Source of the DNA: Oegoconia quadripuncta
Taxonomy: Eukaryota; Arthropoda; Insecta; Lepidoptera; Autostichidae
Direction of reading: 5' to 3'
Assembly (NCBI GenBank): GCA_949316235.1
Contig: OX438747.1
Coordinates: forward strand, 2,914,501 to 2,978,500
Length of the DNA stretch: 64,000 nucleotides
Shown here: one piece after another, positions 1 through 64,000 of the stretch
How positions within the stretch are numbered: position 1 is the first letter of the stretch
Layout of the letters: the number at the start of each line of letters is the position of its first letter
The notes under the pieces: generated by a model
Databases searched by the model: none
What the model was told of the DNA's origin: nothing
What the model saw: the letters and a program-made list of their open reading frames with translations, nothing else
Translations under genes and position numbers: made by a program

Positions 1-142
1 CCAGGGCGGCCTCCTTCTCCGCGATCCAGTCCTTCGTCTCGTCAACGTCCCGATGGAAGCGTTGCACCTCGTGAGCGGAGCCCAGCTGGGCCGCGCGCTC
101 AGCCGTCAGTTGTTGGAGGGACGTCCATTTGGAGTTCAGCTC
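1..142 (-). CDS. alpha-Spec: alpha-spectrin coding exon 21 (partial at window edge)
   Basis: Encodes [16 protein letters not shown]... through [14 protein letters not shown], residues about 1158-1205, part of a spectrin repeat just after the SH3-containing repeat. The acceptor AG is at 143-144 on the minus strand. The exon is cut by the left edge of the window, so its donor is unseen. Confidence 0.93.
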
Positions 143-3100
143 CTGTATATAGGATAACACGAATTATTTTATAATTTTAAAAGTCTCTTATTTAAGGAGT
201 TCAAAGATTTTGTATGTTACTAAATAATAGTAATAGAGCTTCCAATTTAATCATATCTAGATTAGAGGTGCCAGCCAATCGTGGCGCGACTATTTGGAAT
301 TTTCATCAAGTGGCATAAATTTTAAACAGTATAGAATTCTATTATTTTTACGCCACCGAGGGTAATTTGGTACATACGAGGTAAGTCAGACTAACAAAAT
401 TGTACTTAATTCTATCTACAAAATATATCGTGATTCTATTAGATGACAAGAATGCGTGAATATGAACCGCTCGACTATATCCAGTATATCGTATTCTTAT
501 ATATCTTTGTCGAATCATAAATTGTATAAATACTTATTTAAAAAGAGCAACCCCTGAGTTTCTTGCTCGTTCTTCTCTGGGGAGACTGCCTAGTGAATTA
601 GCGATAAATAAATATCATGCCACATACACACAGCGCCATCTAGTTCCACACTAAGCAACTAGGCCAGATGGTTGATAAACAATACAAATACATTTTTTTT
701 TGTAAATAAATACATACAATACAATGAAAAACATAAATAATTCGGGAACACATGTCTGTATTCATCATACAAACATATGCCCCTAGAGGGATTCCGAATT
801 GTATTTCATGACGATGTCAGATATTATTCTCATGTTTGGTTGGTGGTCTTCTTCTTCAACGTAAGAGCTATGCTCTTGTCGGTGGAGTAACGACCATGTC
901 TCTCTACTTTCCGCAAATGTATATAACAAAGAAAATAACACACACACACCTGCATTTGAGTTTTGATCTTGAGTGCGGCCTCAGTCTGTCCGACGGTCAT
1001 CAGTTGTACAGCGATCTCGTTCATCTCGGCGAGGCGAACCTCGTTGGCGCGAAGGTCATTCTGGAAGTCGTCGAACTTCTTCTGCATCACCTCCACCTGC
1101 TCCAGATCCTCGCCGACGTCTTGGACTTGAGCGTGCATCTCCTGGGAATTAGTGAATAATTTATTTGCGAGAACGAAGGTTGGTGTAGCTAAAAGTAACA
1201 CGGTAGTGGCCACTGCCAACGCCCACTGCCAGGGCACATAGCTCGAAGAACTGATAGCACATTGGAACATTAAAGTACGGAGATAAAGGGCGGAGATCTG
1301 GGCTTGAGCATAGTTAGAAAGACATGCCGCTACAAAAGTTACATAAAGCTGTCCCTTTTTAAATGTCCTCTAGCGGAGATCTCTGCTGAGTAATATTCTG
1401 TAATAAGAACCTAGGCGTGGAGACCACGCACCGACAAGCGCAGTTTAGCACGACGTAATGAAAGTTGCCAGAAGTCGATTTATACAGGCCACTTCCAATT
1501 GGTCATTCTGGAAATGTATGGTGAGGCCTGTTCTGTAGTGGACGTCCTGTGGCTGGTATGATGATGAATAAGTGTTACGCGTCCAGTCTAATGTACAATA
1601 AACAATATTTCAAATACAATTTTGTTTGAAAGTTTATGTGTGTGCATGTTTGTTACCTCTTCGTGTGCCGTTTAGGCGGCTTGACGGATTTGACTGGCCG
1701 TTAGATTCGAGCCAACGAATTCGCGGGCAACACCTAGTATATTATACCTTGTCCTTGATCCATGTAGCGAGCTCTGCTGCCTCACGGACAAGCACGTAGG
1801 CTTTGACTGTCTCGTTGAGTTTGTTCTGCCTCTCCCGAGCGAGACCCAGGAGATTGTCATACTGCGACTCGATCTGTTGAAGAACAAAAACGCGTGATCA
1901 ATCGTATATTGGCTGAGAAATTACTTGATGTCAAAATATTTTGAGGTATATGGCGGCTAGAAATCCATTTTAAATTGTATTTTTACTCTTATTTGCTATT
2001 TAATATTTCTTTACTTCCAGATAATCCGAGTGTAATTAATAAATAAACGAAATATAGAAAGATATATTGGAACAAAGTTGCAGTGTTATAATGTCCTTCT
2101 GATTCAGAAACTAAGTGAAACTTATTTTGGAAGTCAAGTCATTAATATAGTATCATGTTACGTACGCCTATGGACTAGATGCGTCTTTGGTGGATGCTGA
2201 TTTTTTTGTCGTGATTTCAGTATTGATGAAAATCAAAAATATAACCCATTAAAATGTCACAATTAATGTTTTTAAAGAAAATCAAAATTTAGGATAAAGA
2301 AAAGCAGGTTAAAATGAGTTGAAGGCTACGATCTAGTTTATCTCTCTTAAAAAAACTGCCCTTTAAGCACATCACTGTGGGTACCGGAGGGAGGTGACGT
2401 GGCAATTGCCAAGATTATGCTAATAAGACGAGTTAACAACAGGCTGATCACCTGGTTTTGCCTGGCGGCGATGGAGCTGGAATCAGCCAGGTTCTGCTGC
2501 GAGGAGGAAAGGCCAGCATCGATCTTCTTTATGTACGCGGCCGGCACGAAACCCTGCCTGTCGTTCACCTCGACCTTCCACCAGTCCTGGTTAGAGAATG
2601 CAGATGTATTAACTAATGAAGTACTAATTAGCACAAACGAATTCGTTATTCATTCCCGGTTAACGAAGTTAAGCAACGTTTGCCACGAGCAGTCCTTGGA
2701 TGGATAGCCACTAGCGGCATTTTTTATGCCAGTGTCTTCATGATTCGGAGAACATGTTAAACGGTCGGTCTCAAATGTTTTCGGTTGGAGGCAGTAGTTA
2801 AGCCAAATCGGTGGCCTACAACGGCTGCTTCAAAATGTTAAATTAATATCCCAAGAATGGAGCACTATTGATGAAGTTTGAATCCAGAATTGGTCATTCA
2901 AAGATTAGTACCGACCGGTGGCGTGCCCTTCATACAGACAGGCAGTGCCCACCCTGGCACATTGTAAGCTTTCCTCGAAATGCATTGTCAAGACAGCTGA
3001 TTCATATTAATCTGAACAGAAAAGTAAGTTATTATTTTGTACTTGTATTATTTCTCATTTAATAGCAAATATTATCATCCTGCCTACCCTGTGATAAAAC

Positions 3101-6100
3101 ACTGTGCATGCCACTGGTACCGACGTTTAACACCATTATTGTACTTATACACATAAGAAAAAAGTTTCCATACAACTTACATGCGACAATATCTTCTTCC
3201 TATCATTCTTTTTGCACACAAAAACATTTTCCGCGAACAGTACGCATAACCAACTAAGAACTATCATTGTATCTATCACTAGCAACTATGTAAGTATCAC
3301 GATTCTATCACAGACAGTTTCACTGGCTCTAAATTAAGGCTACATTACAAAATTAAATCGCACAAAGCGTTCGTTCGTTGCAGCGATCATGTATCACTAA
3401 CATTTTTATTAGTAATCGTTAGCGAGTGTTATATAAACAAGCTGTGAAAAGATACAATAGATGTACGGACATTGAATGTCTATTGGTGTCTCTAAAATGT
3501 GTCCCATAAATATTGCACGCGTAAACCTAAGCTGAGGTAATCTTATGTATTACGACGCAATCCTTTGTGAAGCACTAATGTACTTGTCCAAAATGATTTT
3601 ACTTCGGCACGAAATAGGTTAGTACTTAGTAGTCAATAATTCACTTCAAACTGTCAACATCACCACGGCTGGCCTCTCCCAGGGCCCGTCATCGTTGTTT
3701 TCAATCACTTCCAGCGTCTTATATAAAACGTATTACTTTTCAATATATCATCGATGTCACTTCATTCTTCCTTTATTTCCCTGCGTCATTTTGTTTCTCA
3801 TTCCAAACATAATAGTTTATCTTTGATACTGACTCGAAGGACATCGGGAGGCTTGTTTCATTTAACGGTATTCACGACATTCAGAATGTTTAATGTATTA
3901 AACAACTACACGAAATACCAAACGTATCACAGACAACTATACCAAATAATAGTCACATCTGTCTGTTTTCTGCAAATGTTAAAATACTACTGATTTTATC
4001 GGTTCACTCTACGTTGCGTGAGATAACCGATAGATAAGGCGTATTTGATAGAGATGCTCAATCAAATAGTATTACTACTATTCCTCTTATCGGTTTAGGA
4101 ATTCTCAAATGTTTATAATTATGACTTAATCGGCTTTATATATTTAGAGCTTGTCAACCATGGAGAAGGAAAACAACTAGAAAAATAGTGAAAAATATTG
4201 ACAGAGTCCCTTTTTTATCTCCTGTATGCATCATGTTGTTATCACATTTATATGGCACAAAAACAACAAATGGGTATTATAATCTGTTTGTGTTTTCTTC
4301 CATCTCCTCTATCAGCCGTTCATATCACTCCTCACACAATTCATCCATCTTTTTCGTGGTCTTCCCCTTCCTTTCCAACCCTCGACATCCATATTCATCA
4401 CTCTGTTAGTACAATGCGTCTCGTCCCTCTTTTAGCGACTTTAGCAATAAATATAAATATCTCTGGGCATACACACAGCGTCATCTAGTCGACACTAAGC
4501 AACTAGGCTTGTATTACAGCCCAAGAAAAATACGGTAAAAAATTAACTTAGCTAGACATATTTAATAGTTTTAGCAATAAATAAGCCTAAAAAAAACGAG
4601 CGCTTAGTCTAGATTTTATTAGAAAACCCTATTTTTAATTTGTATCTTAATAACAATAAATACTAACTGATATTTAATTAGGTAGACTTTTGTTAAACAC
4701 AGTTAACTTATTGATGGATAAAAAACTAAGCATGTTATAGTTGGGCATGCATGTGTTTTAGCTGAAAATGACGTTGAGCTGCATTTTGTAACGATAATTT
4801 CCCTAAATGTTTTGAATTCAAAGAAATACCCATCAATTGAGCATTTTTTTTTTAAAAGGAAACACTTTTTCAACTTTAGCTTATTTCGTTACTTACTTAG
4901 TACTTCTGTTGCTTTAATGCTTAGTTTTTAGCAATTGTGCGTGTGCCTACATTTACAACACTTTATTAAATGTTTCAAGAAAATCGCGGTTATTCGTTTT
5001 TCCGAGATCAAACCGTATTTTCCCTGGGCTATTGTGGTTATATTATAGTTGGTTGATATATATACTACACATATAATTTCTTTATTTAACACTTTATTGC
5101 ATATAAGCACATTAAACGAAACAAAAAACCAGGACAATATTAAAAATATACCAAAAGTCGTGCTTATCTTTTCTTTTTTTTGTAAATAAATACAAAATAT
5201 AAATGAAATCATCCACAACTCGGGTACATATGTCTGTATTCATCATACAAACATATACCCCTAGCGGAATTCAAACCCGCGACCTTTCGGTATAGCAGTC
5301 AAGTTTGTAACCACTACACCAAATAGGTCGTCGATGAAGATCGAATTTTACGCTCCATTACTTTGATACATTTAAGTACACCAAAGTATCTCAATGACCA
5401 ACTTAAGTTCATCGCAATCTTGAGAGCGTTTTATTAGTACAGGCGTTAATTACCTTGTTGTTGGAGTTGAGCAGGGTGAGCACGTCGCCTCTCTTCATGG
5501 ACACCTCGCGCGGAGACTTCTCCGCGTAGTCGTACAGGGCCACCACGCACTCCTTGCCAGAGACGTCCACCGCCGGCGACTCCTGTTGCTGGACAAACGT
5601 ACACAGGACATGAGAATTCACATACAGGCTAGACATTTCTTTTTTGCTGATTTATTGTCCAACAATGTGGAATGCACTACCACAAATTATTCGTCACGCA
5701 GAATCGCTTGCAGTGTTTAAACTGCGTCTAAAGGAAATTATTTATCTCTTTAATGAATTGTATATACTGTTATATATATATTTATGTGTATTTTATTATT
5801 GTACTTATTTATATGGTTTATCTTTGTATGTATTCTACTATACCTATGTATGATCGTCCTACTGATATTTAAAGTTATTCATCTTTTACTTTGTACTATC
5901 CAACTACTTATTAGAAAGCTTCTTTAACTGAGGCTGTCTGGAAGAAATCGACATCAGCGATAAAACCGAGCTTTTATACACTTCTTCATCTATGTTAAAT
6001 ATTCTTTGTATTTTATTTTTGTGTGCAATAAAGAATTTAATAATAATAATAATAATGTTTGCAGGCAAAGGGATACAGACTAGTTTCTGTAATATTCCTT

Positions 6101-9100
6101 CTGTAGTAATTCTTCAGTAAAGTAACAGAATGTTTTACGGAAGATTACTAGTTCAAATCATTCCCACGGGTGTCGAACAAGGCGACTAAGAGATGAGCAT
6201 AACATCATAGACTAAATGGGCAGCAGCGTCATTGGTGCCAAAGTAAATCTGCGATCGCCAACTCACTTAGGGCAAATCCTCCCACAGTTAGCAATACAAA
6301 TCGCCCCATGGCAGAGCCTTACATTCCGCACTAGTTAATCCTTAGCAACTCACCCGACAAGCGTTAGCCTGCTCCCGTAGTGACTTGATGGTGTTTCCGA
6401 ACGCCTCAAGGTCCGACAGGAGCGCCTCGTGTTTCTTCAGCAGTGCCTCGGACGAGTCCTCGTCCTTGCCGTAGTCGTGGGTGTTCGCCATCGGCTCCTT
6501 CTCCCTCATCCAGGACTCGGCCTCGTTGGCGTCGGCGAAGTACTGCTGCGCTTGGAGCGAATCTTCGAGATCTTGTTTGCGCTGTTGGTACAGATTTTTA
6601 ATTAATACTTTAACGATACATACATACATAATGTGACGCCTGTTTCCCGTAGCGGTAGGCAGAGACCACAGACTTCCACTTGCTACGATCCTGACACACC
6701 TCTTCGCTTCCTTCACTCTCATAAGGTTGTTCATACATGCTCGTCGGTTTAGGGTACTCTTGACTTGGCCTTTCTTTAAGACGTCCCCGATTTGATCATG
6801 GTACGTTCGCCGTGGTCTTCCCCTACCAACACTACCATCCACATTCGCTTTGTATATTTCTTTCGTAAGTCTTCTTTCATTCATCCTCTCCACATGTCCA
6901 AACCATCTCAGCATACCTTTTTCAATCTTTGTCAGTACATCTTCATTCACACTGCTTAACTCCCTAATTACACTATTTCTGATTATATCTTTCAGAGTCA
7001 CCCCATATGTGATATATCATTAACGATAATGTGCGGATAATCTAACTAATATTATAAATGCGAAAGATTGGATGTTTATTTGTTTGTTTGTTGCTAGGTC
7101 ACGGCGAATTCAGATGAACGGATTTGGATGAAATTTGGTATATATAGGTGAATACCCTGGATAAAGACATAGGATACTTTTATTTATACAAGCAAATTAA
7201 AGATATCCGCTATAAAGTTATTCCATGCAGGCGAAGCCGCGGGCGGAAAGCTAGTTTTGGATAAGACCAATAGCCGTCTCTTCCCGTGGATATCGTGAAA
7301 AGGCGATTAAGGGATCGAACAGACCAGTGGTGGACAGTAGCGTCGTTGGTCAGTTCCCAAAAGTCTCCTCTATTGCTACAGACCCCACGGCTTAAATTTG
7401 AAAATTTAAAAAACCCCGTGAAACTATGATAATATCAATATCCAACTCTGTTCAAAGCTAAATATCGTCAATCATCATCAATCGTGGTTAATAAGCATTT
7501 CACCGTTCTCAAATTGGCGCTATAAAGCTACAGACAGCAACATGGACAAAAAAATTAAACTTGAACAAATACCCAAGATAAAGTTTGTCATACGTTTAAG
7601 AGAGATAGAGGTAGATTGCGACAGACTGCAATGGAGTATTAAAACACTTCTATTTAAGTCGGAAGGTTAAAAACAAAGGACACGGACACGGATGATTGTG
7701 TCATGTTTTGACCAAAGTACCTCACAATTTGGTACAGACCTGGAGCGCCTTCTCCTGCAGATGGCTCCATTGTTGCTGCAGCTGCTGGAGCCGCTGGCCG
7801 ATCTCGTCGGCGGCGAAGTGGCCGGCGACCCTCAGTGCGGACCCAGCGGCCCTGACCGCTTCCACACGGGACTCGTGCTGCGCCATCTCGCCCATCACGG
7901 CCTGATGCTTCTTCATCAGGTTCTGGACGCCGATCAGGTCGCGACCTGCATGCAATGGAACAGGTTGTAACGAATATGTAGAACGAGAAAAAAATGAAAC
8001 CAGCATAATAATATCTTTTTTGGCAACTGTTTGTGAATTGAGATTTTTTTTTTTTTATTTATTTAGGCTCACCAACAGAGTACATACATTGCATCTTACA
8101 AAATCATTTAAACTGAAATTATCTGGCATGAACTCCAATTACAGACGAGCACAACACTCAAATGCTTGTAGTACGATAACACTATAAAACTGTAGGCGTA
8201 GAATTTTAAACTATAAAAAAGAATTTTGAAAGTATCTTAAATAAGTTTGGGTAAGTTAAATAAAATATTTTCCAAATTTTACTACTAACTACTTATAACT
8301 AAGTGTGTGTAAAGGTGATAGGTACATTTACACTGAACACTAAAATAACAATAACAAAGCAAGCAAATTTATTAACAACTGGTTGCGAAACTTAGTTGCC
8401 ACGGCGACCGGACGGGAAAAACATAGGAAGTTATAAATGTTTTATATACAATGGCTAAAGCACTTCAACTCAATCACACTTGCAGCACAGCTCAAGAACA
8501 AGCAACCCTTGTTTCACCTCGTCTACTTTCGGTGACCATGCGGAGGGTACGGTGTGAGATGCCACCCGCATTGGCCCGTTCCAAAATACTGCAGCTCGTC
8601 TTCCGGCCAAGATGTACATCTACCTCTACTACTAAGTACGCTACTACAACAGCTACTTCTATAGTACTTTGGGAATATGAAATTTAACAACCATTCATTT
8701 ATCTGACAGCTGCCAGCGATCTAAAACTTGCCTATGAAATCCCCGCTGTAAGGTTAATATAATTGTTAGGTGCAGTATCAGTTGGAGTGCTTGATTGTCC
8801 GAAATAGGCAATTTTTCAATACCCACCAGTAAGTATGCTAAGCTAGGCTCTTTAAATGAATAAGAATAAGAATAATTTCCACTTGTAACGATCCTGACTA
8901 CTTTTGCATCGTCCACACTCATCAAATTGACGTTCATAATACGTAGTTTTATTGATGGAAGCGACATTGGGCTTTCCTCCTGATGGCTACATCTTCTAAG
9001 TCAGGTCTTTCTAGTGAGAGCAGAAAGAAGATTATGGTATTTATGAGACCTACCTCTGTTAGTGGAGGCGATGATGGGCTCCTTCTCGCGGATCCAAGCG

Positions 9101-12100
9101 GCTTCATCGTCCAGGTCTCTGAAGAGTTGCTGCGCTTGCAGAGAGTCCAGGAGACGACGCTTGCGGGTCGCCATCGGTTTATCGAGTGCCGTGTAGCGGG
9201 AGACCAGTCCATCCTGCGACGTGAACCGTTCATTGATAAGACTGATAGGGATTTAGGAGATGAGCCTTTATACCTAGTTTATTAAAATACTGAACTTAAA
9301 ATCTTTTCAGATATGGACCCAATCCGCATTATACAATTATTCTAGTATTTCATTGCGTAACCTGCGTTGTAGTGCAACCAGTTATAACCCGAGTAGGAAA
9401 CCCTTTTGGCTCCACGTCGCGTCACCTACAATTAGATGGCAAACAACATGTACCTTCTTATGTTTTCTTTATTCTATGTCTAGTCTGTATACTTTTTTAT
9501 TTTATTTATTGGGATGGTCAAACTATATTTATGTGTTACCTCGGTAGAAAACAACTCAATCGTGGACTTGAAGTAATACAAATACAAAATAAGATATGTA
9601 TTATTACCTATATGTGCAAAATAAACTTATACTAAAACAATGTGTATGGTTACGTGAGTTTTGTCGTTGTTAACTGCTGAGTTATAACACTCTGTCGACG
9701 TAAATTTTCTATGAATCCTACAATTTTGGAGTTTTCATGTCTACTCTAAAACAGTCTTTAGCTGGATTTACAATTTATACTTAACCTGCAATGAATAATT
9801 CTATTCGAATTCGATTATCCAAGTTAAGCAATATCCGGCGTGGTCAGTCCTTGGGTGGGTGACCACTAGTAGGATTTTCAAAGGAGTCTTTCCATGCTTC
9901 GGAGGGCTCGTTAAATAGTTCGTAAAAGGCAGGCGTTAAGCCAAGTCGCTGGCTTACAGAGGCTTAAAAACACTGCCTGTCAGGTGGCCACGAGTCCATC
10001 TATTTGTGCTGGGCTGAAAGTGGTGGATTATGGCCCATAACCTCTCCCAGTAAGAGGTGGCTATGCCCCAACAGTGGGAATGTGTAAGGCTGTTGGTGAT
10101 TGACTTTACTAATAATTAATTCCAACGAAAGACAGTAATCTCACTTTTTTAGTCCCGATGTTCTCTGCGTCGAAGTGGTCCTTCTCAATAAATAGCTCAG
10201 CCTGTCCGCGGATGGCGTCAATTCTCTCCGCGTGCGAGCCCACATCCGCTTCCAGAAGTGCATGCTTCTTTTGCAGGTTCTGGACGCTGGTCAGGTCCTG
10301 GATACAATAAATAGATAAATTAAAATGTTTATTGCCTGTTATTTATCGTTAATGAAAATCAGTCCAATTATTATTATTTTTCTTTCATTAGTGGAGTCAC
10401 AAATCGTATAATTACTTATTCACAAAGAACAACCCGTAAGCTTCTTGCTCATTCTTCTCTAGTCTTGTGAATGAATGTTAATAGTATGTCTCAGAATAGT
10501 TTCAGACGCTATTTTTATATTTTACGAAATAATGATTTTTTCTTGATTTATTTTTTATTTATTGGTAATTATAATTTGTTGACAATCAAAATACATTATG
10601 TTTTTCCATTTTATGTTTGAAATTTACACATGTACAACAATGTTATAAAATGTGATAACGAGAACTCACAAGCTGAGGCAATGGTATCGATTCGGATGTA
10701 CACCAACTAAACTAAAAACCTGTTTTAAAGTCGTACTGTCTCTTTCTCCATGTAACAGTACGATGCGACGGCACCGTTCCAAAATTGGTTTTAGTTTTGT
10801 TGGGTGTACATCCGAATTGACACCAATGTAGATCGTTTCTTAGTAACTGGGACGCCTTGAAGTGAGGCGAGTGAGAGGAAAATTAGCATAAAACTATTAT
10901 TTAATTGGGGGCACCACTATCGCACATAGACTTATGATGACGTCAACTCGAACATTTAATTAACTGAACCGGCTAAAATTAGCAAAACAACCAGGTTCTC
11001 CATTTCCGGAACGCATCATCAAATCTTCACATGGAACCACTGTCGGTATCCCCTTTCAAACACAAAAAGAATTATTTAAATCGGTACACAAATGTCGGAG
11101 GTGGTTCTCACCTTGCCGTAGTCCTCGCTGAGCAGCTGCCCCTCCAATTCAGAAAGCCACAGCTCCACATCCTCGACGCTGCGGTTGTACTGCTGCTGCT
11201 GAGCTGCCTCCTGAAGCTTGTTGCCCTTCAATTCGGACGCTCGCACCAACTTCTCCCACAAGCCGGCCAATTCGCCGACGCGGGACTCGATTTGTGCTGA
11301 ATGGATAAAGAATATTTTGAACACTTACATCAATTTATGTCACCAATTCAAGTTGTATCCCTGAACATGTTAATAATAAAGTTTTTAGTAATTTTTTTTT
11401 TTTTTTTTTATGCACAACGGGTTGGTACTTGACCTCAGTCACACCTGATGTTAAGTGAAGATGAGGTCGAAGGTGGAAGCGTACTGACCCGGAAACCCCA
11501 ACACATTTAGGGGACTGGCTATCTTATCTCTTATTATATGGTTGGTGACACTGTCCTACGGGGAAGGGCACTGTATACTATACAGGTAAATAGAAAAACC
11601 TGTATAGTATACAGGGCCGTTCCATAGTATACAGGACAGTATCACCAACCATATAATACACAGACCATACAATAACATAGGCTATATATAACTAGCTTAA
11701 TTTGGATAACAAGAAAAATCTGTAAAGTTTTTGTATAGTTGTTATTATTAACAATTAACTAGTCCCAAACTAGTCAAAGCTTGTATTATGGATACTAGAT
11801 AACGGATAAACATACATAAATAATTTACATAAACATCCATGACTCGGGAATAAATGTTGGTATTCATCTGTCTGGTGGACAGAACAACTTGATTTGATTG
11901 AGATACTCACGCTGGGCGAAGTGCTGCTGATCCAGAAGCTGGGCTCCGGTGGCGGTGATCTCGTCGATGCGCGGCTTGTTCGCCTGCAGCTCCTGCTCGA
12001 AGTTCTGGTGCTTCTGCACCTTGCCGTTCAGGTTGGTCGGGTCGAGGTACGAGTCGTCGGTCGCGAACTTGAGCTTCTCGTTGATCCAACCTTCCGACGA

Positions 12101-15100
12101 AGAGATGGTGAAAATATAGTTCCATAAAAGTTAAATTAAAAAAAAAACTAAATTTGACTGCATATAAAAAAGGAACTAATATTACTTCAAAATCCATGAA
12201 ACCTAATGCTTAGAAAGGCAGACGCCATTTTGTATTTATCGGGCGCCGTAATGGATTTATTGTATGACACTACAGGCATCAAAACGCGTCTAACGACAGC
12301 TTGTATTGGTCAATATGTTCAGGCTAAAGAGGTAACATAGAAATCTATCTATGAACATGCATACATCCAATTTACCTAAGTACCCTCCTTTCTGGACAAT
12401 TAGATAAAATACGCACAATCACCATGATGAATAGAACTCATCACATGGTTAATAGATATTTAAGGGTTCTATTACCAACCCTGCATCTCATAACATCATA
12501 TACGAGATAGTTTCAAATTTGAATATGTTCTGCACAAGAATGAAAAATTTTCTTTCGTCAATTAATTATACAAGTCTTTGTTCGAGTGGGAATAAGGAGG
12601 AATGTGTACATACCCTTCGTCTCGTCACAGTCTCTTTCGAACTGCTGGTATTTGTACGCGTCCTCGAGCAGAGCGCGACGCTGGTTTGACTTCTCCAGCA
12701 ATGCGGCGCGGCGTTCCAACAGCTACAATGCAATCATAAATTGATCATTTAACGAATCAAAACATAATATTATTGTACTGAATTAGTACATTACTGCAGA
12801 GACCAGTAAGTAGGCCATCAATGGCAATTACATTGGAGGCATGTATAATGGCCTTTCTCAAATATAAAACAAGTATTGATCTTGCAAAGATTCCAGTCTT
12901 TTTTTACCCCATTCACTTTTTTAATTCACATACAAATTATCAATATCGATAGGTTTATCACTTTTCGACCTGCCTATAAGAGTGAGAATGACAGACATAC
13001 TAATGTCTATCAACGTTAAAACATGGAACGCGTGAGAATCACACCCTTGATGCTTAACTATGTCTTCAGCTTACGGCTCTATCGGCAACATTTCATAGAA
13101 TTTTAAGAAAAAAAATGTTTAATTCTGTATTTTCTCCTCTTACCATCTCGCGCCTCTGCGCGACGTCATCGGCAGCATAGTGTTGCCCCTCGATCAGTTT
13201 CGACGCGAATTCATCCAAAGCCTTGATCTTCTCCTCTTGAGCCGCGAGCGACTTCTCAAAGTCCTCGTGCTTCTTCAACAGAGCCTCGACAGAGTCCAAA
13301 GAGTCGCCCACGTCTTCGTTGGCGAGGAATGCCTGGTCAAATAAAATGTATGGATTTTACAATAGTTTCGACATTAAAAACATGTGTTACTATATGATTC
13401 TTGGGTTGCTTCTTCCAGGGGGTTTATTAATCGATGTCTAAGTAGTCCAGGGCTTAAATTTGGCGTTTTGTCGGAAAACGGTTTAAAAATATTAATAAAA
13501 AAAATGTGTGACTTTCAAGAAGAAATATCATGTTTCCACTCCAAATAAATGTTTAATGATTCTGATTATGGTAATATTAAGCTTATCTGAAGATATCAGA
13601 CACCTATTGGTTAATGTAGGAGTCTCAGAAGGCGTAGAATGCGTTCACAAAATTGGTTACAGATAATAAATAAAACAGAAATGTTAACGATTACTGCTGC
13701 CATAAAAGACTGCTTATACATCAAAGCGTTAGCTTGGTCAGTATCGCTGCAGAACAGCTGCAGGTGCACAGCCTTAAAGTTTCCTGGACGGAAGAAATTT
13801 CAAAGGAAACGCATACGTACCTCCAGCTTGTGCATCCAGGCGTCTACTTGCTCAGTATCTCGGTAGAAGAACTGCAGAACCATACACAACTGATACCTAC
13901 AGCTGGTAGAACGCTTCAGTCTGCAGGGCAGTAGAGACTTCTACAGATACTCATACATACCACCTGCTTGCTTCAGGCATCTACTTGCTGAATGTCGCGG
14001 TAGAACACGTGCTGGTTCATAGACTGCTGGTACAGCGACTGGAACACTTCAGTCTTCAGGACGTTAGGCACTTCAGAGGAAACTCATACACACCTCCTGC
14101 TTGTGCATCCAGGCATCCGCCTGCTCAGTGTCACGGTAGAACAGCTGCAGGTCCATACACTGCAGGTATCGCACGCGGCGTTGCTCCCACAGCTGCTGTA
14201 GCGCCGTGCTCTCTCGCTCTAACGTCTCGAGTGCGGTAGAGACTTCCGAGGAGGCGCGGTGGCCGTTGTCGACCAGAGCTTGGCCCGCCGTGGCACAGGC
14301 GCGGATCACGTCTTCGCGGGCGTCCATTTCACCCTAGAGCAAGGACCATTAGAAGTGGTGTTTACAAACTAATAAAGAAGGGATATCACAAATTAGTACT
14401 CTCCATCGCGTATATACTTTTTCATCGGTTTTTTTAAACGCTTGTTCACTAGCATTAAGACCTTTATTTTAATGCGTAATTAATACAAAGTGAATGCTTA
14501 GCGCTTTGTTGATAAAACGAGGCTGGTCCTAAGTTTTTTTTTCTTTATGAACAAAGGGTTGGTACTTACCTCAATCACACCTGATGTTAAGTGAAGATGA
14601 GGTATAACCTACCCTTAAATAATTAATCATTATGCTTACATCAATTTCTGAATGAGAGAGATAATAATGATAATTTTGTTTATAATAATTTTATGTTCTC
14701 CCCGTTATGTGAACTCGAATGTGTCTTTAAATTTGTCGACTATCCTGGTGAAAACCATAAAATGACATCAGAACTAAAGTATTTTTCAAAAGGAATCCGC
14801 AAAATGTACAAGACATGTTATAAAACTTAATTTTACTAAGAAAGTTACCTTATGTTCTTGATGCCTCTCGAGCAACGCCTCTGCTCCGGGCACGTCCTTG
14901 GCGAGGTCATCAGCGGCGATGAGGGCGCGGATGTCGCTGACCCAGGACACGAGGTCCCGGTAGTCCGCAAGGAAGCGGTGCAGCGCATGTGACGACTCCA
15001 GCTCCGATCGACGCTCCTGGAGACATATATACGTTCAGAGGCACCGTCAAAGTATAGGAACGCAAGGTGGTATGGAGATCAATAGTATGAGAATAATGCT

Positions 15101-18100
15101 TCTGCTCATTTTCTTTTTCATAATATTTATAAAAACAGTAGCCCTATATGTTTTCCCAACTTTTAATTAAAACATTTCAAGTGTTCCATATAACATTTCA
15201 ATGAGTTCTAATTTTATTTGTGTTATTATTTTTAAAATAAAAAGTAATAAACATTATCCTGTCATTTAAAAATGAAAACAAACTTGTGCTGCGTTTGTAT
15301 AGAAACGCTCCAGTTACAGAGACACATAACCTCATTATTACCTTGAGGAGAATAAACCTTGTCACTAAGACACTCTGAAACCGCAACACTGGTAGTCTCA
15401 TCTCCTGTCGCCTTTAACCACTGACCTTAGCCTTCTGCACGAGCTTCTGCCACGCGAGGGTTATTTCGTCGCGCTTGCCGTGGATGGCTGGCGCATGGTC
15501 GGCATGGATAGCTGCCAAGCGAGCTGCCTCTCCATCCAGGGTTGCCACTTTGTCTTCTAAAGCTGCCAAATCGCGTTCCACTCCTTCATGTTTACGCTGT
15601 GTAACAGAAATGGTAATCACTAAATTGATACAACAAATCAAGCAATTTCTTTAGCCCTGACAACTTTCACGTCACTTACCAGTATTGTAAATGGAATTGC
15701 TTTATTCTTTCCTGAATTAGGCATAACATAATGAAGTTCCAAATGTGGAATACCCAAAAAGATCAAATGGGGCCAAAAATATGCCCATTGTTATTATTTT
15801 ACTTACAGGAAGGAATTACTATTCTAGATAATTAGTAAGGTTGTTTTTAAACTAAGAAAGAAAGAAGTTCGCAATTCGCTTGTATCTTTTATGCATATTC
15901 CGCGATATCTCCGCCAATTGTGAACAAATTTGAATAATTCTTTTCTAGGTTCTTCCTAACTAAACCTTCTTGTAGACGGTGCTTATGTATGCCGCAGCGA
16001 AGATGGTCGAATTGAAATCTTTAACACACCTGCAGGGTTTGCACGGTGGCCAGGTCGCGGCCGTAGTCGTCAGAGCCCAGTACCACGTCTTTTTCAGAGA
16101 TCCAGGCGATAGTTTCGTCAGCGTCGCGGTTGAATCGTTGTATCTCATGGGCGCCGAACAGACGCTCCTGACGCATCAGCGCCATCTGCCGGAGGCGCTG
16201 CCACGCCTCGTTCAGCTCCTGGGTGAAGAAGAAAGTAGGGGAATCTAGAAAAGCTGTTTAAAATTGTTTCAGATACAAGTAACTCCACATGTGCCCAGGT
16301 GCGAGTGAGGTTTCCAGCAGCTGGTTTATCATCAACAACCTCACGTTCCCACACAGCTTCTTCTTACCAGAAGAAGGTATGAGTCATAACCCACCTAGCA
16401 GGCCCAGTGCGGTTTGGTAGATTTCTGTAGACTAGTAATGACCTCAGTGTCAGTGTTATAACGATTGCCGCCAAAGCACTGTCACTAGTGCTGAACCAGA
16501 TGGTATGTTTAAATAGCAATAAATAAATATCTTTGCACATACACACAGCGTCATCTAGTTCCACACTGAGCAACGAGGATTGTATTATGGACACTAGATG
16601 GTTGATAAACTATATCAATACATTTTTTTTTGTAAATAGATACATATATAAATGAAAATATCCATAACTCGGGACTACATGTCTGTATTCATCATACCAA
16701 CATATGCCCCTAGCGGGATTCGAACCCGCGACCGTTTGGTATAGCAGTCAGAGAGAGAGAGCAATGTTCATCTGGCACTAATTCCTTTAACTTCTTCAAG
16801 TAATCTCATACTCACATCCTTCCTCTTGACGATTGTCTCCCTCTCTGGATGCCCTTCCAGCACCAGACTTTCGGCCAGTTGGTTCACTTCGGTGACGCGA
16901 TATTCCTGAGCGGCCATGTCCTTCTGGAATTCGTCGAATTTCCTCTGCAGCACCTCGACGTGCTCCAGATCGGAGCCGAACTCGTCAGCACCGACGAATG
17001 TCTCCTGAGGGCAAGAAAATTATTCGTAAATAAATTATTAGTATAATTGTACAAATAAGTCATTTGTTTGTAAACGCTTTATTGTACAAAAGAAAATAAA
17101 TTAGAAAAATTCCAAGTAAAAAATCTTAGACTGCTTTGCTTCTACCAGTTACTGATACCTGAATTCTACAGCGGCTCACCTTATCGTGGATCCAGAACAT
17201 GACTTCATCGCAGTGCCGTAAGAACTGTACGAGCACCAGCGCCTGTTGCAATTTCATTCCCTTCTCCGCTAGTCTGGAGAGTAGCAGTTCCCAAAGACGG
17301 TGTAGCTCGTCCAGCCGCTTGCGGATGGTCTCCGAGGCGAAGTGACCGCCGGCTATCATCTCGGTGCCAGTGTTGTCGAGGACCACTATCGCGTTGGAGT
17401 GCGCAGCGACTTCAGCTTCAAACGCTTGATGCTTCTGGATCTTGGCCTGTGGAGTGGGAGCGTTACTTACTATAACCGTTAAAAGTTGCTAAAGTATATT
17501 ATCCGGATTATTTGCATAATTGTAGTTATTTTACTTCGAAACACTCAGTGGCATCAATGTCAATATACATTTTGTTAGATATTTCATAATAATTGAATGG
17601 TTTCAGACATAGCTGCGTGTATGGCCCAACTTTGGAGGGCTTGAGTCTCACTAACCTGAAGGTTGGTAGGATCTTTGTAGCTCTCATCACTGGCAGCCTG
17701 CAGCTTCTCCTGAATCCAAGACTCGAGCTCGTCCGCATCGCGCTTGAAGTACTGGAAACGGCGAGAGTCTTCAAGCTTCTCGCGTTTAGCGCGCGCCTCC
17801 TGCTTGAAGTCTTCATAGCGGTTTAGAACCTTGGGAAAGATTGGGTATAAGTTTAAAATGTATACACACAACAGTATTTAACCTTCGACCTCATTCTCAC
17901 TTATATACAATGCATATTTCTGTAACATTTTTGTGTACAATAAAGATATTAAGACCTTTGGCATTTTAGCGACAAAACGCCTAAAACGATTTGAAAGCGG
18001 TTTCGTCGTAGCCATGTTTGATGTTGTGAATTCAGTAGGTACCTGCTCTCGACGCTCCTGAATATCCTCGGCGGTCTCGAGGATCTTCACCTCTTTGGGT

Positions 18101-18117
18101 GGCGGTATCTGCTCCAT
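1..18117 (-). CDS. alpha-Spec: alpha-spectrin, N-terminal half (21 coding exons, gene continues past left edge)
   Basis: Alpha-spectrin is the long actin-crosslinking subunit of the membrane skeleton; it pairs with beta-spectrin under the plasma membrane. The sequence shows 21 exons that all join in frame and give about 1,205 residues, half of the roughly 2,400 usual for the family. In order they are the N-terminal partial repeat ([18 protein letters not shown]), successive triple-helical spectrin repeats, each with the conserved tryptophan region (for example [28 protein letters not shown]), and an SH3 domain at about residues 973-1028 (ALYDY near its start, DWWKVEV in its middle). The SH3 position matches the known insect protein. 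All introns are GT-AG. No frameshift or stop interrupts the reading frame. The C-terminal half (remaining repeats, EF-hands) lies outside the window. The identification is certain; exon ends are read by eye from splice consensus and phase. Confidence 0.97.
143..949 (-). other. alpha-spectrin intron 20
   Basis: Non-coding, AT-rich. It carries a truncated tRNA-headed SINE at about 605-800 (minus orientation) and, at about 525-600, a short stretch that recurs near 10400-10480 and 59915-59960 (core CTTGCTCGTTCTTCTCT), so it is an interspersed repeat. The rest, 145-520, shows nothing recognisable. Confidence 0.7.
605..800 (-). mobile_element. tRNA-derived SINE, family B, head truncated
   Basis: On the plus strand it reads from the tail (CAGCGCCATCTAGTTCCAC) towards the head (CATATGCCCCTAGAGGGATT), so the element is on the minus strand. 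The tRNA-like promoter part is cut off after the GGATTC remnant. At least eight related copies lie elsewhere in the window. Confidence 0.75.
950..1141 (-). CDS. alpha-Spec: alpha-spectrin coding exon 20
   Basis: Sixty-four codons, phase 0 to 0, residues about 1094-1157: [20 protein letters not shown]... ending ALKIKTQMQ. The acceptor is CAG before 1141 and the donor is GTGTGT after 950. The tyrosine-free [10 protein letters not shown] stretch is a typical helix A to B transition of a spectrin repeat. It is the repeat following the SH3 domain. Confidence 0.95.
1142..1747 (-). other. alpha-spectrin intron 19
   Basis: About 600 bp of non-coding AT-rich sequence. I see no repeat head, RNA gene or long reading frame of conserved type in it. 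Confidence 0.6.
1748..1873 (-). CDS. alpha-Spec: alpha-spectrin coding exon 19
   Basis: Forty-two codons, phase 0 to 0, residues about 1052-1093: [19 protein letters not shown]... ending in a WIKDK motif. It covers the helix C to helix A junction just downstream of the SH3 domain. Acceptor CAG before 1873; donor GTATAA after 1748. Confidence 0.94.
1874..2451 (-). other. alpha-spectrin intron 18
   Basis: AT-rich intron sequence of 578 bp with no recognisable repeat or conserved frame. Confidence 0.6.
2452..2586 (-). CDS. alpha-Spec: alpha-spectrin coding exon 18 (second half of SH3 domain)
   Basis: Forty-five codons, phase 0 to 0, residues about 1007-1051. It begins [20 protein letters not shown], the ligand-groove WW and the GFVPAAY strand typical of SH3 domains, then returns to spectrin-repeat sequence ([19 protein letters not shown]). 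Acceptor CAG before 2586; donor GTGATC after 2452, a mediocre donor. The SH3 fold is completed only by joining this to the exon 2.9 kb upstream at 5454-5588. Confidence 0.96.
2655..2830 (+). mobile_element. degenerate 5S-rRNA-headed SINE fragment
   Basis: The stretch around 2658-2705 (core AAGTTAAGCAACG, then CAGTCCTTGGATGGATAGCC) resembles the internal control region of 5S rRNA: the A box and the C box. A body follows that shares AGTTAAGCCAA and a GGCNTACA motif with the clearer copy at 9812-10105. Decayed; no functional 5S gene is implied. Confidence 0.6.
4305..4440 (-). mobile_element. RTE-like LINE 3' fragment
   Basis: Shares words such as CTCCTCTATCAGCCGT, ATTCCTCACNCAAT and TCTTCC(T/C)CT with the longer RTE-like fragment at 49905-50450, in the same orientation. 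Too short and decayed to encode protein. Confidence 0.55.
4446..4516 (-). mobile_element. SINE family B tail fragment
   Basis: Contains ATACACACAGCGTCATCTAG and AAGCAACTAGGCTTGTATTA, the tail of the family-B SINE; the head is missing. Confidence 0.6.
5175..5334 (-). mobile_element. tRNA-derived SINE, family B, tail truncated
   Basis: Head half of the family-B SINE. On the minus strand the RNA polymerase III-like parts are the A-box region (TGTAGTGG) and the B box (GGTTTGAATTCC, degenerate from GGTTCGAATCCC). The tail beyond the A-rich linker near 5175 is missing. Confidence 0.75.
5454..5588 (-). CDS. alpha-Spec: alpha-spectrin coding exon 17 (first half of SH3 domain)
   Basis: Forty-five codons, phase 0 to 0, residues about 962-1006. 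After a short linker ([11 protein letters not shown]) it encodes [19 protein letters not shown] and [15 protein letters not shown]: the ALYDY motif, RT loop and first strands of the SH3 domain. Acceptor CAG before 5588; donor GTAATT after 5454. It continues into the exon at 2452-2586. Confidence 0.96.
5645..6055 (+). mobile_element. LINE 3' end (jockey-like), opposite strand to the host gene
   Basis: The plus frame near 5645-5750 reads [20 protein letters not shown] then [11 protein letters not shown], the typical C-terminal ending of jockey/CR1-type reverse transcriptase proteins. A 3' UTR follows and ends in GTGCAATAAAGAATTT and an (AAT)n tract at 6035-6055. Only the 3' end is present, as expected from truncated target-primed insertion. 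Confidence 0.65.
6354..6581 (-). CDS. alpha-Spec: alpha-spectrin coding exon 16
   Basis: Seventy-six codons, phase 0 to 0, residues about 886-961: [20 protein letters not shown], then [20 protein letters not shown] and ...[10 protein letters not shown]. It is the spectrin repeat interrupted by the SH3 domain in the next exon. Acceptor CAG before 6581; donor GTGAGT after 6354. Confidence 0.97.
6626..7001 (-). mobile_element. RTE-like LINE 3' fragment in alpha-spectrin intron 15
   Basis: The minus frame reads [20 protein letters not shown], then a [13 protein letters not shown] motif: the conserved C-terminal tail (W.GHV.RM... GR.RPR..W.D) of RTE-type LINE proteins. The open frame runs by chance into spectrin exon 16 without a stop, so an automatic gene call could fuse the two. 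It has nothing to do with spectrin. A scrap of the same LINE is at 63763-63860. Confidence 0.75.
7045..7255 (+). repeat. interspersed lepidopteran-type repeat (AAGCCGCGGGCGG family)
   Basis: Begins ATAATATTATAAATGCGAAAG-like and ends GGCGAAGCCGCGGGCGGAAAG. It shares AACGGATTTGGATGAAATTT with copies at 25430-25710 and 35812-35960 and relics at 38085-38200, 52360-52450 and 53173-53250. I see no coding capacity; the class (Helitron-like or SINE-like) is undecided. Confidence 0.6.
7740..7945 (-). CDS. alpha-Spec: alpha-spectrin coding exon 15
   Basis: Two bases complete the split glycine, then 68 codons to phase 0, residues about 817-885: [20 protein letters not shown]... ending SHLQEKALQ. Acceptor CAG before 7945. 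The donor after 7740 is GTCTGT, which departs from the GTRAGT consensus although the junction in frame ([11 protein letters not shown]) agrees with the family. Confidence 0.94.
7946..9053 (-). other. alpha-spectrin intron 14
   Basis: Poly-T tract near 8044, then AT-rich sequence. The part at about 8570-8770 resembles 57640-57830 (shared GAATATGAAATTT and CTGACAGCTG words) and is an interspersed repeat of unknown class. No gene seen. Confidence 0.5.
9054..9213 (-). CDS. alpha-Spec: alpha-spectrin coding exon 14
   Basis: Fifty-three codons plus one base, phase 0 to 1, residues about 764-817: [53 protein letters not shown]. Acceptor CAG before 9213; donor GTAGGT after 9054. Confidence 0.95.
9812..10105 (+). 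mobile_element. 5S-rRNA-headed SINE (SINE3-like)
   Basis: At 9820-9875 the sequence CAAGTTAAGCAATATC...GGTCAGTCCTTGG.TGGGTGACC follows the 5S rRNA internal promoter (A box, intermediate element, C box). A body follows, with GGCTTACAGAGGC, GGTGGCCACGAG and, near the end, CCCCAACAGTGGGAA. It sits in alpha-spectrin intron 13 antisense to the gene. The 5S-like head identifies the SINE3 class; subfamily unknown. Confidence 0.7.
10145..10297 (-). CDS. alpha-Spec: alpha-spectrin coding exon 13
   Basis: Fifty-one codons, phase 0 to 0, residues about 713-763: [20 protein letters not shown], then [31 protein letters not shown]. Acceptor CAG before 10297; donor AAA|GTGAGA after 10145. Confidence 0.95.
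10681..10826. mobile_element. palindromic MITE-1, copy 1
   Basis: About 146 bp. Starts ATGGTATCGATTCGGATGTA and ends with the near inverse TACATCCGAATTGACACCAAT; the arms continue through ACCAACTAAACTAAAA. Two further copies are at 29154-29297 and 58813-58961. No coding capacity; a non-autonomous foldback element. Confidence 0.8.
11112..11296 (-). CDS. alpha-Spec: alpha-spectrin coding exon 12
   Basis: Two bases complete a split codon, then 61 codons to phase 0, residues about 651-712: [61 protein letters not shown]. Acceptor CAG before 11296; donor GTGAGA after 11112. Confidence 0.95.
11390..11533 (-). mobile_element. SINE family A, tail fragment
   Basis: Poly-T, then ATGCACAACGGGTTGGTACT and CATCTTCACTTAACATCAGG (minus strand), as in the full family-A copies at 26179-26512 and 28299-28637. 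It ends at GGCTATCTTATCTC, where the hairpin at 11533-11657 begins. Confidence 0.75.
11533..11657. repeat. double inverted repeat (foldback)
   Basis: Outer arms ATTATATGGTTGGTGACACT... and ...AGTATCACCAACCATATAAT. Inner arms CTGTATACTATACAGG and CCTGTATAGTATACAG, perfect over 16 bp with a 12-nt loop. Together they can fold into one long hairpin next to the SINE tail. Probably a small MITE or rearranged repeat. Confidence 0.7.
11911..12090 (-). CDS. alpha-Spec: alpha-spectrin coding exon 11
   Basis: Phase 1 in and 1 out, residues about 591-651: [59 protein letters not shown]. Acceptor AAG before 12090; donor GTGAGT after 11911. Confidence 0.95.
12614..12722 (-). CDS. alpha-Spec: alpha-spectrin coding exon 10
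   Basis: Thirty-six codons plus one base, residues about 555-591: [36 protein letters not shown]. Acceptor TAG before 12722; donor GTATGT after 12614. Confidence 0.95.
13144..13332 (-). CDS. alpha-Spec: alpha-spectrin coding exon 9
   Basis: Sixty-three codons, phase 0 to 0, residues about 492-554: [63 protein letters not shown]. Acceptor CAG before 13332; donor GTAAGA after 13144. Confidence 0.96.
13735..14093 (-). pseudogene. tandem degenerate copies of the 3' part of alpha-spectrin exon 8
   Basis: Three decayed copies of the end of exon 8 plus its donor region lie tandemly downstream of the true exon, at about 13735-13815, 13816-13957 and 13958-14093. On the minus strand copy 2 still reads [20 protein letters not shown] followed by a good donor GTACGT, but a TAG sits where the true exon has TGG, and a deletion shifts the upstream frame. 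Copy 3 reads [11 protein letters not shown] and then TGA in place of the conserved tryptophan. Copy 1 keeps [13 protein letters not shown]. They look like non-functional partial exon duplicates. Confidence 0.8.
14094..14333 (-). CDS. alpha-Spec: alpha-spectrin coding exon 8
   Basis: Eighty codons, phase 0 to 0, residues about 412-491: [20 protein letters not shown], ...[46 protein letters not shown]. Acceptor TAG before 14333; donor GTGTGT after 14094. This is the source of the degenerate tandem copies immediately downstream. Confidence 0.96.
14334..14848 (-). other. alpha-spectrin intron 7
   Basis: AT-rich intron with a family-A SINE tail scrap at about 14535-14602 (minus strand; GTTGGTACTTACCTCAATCA). 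Otherwise nothing recognisable. Confidence 0.6.
14849..15016 (-). CDS. alpha-Spec: alpha-spectrin coding exon 7
   Basis: Fifty-six codons, phase 0 to 0, residues about 356-411: [56 protein letters not shown]. Acceptor CAG before 15016; donor GTAACT after 14849. Confidence 0.96.
15017..15425 (-). other. alpha-spectrin intron 6
   Basis: 409 bp of AT-rich intron; no repeat or conserved frame recognised. Confidence 0.6.
15426..15596 (-). CDS. alpha-Spec: alpha-spectrin coding exon 6
   Basis: Fifty-seven codons, phase 0 to 0, residues about 299-355: [57 protein letters not shown]. Acceptor CAG before 15596; donor GTCAGT after 15426. Confidence 0.96.
15597..16029 (-). other. alpha-spectrin intron 5
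   Basis: 433 bp of AT-rich intron; nothing recognised. Confidence 0.6.
16030..16218 (-). CDS. alpha-Spec: alpha-spectrin coding exon 5
   Basis: Sixty-three codons, phase 0 to 0, residues about 236-298: [63 protein letters not shown]. Acceptor CAG before 16218; donor GTGTGT after 16030. Confidence 0.96.
16516..16752 (-). mobile_element. tRNA-derived SINE, family B
   Basis: Tail (CATACACACAGCGTCATCTA), A-rich linker, and on the minus strand the B box GGTTCGAATCCCGC. The extreme head is missing at the 16752 side, where a short (GA)n tract begins. Confidence 0.8.
16816..17004 (-). CDS. alpha-Spec: alpha-spectrin coding exon 4
   Basis: Sixty-three codons, phase 0 to 0, residues about 173-235: [63 protein letters not shown]. 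Acceptor CAG before 17004; donor GTGAGT after 16816. Confidence 0.96.
17180..17446 (-). CDS. alpha-Spec: alpha-spectrin coding exon 3
   Basis: Eighty-nine codons, phase 0 to 0, residues about 84-172: [89 protein letters not shown]. Acceptor CAG before 17446; donor GTGAGC after 17180. Confidence 0.97.
17656..17829 (-). CDS. alpha-Spec: alpha-spectrin coding exon 2
   Basis: Fifty-eight codons, phase 0 to 0, residues about 26-83: [58 protein letters not shown]. Acceptor AAG before 17829; donor GTTAGT after 17656. It contains the end of the N-terminal partial repeat, which binds the C-terminal partial repeats of beta-spectrin to form tetramers, and the start of repeat 1. Confidence 0.97.
18043..18117 (-). 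CDS. alpha-Spec: alpha-spectrin coding exon 1 with start codon
   Basis: Start codon at 18117-18115, encoding [20 protein letters not shown] and ERREQ (25 codons), donor [24 protein letters not shown] is the invariant beginning of insect alpha-spectrins, which fixes the start. Nineteen bases of 5' UTR precede the ATG back to an acceptor (TTACAG) at 18137, so at least one noncoding exon lies further right. Confidence 0.97.
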
Positions 18118-18136
18118 GATGGATGCGTCTAATCAA
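18118..18136 (-). promoter_or_regulatory. alpha-Spec: 5' UTR part of alpha-spectrin exon 2
   Basis: Between the acceptor GTTACAG (AG at 18138-18137 on the minus strand) and the start codon. The acceptor implies a spliced leader exon upstream; the best candidate donor is at 32134. Confidence 0.6.
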
Positions 18137-18594
18137 CTGTAACAATGGAAATTATATCTTCATAATATTTCTATAGGGCTACTCCATTCGATAATTAATT
18201 GAACTTTACATCCACAGACCACCTATCACAATAGGAGTATATTGCGACACATTGGCTTTGAAAGAATTTCTCTCAAATTACGAAGTATGGTGGCCGTGCA
18301 CGGGTCTAGGTGACTTTATCGGTATTGAGGTAATTATAAATAGTATGTAAGCTATTCGGCTATACTCGCTACCTGAATCAGTTAGACGTGCTCAGTCACT
18401 GAACGTATTCAAGGCACAAGTGAAGGAGTTGTATCTAACCCTCTAGCTCCTCATCTATCCTCTTTTCCTTTCATACTCGCATTAATTACTGTGTGCTTAG
18501 TTACGTACTTTAATTTTAGTAATTACGTAATTTAATTAGTATAAATTCAAATATGGGTATATATTATATGTATTATTAATATTTTATATATATA
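18137..18594. other. alpha-spectrin first intron, part next to the start codon
   Basis: At 18365-18470 the plus strand carries a LINE-like 3' end scrap (codons for SVRRAQSLNVFKAQVKELY). The rest, up to the mariner target site in a (TA)-rich tract, holds nothing recognisable. Confidence 0.5.
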
Positions 18595-18870
18595 CAGGGC
18601 GTCCCAAAGTTATGGGACATGAAGGGGAAGTACCTTAAATATCGTAGATAGTGAATTTTGCTCAAAGAAGACTTTATGTTATTTTTAAAAGTTAGTAATT
18701 CTGCATTCATAGATTTTCTAAAAATTATTTGCTTCGGCTGGGAATCGAACCGACTCAAATGTGAAAAAAAAACACCCTACTTTTATGATGCCAATCGAAA
18801 GAATAGCTAAAAAATAATAACTCTGCCTAAGTAACATAGTATTTTAAAAGAAAGGAACAACGTGAAATTA
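18595..18870 (+). repeat. left terminal inverted repeat of the mariner element
   Basis: Matches the complement of 20440-20714 from CAGGGCGTCC inwards to about GGAACAAC. Differences seen include single-base changes near 18645, 18729 and 18756 and a longer A run on one side. Confidence 0.9.
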
Positions 18871-18939
18871 ATCATTTTAATCAAATAAAAAACATACATG
18901 AAACTGCCGTAGTCAATTAAGTAGGTATTTTTTTGTAAA

Positions 18940-20001
18940 TTAATTAATTAAATGCTCAAAATGTGATCCCTCTTGTCTTACGCAAATCGCCAATCTTTTA
19001 ATGAGCCCGCTGCCTGTTGATTTTCTAATCATTTTATGGTGAACACTCGATGTGATATGGCACAATTCTGTTTGCAACTCGCCTACGTTCTCGTATCGCT
19101 TTTTGTATAGCATATCTTTCACGTATCCCCAAAAGAAGAAATCTAATGGTGTGAGGTCCGGGGATCTGGCCGGCCATCTAATCGGTCCATTTGTACCAAT
19201 CCATGTAGGAAAACATTCATTTAGAAAATCTGCTGCTCTCCGACTATTATGAGCCGGAGCTCCATCTTGTTGGAAAATTAAGTTTTCTTGCTCCGCCGCG
19301 GAATGGTTTCTTATCTTATCCCTTAAAATTTGAAGTATTCCTAAATACTTTTCTGTGTTCAAGGTTCCTTGGTAAAAATGGATTAAGAAAACCCGGTTTT
19401 TTAAAAGTCCGCACCAACAGTTGAGTGAAAAACGCACTTGGTTATTAGTTTCAGTCACTCGTAGGGGATTTTCTTTAGACCAAATACGATTATTGTTGCG
19501 GTTATACATACCGTTATTGCTAAAGTTAGATTCGTCTGTCCAAATAATATTATCCAAAAAATTTGGATCTTCGAGCAATCGTGCCTGGATATCAAGACAG
19601 AAATTTTTTCTCCTTTCTGTATCGCCCGGAAGTAATTTTTGAACCAATCGTCCTTCAACATAACTCTTAAAACCGTGTTTTTTTAATACACGGTGTATTT
19701 TACTTTTTGAAACTCCAATTTCATGTTCTCCTTCTCTCACCGATGCTTTCGGAAAAGCCGAAAAGTAAATTAAAATACCAAGTTCTTCGTCGTTGATCGT
19801 ATGGTTTTCTTGCTGTGGTTCTCTTGGGCGTTTATCGAAACGTCCCAGAGTTTTCAAATTGTTCACAAGCCTTTTCAAAACTTTACGAGACGGTATTTGT
19901 CTATCAGGATATTTTACGCCATACCACCGCAAACTTCTAGAGATATCTTTATCGTTCAAAAAATATGCTTCCATTAGATCAAAACTTACTTGATATGCCA
20001 T
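18940..20001 (-). CDS. mariner-type transposase, 353 aa, full length
   Basis: Cuts and joins element ends at TA sites. The N-terminal half (about 1-125) is the two helix-turn-helix DNA-binding region (SRKVLKRLVNNLKTLGRF; VSKSKIHRVLKKHGFKSY). The catalytic domain has the acidic triad D156 (IIWTDESNF), D246 (IFQQDGAPAH) and D287 (ARSPDLTPLDFFFWG), with 40 residues between the second and third, longer than the 34 of classical mariner. The C-terminus is the family's HFEHLI ending. There is no stop or frameshift. The start at 20001 gives MAYQVSFDLMEAYF and fits the family. No intron. Whether it is active cannot be told from sequence. Confidence 0.95.
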   Translation of the reverse strand: MAYQVSFDLMEAYFLNDKDISRSLRWYGVKYPDRQIPSRKVLKRLVNNLKTLGRFDKRPREPQQENHTINDEELGILIYFSAFPKASVREGEHEIGVSKSKIHRVLKKHGFKSYVEGRLVQKLLPGDTERRKNFCLDIQARLLEDPNFLDNIIWTDESNFSNNGMYNRNNNRIWSKENPLRVTETNNQVRFSLNCWCGLLKNRVFLIHFYQGTLNTEKYLGILQILRDKIRNHSAAEQENLIFQQDGAPAHNSRRAADFLNECFPTWIGTNGPIRWPARSPDLTPLDFFFWGYVKDMLYKKRYENVGELQTELCHITSSVHHKMIRKSTGSGLIKRLAICVRQEGSHFEHLIN

Positions 20002-20439
20002 GTTCGCAATAAATTAACACAATAACACTTGTGTAAGTGAATTGAGACTAAACAGATCAATATCCGAAAAACAAACGCTCGCACATACTGTTCCATTTTC
20101 AAATTTAAGAACAACATTTAAAAATATCACTTCTTTTTAAAATATCTTAAAAAGTATGCATTCAAACAAACGCTGTCATAAACTGTTCCATTTTCAAATT
20201 ATAAATTATTTATTTTTGTTTTTAATTTGCCTTCTGTCTAGCTTACAGAGGACGTATTGAAATACAAGTTTTATCATTTCATCTACACGTGCACTTATAA
20301 TAAGGAAAACTATGTTAGTACCTATTTTATGAAGTGGGTACTTATTTACGAATAATCAATGCTATCTTTGGAATGATAATATCGCTACTTTTCGAACGTC
20401 GTCGGCAATAAATAACTTTCTTGAAATTTGACTCAATCA

Positions 20440-20714
20440 TTTTATGTTGTTCCTTTCTTTTAAAATACTATGTTACTTAGGCAGAGTTATTATTTTTTAG
20501 CTATTCTTTCGATTGGCATCATAAAAGTAGGGTGTTTTTTTTTTTCACATTTAAGTCGGTTCGATTCCCAGCCGAAGCAAGTAATTTTTAGAAAATCTAT
20601 GAATGCAGAATTACTAACTTTTAAAAATAACATAAAGTCTTCTTTGAGCAAAATTCACTATCTACAATATTTAAGGTACTTCCCCTTCATGTCCCATAAC
20701 TTTGGGACGCCCTG
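20440..20714 (+). repeat. right terminal inverted repeat of the mariner element
   Basis: Inverse of the left terminus. Includes a perfect polymerase III B-box word, GGTTCGATTCC, at about 20559-20569 (and its complement in the left arm near 18743-18753). Confidence 0.9.
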
Positions 20715-20716
20715 TA

Positions 20717-22072
20717 TATTATGTATGTATGTTTGTATGTATTCAATTAACGTATGTATTTATATGGGTGATTTATTTTGTTAAAATTAGTTTACCGTGC
20801 ACGCTACTTACATGTCATGTGCATATGCTTCCTTACCCAAAGGTTGCGTGGAAGAGATCGCTTTTAGTGATAAGGCCGCCAAATTGTACTATCCTCTTTT
20901 TCTTATTCTTTTTTATGCTTCTTATTGTTGTACAATAAGGAATATTTTGTTTGTTTGTTTGTTTGTATAGGATGAATGTCGTTGATAGATTATTGCTAAA
21001 CTTTTGCATAGCTCCTATAGACTACACAGCGATAAATGTATGGCGACGTTTAAATGGGTTCGCTGTAGTCTATCTTAATCACGTACGGATACATAACAAC
21101 AACCGTTGAAGTCGAATATTGTGACTTTATTGAGTGCTTATGTATGAACAACCTTATCCGTGTGCCTTGTACCTTACCTTATAAGTGTGCCATGCCACCA
21201 CGCGACTAATAGGACGCGGAAGGGAGCAATTTCTTCATGTTTTGGTGAATAACGCTCTCTGCATGTAGGTCTAGGGGGTGGGTGGTCTATGTTTATCAAA
21301 GAAGATAGCTGACAAGGTGGCTTTTTGGTTGGAATTCAAAAAATGGTGTTGCAATGGTCTATTAATGTTAATTGAATGCAGCACCATCTATCGTACAGTG
21401 CCGAAATTTGTTGCTAACATAGATAACGATTGAGCCAATATTAGTGCGGTCTCTTTGTTAGGATGATAACAGAAGCTTAAGTCTCACCCAAGCAGCGATT
21501 GTCTCTTCCATTTTAATTTGCCTTCTTAATTAAGAAAAAAATCTATCGCCGCAATAAGCACATGACCCCAGAATCTGACCGAGTTAATGGGGAATAAAGT
21601 TCGACACAAGGTTTATGCGATTGGGCACTTAATTCGAACAATGAGTCATCTCATAACAGTGCTATTACGATATCTATACTAATCAATAGTGATGTTTCAC
21701 TCAACCTCTTGTTTGAGTAACACTCGAGAGGTCGACGAATCAACTGATTGCCTCGCCCTGTGTCGACCGACATTCCGCTACGTTAGCTGACTTAGGCAGT
21801 TATGGACTGGATTGGTGCCTCCCTCTCATCGATCAATCAAATTAATGCTGTTCCCACGCCACGCCAATACCTTGAGTGTATGGGCGGAGAGAGGAACACG
21901 ATAGAAATTAGATCCGAAAGGAAGCCTAGTTAATTTTAATACATTAAATAAAATGAATTTCCTCAAAATAACAAAACAAGTCATTCAATTTTGTTTTTGT
22001 AGGGAAGTTTAAAAATGTTTCTACAGTAAAAATTGTGGCAATTAACATAGAAATAATTAAAAAATTATTTTA
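20717..22072. other. first intron continued: LINE tail and unassigned sequence
   Basis: At 20845-20945 there is a LINE 3'-UTR-like tail (GGAAGAGATCGCTTTTAGTG, then TTGTACAATAAGGA), recurring at 24795-24905 and 44460-44578. From 20950 to 22070 I see no gene or recognised repeat. Confidence 0.5.
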
Positions 22073-22402
22073 TTATTAATAAACCGTTCTCAAGATTGAG
22101 AATAGTTTTGTAACCGGTCTCAAGTAAACGTATTGATTAATAAATCTTACTTGAGACCTGAAACGCACGTGCATACTCAAGCAGTACTCACTTGAGACGT
22201 GCGCCGAGTTCACATATTAATAAACGAAACTCAAGACTATCATTCATTCGCCGCCGAGGCGAATTCTTGAGAAGTGACCTCAGTAAAGTAGACATCAAGA
22301 TTGGTTTATAAATTAGCACGTAGCTTGAGATAGCGTCAACTGCTTAAGACACATCTCGGGTGATACAGCCTCTATTGAGATTGGTTTATTAATACGGGCC
22401 CA
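22073..22402. mobile_element. MITE-3 copy 1 (PIF/Harbinger-like ends)
   Basis: About 330 bp from TTATTAATAAACCGTTCTCA to GGTTTATTAATACGGGCC. It shares its whole length with 60601-60924 and, apart from an insertion, with 44228-44846 (internal words CTCAAGTAAACG, GCCGAGGCGAAT, ATCTCGGGTGATACAGCCTC). Terminal repeats of about 25 bp. The left end of this copy is eroded. Confidence 0.8.
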
Positions 22403-23554
22403 ACTTCGGAGTGCATCATCAGCTATTAACCAAATTTATATATGACCACTCTGGTGATAAACCTTATGAAAAAAAAACAAACATCAAAATCAGTTTATAA
22501 TTGCCGAAAATATGCTGAACATACATGAAAAAAAATACATACAGACGAACATAGAAACTCCTCCGTTTGAAGTCGATTAAAAATATATCGGGGGAGAATT
22601 TTCCATTATTATCCAAAATTTAAATATCGAACAAAAAATTTTCTACTACACGCCGCGAGACCATCTTATAATGGAAGTGTTACGGTCATTGTGCGGCCGC
22701 GTGTGCATAGTAAGACTTAAAATTTAAAAAAAAACATATATTTTAACCATGAAAGTCTTCACTACGCGACACCTACCCCTTTCCGACTAATGTTGTATGT
22801 ATACGGCGTAAAATAAGACAAATTATTGAAAAGCCTACAAGGCGTGGAACATAACATGTTCAAGTAGTAGTTTGCCCCGAGGCGAATTTACAGCATTTTA
22901 GATGGTCAAATATTGTAAGGAATATTTACAAGCCAGACAGACTTGATTATCAAGCGACCACTTAGCGTACAATAAAGATAACCAGTGACTCATGAAGGTC
23001 GCGTGATGTAACCGCAATGAGCAGGCAACCAGTGATGTCAAGTGTGATCACTGTTCTAATGCGAGGGCGACCTTAAGAGCAAGCTGCTTCGGAACAAATA
23101 TTTCAATTCATCATATCAGCCACAGGACGCCCAAACTAAGCATTTATTATAACGGAAGATATGTAATATTGTTGAATGCCAATTTAAATCTATTGGAAAT
23201 AATAAAGGCCTCCACTTCACTTGGCATTATTTACCACCGTAGCATGGCATCGTTCGACGTACGCGATGTGAGAGTGGGATAGTTGTATATTTCGTTCAAA
23301 CGAATGAGCAGGACAAATATTATCTCGCGCGACATACAACGTTTATCGACCGCGTCCTGCTACTAGCGCTTATATGTCTAAATGTTCAATTTATAGTTAT
23401 AAAAATAAATAGAATCGCGTATGGCTATTTAGAAAAATGTTCTCAGTGAATAACGTGAGCTTGCCGTAGTTTTTTTAGTAGTGGCAATGTTGGTGCAATG
23501 CGGACGGGATGCGGAGCGTTGATGCCATCACGCATTGCGATAAATCTGACAGCG
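22403..23554. other. first intron continued, unassigned
   Basis: AT-rich sequence with several poly-A tracts. A scrap at about 23163-23215 (TTGTTGAATGCCAATTTAAA) belongs to the repeat seen at 26660-26850. No gene recognised. Confidence 0.5.
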
Positions 23555-23712
23555 ACCGATTGGTGTAATGTGTAGAGACCCTGCCTTCAAAACCAACGTT
23601 GCGGGTTCGAATCCGCAACGTTGGTGGGCAATGGACCCGAATTGCATTTAGTCCCGAATCATGAATGTTTACACAAATATTTATCCATTACCTAGTATCA
23701 ATAGCTCTGCCT
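23555..23712 (+). mobile_element. tRNA-derived SINE, family C, partial
   Basis: Head CGACCGATTGGTGTAATG, B box GGGTTCGAATCC, then TCCCGAATCATGAATGTTTA. It lacks the 3' part. Confidence 0.7.
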
Positions 23713-23765
23713 AGTTTCAATCATCGTCATATCAGCCACAGGACGTCCACTGCCTAGTTTGAGAT

Positions 23766-24050
23766 TAGACCGGTTGGTGTAGTGGATAGTGACCCTGTCA
23801 GCGAAACCAACGGTTGCGGGTTCAAAAATGTTTGTGTGATGAATACGAACATTTATTCCCGAGTCATGGATGTTTGTATAAATATTCATTATTCTTTATT
23901 GCAAATAAACACAAAAGATACAATTGTCAGATACAAAGATACAAAGATACAAATATTTATGTATGTTTATCCGTTATTTAGTATCCATAGTACAAGCTTT
24001 GCTTAGTTTGGGACTAGATGATTGGTGTAAGTGTCCGAAATATTTATTTA
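23766..24050 (+). mobile_element. tRNA-derived SINE, family C
   Basis: Head GACCGGTTGGTGTAGTGGAT, partial B box GCGGGTTC, ATTCCCGAGTCATGGATGTT, and end TTTGGGACTAGATGATTGGT. Interrupted near 23895-23955 by an A-rich stretch with a repeated ATACAAAG word. Confidence 0.7.
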
Positions 24051-25089
24051 ATATTATTATTAAAAAAAAATACAAAAAAGATGGTTTATGAAAGTGTCCG
24101 AAATATGAAATCGGTGCCTGTTTATTAATACGTTCCGGCACACAACCAGTATCTAATCTAATTTCTAACTAATCCCTAAAATTCGACGACGACGATTCAG
24201 ATGCCACATGTTCTTCGTTCTAAAGGGAAGGTGGCCAATTCCTACTCATGACGAACGCTCCCACATATAACAAATTTTGCTTCTTTTCTCAATAAATAAG
24301 AAAGTAATTATGTGTGTGTGACTTAATGTTCCACCAATCTTGTATTTGTATTCTGCTTTTATTGCAATGTGATAAGATAACTGTTTTATTTTCAAAATTA
24401 TATTTGTGTTATGTTTATTTTTAGACAACATTTGTTTATGGAGGAGCGAGACTTCCTGATACAAGTATCTTAATACTTACTAGGAGGTCTCAACCCTGGA
24501 TCGAGTTATAGTATTATGAGAAACGAAATAAACATTTTTAATTTTTTTTAATTTAATTAATTATCTTAAATTTTTTTTAGAAACACCATTCCTAATATTA
24601 TTATTATTAAATTCTTTATTGCACACAAAAATAAAATACTAATATTAGTGACAAGAATATAGGTGTCATAATTACAGTAGGTAAAAAGATAGCAAATTAC
24701 CTCACATCTGATTTCTATCGAGACAACGTTTAGTTATTATGTTTATGTGTTGAGAGAGCCCTCAATATTGTTTGTAAACTCTTTTAATAAACGTAAAGAG
24801 ATCGCTTTTAGTGATAAGACCGCCTAATTGTGTTCTATTGTTATCTCATCAAAAATTATTGTAAATTATTTTGCGCAATAAACAGTATTTGTGTTGTATT
24901 GTATTGTAAACTCTATATTGCACAGAAGAAAATAAATACAAAATTTTACTTAAATATATGCACCGTAGTAATTTACTTTACTGGTACATATATACGACAA
25001 ATAACGTAATAATCACGTAAAATTCTTATTGCGTATTTATTGTTACAATTCGGTGTATACAATTTAATAACTTATGGCTATTGCAAGAG
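24051..25089. other. first intron continued, LINE 3' ends
   Basis: Contains A-rich tracts and pieces of LINE 3' ends: 24600-24760 in minus orientation (TTCTTTATTGCACACAAAAA) and 24795-24905 in plus orientation (AGAGATCGCTTTTAGTGATA, then GCGCAATAAACAGTATT). No gene seen. Confidence 0.5.
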
Positions 25090-25150
25090 TATTGTTCAGT
25101 ATTCATTGGTAGAAACTAAAACAGTTTCTACCAATGAATACTGAACAATA
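25090..25150. repeat. perfect 28-bp inverted repeat with 5-nt loop
   Basis: Left arm 25090-25117 (starts TATTGTTCAGTATTCATTGG) is exactly inverse to 25123-25150 (ends AATACTGAACAATA), loop AAAAC. No similar copy is seen elsewhere in the window. Confidence 0.9.
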
Positions 25151-25429
25151 TATATAACTTATGTGTTGTCTTAATGTTCCAAACATATTGTGAGAATATT
25201 GCTGATATTCTAACTACATACCTATTTCAATCAATCAAGTACACTTTATTGCACAAGAAAGTAATACACTTCATAAATATAGCTTCAAAAAAATTGTACA
25301 GTTTTTATCCAATACAATATTTGTATCACAGACATAAATAAAACGGTTTTTTTATAATTTTATAATTAAAAGGTCCATCATACATGAGTCATCCATCCGA
25401 TAAAGTGAGTAGTTCCCGCAGCATAAACA

Positions 25430-25710
25430 TATTTACGCGATAAAGTTATTCCACGCAGGCGAAGCCGCGGGCGGTAACCTAGTTATTTAATAATAACTAA
25501 TAACAACTAGCTTTTTCTTAACTTTGTCGCGGAAATATGTAGGAACTACTGACTTAATAATATAAATCCTATGTCTCAATCCGGGGTATATTCTACCTAC
25601 ATACCAAATTTCATCCAAATGCGTTCATCCGTTTCGCCGTGATTGAGCAACAAATAAACAAACAAACATCCAAACTATCGCATTTATAATATTAGCTAGA
25701 TGCCTAAATG
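25430..25710 (-). repeat. interspersed repeat (AAGCCGCGGGCGG family)
   Basis: Part of it matches 7045-7255 in inverse (CCAAATTTCATCCAAATGCG; CATCCAAACTATCGCATTTA), and GGCGAAGCCGCGGGCGG lies at its left end. Composite or rearranged copy. Confidence 0.6.
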
Positions 25711-26178
25711 ACTGGACCAATATGACTGATTCAAGTATGAAAATCATACACAAGCACAGAATATATAATATTACTATGTAAAACTAGAATTAATACTTAT
25801 TGTAATGAATGATATAGGTCACGTAATACACTTTCAAGTTGTAGCTAGCAATCAATACCTAGCTCGGGCTCGCGAACTCGCGGCCCGCTGTTCGAATGCG
25901 GCACAATACTGAAGCGTGTTGCTACGAACAAAATGCGCTAAGCAGTGCAATTTTGATGTCACATTGACCACACCTGAACCAGTGAAACTTGATCTAAAGC
26001 CAGACAGAATGGTGCAACCTTCTGTATTCAACTACTTAGTGAATGTGTCATGCATGGTTGGTTGGAACTGGGGTTACCATATATTAGGATTTGTCCTGAG
26101 ATGTCAGGCAATTTTGTTTTTTATAAGAAAGTTATAGAAGTGATAATATAACTAGCTTAAATTACACATAACATCCAA

Positions 26179-26512
26179 TTTTTTTTTTTATGCACATTGG
26201 GTTGGTACTTGACCACAATCACACCTAATGTTAAGTGAAGATGAGGTCGAAGGTGGAAGCGTACTGACCCGGAAACCCCAACACATTTGGGGGACTGGCT
26301 ATCTTATCTCTGACAACCGGAATACAACAATGCTATCAACATTGCTGCTTGGCGCGGATTTAGATAAGATGGTGGTAGCTAGCCAGGCGGACATTTAAAA
26401 TGCCCTACCACCAACCAAACCGAGTACTTAAACATGTACCCCGCTGAGGATCGAACCCGCGACCTCCGAATCGTAAACCCAATGTTGTTTACATTGAGCC
26501 ACGGAGGCGGTT
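26179..26512 (-). mobile_element. tRNA-derived SINE, family A, full length
   Basis: On the minus strand it runs from ACCGCCTCCGTGGCTCAATG (A-box region) through the B box GGTTCGATCC and CCCCAAATGTGTTGGGGTTT to GTGCATAAAAAAAAA. About 330 bp, poly-A tail, and a tRNA-like head of about 70 nt. Other copies: 28299-28637, 38483-38786, 63592-63758, and tails elsewhere. Confidence 0.85.
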
Positions 26513-26659
26513 GAAACCAATTACACAAAACAAAGGAAAAAAAATTAAAAAACTAGTGATGACTTAAATATTGACTGAATAACAACATAATGAACAATGT
26601 GAACTCTTCCAACACTGTGACATAGACATACCAGCAGTAATACTGCAAACTCAAAACTC

Positions 26660-26850
26660 AAACTCAAAGCATTTTATTTCAACGTAAGATACATGATATC
26701 ATTTGTTGAATGTCAATTTAAATCTATTGGAAATAAAAATAGGGCTAAGCATTTTTCGGTCAGTCAGTATGTCCAAGCTACCACCGCTTCGGAAAGGGAA
26801 ATCATCTGTGGGAAAAAAAGCGGCGCAAGAAACCCACAGGATCATTTTCT
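26660..26850 (+). repeat. interspersed repeat, probably LINE 3' region
   Basis: Contains GTTGAATGTCAATTTAAATC, GGTCAGTCAGTATGTCCAAG and GCAAGAAACCCACAGGAT. The same order of words is found at 31082-31222 (plus) and 50590-50760 (minus). No coding frame recognised. Confidence 0.65.
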
Positions 26851-27907
26851 TTTCTTTTCTTTTTATATGTGTGCTGTCTATAATAATATAATAATAATAA
26901 CAATCATCTGAAATACGAGAAAATTTCAGGACTTTTGTATGAATAATCAAGCTTTTTGTCAGGACTTTTCTGGTAACCCTAGTTAAAAAGAGTTTACAAT
27001 TTGTAATAAAATAATGTATAGTCCGGTTTATAGGATATGTTAAAACACTTCAATTGGTAGCCATTGTGGCTAGTATCTAAAATTACTCATCTTTCTGTGG
27101 AGTAGAGAGCATCATTATTCAGTCATTGTTAGCATAAAATCATCACTGTCTTACCATAGTCGTTGCGTGAATGCTTATATTGGCAAGGCCCTAAATGCTT
27201 AAATAACATTAAGTACCTACAATCCATATAACTATTTTTGCCATATTTAACAGTTAAATGTAAGTGAATTTAGTTATCCAGCAATTAATATAACATAGCA
27301 TTTCTTTAAATACAATGTATGTGTTAACTCAATGCAAATGTATTATCCTTATCCGTGGAAGCTTTGTTGGCTAATGTATGATGCATACTGTAACAAATAC
27401 TGCTGTAATATTTATAGCTGTTTGCTTTCCTTTAAATAAATAAATAAAAATTAAAAAAAAAGGAATTTTTCCACACAATGTCTAGGTGAGAAATCATGCT
27501 TTCGAACAATCATGCAACATGAATACTGATATTGGTAGTTAGTTAGTCTACTAGTGGGACTATAATATATGACCATGAGCATAATCAATATGCTTAGACT
27601 GACTAGATTAGAAAAATAAAAAGAATTGGACAAAAAATATATTCAGAACCGAATTGAATGCTTACTCCATAACAGGCGAAAAAATTATGTATGTATATAT
27701 GTAACACACAATAAGGGCTGTAGGAGGCCTATGTTAATTTGTATGTAGAAAGCAGAAAAAATCCAGTAGGGTAGGCTGGAAGAGATCTCTTCTCTTTAGA
27801 TATAATCTCACCTTTGTACATATTTTCTGACATTTGTTTGTATTTCTTGTGCAATAAAGAATCAAATTATAATTTATAAAAATAAGATAATTTCTTTACA
27901 AACTTTG
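26851..27907. other. first intron continued, unassigned
   Basis: AT-rich. At 27770-27860 there is another LINE-tail-like stretch (GGAAGAGATCTCTTCTCTTT, TTGTGCAATAAAGAATC). Nothing else recognised. Confidence 0.5.
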
Positions 27908-28170
27908 TAACAATAATAAATAAATATCTTTGCACATACACACAGCGCCATCTAGTTCCACACTAAGCAACTAGGCTTGTATTATGAATACCAGATGGTT
28001 GATAAACTAAACAAATACATTTTTGTTTTGTAAATAAATGAAAAACATCCATAACTCGGGAACACAAGTCTGTATTCATCATACAAACATATGCCCCTAG
28101 CGGGATTCGAACCAGCGACCTTTTGGTATAGCAGTCAGAATATTTAAACCACTACACCAAACAGGTCGTC
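27908..28170 (-). mobile_element. tRNA-derived SINE, family B, near full length
   Basis: Minus strand: GACGACCTGTTTGGTGTAGT head, B box GGTTCGAATCCCGC, AGTTATGGATGTTTTTCATT, A-rich linker, tail CTAGATGGCGCTGTGTGTAT and AGATATTTATTTATT. A good reference copy for the family. Confidence 0.85.
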
Positions 28171-28298
28171 ACCACCACCTCCAACCAACCAACAGGTCAA
28201 CACCAACCAATGTTTGTAAAGAAATACAATCTGATAATTGCATTTATAAATGAGTGGTGTAATTAAATTCATTTGGCGTGCTTACTTGTCTTTACACA

Positions 28299-28637
28299 TT
28301 TTTTTTTTTTTTTATGCACAACGGGTTGGTACTTGACCTCAATCACACCTGATGTTAAGTGAAGATGAGGTCGAAGGTGGAAGCGTACTGACCCGGAAAC
28401 CCCAACACATGTGGGGGACTGGCTATCTTATCTCTGACAACCGGAACACAGCAATGCTATTTACATTGCTGCTTGGCGGCAGATTTAGATAAGATGGTGG
28501 TAGCTAGCCAGGCGGACATTTAAAATGCCCTACCACCAACCAAACCGAGTACTTAAACATGTACCCCGCTGGGAATCGAACCCGCGACCTCCGAAACGTA
28601 AACCCAATGTTGTTTACATTGAGCCACGGAGGCGGTT
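28299..28637 (-). mobile_element. tRNA-derived SINE, family A, full length with target duplication
   Basis: Same structure as the copy at 26179-26512. TTACACAT flanks both sides (just left of the poly-T run and overlapping the head end), a plausible 8-bp target-site duplication. Confidence 0.88.
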
Positions 28638-28816
28638 ACACATAATAAAGCACTACCATACCTGTACTATTATTGGGTAACTCAGTGGCATTCCAAATTT
28701 CCAAACAATTTTACTGCCTACTTGCTCATTAATGGAACCTACTTCCAGTTTGATAATTTCATTAGACATGTCATTAAAATGCTTTGTCAATTCAAAACTA
28801 AAAACATAAATTTACA

Positions 28817-29078
28817 CGACCTGTTTGGTGTGGTGGTTAGAAACTCTGACCACCATACCAAATGATCGCGGGTTCGAATCCCACTAGAGGCATCTGTTCG
28901 TGTGATGAATACGGACATGTGTACCAAAGTTATGGATGTTTTCATTTATAATAAGTATTTATTTACAAAAAAAAGTATTTATGTAGTATATCAACCATCT
29001 GGTATCCACAACACAATTGCTTATGGTGGAACTAGATGACGCTGTATGTATGTCTAAGGATATTTATTTATTTATATT
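28817..29078 (+). mobile_element. tRNA-derived SINE, family B
   Basis: CGACCTGTTTGGTGTGGTGG head, B box GGGTTCGAATCCCACT, linker, GGAACTAGATGACGCTGTAT tail, ending in ATTTATTTATTT. Plus orientation, about 262 bp. Confidence 0.85.
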
Positions 29079-29153
29079 TATTAAGAGAATAATATGTAGT
29101 CTGTAGAAGATGTTTCTTGCGCCACTTTTAAAAATAAATTGACTTGGCAAATA

Positions 29154-29297
29154 ATGGTGTCGATTCGGATGTACACCAACTAAACTAAAACCAGTTTTAA
29201 AGTAGTACTGTCTCTTTCTTCCTGGAACAGTATGATGCGATGGCACCACTCCAAAACTGGTTTTAGTTTAGTTAATGTACATCCGAATCGACACCAT
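29154..29297. mobile_element. palindromic MITE-1, copy 2
   Basis: From ATGGTGTCGATTCGGATGTA to its inverse TACATCCGAATCGACACCAT. Arms about 45 bp with a unique centre containing GATGCGATGGCACC. Confidence 0.88.
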
Positions 29298-31080
29298 TCT
29301 CACCTAAATGTATTAGTAATTATACCATAGTTTATTTTATTTATTTATTTTTATTTTATTGTTTTAGGGATAACAACAGCTTTATACTATCTATAATCAT
29401 GATTCTTAAAACTATATTATTCAGGAAGCCAATAACAGTTATCCACTGAGTTATATACTTACAATCTAACAGTAAGTCAGCCTTTTCTCTATAATATACA
29501 TACACGAATATACATACAGTACACATACTTATATTTATACTTGTAATCCAATCATAAAACAGATACATAATAATATATACGCAGATACATATTATACTTA
29601 TATATAATATAGATAAATACACATACATACATATAGTAAAAACGACATATACACATATCTAGATACGAATATATTTTCTTTTACATGATATTGCGATAAC
29701 CCCCACCATAGCTATCAAGTCGACCAAGACCCCAGCGTAATTCAGAACGACGTGGAATAACGTAGCCAAAATGACAGTAGTCGTAGATTGACTTAAAGAT
29801 CCAGGTTATATGTTAACAATCCAGGATGGCACTTAGCAACCCACTATAGTCCACGAGAGAATTCACTGATAATGGTAATACTTGGTCTTAAGCACACGAG
29901 TGTTACTTTGCGAACAGCATAGTTATCTAAATAATAATAAAGATGGTTTTCAAAAAAGATAAACTTCATTTTTGTATCAAAGATTGATGTAAAACTTTGT
30001 CATATTTCCAGTTGTAAAGCTGTGGATTTTTCTAAAACACAAGTACAAGGTATTTATAATAATAGTAGCTGAGTTTACACAATCAAGCTGTGTGGGCAAT
30101 TATCAGAGAATTTAGAACATTATTATTTCATATACCTAATATTACATAAGTGTTGTAAATATATAAATCAATTGGAATCATCATCTAGAGAGAGACATAT
30201 TATTGAAGTTTTACTGAATATTTTAATAGTTAAAGTGAAAGTATTGGTCTCTGACTTCATAAATAAACATTATTTGAGTATTAGTTATGCAGTGGAGAAA
30301 GATCGTTCACTAACACTTATCTATTTTGTATCAGTAGTCATAAATACAATTACATAGTACAAATTCAAACAAACAGTCATAGCCCCAAATAGGAAGGTTA
30401 GATTTTTTAAACACCTTTGTATTGAATACAAGTAATTTTTCTGCATAATAATTAACAGTAATTTCCTTTAGAAATTTAAAAAATCCAACTGAGTTGGGAG
30501 TATGACTGCCTATTGAAAATTACTGTACAAATACACACACATAATGTTGATTGCGAACTCATTCATTAATATGCAACTACAGTAGCTATCATCACATTTT
30601 TATACAGTGTATATTTATGTCTGTGCCCAATGAATTATTGTCATTCTCAATAATGTAAATAAATATTATTGCACATATACAAAGAGCCATTTAGTTACAC
30701 ACTAAGCAACTAACTAGGATTTTATTATGGATACCAGATAGATCACAAATACATTTTATAGCTCATATTGTAGCTCTTCCAAAATCTCATTTCACTTTAT
30801 AATTTATAGATCAGAAGATGTCCAACTTGAAAAATGAAAGTTATCATAACTTCAAACAGTAAAAAATAGATGTTTATGGGTAGTTGAAATGAAGAGTTGT
30901 TAATATTAAGTAGTACAGTGGCACCACTCTGTCTTTCGGCTCCACAGAATACCAGCGTCGTGGTTACTCCAACCCTTGTGTGGAGACCATTTTGGATTTA
31001 GGTATTGTAAACTTACGTATGTATACATCTTTATAACAGAAATCCAAATAAATACTTTCTTTCTTTCTAAACATAATATC
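29298..31080. other. first intron continued, unassigned
   Basis: AT-rich sequence with (TA)-rich tracts near 29500-29650. A family-B SINE tail fragment (minus) lies at 30656-30763. No gene or RNA gene recognised. Confidence 0.5.
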
Positions 31081-31081
31081 A

Positions 31082-31222
31082 TTTAATTTTGTTGAATGTC
31101 AATTTAAATCTACTGGAAACAAAAGGGCTTATTGCATTTATCTGTCAGTCAGTGTGTGCAAGCTACTACCGCTTTGGAAAGAGAAATCAGCTGTGGTAAA
31201 AGAAGCAGTGCAAGAAACCCAC
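31082..31222 (+). repeat. interspersed repeat, same family as 26660-26850
   Basis: TTGTTGAATGTCAATTTAAA, TCTGTCAGTCAGTGTGTGCA and GCAAGAAACCCACAGG in the same order. Confidence 0.65.
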
Positions 31223-32133
31223 AGGAGAATTGAGAAGTGCTGATATTTGCAACTGGTCATATGAGGAATTGATCAAATTGGGATGTGGTCATACCTAAAA
31301 GGCCACAAGGATCGGGGTGTAGGGTTGAGGACCTAAGGGGGGCAAAGACAGAAGTTCATATAGTTCACATCAAAGGGATCTGCACTTCATTACGCTGTAT
31401 TTCACACAGATTTTTTTTTAATAATTAGCAACACTGCTTTGAAATAATTGCTGAAGCAGTAAATTTTAGCTCACAAAATTAACAACTATTTGTCAGTGAA
31501 AAATGCAGTCCATTGCTATCTATTAGATTCTAAGGTTGATGCTAATCATACTTCAGAAGCAGCCACATTTGATCAAGTTTGTAAGTGTCAGTTTTTTATA
31601 GCAGCACTTCTTTAATTAAATAACAAAGTATTATTTGCTTTTGCGTTCTACAGCTAAATGTTCTGCAATGTTTTTATAGCTTGGATATTAACGAAATATT
31701 TTCTATTCCAATACAAAATAAAAAAAAAAAAATACAATAAATCGATTACCATAGAAAGTGCAGTGGCGGTGATACGCGGTGTTCCAGATTCCACGCGCCG
31801 ACGGCTACCGGTATACCTACCTAATCTACACATACACCAGTATAGCAATGAACGACTTCCCCTGTGTACAGTGACGTAATGCTCTAAAATAAACCTAATA
31901 AGGATAACGGCTGAAGCCATATTTAGACTTCCATCGGAAACCAGTATAGATATCCCGTTGGAACGGCGAATGTTCTTCGTATTTAAATGCCTCAATAGTT
32001 TAAAATTTCAACAGGTAAAAACTTTGGAATTCACCGATACATGGGTGTGTCACAGCTCAAGATAAAAATGTGCAGGAGAATTCAGTTTTGTTGGATACAG
32101 TTTGTAGGAGTGATGCGGAGTAAAATAACTTAC
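31223..32133. other. unassigned, CpG-bearing stretch at about 31760-31990
   Basis: Around 31765-31990 the base composition is less AT-rich and contains several CpGs (GCGGTGATACGCGGTGTTCC, CCACGCGCCGACGGCTACCG). It ends with a possible plus-strand donor CAACAG|GTAAAA at about 32016. It could hold an unrecognised noncoding exon or promoter; I cannot assign it. Confidence 0.35.
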
Positions 32134-32250
32134 CTGCAAAGCAGCAGACAGTCAGGAAAAATCTTGTGTTAAACAATTTTTTTAAGTTTTATGAGAAATC
32201 GTTCGATCGACAAATACACAGAACACCCACACGCGTCACTCACTTTATTA
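32134..32250 (-). promoter_or_regulatory. alpha-Spec: candidate noncoding first exon of alpha-spectrin
   Basis: On the minus strand CTGTCTGCTGCTTTGCAG is followed at 32133 by GTAAGT, a perfect donor. The upstream side is CpG-containing (GTGACGCGTGTGGGTGTTCT). Exon 2 at 18136 needs a noncoding donor upstream, and this is the best minus-strand donor I found. The 5' end is not visible; the start coordinate of transcription is a guess. This would make intron 1 about 14 kb. Confidence 0.4.
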
Positions 32251-32539
32251 GTGTTGCCAACTGGAAAGTTGAATGTCAGTCAGTCACATTTTTCCCACGT
32301 TTTTCCATTTTCTTACTAGTTACTACTTCTTAGTCTGAGTACTTCATCCACAGAACAGCACTATTTGCTCACTCACTCACTACATACAAGGAGGTTGCCA
32401 ACCAATAACAAATCAAACCAAATCAAAATATTTTATTTCATAGGATAAAATTATCACTGTCTTGAAAACATCACTATTAAGATGAGTAAAAATTATTTAT
32501 TTATTTAAAAACAGTAGGTAACAAATAAAGAGATGGAAT

Positions 32540-34010
32540 TTAAATATAAACTAGAACAAATGTAAAAAATTGGGGCCGCGAGGCAAGGTACCCAAAGCGT
32601 TGAGCGAGGAAGGAATCAAGGTCATACCGTCTGGTTTCTTCCCTTCGTCTTCATCCAAATAGTCAGTGATGTTATAATAGCCTTTTGCTAATAACTTCAG
32701 TTTTATGATTGCTTTAAATTTATTTAAAGGCAAATTTTGAATGTCTACTGGAACCTTATTATAAAAGCGTATACATTGCCCTTTGACGGATTTACTAACT
32801 TTGTGAAGTCGGCTAACATATACAAATAATTGGTTTTTATTCCTTTGTTTTGCCTATCACTATTTTTATCGAATTCGGTTATATATATATTTTTTTGCAT
32901 ATAACAAATTCTCATATATGTATTGAGATGCCATTGTTAAGATATTAATTTCCTCAAAGTTATCGCTAAGAGACACTCTAGGTCCAAATTTATAAATGGC
33001 ACGAATAGCACGCTTCTGCAGAACAATAATGATATGTATGTCAGCAGCGTTTCTCCACAACAATATGTTATAGGACATCAAGCTGTGTAAATAGCTAAAG
33101 TAAACCAGTTTTGCAGTATGAACGTCTGTTAGCATTTTTGATTTTTTTGACTGCATACGCTGTAGAAGCAAGCTTTTTCACAAGTTTGTCAATACGTGGC
33201 CCCACTGAAGCTTAGCATCCAATGTCAGTCCTAAAAAGACAGTAGTGTCTACAAGGTCCAATGTATCGCCTTGTACAAATATGTCAGTAAGCTGTTGTTT
33301 AACAGTTGGTTTAGTTTTTTTCTCATTCAAAAGAAGATTATTTACTGTAAACCAGTTAACAAGTTCAAAAATAGCAGTGTTTACATCACAAGATAATTCA
33401 TATCTCTTAACTTTAAATACCACAAAGGTGTCATCTGCAAATAATACTATTTCACATCTATTCCGGGCAAAATGAGGCAAGTCATTAATGTAAACAATAA
33501 ACAAAAATGGTCTGGGAATTGAACCTTGAGGCTCGCCCATATTGACCTCAGAGCCAGAGGACTTAGTGCCATTAATATCAACCCTCTAAATTCTATTTTA
33601 TAATATTCAAAACGTGACCTTGTATGCCGTAATGGTGTAGTTTCCTGATTAATATATCATAATGAACACAATATCTTTGACAAACCTTTGACAAATCGCA
33701 GAAGATGCCGCAATCCTGCGAATTCTCCCAGGCATCAAAAATATGTTGAACTAGCTCAGCACCGGCATCAGTTATTGACGACACCGTGTGAATCCAAATT
33801 GTTTGGGATGCATGATATTGTTTTGATAAAATGGAGACATTAACTGGTTTAATATCAATTTCTCAAAATTTTTACTAAATGTGGGTAGTACTGTTATAGG
33901 TCTAAAGTTAGAGGGATCGGATGTACTACCTGCTTTAAATTATGGAATGACTTTACTTAGTTTCATTAAATCAAGAAACATTCCACGGTCAAAACGGTTG
34001 TTAATATAGT
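32540..34010 (-). mobile_element. decayed LINE (jockey/CR1-like) reverse transcriptase and 3' end
   Basis: Read on the minus strand with frameshifts: AGAELVQHIFDAWENSQDCG and FCDLSKV near 33600-33780, then GEPQGSIPRPFLFIVYINDLP-like sequence and the catalytic FADDT near 33420-33540, then AIRAIYKFGPRVSLSDNF near 32990, and FKAIIKLKLLAKGYYNITDY near 32660. The order is palm, thumb and C-terminus of a non-LTR reverse transcriptase. Several stops and frameshifts, so not functional. Confidence 0.85.
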
Positions 34011-34049
34011 AGCCAAGTGGGGTGCCATACTATGCCCTTATATAATTAC

Positions 34050-34053
<4 letters not shown>

Positions 34054-34084
<31 letters not shown>

Positions 34085-34230
34085 TATTATAGAAAGAATT
34101 GTTCTAGTATGGTGCCTATCTATATATTTGCCTCACACACGCGTATACACACAAGCACACCCCCCTCACACAAACCATACATGCACCCTCACACATCCTC
34201 TGCTACACACATTTACTCGCTTACTCTTGA
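34054..34230. repeat. (TA)n and CA-rich simple repeats
   Basis: A run of TA dinucleotides at 34054-34081 followed by CACAC-rich sequence to about 34230, within or beside the decayed LINE. Confidence 0.9.
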
Positions 34231-34683
34231 TACAACATATTATGGAAACATATTTATGTTAGTTAGTTTGCCTTTCCTTTTGATAATAGGCAGAAGCATG
34301 CAAATTTTAATTAAATGATCTCACACCCGCACACATGCGCACGCGCAACTTGTACAATTCTAACGTGCTAGTTACTTCTAAGGCTAGTTCTGCATGCATG
34401 TCTATCTCCCTAATTCTAACAGATGATGTTACTTATAAAATGTAATGACCAGTGAAATTGTTTCTCTAATGTGGAAATTTTGGCATCCACGATACAGGCC
34501 TAGCCTAGTGTGGACGCTACTGCAAATGTATAATTGTGTATGGATTTTTTTGGTAAATAAACATCTTATCTTAATAATTTTACTAGACTTTTTCATTTAC
34601 AATGATTTAAATGCTTTCATTACATTATTACTATTTACATGAGTAAATTTAGAGTCTATCTTACATGGTTCTACATTTTGTAA

Positions 34684-35170
34684 GATTTAAGTGATTTAGC
34701 CAGAGCGGGAGATGAATTAAGAGACTTAGTGGTCGAGATGGGAACGTCGGTAAAGAACTTTTCAAATGATTCGGCAACCTGTAAGTCACTCATTACTGAT
34801 AATACTCGTATTATCGTTAATTTTCAAATTGAAGTCAAAATTCCGATCTTCCACTTTTTTTGTCTCACTATTTATGACTTCCCATGTGGATTTAATAATG
34901 TTAGAACTGTTTTTAATTCTAGTATAATAAATGGATAATAATAATTTTCTATGGCAAATAAAGTAGAGAGACGTGGTCATTACTCTACCGACAAGAGCAC
35001 AGCTCTTAAATTGAATACGAAGAAACAAAAATTTTGCCTCAGAACAAACGCGTTTAAATAATTTTGAATAATTCTTAACATAGCTAACAAAGGTATCACT
35101 TTTGTTATATGATTTTTCAGGATAAAGTTGATATAGTCTATTCCTGATTTTGTGAATTCCATGACTGACA
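34684..35170 (-). mobile_element. upstream part of the decayed LINE
   Basis: Minus-strand frame reads SSNIIKSTWEVINSETKK, FDFNLKINDNTSIISNE and then an EKFFTDVP-like run: the linker between endonuclease and reverse transcriptase in jockey/CR1-type LINEs. Same strand and order as 32540-34010, from which it is separated by simple repeats. Confidence 0.7.
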
Positions 35171-35811
35171 TGACTTTACTTAGACACGAAAAAAAAAGAA
35201 CATAATTATTTTTACATTTATGTTCTTTTTTTCGTTTATATTTTTTGGATAAGAAATAATAAATGAAAAAAATATATGTTTCACTAAGTACGTTTATTTA
35301 AATAACATACTTTTCTTGCTTTTGCGCTTGCGAATTCATTTATTAAATCAGAATAATTACTTTACTACTAAAAAAGAAGGGTTACTTGGGCAATATCATT
35401 GTCAATGGATAAAATTCAAAATCTGATAAACGTTCTTGACACATAGTCTAACGTAAGTAACTACATTTTAAGTACTTCCAAGGAAGCTTTAAGGAAAACA
35501 GCTTCTGACGGGCGTAACTTCGGACTTTTTCTTTTGCAGTTTGCTATGTCAATTATAAACCAATCGTCATTATTTTGCTTTTGTTTTATGAAGTTGGACA
35601 TCACAAGTAAGTACGGGACGCAAGGATTATCTGAAATTATGCAAATAAAGGATTCTTTGCAGAAGAAAAGATCCGAAGTTGTTTTCATTAGAGAGTAGAC
35701 CCCAGGCAACACGACGATAGTCGATCGGTGGTAGGGCGTTTTCGACGCCCCACACATGATGGCACCCAGTGCGGTCGCACTGCTCGCACCGCCCTAGGGC
35801 CGCCCCTGTTT
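35171..35811. other. intergenic, unassigned
   Basis: Between the alpha-spectrin and Vav 5' ends. No recognised repeat or gene; poly-A/T tracts near 35190-35280. Confidence 0.5.
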
Positions 35812-35960
35812 GTTTATCCCGCGGGAAATATCCTATGTCTTAATCCGGGGTATATTCTACCTATATACCAAATGTCATCCAAAACCGTTCAGCCGTTTCG
35901 CCGTGAGTGAGCAACAAACTAATGAACTAACATCCAAACTTTTGCATTTATTTTATTTGA
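35812..35960 (-). repeat. interspersed repeat (AAGCCGCGGGCGG family) fragment
   Basis: CCTATGTCTTAATCCGGGGT, ATTCTACCTATATACCAAAT, GTTTCGCCGTGAGTGAGCAA and CATCCAAACTTTTGCATTTA match the copy at 25570-25690. Confidence 0.65.
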
Positions 35961-36260
35961 TTAGTTAGAAGTTAGATGAGCCTATCCCAGATAGTTGTGA
36001 TAGTGGTAACATACCTATCGCATTATAGGCATATCGCGCATAATACGCTTCTGCTCTCGCTCGTATCTTGCATATTCCAATGAATCCCATCACTACCTTT
36101 TAGTCATATTTTTCAAGTAGTAACACTATAATTCAGTTGTCAAAAGATTCTTGATTGCGAGAGCGTAGATGCGCCCAATTTGTATGTCAATTATCAATTA
36201 ACCCTTGTTAATAATGGCCTGTTGATTATTAAAAAGCAGTGCTTTGTGCTGGAACTATCG

Positions 36261-36284
36261 ATGTGTAGTGCCGCGTATATGTGA
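36261..36284 (+). promoter_or_regulatory. short upstream open reading frame before Vav
   Basis: ATG at 36261 opens a seven-codon frame (MCSAAYM) ended by TGA at 36282-36284, two bases before the Vav start codon. It matters only if transcription starts upstream of 36261, which cannot be seen. Confidence 0.4.
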
Positions 36285-36286
36285 AC

Positions 36287-36505
36287 ATGGCTGCTGGCGG
36301 CGAGGAGCTCTGGCGCGAGTGCGCTGGTTGGCTGACGAGATGTGGCTTGCTGCATCCGGACCACAAAGCAAACTGGGAGACGAGTACTATCCACGATCTG
36401 GCATATACCCTGCGCGATGGGGTGCTAATCTGCAACCTTCTCAATGCCCTTCACCCAGGCTGCATAGACATGAAGGACGTGAACCAACGGCCTCAGATGG
36501 CGCAG
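36287..36505 (+). CDS. Vav: Vav coding exon 1 (calponin-homology domain, first half)
   Basis: Seventy-three codons: [85 protein letters not shown] and N.RPQMAQ are Vav-type calponin-homology signatures. The ATG has A at -3 and G at +4, and an in-frame TAG lies upstream at 36266-36268, so the start is well supported. Donor CAG|GTAATT. Confidence 0.96.
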
Positions 36506-39500
36506 GTAATTTATCGCGACCTTCGCTCTAATTATTACAAAACCGTCAATTTTCTCCGTAACAGCGATACGCGCGTTATCCCGAACTAATTCACCAACAA
36601 TTGCTCTTTGTGATGGCAAATTCATGTGAAATAATGTTGCGTATTTCGTTCTTGTTTTCGTAGTTTGGGTGTTGGGAAATACGATTATATTTAAATTCAT
36701 TATGTTTTCTGATAAACAATGACTTCCTCCGTTGCTGGATCTATTTTTCGATCAAATGTGTTGTCATGTCACCAATAAATTGTAATTTGTTATGCCTTGT
36801 CTTGTATGAACTATGTCAATACAAGTTATGATAAATTATGCATTCACTGATGAATGGGTGAATGGTATGAGAGATTGAATTGAATGTTTGATTGCTACTA
36901 TAAATTTCCTGCTATCTGCATTATAATGTTGTGAATGAAAAGGGTCTGTCACTCGTACTTATACACATAAATATAACATTCTTTTCACTAATGGCTTTGT
37001 CTGTATTACATTAGAATAGCTTTTGCGAGTGTATCGGTTCAAATAGTTTACAAAATTACATTTTGTTTTGAAATTTTTGTACTTATTTTATTACTAAAGG
37101 GATAGGTTACCATTTTTAAGATTCAAAAGAGTTACACCTGACATTTGAAATTTGCATGTATGCAGAATGTCACGACCTTTCTTGATTGGGGTGGTCAGAA
37201 ATATAGGTCAAGGACATTTGAAATTTATCTTCTTAAAAAGCGCCATCTTTGGGTACTGTTAGATCAAAACCTGATTATAATAATGTAACAGACTTGAAGG
37301 TTTGGGTGTTATTTTCGAGATTTTTTTTTATGTTAAATTAATAAGTGAGCAGTAGAGGCTAGATGGAAATTGGTGTATTCTTAAAAAAAAAGATGCTATT
37401 GAATAATTACAATAGAACTTTTCTTATTTACAAACGAAATAGATGAGTGTAAATTCCACAATAACATTATACTGGATGCGTTTTTGTACTGTACGGAAAA
37501 AAATACAGCATATTAGGTAGTTGAAATAGACCTTTACAATCCCATTACCTCATTTCATTTTATCTCCTCATAGGTATTTGAAAAAAAAATACTAAACTAC
37601 CTATGCCAATAACTTCTATTTCACTTACCTAATATGCCCTATTTTTTTTCCTTACTGTAAAAAAACTCATCTAGTATAATTAACATGTAAGTCACCCAGG
37701 GTGTATAATAGCCTCAAATAAAAACAAGATTTAAAAAAAAAATTATATGGAAAAGTGGAAAACACAAACAAAATTGTCCTCCAGTTCAAAATGAGGCAGG
37801 ATACTCAAGTTACTAGTAGTATTGCCCTGATTGATAGTGATGGCAATATCTCGGGCAGATTAGCTACCGGCTCTTCGGTCTCTCATTTTGTCAATGAGGC
37901 ATGATAGATGTAGGGCCCCAAGAGCTTATCATTTCAAATCAGTAATGTAATTGGGATTTCTGGGTCAGTACGCTACCACCTTCGGCCTCATCTTCACTTA
38001 ACATCAGGTGTGTTTGAGGTCAAGTGCTAACACATTGTGGATAAAAAAAAAAAACTATTTGTGTGTGACAGTCGTTATGAATCCAATTACATATACAAAG
38101 GCGAAAGTTTGGATCGGGCGAAATGTATGAACAGATTTGAATTAAACTTTGTACATATACAGGTAGAATATGCCCTATACTAAGATAATTTTTAAAACAA
38201 ATTACTCATGTAAACAGTGGGCGAAGAAGTAAATTAATTGTGAAATGAATACAGGAAATAACAGTTCAGTTAAAACTTCCTTCCAAGTGCTTATCACTGG
38301 AGATAAAATGAAATGATGCAATGAGATTGTAAAGGTCTATTCACACTAGGATTAATCATGGGAAACTTTTTTTCTATGTGAATCAGACTTTTTGGAGATA
38401 TTTTATTTTAACTGAACGACACATTAAATATTTACAAAAGCAGAAAAAAACAATCACATAATACAAAGTAGGGATAATTTTAACCGCCTCCGTGGCTCAA
38501 TGCAAACAACATTGGGTTTACGATTCGGAGGTCGCGGGTTCGATCCCCAGCGGGGTACATGTTTAAGTACTCGGTTTGGTCAGTGGTACGGAATTTGAAA
38601 TGTCCTGGCTAGCTAGCATCTTATCTAAATCTGCAGCCAAACAGCAATGTTAATAGCATTGTTGTGTTCCGGTTGTCACAGATAAGATAGCCAGTCCCCC
38701 AAATGTGTTGGGGTTTCCGGGTCAGTACGCTTCCACCTTTGACCTCATCTTCACTTAGGTTAGGACTTAGGTGTGATTGAGGTCATATATATATTCTTTA
38801 TTGCACCAAAATATTACAATAACAGAGTACAAACAATAGGTCACGTACAAAGGTGGACTTATCTCTTTAAGAGATCTCTTCCAGTCAACCTGAGCATTGA
38901 AATAGGAAACTTAGTAAATTTGGGGTTTAGCAGTAAATTGTGTGCAAAAGAAAAAATCATGTAACGAATAATAAACTTACACTAAATATATTACATATAC
39001 CTACTGCGAAATATATACATAACATAATTTAAATATATATATACTATAAACCTACATACACATACTAATAATATCACGAAAGATGGGAGAGGTAATGCTC
39101 TTTTAGCCTTTTCTTAAATACTGCAATTGAAGGGCTGTCCTGAATTAATTTTGGCAGTTTATTCTACATCATGGCTGCTTGAACACTGAAGGAGTGAAAA
39201 AGAAAGTTTGTGGTGGCTCTAGGACAGGCAAGTGTTTTTGTAATGCAGGATCGCCTAGGAACATCAGGAGGGGGGAGTAAATTAAAGCGGGAACTCAGAT
39301 AATCAGGAGAGTTGGGATTTTTGTGGATATTATATAGGAAGGAGAGGATGTGCACATTGCGCCGAAGTCGGATGGGGAGCCATTTTAGCTGAGCGCGAAA
39401 CGCAGATACATGGTCATATTTACGTAATCCGAAAATGAAACGAATGGCAAGATTTTGTAGGCGCTCAAGCTTATTTAGCAACTCCTCAGTCACATCCAAG

Positions 39501-42500
39501 TAGCATACATCAGCGTAGTCTAGTATGGGGAGAAGAAGGGTTTGTGATAGCATAATTTTAGTTTTTAAAGGAAGGAAGTTCTGAAGTCGCTTAAGAGAGT
39601 GAAAGGTGTAATGCATGCGCCTGCTTACGTCGTTTATATGAGGTGACCACGACAGATGGCCATCAAAGATGGTCATACCAACCCGTTGTGCATAAAAAAA
39701 TAAAACCATCTTATTACATGACAACTAATGTTGTTCATTGGTTACCTTATCTGTGTCTAATAAATAAGCTAATGTATGTGTGTGACTGTGGACACAAATA
39801 AAGGCTATCTATTGACAGTCTATTTTCATTAATTCAGCTGGAGTATACACATACATCTTCAATTCAATGAACTAAGCGCAATTGTTTGGAGGCTGATGTT
39901 TTGCATTCTTTATAGAGCAAAAATGTTGGAGTTGGGTCCGCTTCCTCACAGCCCTATTCCGTACATTCATAGTCTTGTGAAAGTAGTTTGTTATTTGTTG
40001 AGACTTTGCTGTTTCTTCCAAGTACCTAATAGAGCATATTAATAGCCTTATGTCCCCCACTACTGGGGCACAGCCTCCTCTAACTAGTGAAGATTCCCAT
40101 CACCATCCTGGCAAACGTCGGTCACATTTGGAATAGCGTTTAAAGTTTTCACCTCAATCAAAAATAGTGTCCGTTTTCATTGCTAAAAATAATGAATGTA
40201 AAAAATGACTGGTCTGGTCTGGTTGTAGTGTGCGATGAGTATTACAGTACAATTTAGTCAAGTCACAGACAGACATTAACGATTTCATGAAATGCCTAGG
40301 CTGATCGTAATGTACTGCGTGGGACACCTCGATAGTATTCAAAGCAACCTAACTGACCTGTGCTGAGCAGCACAGTTTTCTTTATAGACGAGTGTGACGT
40401 CAAGACATGAGCAATTTTGTGATGGCAACATGTAGCAATAGTGCTAGAGTTACCGTCACTCCATCACTGAGCCACAAGTTGATCAACTAACGCTCGCCAT
40501 GGACGAGGTTTTTTTTCGGTGGAGGTATACTCACGCCGACCGCTCCCGCTAAATCGGACGTAGTTATATGTACGAAAAAATAAATAGTTGACTAAAATTT
40601 ATCACTGGATCCGCCAATTCGACCACAGTGAGCATTATGAACTGTAGTAAGCAATATTACCGAAACAATTGCCGCGCAATATTGAAATTGCTCCATTACC
40701 TCAGGCAACAAAGCAATTATTGTTCAAAGAACAAGATAAGTCTAACCAAAAACCTGAGAGATTTTGTATTTTACGGACACGTCGGTCGGTACGACTCAAA
40801 CGACACCTTGCACTTCAGTCGGTCAAGTCTTTAGGCTTCCGGAGGTAACAGAAATCTACATAAATACACTCGAAAAACATTACCCTTCTGGGTGCAGTCG
40901 GCTAAAAGTTGCCTGAGTAAATGAACCTTTATAACCTATAAACATCGCACTACACGAATCTACTTTAGGCATAAAATTTACGATCACAAATTAGATGTGA
41001 AACTACTAATGCAAAGCAGTATGTCCGACGGGTTCAGTCGCCTTCTCTTGAGTAACACTCTCGACAGACGAGAATTTAGTGGGTGTTTCCAGATGCATTT
41101 TTCTTAATAACGTTTTTTTTTTAATGCGCCAAAAGCAAGACAACCGGCAACACTAGCCTTCGAAATCAACGGTTGCCGTCAAGAGCGGAGATCTAGCCAT
41201 CGAGTCAATGCGGACACCTGTTTGTGTCAGGTCCCAGTCAATCGTACTAATGCTCCTATTTCAGAAGTTTGCTAAAACCATGTCCTCTACTTAACTGTTG
41301 AAAAGGGGTAGATAAATTTAATCTAGCATAATTAAAAATCGAACTAAGTAACCTTTTTTTATTTAGCAAGTAATAGAAATAAATATTCTTGGACATACAG
41401 CGCCATCTAGTTCCACACTAGGCTTGTATTATGGTTACTAGATGGTTGATATACTACACGAATACATGTTTTCTTTTGCAAATGAATATTATTATGCAAA
41501 TTATAAATGCAAACAGCCATAACTCTGGCACACATGTTCACATCATACAAACATATACCCCAAGCGGGATTCGAATCCGCAACTTGGTTTAGAGCGTAGA
41601 ATCTCTACACACTACACCAATCGGTCGCCACACACACATTACAAATAAACGGCGGACATTACTTAAATAATTTATGTAGTTACGAAAATGTCTAAACGTC
41701 ACAGAATTAATTAAACATATAAAAAGTCTAGTTCTGAAACTCTGTAACTCATAGTAGTCCATAAAATTCACTGACATATCAACATTGTCCACAGTTCCTG
41801 TGCATGCGCAACATTAAAGTGTTCCTACGGACATGCCACGAGGTGTTCGAGCTGCGGGAGACGGACCTCTTCGACCCTTCGATGCTCTTCGACCTGTCCA
41901 ACTTCCACCGCGTGTTGTGCACGTTGGCAAAACTCAGCCAATGTACCAAGGCGGTGGCTAAGAGCATCAAGTGAGTATTCAATTTCTATATTTCGAAGAA
42001 ATCTATATCAATGTTAGTACAGATTATTATTGCTTATTACTATTAGAGATGAGCCGAGTACTCGGTATCCACTTGGTACTCGGCATATTCGGCGTTTTTT
42101 TGATACCGAATAACTCGGTTCAAGTGACGAGTTTAACAGATATAGTGAAAACAGTTTATTAATGAAATAAAAAAGAAACAACTCATATCAACTATAATTT
42201 ACTACTTCTTTGTTTTTGCATCATGTTGTGGCGTTCATAATAAACTACAGTTCTCATTCATCTCAGATCAGCTTTGCATTTGTGTGAGTGCACACAGATA
42301 GAGATACGGCTTGTGGCGCAGCGCGTCCCGCGCATTGTTTAAACGCGGCCTGAGGCGCGGCGTGTCCGCTGCGCGTCGCTTCCCTGCCGCGCACATGCCG
42401 CACTTCACCTCTTGTACCGCTAGCAGCTTGACGTCACTCACACAAATGCAAAGCTGAGCTTACGCCTCGAGAACTGTATTCTTATATTTTAACTTTAGCT

Positions 42501-45500
42501 AGTGCAAGTTATTTTGCAGGAATACAACGCTCTCTGCGCGTTTTAATAATAATCTTCGACCACATCGCCACTTTCCATCAGGTGAGATTGTGGTCAAAAG
42601 CGAATCCAGTCAATCATAAAAAAAAATATGTGTGGTTTCAACAGACAAATAACACTCCAAATATAAATCCAAGGGGAATCTATAAGGTAAACAGCTCGTT
42701 GATAATGTAAACAACGAACAGATTTGGAAACCACTCAGAATTAAGATCACGTAAACAAAACGTTACACACTACATGAGTAGATGAGATACAGATTATAAA
42801 GAAACTGTATCCACTTGATTTTTCCACCTTCACCGCAAAATTCTACGAGTACATAAATATTTAAAAAATCAACACGATATAACTGTAATTATGATACATG
42901 TCTTTTTTACTAATTTCCGCATTGCAACCGCTGCGGTTACTTCAAACGCCACGTTTTACAAATATTATTTATATATGTATTTATTTACAAAAAAAGGAAA
43001 GAAGGAAATGCACGCTCTACGACAGAAGTGAGGTCACGAACTGTGCCGATTTTTACAAGCGTATATGCACAGATACGCATCAAAAGGAAGTCGATCGCAT
43101 CACGATCAATTGGTGTAGTGGATAGTGACCCTGTCAGCTAAACCAACGGTTGCGGGTTCGAAAACCACGAGGGATAAATAAATGGTCGTGCGATGAATAC
43201 GATCATTTATTCCCGAGTGATGAATATGTATATAAGTATTTATGTATGTTAACCGTTATTTAGGATCCATAGTGGAAGCTTTACTTAGTTTAGGACTAGA
43301 TGATTGGTGTCAATCACGCGAGGGGTAAATATTAATCGTGAGGGATACGAACAATGATTCCCGAGTCATGGACATTTATATAAATATTTATGTATGTTCC
43401 GGCGGTTAAGGATTGCTTAGGGCGTTTAGCACCCGTTTAGCCGCCAGCAGATAGGTAAATCAAAAAAGAATATTCATTGTTTATTGTTCATTTAGCTCAT
43501 TTAGGTCTTTGACCTGCAGTGAACGTAGCCCACGAGTCCTCTCGTAGACGACGACGAGGTCAAGGCTGGATGTACGGAGTGGTTGTTGGGGGACGGTAGA
43601 TCATCCGTTGAAAATTATTTGTCAACCACAAAAAACTCGCATATTGTGAGGGCAAGTACGGAACCCTGCACTGCGCGTTGCCCGACACGCACTTGGCCAG
43701 TTTTTATGATTGACTAGATACTCCTTTGACCGCAATGATACCTGGTGGGAAGTGACGATGCGGTCGAAGATCCGACTCAGTAAATGCCTATTCACCCGGC
43801 TCTTCAGCGTCCCAGGATCGTAGAATTTGAGAAAAACTGACACCTGAAAGGATTCCATACTCCTCAGCCAAGTGAAGAGCCAAGCAGCTTAGTGCGAATG
43901 TTCACTATGTCAACGATATACGGGTGGAAAACATCACCGCGTATATTAGTCCGAAGCATGGGCGTAGCCAGTTTTTAGGTTTGGGGGGTTCAAGAAAATA
44001 AAAATGAATTAATAATAAATTGATTTCATTTGATTCTCTAATGCTAATACTAACGCATTAAAGAATTAATCTTCTGTTTTTCTCTATTCGTATCAATTTC
44101 TACCCCATAGTTACTTTAGTAACTTATTAGTAATCTGTGCCCATAGTGAATATTCATGTCTGAAACCATACAGTCTATTTTCACTCGTTGTGTTGCGCAA
44201 CAAGCTTTCCAGTCTCCTGAGACTTAGGCCCGTATTAATAAGCCATTCTCAAGATTGAGAACAGTCTTGTGACCGGTCTCAAGTAAACGCGTTGATTAAT
44301 TTAACGTGTTTACGTGCAGTAAAATTATCTAGTTATAGTTTGTAGGCTCAGTTTATGTATTTTTATCTTTACGTTATATAATAATTAACAACTATAAAAT
44401 ACACCCGTATTGCTACTATTAGTGCAAAAACCTCATCTACTGGTAGCTTGTATCTTTACCCTAAGGTTTGTTGGAAGAGATCGCTGTTAGCGATAAGGCC
44501 GCCTTTTTGTGCGATTAATGATGTACGCTGTATTCTTCATGTAGCTTTTGTTAATTGTACAATAAAGAGTATTTGATTAACTAATAAACCTAACTTGAGA
44601 CCTGAAAACCATGTGCATACTCAAGCAGTACTCACTTGAGAGGTGCGCGTATTAATATACGAAACTCAAGGCTATCATTCATTCGCCGCTGAGGCGAATA
44701 CTTGAGAAGTGATCTCAGTTGAGGAGACCTCAATATTGGTTTATAAATTAGCTCGGACCTTGAGATAGCGTCAACTTCTTAAGACGCATCTCGGGTGATA
44801 CAGCCTCAAGACTTGTTTTGAGATTGGTTTATTAAAACTGGCCTTAGTCCGTTCTGGGGTAGAAGTAGAATTAGGGGACCAATCGCGCTATTTTACAACA
44901 GAACGTTTTTGGTTTTGGTTTAGCTTTAGTTTAGCTGATGTAAAAAATGGTATCGCGCTATTTTTTGTGAACTATTATATCGTTGACGCTACCAAAGTAA
45001 TACCAAACCCAAAATGTATAGAGCTAACCACGATTATTAGAAAAAACTAGGTTAATTTCCGTTCAAATAAAATGTGCTTAACGTAACGTTTTTGGTTATG
45101 GTTTACTTTTGGTGTTATCGTTCAAACTCAGCGCGATCGGCCCCCAGGCAGGGTAGCCAACATTTTTTCAATGCACTTATCTAGGCATGCCAAAGCAGAT
45201 TTTGGAGTAGTGGAAGTGCTTGTAACAATTGCTTTCCACATGTCAAGTTCTGATTTATTCTGACTGTGGGTTTGTGGAATAAGTGTGTTAATATTTCAAT
45301 GCATTTGCTACGCCCGTGGTCCAAAGATTGAATGGCGATGGTGGAATTAGATTGTACAATTCGTCATCTTTAGTAAAACCTTGAAAGATATTCTCAATAT
45401 TCTTATTAATAATCATCATCAGCTCGTAAATATCCCACTGCAGGGATATAGGCCTCCCGTCGTATATGAGGGAGTATGGTCCATAGTCCACCACGCTCTG

Positions 45501-48500
45501 GCCCAATGCGGATTCGGGACTTCACATGCCGTAGAATTTTATTTCTCAGGCATGCAGGTTTCGATCGCCGTTTAAGAGCAGTCAGATAAATACACATAAG
45601 TAATTAAATTAAATTTAAAAACTCATTGGTACATGTCCTGCCTGGGAATCGAACCCGGACCTCCCAAATTGGGAGACCGCGTCTTAACCTCAGCGCTCAG
45701 ACAGACGCTCTCTTACTAATAATACTTGGTAGCAATTCTGGGAACAGGCCAATTCGGCCGCTATAGAATGTAGAGTTCAGTTCAGAATCATCTACTCTAC
45801 AAACCTTTAAAGTTTCATTCAATTTGGGAGTTCGGGTTCACACCCTTCACTTGTAAGTTCACAACACGTTGGTTTTATATATCGGATGTTTGTTTTTGCA
45901 GACCCTTCTCGGCTCACAGGACGCAGTCGGAAGAGGACATTTACAAAGACTTGCAGTCTGTGTAAGTATTATACCTGTATAAATACTATGTATTCATTGC
46001 AATAACTTGAAGGATATTTCAATCTTACCAGAATTTACATTAAACATCCGATGTCCTGCGCAATTTACTGCGCAACCGCTCTAGATCTCTAGTATCTATC
46101 ACTCTCTAACACACCACGGTTGATAATAGTGCGAGCGACCCACTCACCACGTGACAGAAATTCAGTCTGTAAAATTTCCGATCCCTGCTGTAGTTCAATA
46201 GCAGTCACTCTCTAACACACCACGGTTGCTAGTAGTCCGAGCGTGTCGCTCGAAGCGTCGCAGTACAGAGCAATCGACATGGCTGAGCCAGAAACGGAAT
46301 TCCCCCTCGTGCAGTACACGATCCCTGCTGTAGTTCTCTATTATCTGTCACTGTCACACACCACGGTTGCTAGTAGTCCGAGCGTGTCGCTCGACGCGTC
46401 GCAGTACAGAGCAACCGGCATGGGTGAGCCAGAAACGGAATTCCCGTTGGTGCAGTACACTACCCCTGCTGTAGTTCTCTACTATCTGTCACTCTCTAAC
46501 ACACCACGGTTGCTAGTAGTCCGAGCGTGTCGCTCGACGCGTCGCAGTACTGAGCAACCGACATGGCTGAGCCAGAAACGGAATTCCCGTTGGTGCAGTA
46601 CACTACCCCTGCTGTAGTTCTCTACTATCTGTCACTCTCTAACACACCACGGTTGCTAGTAGTCCGAGCGTGTCGCTCAACGCGTCGCAGTACTGAGCAA
46701 CCGACATGGCTGAGCCAGAAACGGAATTCCCGCTGGTGCAGTACACGATCGCTGCTGTAGTTCTCTACTATCTGTCACTCTCTAACACACCACGGTTGCT
46801 AGTAGTCCGAGCATGTCGCTCGACGCGTCGCAGTACAGAGCAATCGACATGGCTGAGCCAGAAACGGAATTCCCGCTGGTGCAATACACGATCCCTGCTG
46901 TAGTTCTCTACTATCTGTCACTAGTAGTCCGAGTGTGTCGTTCGACGCGTCGCAGTACAGAGCAACCGACATGGCTGACCCAGAAACGGAATTCTCGCTG
47001 GTGCAGTACACGATCCCTGCTGTAGTTCTCTACTATCTGTCACTCTCTAACACACCACGGTTGATAATAGTGCGAGCAAACCGCTCAACACGTGACAGAA
47101 ATTCAGTCTGTAGTATTCCCGATGCCTGCTATAGTTCTATAGTATCTATCACTCTCTAACACACCACGGTTGCTAGTAGTCCGAGCGTGTCGTTCGACGC
47201 GTCGCAGTACTGAGCAACCGACATGGCTGATCCAGAAACGGAATTCCCGCTCGTGCAGTACACGATTCCTGCTGTAGTTCTCTATTATCTGTCACTCTCT
47301 AACACACCACGTTTGATAATAGTGCGAGCGACCCACTCAACACGTGACAGAAATTCAGTCCGTAAAATTCCCGATCTCTGCTGTAGTTGTGTAATATCTA
47401 TCACTCTCTAACACACCACGGTTGCTAGTAGTGCGAGCGTGTCGCTCGACGCGCCGCAGTACAGCGCGGCCGACTTGGCGGAGCCCGAAACGGAAGTCCC
47501 GTGGGTGCAGTTCACTATCCCGAGCGCTACATGCGAGGACCGCGTCGAGGAGATCTATGAGGACCTCTGCTATGTCAAGTTCACATCGGCCACGCCGGAG
47601 GTTGTTTGGGGATGAGGGGATCGAAGCTTGTGATGTTCTTTATTTCGTATTAAACAGTTTATAATAAAATATATTTTTATGCACTACAATGTTAGGTGAT
47701 GATGAGGCCTGAAGTTAAAAGCGCTTACCCAAAACCCCCAACTAGTCGAGATGCCGCATGGCTATCTTATCTTAAACAGCCTGATAAATAATGTAATTGC
47801 TGCGGGCGGCAGACTTACACTAGATCACAGACATCTACTTGACTCAACGGAGTATCAAAAATGAGGAGTGCGAATCTATTATAAATTTTATGACGATTAT
47901 TTTTAACTGACTTGTATAATTAATCGTCGTTATCGGGTTCGAATCCCGCTGGGGGTATATGTTTGTGTGATGAATACGGACATGTGTACCCGAGTTATGG
48001 ATGTTTTCATTTATAATAAGTATTTTTTTACAAAAAAAAATGTATTTATGTAGTATATCAACCATCTGGTATCCACAACACAAGCCTTTAGTTGCTTACT
48101 GTGGAACTAGATGGCGCTGTGTATATGTCTAAGGATATTTATTTATTTAATGCAACCTAATTGAGTTTAAGCTCGGTTAATTTGTCTTCAGAAGCAGTCT
48201 GATCGTAGGTGGTATACAGAATCCGAACTCTGTGGTTCGATAAAACATGATTAAACAAAAAATACAATGCCAATGGAGTCATACAAAGTTTTACAATATA
48301 TGACGTCTATTGCACTAAAAAGTATAAGGAAAGAACATGGTGATACTTCCAGTATCCAAAGTAGGTAATAATACTTTACCTTGTATTTTGACCCTGGTGT
48401 CTCCCCTGCCTTACTGTTAAGGATGATCAAAACAGACGAAATAAAATGAAGACATCCTTGCTGCATATTAAACAAGCAAGTTCTGCGTATATCTACCTAA

Positions 48501-51500
48501 CAACTACTGAAACGATTAATGAATGACTGTAATGTTAGAAAGGCTGTTAACCCCAGCAGTGGGAACATAATGGTTAGTCTATTGCAAATATGAAATAAAC
48601 AGAAATAGCAGTGACCGAAATATGCTCACGTTATCTGTTGGTCGAAGCGGCTCCTCGCAGAGCGGCTATCGATTCTGAGAAACGTTTCAACTCGCCTACA
48701 AGACGAACCCTTATGACGTCATTCTTTATCACTCTCTGGCCGTACCCGACGTGATCTACCTAACATAGTGATATGATAAGCCATACTTATAGGTACTCAA
48801 GCACTCGATATTTCTGAGAAATATCTAAATATGTAGGTAAATCACGATAACACTGTGTTTATTTGTGTTTTTGGTAGTAAAGTGAAGAAGAACAATCAAA
48901 AATTAAAGCCGTGTGCGATACTGTCTAATTATCTAACATAGGTATTACTGCAAATGTAAACTTTCTCATAAACCTATACTAACTTGTTGACATAGATTTA
49001 CATTGGCGTTTGGTCTAATGAGTAGACCCTGCCTTCGAAACCACGGTTGCGGGTTCGAATCGCTGGGTGGATGCAGGTGCAGTGTGCATTGGTAGATTTG
49101 TCTGACTATTGACCAGTGGGCAGTCTAAAATATTCAATATACCCCTGTAGGCCACACCACTGGCTTTAATTAAAAACAAACGAGAACTAGTGTTTAGCGC
49201 GCCTTCCAAAGCACGGAAACACTTGTATGTAAATGCCACTAGTGATCACCGATTTAAGGACTTCTTCTTTTGAATCCAGGAAATTTTCAAATTTTATTGA
49301 ACCAAATCTAGGACTAGGAGCGTCATATAAAGATCACATCAAAACAACACTAGCAAAAAATATTATTACAAAATTAGTGACTAGCTGAATGAGAAGATAG
49401 ATAGATAGATAAAGCGTTTATTAGCATATTACAGAAACACATACAAAAATATTCGACGCAATAATCATTCTGCTTGGTGTTATTCTTACGAAATGTAGCC
49501 TTCTTTCACAGTAATAAAAATAAAAACAAAAATTAAGTACAACTGTTGCAACTTATAGAGTTGTATGTGTATCTGTACCATAAATGGGCCATCGCTCAGT
49601 GTGGATCCTCACCTATAGCGGTAAGACACTGATTTTCAGCTAGTGCCCGGCGAGAGAAAGCGAGGGTAGGGTACCCGTGCAAAAATTTTCAATAACAACC
49701 ATAAGTGTGTATTCTATAAAGATCATGTTGTACGGTGGTGTATAGTAATTGTATGGGTCATAATGATACTCGTTTAAAATAATAATTGTCAAAAGTAGGC
49801 TTCACATTACAAAAAAAATACCCACTACGCTAACGAATCAAGATGTCTGTGAGCAGTTACCGCTAAGCTATTCGAAATGTTGCAAATCATTTCATTTTCC
49901 TGCCCTTATCCCACTCTAAGTGGGGTCGGCACAACATGTCATCCTCTTCCACTCTCCTCTATCAGCCGTCATCTCCGTACTCACCCCTTTCACATACATA
50001 TCATTCCTCACGCAATCTACCCACACCTTCTTTGGTCTTCCTCTACCTCTGTATCCCTCCACATTTATACTTAACACTCGTCTTGTTACGTGCCCTTCAT
50101 CCCTCCTCATAATGTGCCCAAGCCATGCTAACCTATTACTCCTCAGCTTTTCTGTTATTGGCGCCACTTTTAGACTTCCTCTGATATACTCATTCCTGAT
50201 CTTATCCATTCTAGTCACACCACACATCCATCTTAGCATTCTCATCTCTGCCACATGCATTCTACTTTCATCAGTTTCTTTCATTGCCCAACATTCAGAT
50301 CCATACATGGTGACAGGTCTTATGATGGTTTTATAAATTTTGCCCTTGAGTTTCAGGGGCATTCGTGGGTCACATGTAGTCCCAGAAACCTGTCGCCATT
50401 TCATCCATCCTGCAGTTACTGCAAATGCTTTCGGAATATTCATCTTTTGTATTTCTAGCAGATGTGCTTTAATTAGCTTCTTAAAAGAAAATTTAGATGT
50501 TACAAGAATAAATAGATCAACCTGGTCTACTTGTGCCAGCTCTTAAAAATGATAAAATTGTATTTTACGTTAAAAAAAAGTAAGAACAATGATCCTGTGG
50601 GTTTATTGCGCCTCTTTTCTTCCCACTGATGTTTTCCCTTTCCGAAACGCTACTTGGACCTACTGACTGACAGATAAATGCAATAAGCTCTATTATTATT
50701 TCCAGTAGATTTTAATTGACATGCAACAAATGATTCTGTCTGTCTTATGTTGAATTAAATGCTTGAAGTTTGTGATGACTTCGCTAATGAAAAAAGGAAC
50801 AACGAATACGCCACGAGTGCTTCCAAGTACATTTGTGATATTTATATTTACCTGTTGAAAGACAAGGTAAAAATATTTATTTATAATGTAATAAATATCC
50901 CTGTTAGGTAGGTGTTAGGACTGTTTAAGATAAGATAACCTGCGACCTCAAAGAGCCTCATCTTCACTTAACTTCAGTGTGAAAACTGTTGCGGTATTAC
51001 AAGCTATGATAGAGTCATCATCAATCAAATGATTTTTTTTTAACCTTTTTTTCATTTGAGGCTTTTAAAATAGATAGAAGCCAATAACACACATATTTCA
51101 TGTGTAAGTATTTTACTTATCTTTTGGTGATGCCTGTTTTCGGTGCATTTCAGCAAGGAGGAAATTATAAACACAATTTTAATGCATTTAAGAATTGAAA
51201 TAAAGAACGCATTTGCTTCGAAATTTAATTCATCATTTGGGGGTTCATCATAAACCACTTATCGTAGTGGGGTAGTAGTAGTGTGACAATGTGCCTGAGA
51301 GTTTTATTAAATACCCACATTTCTAGAGTCGCAACACACTGCAAAGGTCGTAAAATTAGACCTTTTAATATTAGAATCTAGAAACTGGACTGGAATAAGG
51401 ACATTACTCACTGTACCTAAAGACTTCAAAATATTGAAAGATATTTCCTAACTACAACAGTGATGAACATCATTCTCATCTCCCTCGCCCCGCCTTCGTA

Positions 51501-54500
51501 GTTGAAGCGTTACTATTGGCAGAAATTGATAGTTGGCGAAAGTTTATTACCATTGGAGTAAAGAAATATTTTTTAATGAAATTTTGAACTCTTTACAGTG
51601 ACGATCTTCCACGTAGTTTTCTGAATGAAGAAAAGAAATTACAACAATAATTATAATGACGACATTTTGTTGTCCCCTTGCGTTAAAACGTCACACCATG
51701 AAAAAAATGAGATGTCATTTTAAATTAGTAAGGGTTCTAGTGTCGCCGTTTTTAAGCCTAGCGCTCTGATTGCCGCGCACATACAAGTGAAATATCACGT
51801 ACAGCAACGAAGCCCGTTTTTAAGGTCTCTGCTTTTTGGGGGCCTTATTTAACGAATTTATTTTTCAACTCTCACGCACATTCTCTGTTAACTAGTCATT
51901 CTATAGTTGTTTGACGTGTAGACTAGATTAGAAATTTATTGTTAGCACTATTGGAACTTATGATTTGCTTTAAATGAATGGTTTTTTTTATAGGTTTAAC
52001 TTAACCGTATGCTGATATTTTCGCTGTTTATTTTGTTATTTTTAGTTTGACTCATGTACATATTGTTATCCCTTATCAATCTGATTGTATTATTCTTGAT
52101 TTTTTTTTGTGTGCTGTTATCACGCATGATAGTCAGGTGCGGACGCAACGGTGAGGTATTCTGATTGGACAAAATACTGAATTAGTTTGGAATCCCGATG
52201 TGAAAGGCGTGGAAAACTAAAGATTTATTTACTAAAGTTACGCACACTGAAAGCGAAGCGATGCGGCAAGTGTGACTTCGTTGATACATCTCTTGTAATG
52301 CGACACACATGCTCGCACTGACATAAATGCCATATAAATACAGTAGTTTTCGCGCTCCTAGAATTTGTTTATCCCGCGAGAACTACTCACTTTGTCGGGA
52401 TAAGTATCCTATGACGTATTCCAGGGCATATTCTACCTATAAGTCAAATTTCGGTCAAAGTCAAAATCAAAGTCAAATCGGAGTGAACATCTCCAGTAGC
52501 GTTCAATTCCGCGGTCATCTGGAGGATAAGGCCAAGTTGGCCTCCAAAAAGTTAGGTGTCCTCAGTAGAGCGGCTCGTTACTTCACGCCGGCTCACCGCC
52601 TCCAACTTTATAAGGCGCAAGTTCGGCCGCACGTGGAGTATTGTTCTCACCTATGGGCTGGGGCACCTCAGTACCAGCTTCTTCCTTTTGACCGCGTTCA
52701 ACGTCGCGCAGTCCGAATTGTCGGCCAAGAGAGTCTCACCGAGCGACTGGATCCCCTGGCGTTGCGAAGAGACGTCGCGTCCCTCTGCATTCTCTATCGC
52801 ATATTTCATGGGGAGTGTTCTGAAGAACTGTTCGAGCTAATACCCGCTGCTCAATTTAACCGATACACTTCTCGGAGAAAATTAAATTTCCATCCACATC
52901 ACCTGGATGAGTGGAAGTCTACCACTGTACGTTTCTCAAGAAATTTCTTGCCACGTACGACCACCCTGTGGAACGGACTTCCGGCAGCGGTATTCCCGAA
53001 CGAGTACGACATTGGAACCTTCAAGAAGCGAGCCTACACCTTCCTCAAAGGCCGGCAACGCATCTGTGACCCTTTTGGTGTTGCGGGTGTCCATGGGCGG
53101 CGGTGATTACTTTCCATCAGGTGACCCGCATGCTCGTTTGCCGCTCTCTCATATAAAAAAAAAAAAAAAAAATTTCATCTAAATCCTGTTATCCATATTG
53201 CCATGATTGAACATAAAACAAACATCCAAACTTTTACATTTATAATATTTGTTGGATAGCTATAGAGCCGAACTGAATATGTCCTCCCTAACATGTGTGC
53301 GCTTAAATACAACGCGATTTCGCATCTCTTGCCCCCCGCTTCGCTGTCGGTGTGACGAAGGCGTAACGATACTGGCTTGATAACAAATTCAAAATTGCAG
53401 TTCTATTTAGAAAGATGTTATCAGATGTGCTAGCATCATTTCACACAGAGCACGTACGACCTAGGTAATATGTATGATGGCCATTTGTCGCTAAGTACGT
53501 GCGCTTCGAGGGTACTTATGCAAAAGTTCTTTACCCGTGCGCTCAAAAAGGCAATCCCTGACTATGAGAAATAGGTAATTACTCCAACAGACGTTAATTT
53601 AACACCACTATGGGCACGGTATTAAATCATTCGGTGACGAGGGCTATCCAATCAGAGGTTAACTATCAGGCGGACCATTTGTCGCATAGAATTAGATAGG
53701 GCCAATCAGAATCCCTCGAGCCGTTGCGCACGCGTCTGATTGGCCCGGCTCGCAGCGGTGGCGCCAGCGCGCCGGCGGCCGACGTGGGTGAGTACGCGAG
53801 CTACTGCGCGCGCATTCACGACGAGGAGATCTACCACGACCTCTGCGCGGTCAAGGCCGTCGCAAGGGACCCCCCGCTGCCGTTGCACCCCCCCGCTTTC
53901 AATACAGTATGCTGCGCTTATTATTTTTCTTATTTTTTTTTTAAGTTTTTGGCTTGGTGATTGATGTTGACGCGTTTGTTTAGAACCTGCAAATCCTAGC
54001 TATATGAACGAATTACTTTGGTATTTACATATTATTACTATTAAAGCTCGTATTGTTATGAATGTTAATTATAGTGCGTATGCGTCATTGATGGCAGCAG
54101 GTGCTATGATCAAAAGTTTTTGCTCCCTAGTGTACAAAAAACTTTCAATGAGTCGGAGAAAGTCTTATTGGCGAGAATGCGGGGAGTGATGTTATGTTTT
54201 TTTTAATATTTGCTGCAAGTTATGTATTTCGAATATTGATGTGTAAGAAATGCAGAATATTGTGCAACAAAACTCAATTATTATTTACAACTGAATGATT
54301 TAGTTTGCAAACAGTGACCTAAGTCATTAATTTGTAAGCTATTATATGTATATATAATAGTGTTAACTTTCGTGGCACGTTGAATTCCCAAAATTTACGC
54401 TTATATTTTGAAATCTTGAGCAAGTTTATAGTCGATGAAACATTTATTAATACATCGACGACAAGTTCTTAATCCTAAGATCTGTAGCGTCAGTAACGCA

Positions 54501-57500
54501 TTCTCAGTGACTTTATTATTTATTATAGTAACATTATAGTGAACCTTTAGTGAATATAGAGCTTTAACATCTTTCACATTTTTAAAGGAAAAGTTTGAAA
54601 AGAGAAGTATTAAATTGTACTCTTACCACCTTTCTGAAACTGTATTTTCTATTTCTAATGTGCAATAAAGTGCGTTTGTATTGTATTATAGCTACTTCAT
54701 CGTATACCAATACATACAGAGTGTAGAGTCCTGACTACAGATTCGACTACAAAGGACACCGGGCTTTATACGATACTCCATCTTTTTTTTTTCAGTTTTG
54801 CCGTGAAATTGTAAGAATTTTTCTGTTGAAATGGTTTACGCAATATTTGTAATATTTGATCGCGCATCCGAAGTACATTTTATAGCAGAGGTTAGATTTC
54901 GAGATGCAACGCATAGCGCTTTGGTCGAATACCGAATGTTCGGAAGCGCTCACGACTGTGGCCAATCTAACAAAGTTTGTTAAAATTTATCTATCATCAC
55001 CTTGCTGTAATGCGTAAAGTGAGAGACTATTTTCTGAGACAATACAAAGATTATTTAGTGTATAAAATAATTTACAATACATTTTAATGATAACATAGAA
55101 CAAAAGTTATCTTAACTTATCATTAAAACTGGTCTCTTCCAACTATGAGAAATTTGTAGACCGTAAAACCGTAAAAAAAATGACAACGTGTTTACGAGAA
55201 AAACAGTATTGTCTGCTACCAGCAAATGCAGTAAAACGGGGTTTTGTTCACCACAATTTCGCATTGATTCATATTAAATAACGTAATACTATTATAATAA
55301 ATACAACGTTTTAGTAATTTCAATATTGAGAAAGTTGTAGTCTGAATTTGCCGAATAGTGGCCAAATATTTGTTGCACATCTCTAAGGTCCACTTTCTTC
55401 CACTTGTTCAATATTTTTGTCCAAGATTTGGCATAGTCTCGAGAAAATGGAGGAACGTGGAGCGACTTTACGTACTGCTATTAATCATTAGATTATTATT
55501 AAAAAAGAAAAAAAGCGAAACAAATAAAATTTGGGTGAAGCCATGGTCCGAAGGCGAAGAGAAAATTGCAATTGTCCACGAAATCTTACTTGCAGCCATT
55601 TTGTTTCAAATGTCATTAATCTGTGATCAAAATCGGTGATACTAGAATATTTGATTAAACTGTCCAATTTCTTTGATCAAAAGATATTTGGCAAGTGTAA
55701 TACCACCCTAATTTGAATGTTACAAAATTTTCTTTTTACTCGATTGCGGAAGAAAGCGAATTAGGTAGAGCAATGTTTTCTTGATGTAACTTTTATAAAC
55801 TATCGCGTCAGGGAATTTCACGCTTCGTTTGAAACCGAATACTTCGCGGAAAAAAAAAGAAATTCGACGCGACATTCCGAGCGTCCACTGAATTATTCAT
55901 ATTTCTCTTTCCAAACGTAACCATAGTTCTAATCAGTACTTTATAACATTTGCCATTGTTTTGTTTTTCCTTATTTTGTTTTTACATGAATAATTAATTG
56001 CACGAGTTCAAATTGTTATAGTTTTGCCTGATCAGAATATTTATGCTTGTGACTCGAAAACTAGTAAGACCCTTAGAGAGCCTACTTATTTGGTCAGTTT
56101 AGTCTTTTACGATTTAACAGGATAAAGTACAATGAAGTTAGATCCTTTATTTAGTTTATAGGTACAATCGGATTCATAAGTGCATATTCAGATCCAGACA
56201 TTTTATAAATAAGTTTATCCGTTATCTAGTATCCATATTACAAGTTATGCTTAGGTTGGGACTACACAGGGTGAAATTTAATCCCTGTAATTTCTGTTTA
56301 CTGGTGATTCCACTTCTAATTACGAACAACTTTCTCCAAGGAACCATAGTTGATTTCGATGAAAAAATTTTCGATAACCCATTCAAATTAAACCATTCTG
56401 CAACCACCTTTAGTATGGAAGGCCAACAATTTTCGGCTGAATTAACTATGGTTCCTAGTGGATAGTTGTTCTTAATCAGGAGTGGAGTCACCAGTTAATG
56501 GGAATTACTTATTTTACTTACTTACTAGTACTACTTAGAATTACACGAATTCAAATTCACCCTGTAGATGTTTAGTGTAATGTCCGAGAGTTTACCGTCT
56601 TATTCATAAAAAAATTCCAAACGCTTTATAAGCCTGTTTTAGTTAAAGTTTGTTTTGTCTCTGTCGTTCATAAGGAAATGTTGTAATGACAGAAAGTGAC
56701 AAAGCATACTTTAACTAAAACAGGCTTATAAACGGTTTGTAAATGTTAAAAAAAAAAACAAACACGCATACACACATACACACACACAAACTTTCGCATT
56801 TATAATATTAGTGTGCAGTGTGATTTTTTTTTAATTTATTTATTCTTTAGGTTATTTAGATCTGGCACTGGATATGCACTTATGACCATGTCACTTTTCA
56901 GTCGGGTTAATTAAAGTAAATTGTATAAGGTCTGTCACAGCGGCTACGTATTACGACATCACTCATGTACATATTCAATCAGTGATGTATATATCACACT
57001 TCATAATTGGTTGCTTATCACTGATATAATACAAATGAGACACGATGTGTGTAATAGCGTTTGCACTGCGACTGGGCCTGACAAGTTTGTATACACTTTA
57101 TTGTACAGTCGAGCGCACAAAAGACGCAAAATTTCAACCTTTGTACAGTCCGGTCGTTGTATGAACGCGCTACCGTACATGAGCGCAGTTTTTACTGGCA
57201 GTGTTACACTGTACAAAAGAATAAAATACAACATTAGGAATACACAAAATAAGTACAAAGGCGAACTTATCCTATATTGCAATGTTGCCAGCATGTAGGC
57301 TGCCTGCATTTAAATATTCTGGTCAAGCTTAATGCCTTCATCTGAAAGCAAGTAGCGCGGTGTGATAGCGCTTTGTATTCTATGGAGGTTTACGACGTCG
57401 AGTGTGGAGAGGACAAAATAGTCTGCACAATTCCTATGTCATAATTTCAGCGTTCTGATTAGTGTATCCCTCTTCTTCTCAAAGTGTATTCATATTCATT

Positions 57501-60500
57501 TATTTATTGCCAAGAACATGGGTACAAACATTATAGAATAGGTGAGAGGGGTTAAACAAAGATCAAAAAACATTGTCAAAATTAAAAAAAAAAATGTCAA
57601 ATATCAATTAAATGTCAGAAATATGTCAGTGTATGTACCTCTCGCCTAATCGTTTTCTACGATATCAGCTACTCGCAGTACTTTGGTAATATGAAATTTG
57701 ACAACTACCACCGATCGTTTGATCTGACTGACAGCTGTCAGTGAGCCGATAGTTGTCTATGATATCTTCTCAATGTAAGGATAAAAGAATTGTTACACAC
57801 CTCCATGGAGTAACAACGCGATGTCGCACCGCTTTTATGGCGCCAGCAAATCTTTTTTATGCCAGAATTATTATTTATTTTTTTCTAATATTTTCAGCTA
57901 GCAACATCGTCGCACAGCCTAGAGAAGAGGGACTACGTAATACGGGAGCTAGTTGACACAGAGTGTAATTATGTTGATGTACTAAGCAAAATCATCAAGT
58001 ACTTCTTGAGGCCTCTAACGCCGTATTTGAAGCCGCAGGATCTGCAGCTCATATTCTTTGGCATAAAGGTGAGTTCCAACAACAGGAATTTATTTTTATT
58101 TTTTTATTAAAACTGGTTTCGCGTTTGACTACAATCTCACCTGATGGAAAGTGACGATGTAGCCGAAGATGTATCACGCGCACCCAGTAAATGCCTATTC
58201 ACTCTAGACTTGAAGATCCCAAGGTTGTAAGTGTCGGGAAAAACCGACGCGGGCGGTGAGTTCCATACCTTAGCAGTCCGCATTATAAATGATGAAGCAA
58301 AGCGCTTAGTGCGGATGTTCAGTATGTTGACAACATATGGATGGAAACCCTCCCCGCGCCTGGTTGTCCGAAGAATTTTAATAGTAGATTGTTGCATCGA
58401 GTATATAAATCAAATAATGCAAGCTGCCTTTCTTTCAACTACAACAAAGAAGCATTTTATAAAATGAAATTTGCACGCACAGGAACCGCCTTAGTATTAC
58501 GTGGGTAGTTTTTTTTTTTCATTCAATTCTAGAAGATGTCTGTCGCTGTCACAGCGAGAAACCAGGGATTGCTAATAATTTGAAGGGCTTTAGGCTACAA
58601 GTTTTTTAATCAAACTTTTTGTAATTATGTTCGTCCGACTTCTTGAAATAAAAAATAACAATAATAAGTCGGTTAAATATATGTATAGATATTTATATAA
58701 ACATCCATGATTTGTTCGTTTTCACCACACAAACATTTACCACTCGCGGGATTCGAATCCACAACTGTTGGTTTCGTTGACAGTCACTAACCACTACACG
58801 AATCGGTCGTCAATGGTGTCGATTCGGATGTGCACCAACTAAACTAAAACCAGTTTTGGAGTGGTGCCGTCGCATCGTACTGTTCCAGGGAGAAAGAGAC
58901 AGTACTACTCTAAAACTGGTTTTAGTTTAGTTTAGTTGGTGTACATCCGAATCGACACCGTTCTATTCTGATGAATAATCACCATCCACCATCTTCTTTT
59001 GCGCAATTTCTTTTTAGCCCTCTACTTTGCTGTACATTTAGGTAATATTTAAACATACTTCTATAAATAAATTGTAAGAGAATCCACGTCCATCGTTATC
59101 AAGAGCCAATGCAGAATGATCAGTACGCTAATGTGTAAACAGCGACTTTCGGATTCGATATTTTGGCCCAATGTGTACAGCGGCCTTTAGAATTGTCAAG
59201 ATTGTCAAAGTGTTGGGGTTTCCGGTGTCAATACGCTTCCACCTTCGACCTCATCTTCACTTATCATCAGGCGTGATTGAGGTCAAGTACAAACCCGTTG
59301 TGCATAAAAAAAAAATGTGGGGGCCTAGTTATTGGTTATATTAAGAATAACGCTTCAATGAAGTCGCTAATAGCGTAACACTGTTCACAGGAACTCCACG
59401 AGATCCACTCCGGCCTACTGCGGCAGCTGAAGCTGGCGACGGAGGCATGCGTGCCTGGCAGCGGCGCGCCCCGTCTCGCCGACGTGTTCCTGACGTGGCG
59501 CGAGCGGTTGCTGCTCTACGGCGACTACTGCTCAAACCTCACCCAGGGACAGGACACGCTCAAGACCCTGGACGCGAGGGACAATACCTTCAACAAACAA
59601 TTAGCTGTAAGTCAATTTTTTTTTTCATATGTAATATTTACACTTGAAAATAGTGTGTTGAAGCTACCAGGCGTTCGAAATTTACAGCCCTCCTTTGAGA
59701 AGAAGCCCAAGAAACTTTAAAGGTTGTACTTTTTATATGTTCGATAGAAATACTTTATTAATACATACATTTATCTTCATCTACACATAACATATATAGT
59801 CTTATATTTATCAAAGTCAAAGTTGCTTTATTTTGTAGGTATACAGGGTACATTTACTTACTTAAAATAGTCACTTTAACATTTTTTAAGTTACTGCTTG
59901 TTCAAAATGCTATTTTTCTCTGCGAAGAACAAGCAAGAAACTTGAAAACTTGCTCTTTTAAAAACAGGTTTTTTATTACTTAAAGGTTTTTATATTTAAT
60001 AAATATATAATAAATAAATATCTTTGCACATACACACAGCACCATCCAGTTCCACACTAAGTAACTAGGCTTGTGTTATGGATACCAGATGGTTGATAAA
60101 CTACACAAATACATTTCTTTTTGTAAATAAATACATAAATAAACGAAAAACATCCATAACTCGGGAACACATGTCTGTATTCATCATACAAACATATGCC
60201 CCTAGCGGGATTCGAACCCGCGACTTTTTGGTATAGCAGTCAGAATTTTTAAAATTTTCATCTTTTTTTTTTTTATGATTAACTGGATTCGCGTTCGACC
60301 ACAATCTCACCTGATGGAAAGTGACGATGTGGTCGGAGATGAAGCACGCGATCTCAGTAAATGCCTATTCACTCTGCTCTTGAAGATCCCAAGGTTGTAG
60401 GATTCAGGGTAGACTGACGCCGGAAGGGATTTCCATGCCTTGGCTGTTCGGATGATGAATGATGAATCGAACTTCATCTCGGGTGACATAAACGTTTATC

Positions 60501-63500
60501 GCGCCCGTAATGCTCCTAGTATATGTAGAGTGATGTAGCTAGGACAGTACAGCGCTGAGGTCGGTGTCGCAGGCCGTGGTCTTTGCCTCACTTAGACTAT
60601 GGCCCGTATTAATAAAACATTCTCAAGATTGGGAACAGTCTTGTGACTGGTCTCAATTAAACGTGTTGATTAATAAACCTAACTTGAGATCTGAAATGCG
60701 TGTGCTTACTCAAGCAGTACTTACTTGAGAGTTTCACGTATTAATAAACGGAACTCAAGACTATCATTCCTTCGCCGCTGAGGCGAATACTTGAGAAGTG
60801 ATCTGACCTCAAGATTGGTTTATAAATTAGCACGGAGCTTGAGATAGCGTCAACTTCTTAAGACGCATCTCGGGTGATACAGCCTCAAGACTTGTATTGA
60901 GATTGGTTTATCAATACGGGCCTAAGACAAACTAACCTAACGTCCACCCGCTAATTATGGGGTGTTGTTCCAGAAATGTCAGAAGGAGCACAGCGACGGT
61001 CGGATACAGTTACGCGACATCCTCTCGGTGCCTATGCAGAGGGTGCTCAAATATCATCTCTTGCTCGACAAATTAGTGCATGAGACACAACCGGTGAGTT
61101 AATATTTATGACACTTGCATTTCCTACTTAGCAGTACGATGTAGATAGATATTTAGAATAGATTCACTTGGGAATGGGAGGATAGACGCACATATAAATT
61201 TTACAGATAAACTTTAAGTGATAAAATGATATGTCTATGTAATCTAATATTTAACTTTGACTAAAGCTTACATGATAGCTTATGTACTGTTAGTGTATGT
61301 TGTGATTAAATGAATTGGAATTGGAACATATAATGTCACGACTTTTATTCTAAGCGGAGCACCCAATTGGGATAAAGATCGTGACATTATGTGTAATAAT
61401 AATAAATAAAACGTTTATTTTGAGTTTCTTTTAGAGTTACTAATTTCACACACTTCTACCAAACTATAAATAGTTTATGGGCAGAAATATGTTCTGCCTA
61501 CTCCCTTGATTTTAATATTCTTACCGTCTTATTCATAAAAAATTGCAAACGCTTTATAAGCCTGTTTTAGTTAAAGTATGTTTTGTCGCTATCGTTCATA
61601 AGGAAATGTTGCAATGAAAGAAAGTGACAAAACATACTTTAACTAAAACACGCTTATAAAGCGTTTGTAAATTTTTATGAATAAGAGGGTTACAATGTAA
61701 TTGTAACACATTCTTTATACTTTTGTGAATTTCACAGTATTACGAGTATGCATGGTAAATGGAACATAAACATTAAGTGCTTCGTTTCATATATATTTAC
61801 AAGCATGATTTGTTAAACTTTTCTAACAGGAACTTTTTTATTTTAGTCTTAAATGATTTAGTGTATGTTGATATGTTAAAATTCTTTTCTCCTCAAGATT
61901 GCCATTGAAAATGCTTATGAGAGGGAAGCACCAGATATTTGTGCGTTGAAGTTGATGGTGGTTGGTGGTTGACGGTGTACGGGCGGTGTAATGAAATTTA
62001 TGAATTCCGCTTCCAACTGCGAACGTTGAGGAAAATTTAGATATTGTCAGACGTCTATTTGTAGAAAACCAGAGATATCCCAGACATAAACGCTTGGGTG
62101 GTCCAAAATATTAAAACTTTAGTGCTTGAAATACCATCCAATCCTTCCTTTTGAAATATACAGAAATGCACAATGAGAGAGGTGAGCCCATCGCCGTTGA
62201 CACGTGCAAATGTTTTATGGTGGAAAGGTCCACAGTCTTCATTTACCACATGGACGGGAACAGACTTGGATCTATTCTTTTTACGTGTCGAGTCTACACG
62301 GCACCTATAAGAAACATGTGCCGTGCCGTTACATTTAATCTATCAATGTATATTTATTCATATGAAGTACAATAAAGCGTTTACAAACAAACATGGTGCC
62401 ACCCCTCCTGTGGGATTGTCTAGTGCTGATTGGTGTATTTGTGAAAGACCACTGACCTTGACAGACTTTGCTCAACTTCCCTAAACCTAAGTGGCTTTTA
62501 TGGGTATTGCTTGTGTATTTTATGTCACACATTTTCATTTATTTATCCACTTAGATTAAGAGCGTTTATTCCGTCCAGTGGCGCCCTCTTTGGATAAATT
62601 AAGACTTCTTTTTGAATACAGAATAATTAAAAAAAAATCGCTCTGACCTGCACTCGAGAAGGTAGAACAGCTTATTGTAAATAATACATAAATAGTATTA
62701 ATTACGGTCATTTTCGAGAATTTCAAATTTTTTATAAAAACCGACAATTTTTTTATAATCGTAAATTCTGGAAAATAACCTCCATCAAAACTATTTAGGT
62801 ATTATTAATTAGCTTTTAGGCCTCCCGAATGCAGGTCAGGGCGATTTTTTTGATTTATTCTATATTTAAAGAGAAGTTTTAATTTATCCAATGAGGGCGC
62901 ACTGGACGGAATGAGCCCTCTTAAGATTCTTTTGTTTCTTACTGCGTGCAAATTGTAACACTAATTATGTTTAAAATTGCTCAGGTCACTAATATGAGTG
63001 TGAATGAAAATAAGGAGTATTTCAATTTTTTTTTATGCACTACGGGTTGGTACTTGACCTCAATTACACCTGATGTTAAGTGAAGATTTCAATGCGACCA
63101 CGTCACTATTACTTAAAATTATACTTGTGAACTCGAAACAAAATGTGGGGGTTTTATATGTTGTATGGTTTATTTTAGAATCACGAAGAGTTCCGAGGGC
63201 TGGAGCGAGCGAAAGAGGCGATGGTTGATGTGGCCCAATATATAAATGAGGTGAAAAGGGATAGCGAAGTGTTGGCGCTGTTGTCCAAAGTACAGGTACG
63301 TACTACTTAAGCCGGGTCTCCTGCATGTGTTTTATTGAAATATTACACATAAAACAATACACAAAAACATTTGTTTTCAAACACATGCCTCCTCCTTCCA
63401 AATATGTTGTTCCTGCACAAAACATTCTTTTGACATCAAAAAGAGTTTTGACGAGGAAGGTTGTGTTTAGAATTTCCGCACAGATTCCAAGCTAGCTCGA

Positions 63501-64000
63501 CATTTTCTCATTGCCTCATCTTCGTCCAGTGTCCATGTACACTTTCTATCAGTTGAAGTTATGGTCAAACTCGTCAAATATAAAAAAATCGTTAACATTG
63601 CTGCTAGGCGGCAGATTTAGATAAGATGGTGGTAGCCAGTCCAAAAATGACCTATCACCAACCAAACCGAGTACTTAAACATGTACCCCGCTGGGGATCG
63701 AACCCGCGACCTCCGAATCGTAAACCCAATGTTGTTTACATTGAGCCACGGAGGCGGTTGAGATGTTCATACACGCTCGTCGGTTCAGGGTACTCCACTT
63801 GGCTTTACTTTAAGACGTCCCCGATTTCATCGTGGTACGTTCGCCGTGGTGTTCCCATACAACCCTTAATACAATGAAGCGTATATGATTGTTACCAGGA
63901 GAGTATAATAGACTGGGAGGGCGGGGCGCTGGGCGCGGGCGGCGCGGGGCTGGCGGCGTACGGGCGGCTGCTGCTGGACGGGGAGCTGCGGGTGCGGGCG
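36287..64000 (+). CDS. Vav: Vav guanine-nucleotide exchange factor (5' part, continues past right edge)
   Basis: Vav proteins activate Rho/Rac GTPases downstream of receptor tyrosine kinases. Eight exons in a chain, plus one alternative exon, give about 451 residues: calponin-homology domain (1 to about 125), acidic segment with tyrosines EEDIYKDL and EEIYEDLC (about 130-205), DH domain (about 220-410, with [20 protein letters not shown]) and the first strands of the PH domain ([14 protein letters not shown]). All exon phases match. Family members continue with the rest of the PH, a C1 finger, SH2 and SH3 domains, which lie to the right. Insects normally have one Vav gene. Identification is firm. 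Confidence 0.96.
36506..38482 (+). other. Vav intron 1, left part
   Basis: AT-rich intron. A family-A SINE tail (plus) is at 37962-38051, and an AAGCCGCGGGCGG-family scrap at about 38085-38200. From 36506 to 37960 I see nothing recognisable apart from A/T tracts. Confidence 0.5.
38483..38786 (+). mobile_element. tRNA-derived SINE, family A
   Basis: ACCGCCTCCGTGGCTCAATG head, B box GGTTCGATCCC, TGTTGGGGTTTCCGGGTCAG and CTCATCTTCACTTAGG. The tail is slightly rearranged (a GGTTAGGACTTAGGTGTG insertion). It runs into a LINE 3' end in the opposite direction. Confidence 0.85.
38790..38990 (-). mobile_element. LINE 3' end scrap
   Basis: ATTCTTTATTGCACCAAAAT (inverse of a TGCAATAAAGAAT tail) followed by AAGAGATCTCTTCCAGTCAA, the inverse of the LINE tails at 27770-27860. 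Confidence 0.6.
39164..39720 (-). mobile_element. LINE reverse transcriptase C-terminal fragment, open over 186 codons
   Basis: The minus frame reads [80 protein letters not shown]: the thumb and C-terminal region of jockey/CR1-type LINE proteins. It lacks the catalytic palm. Its right end abuts a family-A SINE tail at about 39668-39705, so the first few codons are not LINE. Unbroken frame suggests a fairly young insertion. Confidence 0.8.
39721..41375 (+). other. Vav intron 1, central part, unassigned
   Basis: No recognised gene. A few short open frames of no recognised family; base composition slightly less AT-rich near 40450-40560 and 41020-41240. Confidence 0.45.
41376..41630 (-). mobile_element. 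tRNA-derived SINE, family B/C hybrid
   Basis: Minus strand: GCGACCGATTGGTGTAGTGT head (family-C type), B box GGATTCGAATCCCGC, and a family-B tail (CTAGATGGCGCTGTATGTCC). It shows the B and C families are related. Confidence 0.8.
41795..41970 (+). CDS. Vav: Vav coding exon 2 (calponin-homology domain, second half)
   Basis: Fifty-eight codons plus two bases: [58 protein letters not shown]. Acceptor ACAG before 41795; donor GTGAGT after 41970. The [17 protein letters not shown] pattern is the end of the Vav calponin-homology domain, which holds the protein autoinhibited. Confidence 0.96.
42247..42477. mobile_element. foldback element with GC-rich centre
   Basis: Ends ACAGTTCTC and GAGAACTGT. 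An inner perfect 20-bp inverted repeat is at 42271-42290 and 42435-42454 (GCTTTGCATTTGTGTGAGTG). The centre, 42315-42410, is strongly GC- and CpG-rich (GCGCAGCGCGTCCCGCGC) inside AT-rich intron. Preceded at 42050-42130 by a CGAGTACTCGG repeat. Confidence 0.7.
43108..43330 (+). mobile_element. tRNA-derived SINE, family C
   Basis: CGATCAATTGGTGTAGTGGA head, GCGGGTTCGAAAACC B-box region, TTATTCCCGAGTGATGAATA, and end GACTAGATGATTGGTGTCAA. A second partial unit follows to about 43400. Confidence 0.75.
43622..43956 (-). mobile_element. LINE C-terminal fragment, split by a hAT-like insertion
   Basis: The minus frame includes [20 protein letters not shown], the same ending as the fragments at 58100-58400 and 60265-60490 ([12 protein letters not shown]). 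It is cut at 43956 by the 8-bp target site of the element at 43957-45318. Confidence 0.7.
44228..44846. mobile_element. MITE-3 copy 2, interrupted by a LINE tail
   Basis: Starts GGCCCGTATTAATAAGCCAT and ends GGTTTATTAAAACTGGCC; TTA on both flanks. The MITE is split after TTGATTAAT near 44303 by about 275 bp ending in TGTACAATAAAGAGTATT, after which the MITE resumes (AATAAACCTAACTTGAGACC). A TTGATTAA word borders both sides of the insert. Confidence 0.8.
44303..44578 (+). mobile_element. LINE 3' tail inserted in MITE-3
   Basis: GGAAGAGATCGCTGTTAGCG, GATAAGGCCGCC and TGTACAATAAAGAGTATT match the tails at 20845-20945 and 24795-24905. Short 5'-truncated insertion. Confidence 0.7.
45408..45720 (-). 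mobile_element. tRNA-like SINE or LINE-tail repeat
   Basis: CCCACTGCAGGGATATAGGC and CCACCACGCTCTGGCCCAAT form a body common in lepidopteran repeats. At 45635-45715 the minus strand has a tRNA-like head with B box GGTTCGATTCCC. No second copy in the window. Confidence 0.55.
45902..45961 (+). CDS. Vav: Vav coding exon 3 (acidic segment, first tyrosine)
   Basis: Phase 2 in and 2 out; codes (K)[19 protein letters not shown](V). EEDIYKDL matches the first regulatory tyrosine of the Vav acidic region, phosphorylated to relieve autoinhibition. Acceptor GCAG before 45902; donor GTAAGT after 45961. Its phase-2 end fits both exon 4 candidates. Confidence 0.93.
46119..47420 (+). repeat. tandem array of ten copies of a Vav intron-exon junction
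   Basis: Ten head-to-tail units precede the true exon 4 and resemble its acceptor and first half. Type A units (about 143 bp) start at 46225, 46366, 46509, 46652, 46795, 46921 (the last two shortened at their shared junction) and 47169. Type B units (about 106-109 bp, diverged) start at 46119, 47060 and 47312. Each A unit has CTAACACACCACGGTTGCTA + GTAG, then coding-like sequence reading [27 protein letters not shown], and then GTAGTTCTCTACTATCTGTC. A units are nearly identical to each other but clearly diverged from exon 4. The exon-like part is open in every A unit. Confidence 0.95.
47429..47600 (+). CDS. Vav: Vav coding exon 4a (acidic segment, second tyrosine)
   Basis: Phase 2 in, 0 out. 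Completes V152, then [65 protein letters not shown] corresponds to the main autoinhibitory tyrosine of Vav, which contacts the DH domain. The acceptor is a tandem NAGNAG (CTAGTAG), so the exon may start at 47429 or 47432, differing by one codon. The donor, GAG|GTTGTT, is weak. A stop follows at 47616, so a splice there is required. Alternative to exon 4b. Confidence 0.85.
47601..49904 (+). other. Vav intron 4, left part
   Basis: Family-B SINE (plus) at 47932-48149, a family-C SINE scrap at about 49008-49080, and a (GATA)n-type tract at 49395-49412. The rest, 48150-49000 and 49420-49900, is unassigned. Confidence 0.5.
47932..48149 (+). mobile_element. tRNA-derived SINE, family B, head truncated
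   Basis: Starts in the B box (GGGTTCGAATCCCGCTGGGG), then GTACCCGAGTTATGGATGTT, linker, and AACTAGATGGCGCTGTGTAT to TATTTATTTA. Confidence 0.8.
49905..50443 (-). mobile_element. RTE-like LINE C-terminal fragment, open over about 175 codons
   Basis: The minus frame reads [60 protein letters not shown] and [13 protein letters not shown]: the typical end of RTE-clade reverse transcriptase proteins (YGSE.W, RM.RW..G..., GHI.RR, GRP..W.D). The catalytic palm is missing. Few or no stops, so a young, 5'-truncated insertion. Confidence 0.85.
50590..50760 (-). repeat. interspersed repeat, same family as 26660-26850
   Basis: CCTGTGGGTTTATTGCGCC, GACTGACAGATAAATGCAAT and TTCCAGTAGATTTTAATTGA are the inverse of the family words. 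Confidence 0.65.
50761..52479 (+). other. Vav intron 4, central part
   Basis: A family-A SINE relic (CTCATCTTCACTTAACTTCA) at about 50945-50990 and an AAGCCGCGGGCGG-family scrap at 52360-52450. Otherwise unassigned. Confidence 0.5.
52480..53172 (+). mobile_element. LINE 3' end (jockey-like) with poly-A
   Basis: Plus frame: [115 protein letters not shown]. This is the C-terminal part of a jockey-type LINE ORF2, closed by a stop at 53104-53106, a short 3' UTR and poly-A to 53172. Unbroken, so recent. Confidence 0.88.
53699..53746. repeat. perfect 12-bp inverted repeat upstream of Vav exon 4b
   Basis: GGGCCAATCAGA at 53699-53710 and TCTGATTGGCCC at 53735-53746, loop 24 nt. The right arm ends 9 nt before the first base of exon 4b (53756), so it overlaps the polypyrimidine region. 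A third CCAATCAGAGG word is at 53648. Confidence 0.85.
53756..53906 (+). CDS. Vav: Vav alternative coding exon 4b (second-tyrosine exon)
   Basis: Phase 2 in, 0 out, the same as exon 4a. Completes V152, then [61 protein letters not shown] parallels [11 protein letters not shown] of exon 4a. Acceptor GCAG before 53756; donor ACA|GTATGC after 53906. The GC-rich, CpG-bearing composition stands out from the intron around it. Joining 3 to 4b to 5 stays in frame. A strong cryptic donor, GGTGAGTA, lies inside at 53788. Expression is not proven from sequence. Confidence 0.75.
53907..56266 (+). other. Vav intron after exon 4b, left part
   Basis: AT-rich; a LINE-like tail at about 54655-54690 (TGTGCAATAAAGTGCGTTTG). 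No gene or RNA gene recognised. Confidence 0.5.
56267..56564. mobile_element. foldback MITE with CAGGGTGAA ends
   Basis: Left end CAGGGTGAAATTTAA, right end TTCAAATTCACCCTG. The arms continue imperfectly (CTGGTGATTCCACTTCTAAT versus AGGAGTGGAGTCACCAG; GAACCATAGTTGATTT versus GAATTAACTATGGTTC). About 298 bp, no coding capacity. CAGGG ends resemble mariner-type termini. Confidence 0.75.
56591..56748. mobile_element. palindromic MITE-2, copy 1
   Basis: TTACCGTCTTATTCATAAAA, arms GCTTTATAAGCCTGTTTTAG and TAAAACAGGCTTATAAAC around a centre with GTCGTTCATAAGGAAATGTT. The right end is eroded. A second copy is at 61521-61690. Confidence 0.8.
57620..57897 (+). other. end of Vav intron before exon 5
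   Basis: At 57640-57830 it resembles 8570-8770 (CTGACAGCTGTCAG, AATATGAAATTTGAC), an interspersed repeat. It then becomes the T-rich tract and CAG acceptor of exon 5. Confidence 0.5.
57898..58068 (+). CDS. Vav: Vav coding exon 5 (start of DH domain)
   Basis: Fifty-seven codons, phase 0 to 0: [75 protein letters not shown] is the first conserved helix (CR1) of the DH domain that binds Rho/Rac. Acceptor TTTTCAG; donor GTGAGT. Confidence 0.96.
58100..58400 (-). mobile_element. LINE C-terminal fragment and 3' end
   Basis: Minus frame: [56 protein letters not shown], then a short UTR (CACTTTCCATCAGGTGAGAT). Relatives at 43622-43956 and 60265-60490. Confidence 0.8.
58675..58812 (-). mobile_element. 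tRNA-derived SINE, family C, head half
   Basis: Minus strand: GACGACCGATTCGTGTAGTG head, B box GGATTCGAATCCCGC and AATCATGGATGTTTATATAA. It abuts the MITE-1 copy at 58813. Confidence 0.75.
58813..58961. mobile_element. palindromic MITE-1, copy 3 (inverted centre)
   Basis: Same ends as the other copies, ATGGTGTCGATTCGGATGTG and TACATCCGAATCGACACCGT, but the unique centre is reversed (GTGCCGTCGCATCGTACTGT). Confidence 0.88.
59210..59314 (+). mobile_element. SINE family A tail fragment
   Basis: TGTTGGGGTTTCCGG, ATACGCTTCCACCTTCGACC, and CCGTTGTGCATAAAAAAAAA. 5'-truncated. Confidence 0.75.
59391..59606 (+). CDS. Vav: Vav coding exon 6 (DH domain, middle)
   Basis: Seventy-two codons, phase 0 to 0: [72 protein letters not shown]. 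The ADVFL.WRE..L.YG.YC pattern is the DH CR2 region. Acceptor CACAG; donor GTAAGT. Confidence 0.95.
60007..60243 (-). mobile_element. tRNA-derived SINE, family B
   Basis: Tail ACATACACACAGCACCATCC at the left; minus-strand B box GGTTCGAATCCCGC at about 60206-60219. The far head is missing. Confidence 0.8.
60265..60490 (-). mobile_element. LINE C-terminal fragment
   Basis: Minus frame: [40 protein letters not shown], then 3' UTR CATCAGGTGAGATTG. Closely related to 58100-58400. Confidence 0.8.
60601..60924. mobile_element. MITE-3 copy 3 (best preserved)
   Basis: About 324 bp from TGGCCCGTATTAATAAAACA to GGTTTATCAATACGGGCCTA. Terminal inverted repeats of about 25 bp; internal direct words CTCAAGA and AAGACTTG recur. 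Confidence 0.85.
60974..61093 (+). CDS. Vav: Vav coding exon 7 (DH domain, CR3)
   Basis: Forty codons, phase 0 to 0: [59 protein letters not shown] is the most conserved helix of Vav DH domains and forms the GTPase-binding face. Acceptor CCAG; donor GTGAGT. Confidence 0.97.
61094..63178 (+). other. Vav intron 7
   Basis: MITE-2 copy 2 at 61521-61690 and a family-A SINE tail (minus) at 63029-63090. Between 61700 and 63020 I see a LINE-like tail near 62365-62385 (AGTACAATAAAGCG) and otherwise nothing recognised. Confidence 0.5.
61521..61690. mobile_element. palindromic MITE-2, copy 2 (complete)
   Basis: TTA flanks both ends. Ends CCGTCTTATTCATAAAAA and TTTTTATGAATAAGAGGG; arms with CTTTATAAGCCTGTTTTAGT and its inverse; about 165 bp. 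The TTA duplication suggests a PIF/Harbinger-type relative. Confidence 0.85.
63179..63295 (+). CDS. Vav: Vav coding exon 8 (end of DH domain)
   Basis: Thirty-nine codons, phase 0 to 0: [57 protein letters not shown] is the last DH helix, leading into the PH domain. Acceptor TTTTAG; donor GTACGT. Confidence 0.96.
63592..63758 (-). mobile_element. tRNA-derived SINE, family A, head half
   Basis: Minus strand: ACCGCCTCCGTGGCTCAATG, B box GGTTCGATCCCCAG, TACTCGGTTTGGTTGGTGAT, ending near GCTGCCGCCTAGCAGCAATG. The 3' half is missing. Confidence 0.82.
63763..63860 (-). mobile_element. RTE-like LINE scrap
   Basis: CATACACGCTCGTCGGTT, TTTAAGACGTCCCCGATT and GTACGTTCGCCGTGG match 6732-6815 inside the RTE-like fragment at 6626-7001. 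It abuts the SINE at 63592-63758. Confidence 0.75.
63899..64000 (+). CDS. Vav: Vav coding exon 9 (start of PH domain, partial at window edge)
   Basis: Thirty-four codons to the edge: [44 protein letters not shown] is the first strand of the Vav PH domain. Acceptor CCAG before 63899; unusually GC-rich ([10 protein letters not shown]) compared with the other exons. Confidence 0.93.

What the first reader, a model, noticed from the sequence alone, without database searches (positions are those of the whole stretch)
47429..53906. Two Vav exons that appear to be obligate mutually exclusive alternatives, swapping the autoinhibitory tyrosine segment
Seen: exon 4a (47429-47600) and exon 4b (53756-53906) both take a phase-2 entry from exon 3 and leave in phase 0 to exon 5. 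Both carry the same motif, [11 protein letters not shown] versus [11 protein letters not shown]. If both are used, 4b is read one base out of frame and meets TGA after 11 codons (...GRRRG then TGA). If both are skipped, exon 3 (ending GT) joins exon 5 (starting CTAG) and makes GTC TAG, an immediate stop. So exactly one must be included. Known: this tyrosine packs on the DH domain and its phosphorylation opens Vav. Inferred: the two isoforms could differ in kinase preference or autoinhibition. I know of no description of such a Vav switch, but could not search.
Basis: partly seen in the sequence, partly recalled or inferred. Interest (0 to 1): 0.88.

Follow-up and report, generated by a model that had tools for sequence, protein, structure and literature searches.

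The report
Alternative tyrosine exons of insect Vav
In this moth or butterfly gene, and in other insects looked at, the signalling protein Vav can be made with one or the other of two alternative exons that carry its self-inhibiting tyrosine, and only one of the two exons brings an extra nearby tyrosine.

Summary
Exons 4a (47429-47600) and 4b (53756-53906) share entry phase 2 and exit phase 0. Using both reaches TGA after 11 codons of 4b; skipping both gives GTC TAG. Of 108 Vav proteins found, 48 carry a 4a-type exon, 50 a 4b-type, 5 are hybrid gene models and 5 neither by my motifs. Both types occur in Lepidoptera, Hymenoptera and Blattodea, and in Coleoptera if one hybrid model is counted. 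Annotated isoforms of one species, one per type, lie on contigs of equal length in four insects. So this is an old pair of mutually exclusive exons. Inferred function: splicing chooses between two and three inhibitory-region tyrosines and so sets the activation threshold. AlphaFold models do not settle this, and no RNA reads were available. Ten searches of open-access papers listed no description of it.

The parts
36287..36505 (+). Vav exon 1, start codon and first half of CH domain
   Evidence: tblastn to insect Vav and reading; Pfam CH 5.2e-17 on the joined protein
41795..41970 (+). Vav exon 2, second half of CH domain
45902..45961 (+). Vav exon 3, carries EEDIYKDL (Vav1 Tyr142-type site), ends in phase 2 (GT)
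   Evidence: the same stretch of relative P0053 aligns with DEDIYSGL of Vav1
46179..47428 (+). Intronic tandem array (unit about 143 bp) made of copies of the 4a acceptor region and 5' part of 4a, 82-90% identical to it; six extra 4a-like acceptors, each meeting a stop before 47600
47429..47600 (+). Exon 4a: [27 protein letters not shown]; one core tyrosine, no Tyr160-type tyrosine; weak donor GAG|GTTGTT
   Evidence: relatives in 17 contig-predicted proteins and 48 of 108 Vav proteins
53699..53746 (+). Possible hairpin (12-bp perfect stem GGGCCAATCAGA/TCTGATTGGCCC) ending 9 nt upstream of exon 4b
   Evidence: z -1.8 for 53690-53765, -0.46 for 53620-53765; suggestive only
53756..53906 (+). Exon 4b: [23 protein letters not shown]; core tyrosine plus tyrosines 13 and 10 residues before it; weak donor ACA|GTATGC
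   Evidence: relatives in 50 of 108 Vav proteins
57898..58068 (+). Exon 5, start of DH (RhoGEF) domain
59391..59606 (+). Exon 6, DH domain
60974..61093 (+). Exon 7, DH domain
63179..63295 (+). Exon 8, end of DH domain
63899..64000 (+). Exon 9, start of the PH part, cut by the window end

Best explanation
Exons 4a and 4b are a pair of alternative, mutually exclusive exons of insect Vav, kept since at least the common ancestor of cockroaches, wasps and moths (shown by sequence). The reading frame enforces it: both or neither gives an early stop, so such mRNAs would make no full-length Vav and are probably degraded (frame shown, decay inferred). Each exon supplies the tyrosine corresponding to Vav1 Tyr174, which sits in the DH active site and shuts off GTPase exchange until phosphorylated (established for Vav1; inferred here). 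4b also supplies a Tyr160-type tyrosine; 4a replaces that stretch by a tyrosine-free segment with F-T-I (shown). The most likely effect is that 4b Vav is inhibited and opened through three acidic-region tyrosines and 4a Vav through two, so that cells set the threshold, or the choice of kinase and SH2 partner, by splicing (inferred). The confidence given is for the mutually exclusive pair; I give about 0.45 to the tyrosine-number mechanism.
For: Frame logic. 48/50/5/5 split of 108 proteins, with no direct 4a-4b join among them. Same-species isoforms on contigs of identical length: Periplaneta X6 (4a) and X2 (4b), Dufourea X3 (4a) and X1/X2 (4b), Hylaeus anthracinus X2 (4a) and X1 (4b), Nylanderia X2 (4a) and X1 (4b). 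4a before 4b in one gene model in Eumeta, Operophtera, Lamprigera and Ooceraea. Whole or near-whole proteins on 3.2-3.4 kb contigs, hence from spliced RNA: P0072 (4a), P0085 (4b). Mean identity to the window over the core: 4a 92% in 20 of 20 and 4b 88% in 15 of 15 lepidopteran proteins given; exon 5 as a yardstick 95% and 87%; whole exons 71% and 64%. Both donors have the fewest matches to CAG|GTAAGT of the nine seen in the gene, 5 and 4 of 9 against 6-8. Tyrosine toggle 50 of 50 versus 0 of 48. Vav1 Tyr142/160/174 roles: PMC6562523 (passages and the section on regulation) and PMC6767298 (one passage).
Against: No RNA reads of this species were available. Isoform labels in public records are largely automatic predictions (general knowledge). 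In the list only 1 whole 4a-type protein lies on a contig under 7 kb (P0072) against 9 of the 4b type, so direct transcript support for 4a is thin. No lepidopteran species is listed with both forms as separate entries; clustering at 90% identity would merge them, but I could not check. Hemiptera, Trichoptera and a flea gave only 4b-type, so 4a may be lost there or was missed. In the window the 4a donor is weak and its acceptor lies at the end of a tandem array, so 4a could be decaying in this species. AlphaFold gives pLDDT under 50 for nearly all of the swapped segment in both isoforms, so docking on the DH domain is untested. The Tyr160 equivalence rests on spacing (13 versus 14 residues); the phmmer alignment puts Vav1 Tyr160 two residues from the insect tyrosine. 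Four of 50 4b-type proteins have their upstream tyrosine at other spacings.
Confidence: 0.92

Rival explanations
1. The pair is mutually exclusive in other insects, but in this particular species 4a is a decaying exon: its 5' half and acceptor were caught up in a tandem array and its donor is very weak, so mostly 4b is used.
For: Array of 143-bp units like the 4a 5' part, with six extra acceptors that all lead to stops; donor GAG|GTTGTT, 5 of 9 consensus matches.
Against: The 4a frame is intact and its core is 79-100% identical to 20 of 20 lepidopteran 4a-type proteins. The 4b donor is weaker still by the same count, and 8 of 16 pyrimidines before the 4a acceptor is no fewer than at exons 7 and 9. 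In 16 of 17 contig-predicted 4a relatives the frame reads V straight after PE, in 12 of 17 V-A, so a donor GTN-GCN of non-consensus kind is usual (inferred from protein).
Confidence: 0.12
2. The exons are mutually exclusive but functionally equivalent: both provide the Tyr174-type lock, and the choice only follows tissue-specific splicing without changing Vav regulation.
For: Both keep the core tyrosine motif; the Tyr142-type tyrosine of exon 3 is kept with either (position 146 invariant in 48 4a-type and at least 90% in 49 4b-type proteins).
Against: The upstream halves are distinct and each is kept across orders: F-T-I type in 47 of 48 4a-type proteins (partly circular, since this motif was used to assign the class), tyrosine at -13 in 46 of 50 4b-type proteins (not used to assign the class). 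Neutral equivalents would be expected to drift or be lost.
Confidence: 0.2
3. The 4b exon has its own promoter as well: a CCAAT-rich, GC-rich stretch just upstream gives transcripts starting near 4b that lack the CH domain, and the exon choice follows promoter choice.
For: CCAAT-type boxes in both orientations near 53648, 53703 and 53738; three gene models start at or just upstream of 4b (P0076, P0084, P0086).
Against: The other 47 of 50 4b-type proteins carry sequence from upstream exons; the three models may be fragments; no start-site data.
Confidence: 0.05

Closest known systems
Vertebrate Vav1 acidic region (Tyr142, Tyr160, Tyr174), PDB 3ky9 and 6nf1
   Same: Same gene family and order CH-acidic-DH-PH; the exon 3 tyrosine of relatives P0053 and P0062 aligns with Tyr142, the 4a core tyrosine (P0062) and 4b core tyrosine (P0053) with Tyr174.
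   Different: The review PMC6562523 says Tyr142/160/174 are already present in choanozoans; the passages I saw name later losses of other sites only, and the text has no occurrence of 'splic', 'isoform' or 'exon'. In insects the Tyr174 exon comes in two forms, one without a Tyr160-type tyrosine.
Mutually exclusive exons of arthropods (Dscam1, Mhc, 14-3-3 zeta, N-cadherin)
   Same: Neighbouring exons, same phases, shared sequence, exactly one used; criteria as in PMC3923563 (passages seen). N-cadherin from a search listing.
   Different: Here the swapped piece is a regulatory tyrosine segment that is probably unstructured outside the lock helix (low pLDDT) rather than part of a folded domain; no clear RNA pairing between introns was found, in one genome.
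Drosophila Vav
   Same: Vav gene studied through one isoform, isoform C (PMC9388202, passages seen).
   Different: That text has 0 occurrences of 'exon' and 'splic'. My recalled Drosophila sequence reads as 4b-type; whether flies keep 4a was not tested.

Membership tests
Vav family RhoGEF | N-terminal CH domain followed by DH (RhoGEF) domain | tested here: met
   Joined window protein: CH 5.2e-17, RhoGEF 3.2e-39
Vav family RhoGEF | PH, C1, SH2 and SH3 domains after DH | tested here: inconclusive
   Window ends inside the PH part; full-length relatives P0062 and P0053 have PH, C1, SH2 and one SH3 position
Vav family RhoGEF | Autoinhibitory tyrosine (Tyr174 type) before the DH domain | tested here: met
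   By alignment: window 4a, relatives with 4b and 4a. The inhibitory action itself was not tested
Mutually exclusive exon pair | Same splice phases and frame preservation with either exon | tested here: met
Mutually exclusive exon pair | Both or neither disrupts the frame | tested here: met
Mutually exclusive exon pair | Sequence homology and similar length | tested here: met
   172 and 151 nt; 17 columns aligned, probability 94%; only the core is alike
Mutually exclusive exon pair | Transcripts contain exactly one of the two | tested here: inconclusive
   Public proteins fit: 98 of 108 carry exactly one, 5 are hybrid models, 5 neither by the motif test; no read-level junction data
RNA-pairing controlled exon choice (docking/selector type) | Conserved complementary intronic elements | tested here: inconclusive
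   16 inverted pairs in 45900-58000, none that I could read as pairing the flanks of both exons; one genome, so conservation not testable

The most novel reading that the evidence does not exclude
An ancient, perhaps hexapod-wide splicing switch sets how many inhibitory-region tyrosines Vav carries (three with 4b, two with 4a) and so its activation threshold and signalling branch. Collembola may already have it: Orchesella shows a 4b-like exon (EEDIYQDLCYID) and Folsomia isoform X2 a 4a-like one (EESIYEELCYITF) (Folsomia was scored 'neither' by my motif, and its reading as 4a-like is by eye).
Probability: 0.33. Interest if true: 0.8.

Novelty: new member of a known kind. Interest (0 to 1): 0.64.

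Why it matters
Vav is a textbook case of a GEF held shut by tyrosines and opened by phosphorylation, and the number of phosphorylated sites is reported to select different signalling branches (PMC6562523, section read). An old splice pair that removes one of those sites while keeping the core lock is a natural experiment on what the second tyrosine does. It also means that insect work on a single Vav isoform may miss half of the regulation, and it gives comparative genomics a case of mutually exclusive exons in a regulatory tyrosine segment.

Tried and rejected
Chance match or pseudo-exon for 4a: rejected, because 17 contig-predicted proteins encode it at 61-85% identity and 48 of 108 Vav proteins contain it. 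Recent duplication within Lepidoptera: rejected, because 4a-type exons occur in a cockroach, a cricket, a beetle model and many Hymenoptera. 4a as an artefact of the tandem array: rejected for the exon (relatives have it), though the array seems derived from it. Spliceosome incompatibility (U2/U12) or steric closeness as the cause of exclusivity: the splice sites listed are GT-AG and the exons are 6 kb apart, so frame and regulation are left. RNA pairing between introns: nothing convincing. Structure prediction: nearly all of the swapped segment is under pLDDT 50 in both isoform models; a helix at 165-184 in 4b against 195-202 in 4a is not reliable. A first count of tyrosines used too short a window and gave 45 at -13; one search corrects it to 46.

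Reports in print: ten paper searches. In the titles and abstract beginnings listed I saw none describing this pair. Four lists were capped (20 of 28, 20 of 89, 20 of 53 and 15 of 336 papers); the others were complete (0 to 7 papers). Opened: PMC6562523 (passages and one section), PMC6767298, PMC9388202, PMC12475976 and PMC3923563 (passages only). The library leaves out most subscription journals, and supplementary tables could not be read.
Full report
What was checked. Exon 3 (45902-45961) ends in GT; 4a (47429-47600, 172 nt) and 4b (53756-53906, 151 nt) each complete that codon as valine and end on a codon boundary; exon 5 starts at 57898 (in one search I first set exon 5 one base late, corrected). 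3-4a-5 and 3-4b-5 stay open to the window end in exon 9. 3-4a-4b stops after 11 codons of 4b and 3-5 stops at once. The joined protein matches CH and RhoGEF domains. By sequence it is Vav: window exons 3-4a-5-6 match Vav1 chains best, and the full-length relatives P0053 (4b) and P0062 (4a) align with Vav1 3ky9 and 6nf1.

More than chance. In six frames of 64 kb the motif [DE]x[IVL]Yx[DE]L occurs three times: exon 3, 4a and 4b. A DNA pattern made from the two exons is expected 0.00 times and found twice. The 4a and 4b profiles, 11 segments each, align over 17 columns at 94% probability.

4b is the ordinary exon. A search with 3-4b-5-6 found 4b in five unnamed contigs that look lepidopteran (P0028-P0032) and the like in a named hemipteran Vav, P0003. 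A search aimed at 4a found 17 further proteins predicted from unnamed contigs, 61-85% identical, with the core QFTIP...[11 protein letters not shown] or close to it; all 17 read on past PE into what looks like intron, 16 of them with V next and 12 with V-A.

Both forms in longer proteins. A third search with a query holding both exons returned 108 Vav proteins. By motif and by eye on the segment before the DH domain (P0133 moved from 4a to the hybrids after reading it): 48 have 4a only, 50 have 4b only, 5 hold both or a hybrid (P0050 Eumeta, P0065 Operophtera, P0092 Lamprigera, P0101 Ooceraea, P0133 Frieseomelitta) and 5 neither (P0078, P0126, P0155, P0156, P0157). Some are partial proteins or automatic gene models. 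In all five hybrids the 4a part is followed by residues not seen in the single-exon proteins, as expected if a gene predictor had to run through intron to avoid the frame break. P0155 (Leptidea) joins exon 3 to exon 5 in a poor model that also lacks much of the DH domain. P0156 (Folsomia) is 'neither' by my motif but its EESIYEELCYITF looks 4a-like.

Spread, with orders assigned from my own knowledge of the names. Both types: Lepidoptera, Hymenoptera, Blattodea (Periplaneta), and Coleoptera if the Lamprigera hybrid is counted. Only 4a: the one orthopteran (Gryllus). Only 4b: the hemipterans (Clastoptera, Lycorma, Daktulosphaira, Cinara, Acyrthosiphon), the caddisfly Arctopsyche, the flea Ctenocephalides. 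Clustering and the word-based search mean that absence here is weak evidence.

Same gene, both forms. Periplaneta americana isoforms X6 (4a) and X2 (4b) are reported on contigs of the same length, 181,716,009; so are Dufourea X3 and X1/X2 (1,496,261), Hylaeus anthracinus X2 and X1 (18,359,903) and Nylanderia X2 and X1 (3,717,731). The hybrid models put 4a before 4b in two moths, a beetle and an ant, the order seen here. In Lepidoptera the two isoforms differ in about 50 of 800 residues, so the 90% clustering of the database would merge them; this may be why no lepidopteran species is listed with both. P0072 (813 aa on a 3449-base contig, 4a) and P0085 (794 aa on 3252 bases, 4b, start of the protein missing) leave no room for introns, so they should come from spliced RNA. 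By that yardstick (contig under 7 kb) the list holds 1 of the 4a type and 9 of the 4b type.

What differs. Each of the 50 4b-type proteins has a tyrosine 7-15 residues before the core tyrosine, 46 of them at exactly 13; the other four (P0125, P0152, P0153, P0154) have it at 7-15. Of 48 4a-type proteins none has a tyrosine within 20 residues before it and one (P0090) has it at 23 (which corrects). In Vav1 the matching pair is Tyr160 and Tyr174, 14 apart (read from the alignment). 4a instead has an F-T-I type stretch in 47 of 48 (all but P0128); this count is partly circular because the motif helped to assign the class. The exon 3 tyrosine of the Tyr142 type is invariant in the 48 4a-type and at least 90% conserved in the 49 4b-type proteins aligned. 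Reviews give Tyr142, Tyr160 and Tyr174 as the acidic-region sites that open Vav (PMC6562523, section on regulation read; PMC6767298, one passage). PMC6562523 also says that these sites are present in choanozoans and contains no occurrence of 'splic', 'isoform' or 'exon'.

Mechanism, shown and inferred. Shown: alternative exons, frame exclusivity, deep conservation, the tyrosine difference. Inferred: faulty mRNAs are degraded; both core tyrosines lock the DH site; 4b needs an additional phosphorylation step or offers an additional SH2 docking site. The predicted structures do not help: residues 138-220 (4a model) and nearly all of 138-207 (4b model) have pLDDT under 50.

Control of the choice. 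The two donors have the fewest consensus matches of nine in the gene (5 and 4 of 9, the others 6-8), as is common for regulated exons. A 12-bp hairpin ends 9 nt before 4b (z -1.8, and only -0.46 for a longer stretch). Inverted repeats linking the introns are unconvincing. In this species intron 3 holds a 143-bp tandem array like the start of 4a and its acceptor; six extra acceptors all lead to stops, so their use would make dead transcripts.

Verdict. A real, old mutually exclusive exon pair in Vav, apparently undescribed. 'Undescribed' rests on the ten searches of open-access papers listed under Tried and rejected, four of them with capped lists, and not on subscription journals or supplements; automatic isoform names for it do exist in public records.

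Noticed in passing
46179-47521: 143-bp tandem array in intron 3 whose units are like the acceptor and 5' part of exon 4a, 82-90% identical to it; six extra acceptor-like sites, each meeting a stop codon before 47600.
   Followed up: partly
47425-47431: Tandem acceptor ctagtag at exon 4a; relatives show both products (QSVSASV and QSVASV types, for example P0054 against P0055 and P0067 against P0070), so one serine may be optional.
   Followed up: partly
52327-53172: 259-residue ORF that looks to me (recall, not searched) like the end of a non-LTR reverse transcriptase, followed by a poly-A run: probably a retroelement remnant between 4a and 4b. A similar ORF lies at 49916-50542 on the minus strand.
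   Followed up: no
53648-53746: Three CCAAT-type boxes in both orientations in a GC-rich stretch just before exon 4b; two of them form the hairpin arms. Could be promoter-like or a repeat remnant.
   Followed up: no
P0062, P0053 (full-length moth relatives): Only one SH3 position is matched, at the C terminus, fitting the remark in PMC6562523 that arthropod Vav can lack the N-terminal SH3; a short insert (LLSSQ) in the PH region is present in some moths and absent in others.
   Followed up: no
P0063 (812 aa): Listed without source or name, which the tool says marks a protein encoded by the window; yet it is 91% identical to my joined 4a isoform over 457 columns, not identical. It may stand for a cluster that holds the window's own protein.
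   Followed up: no
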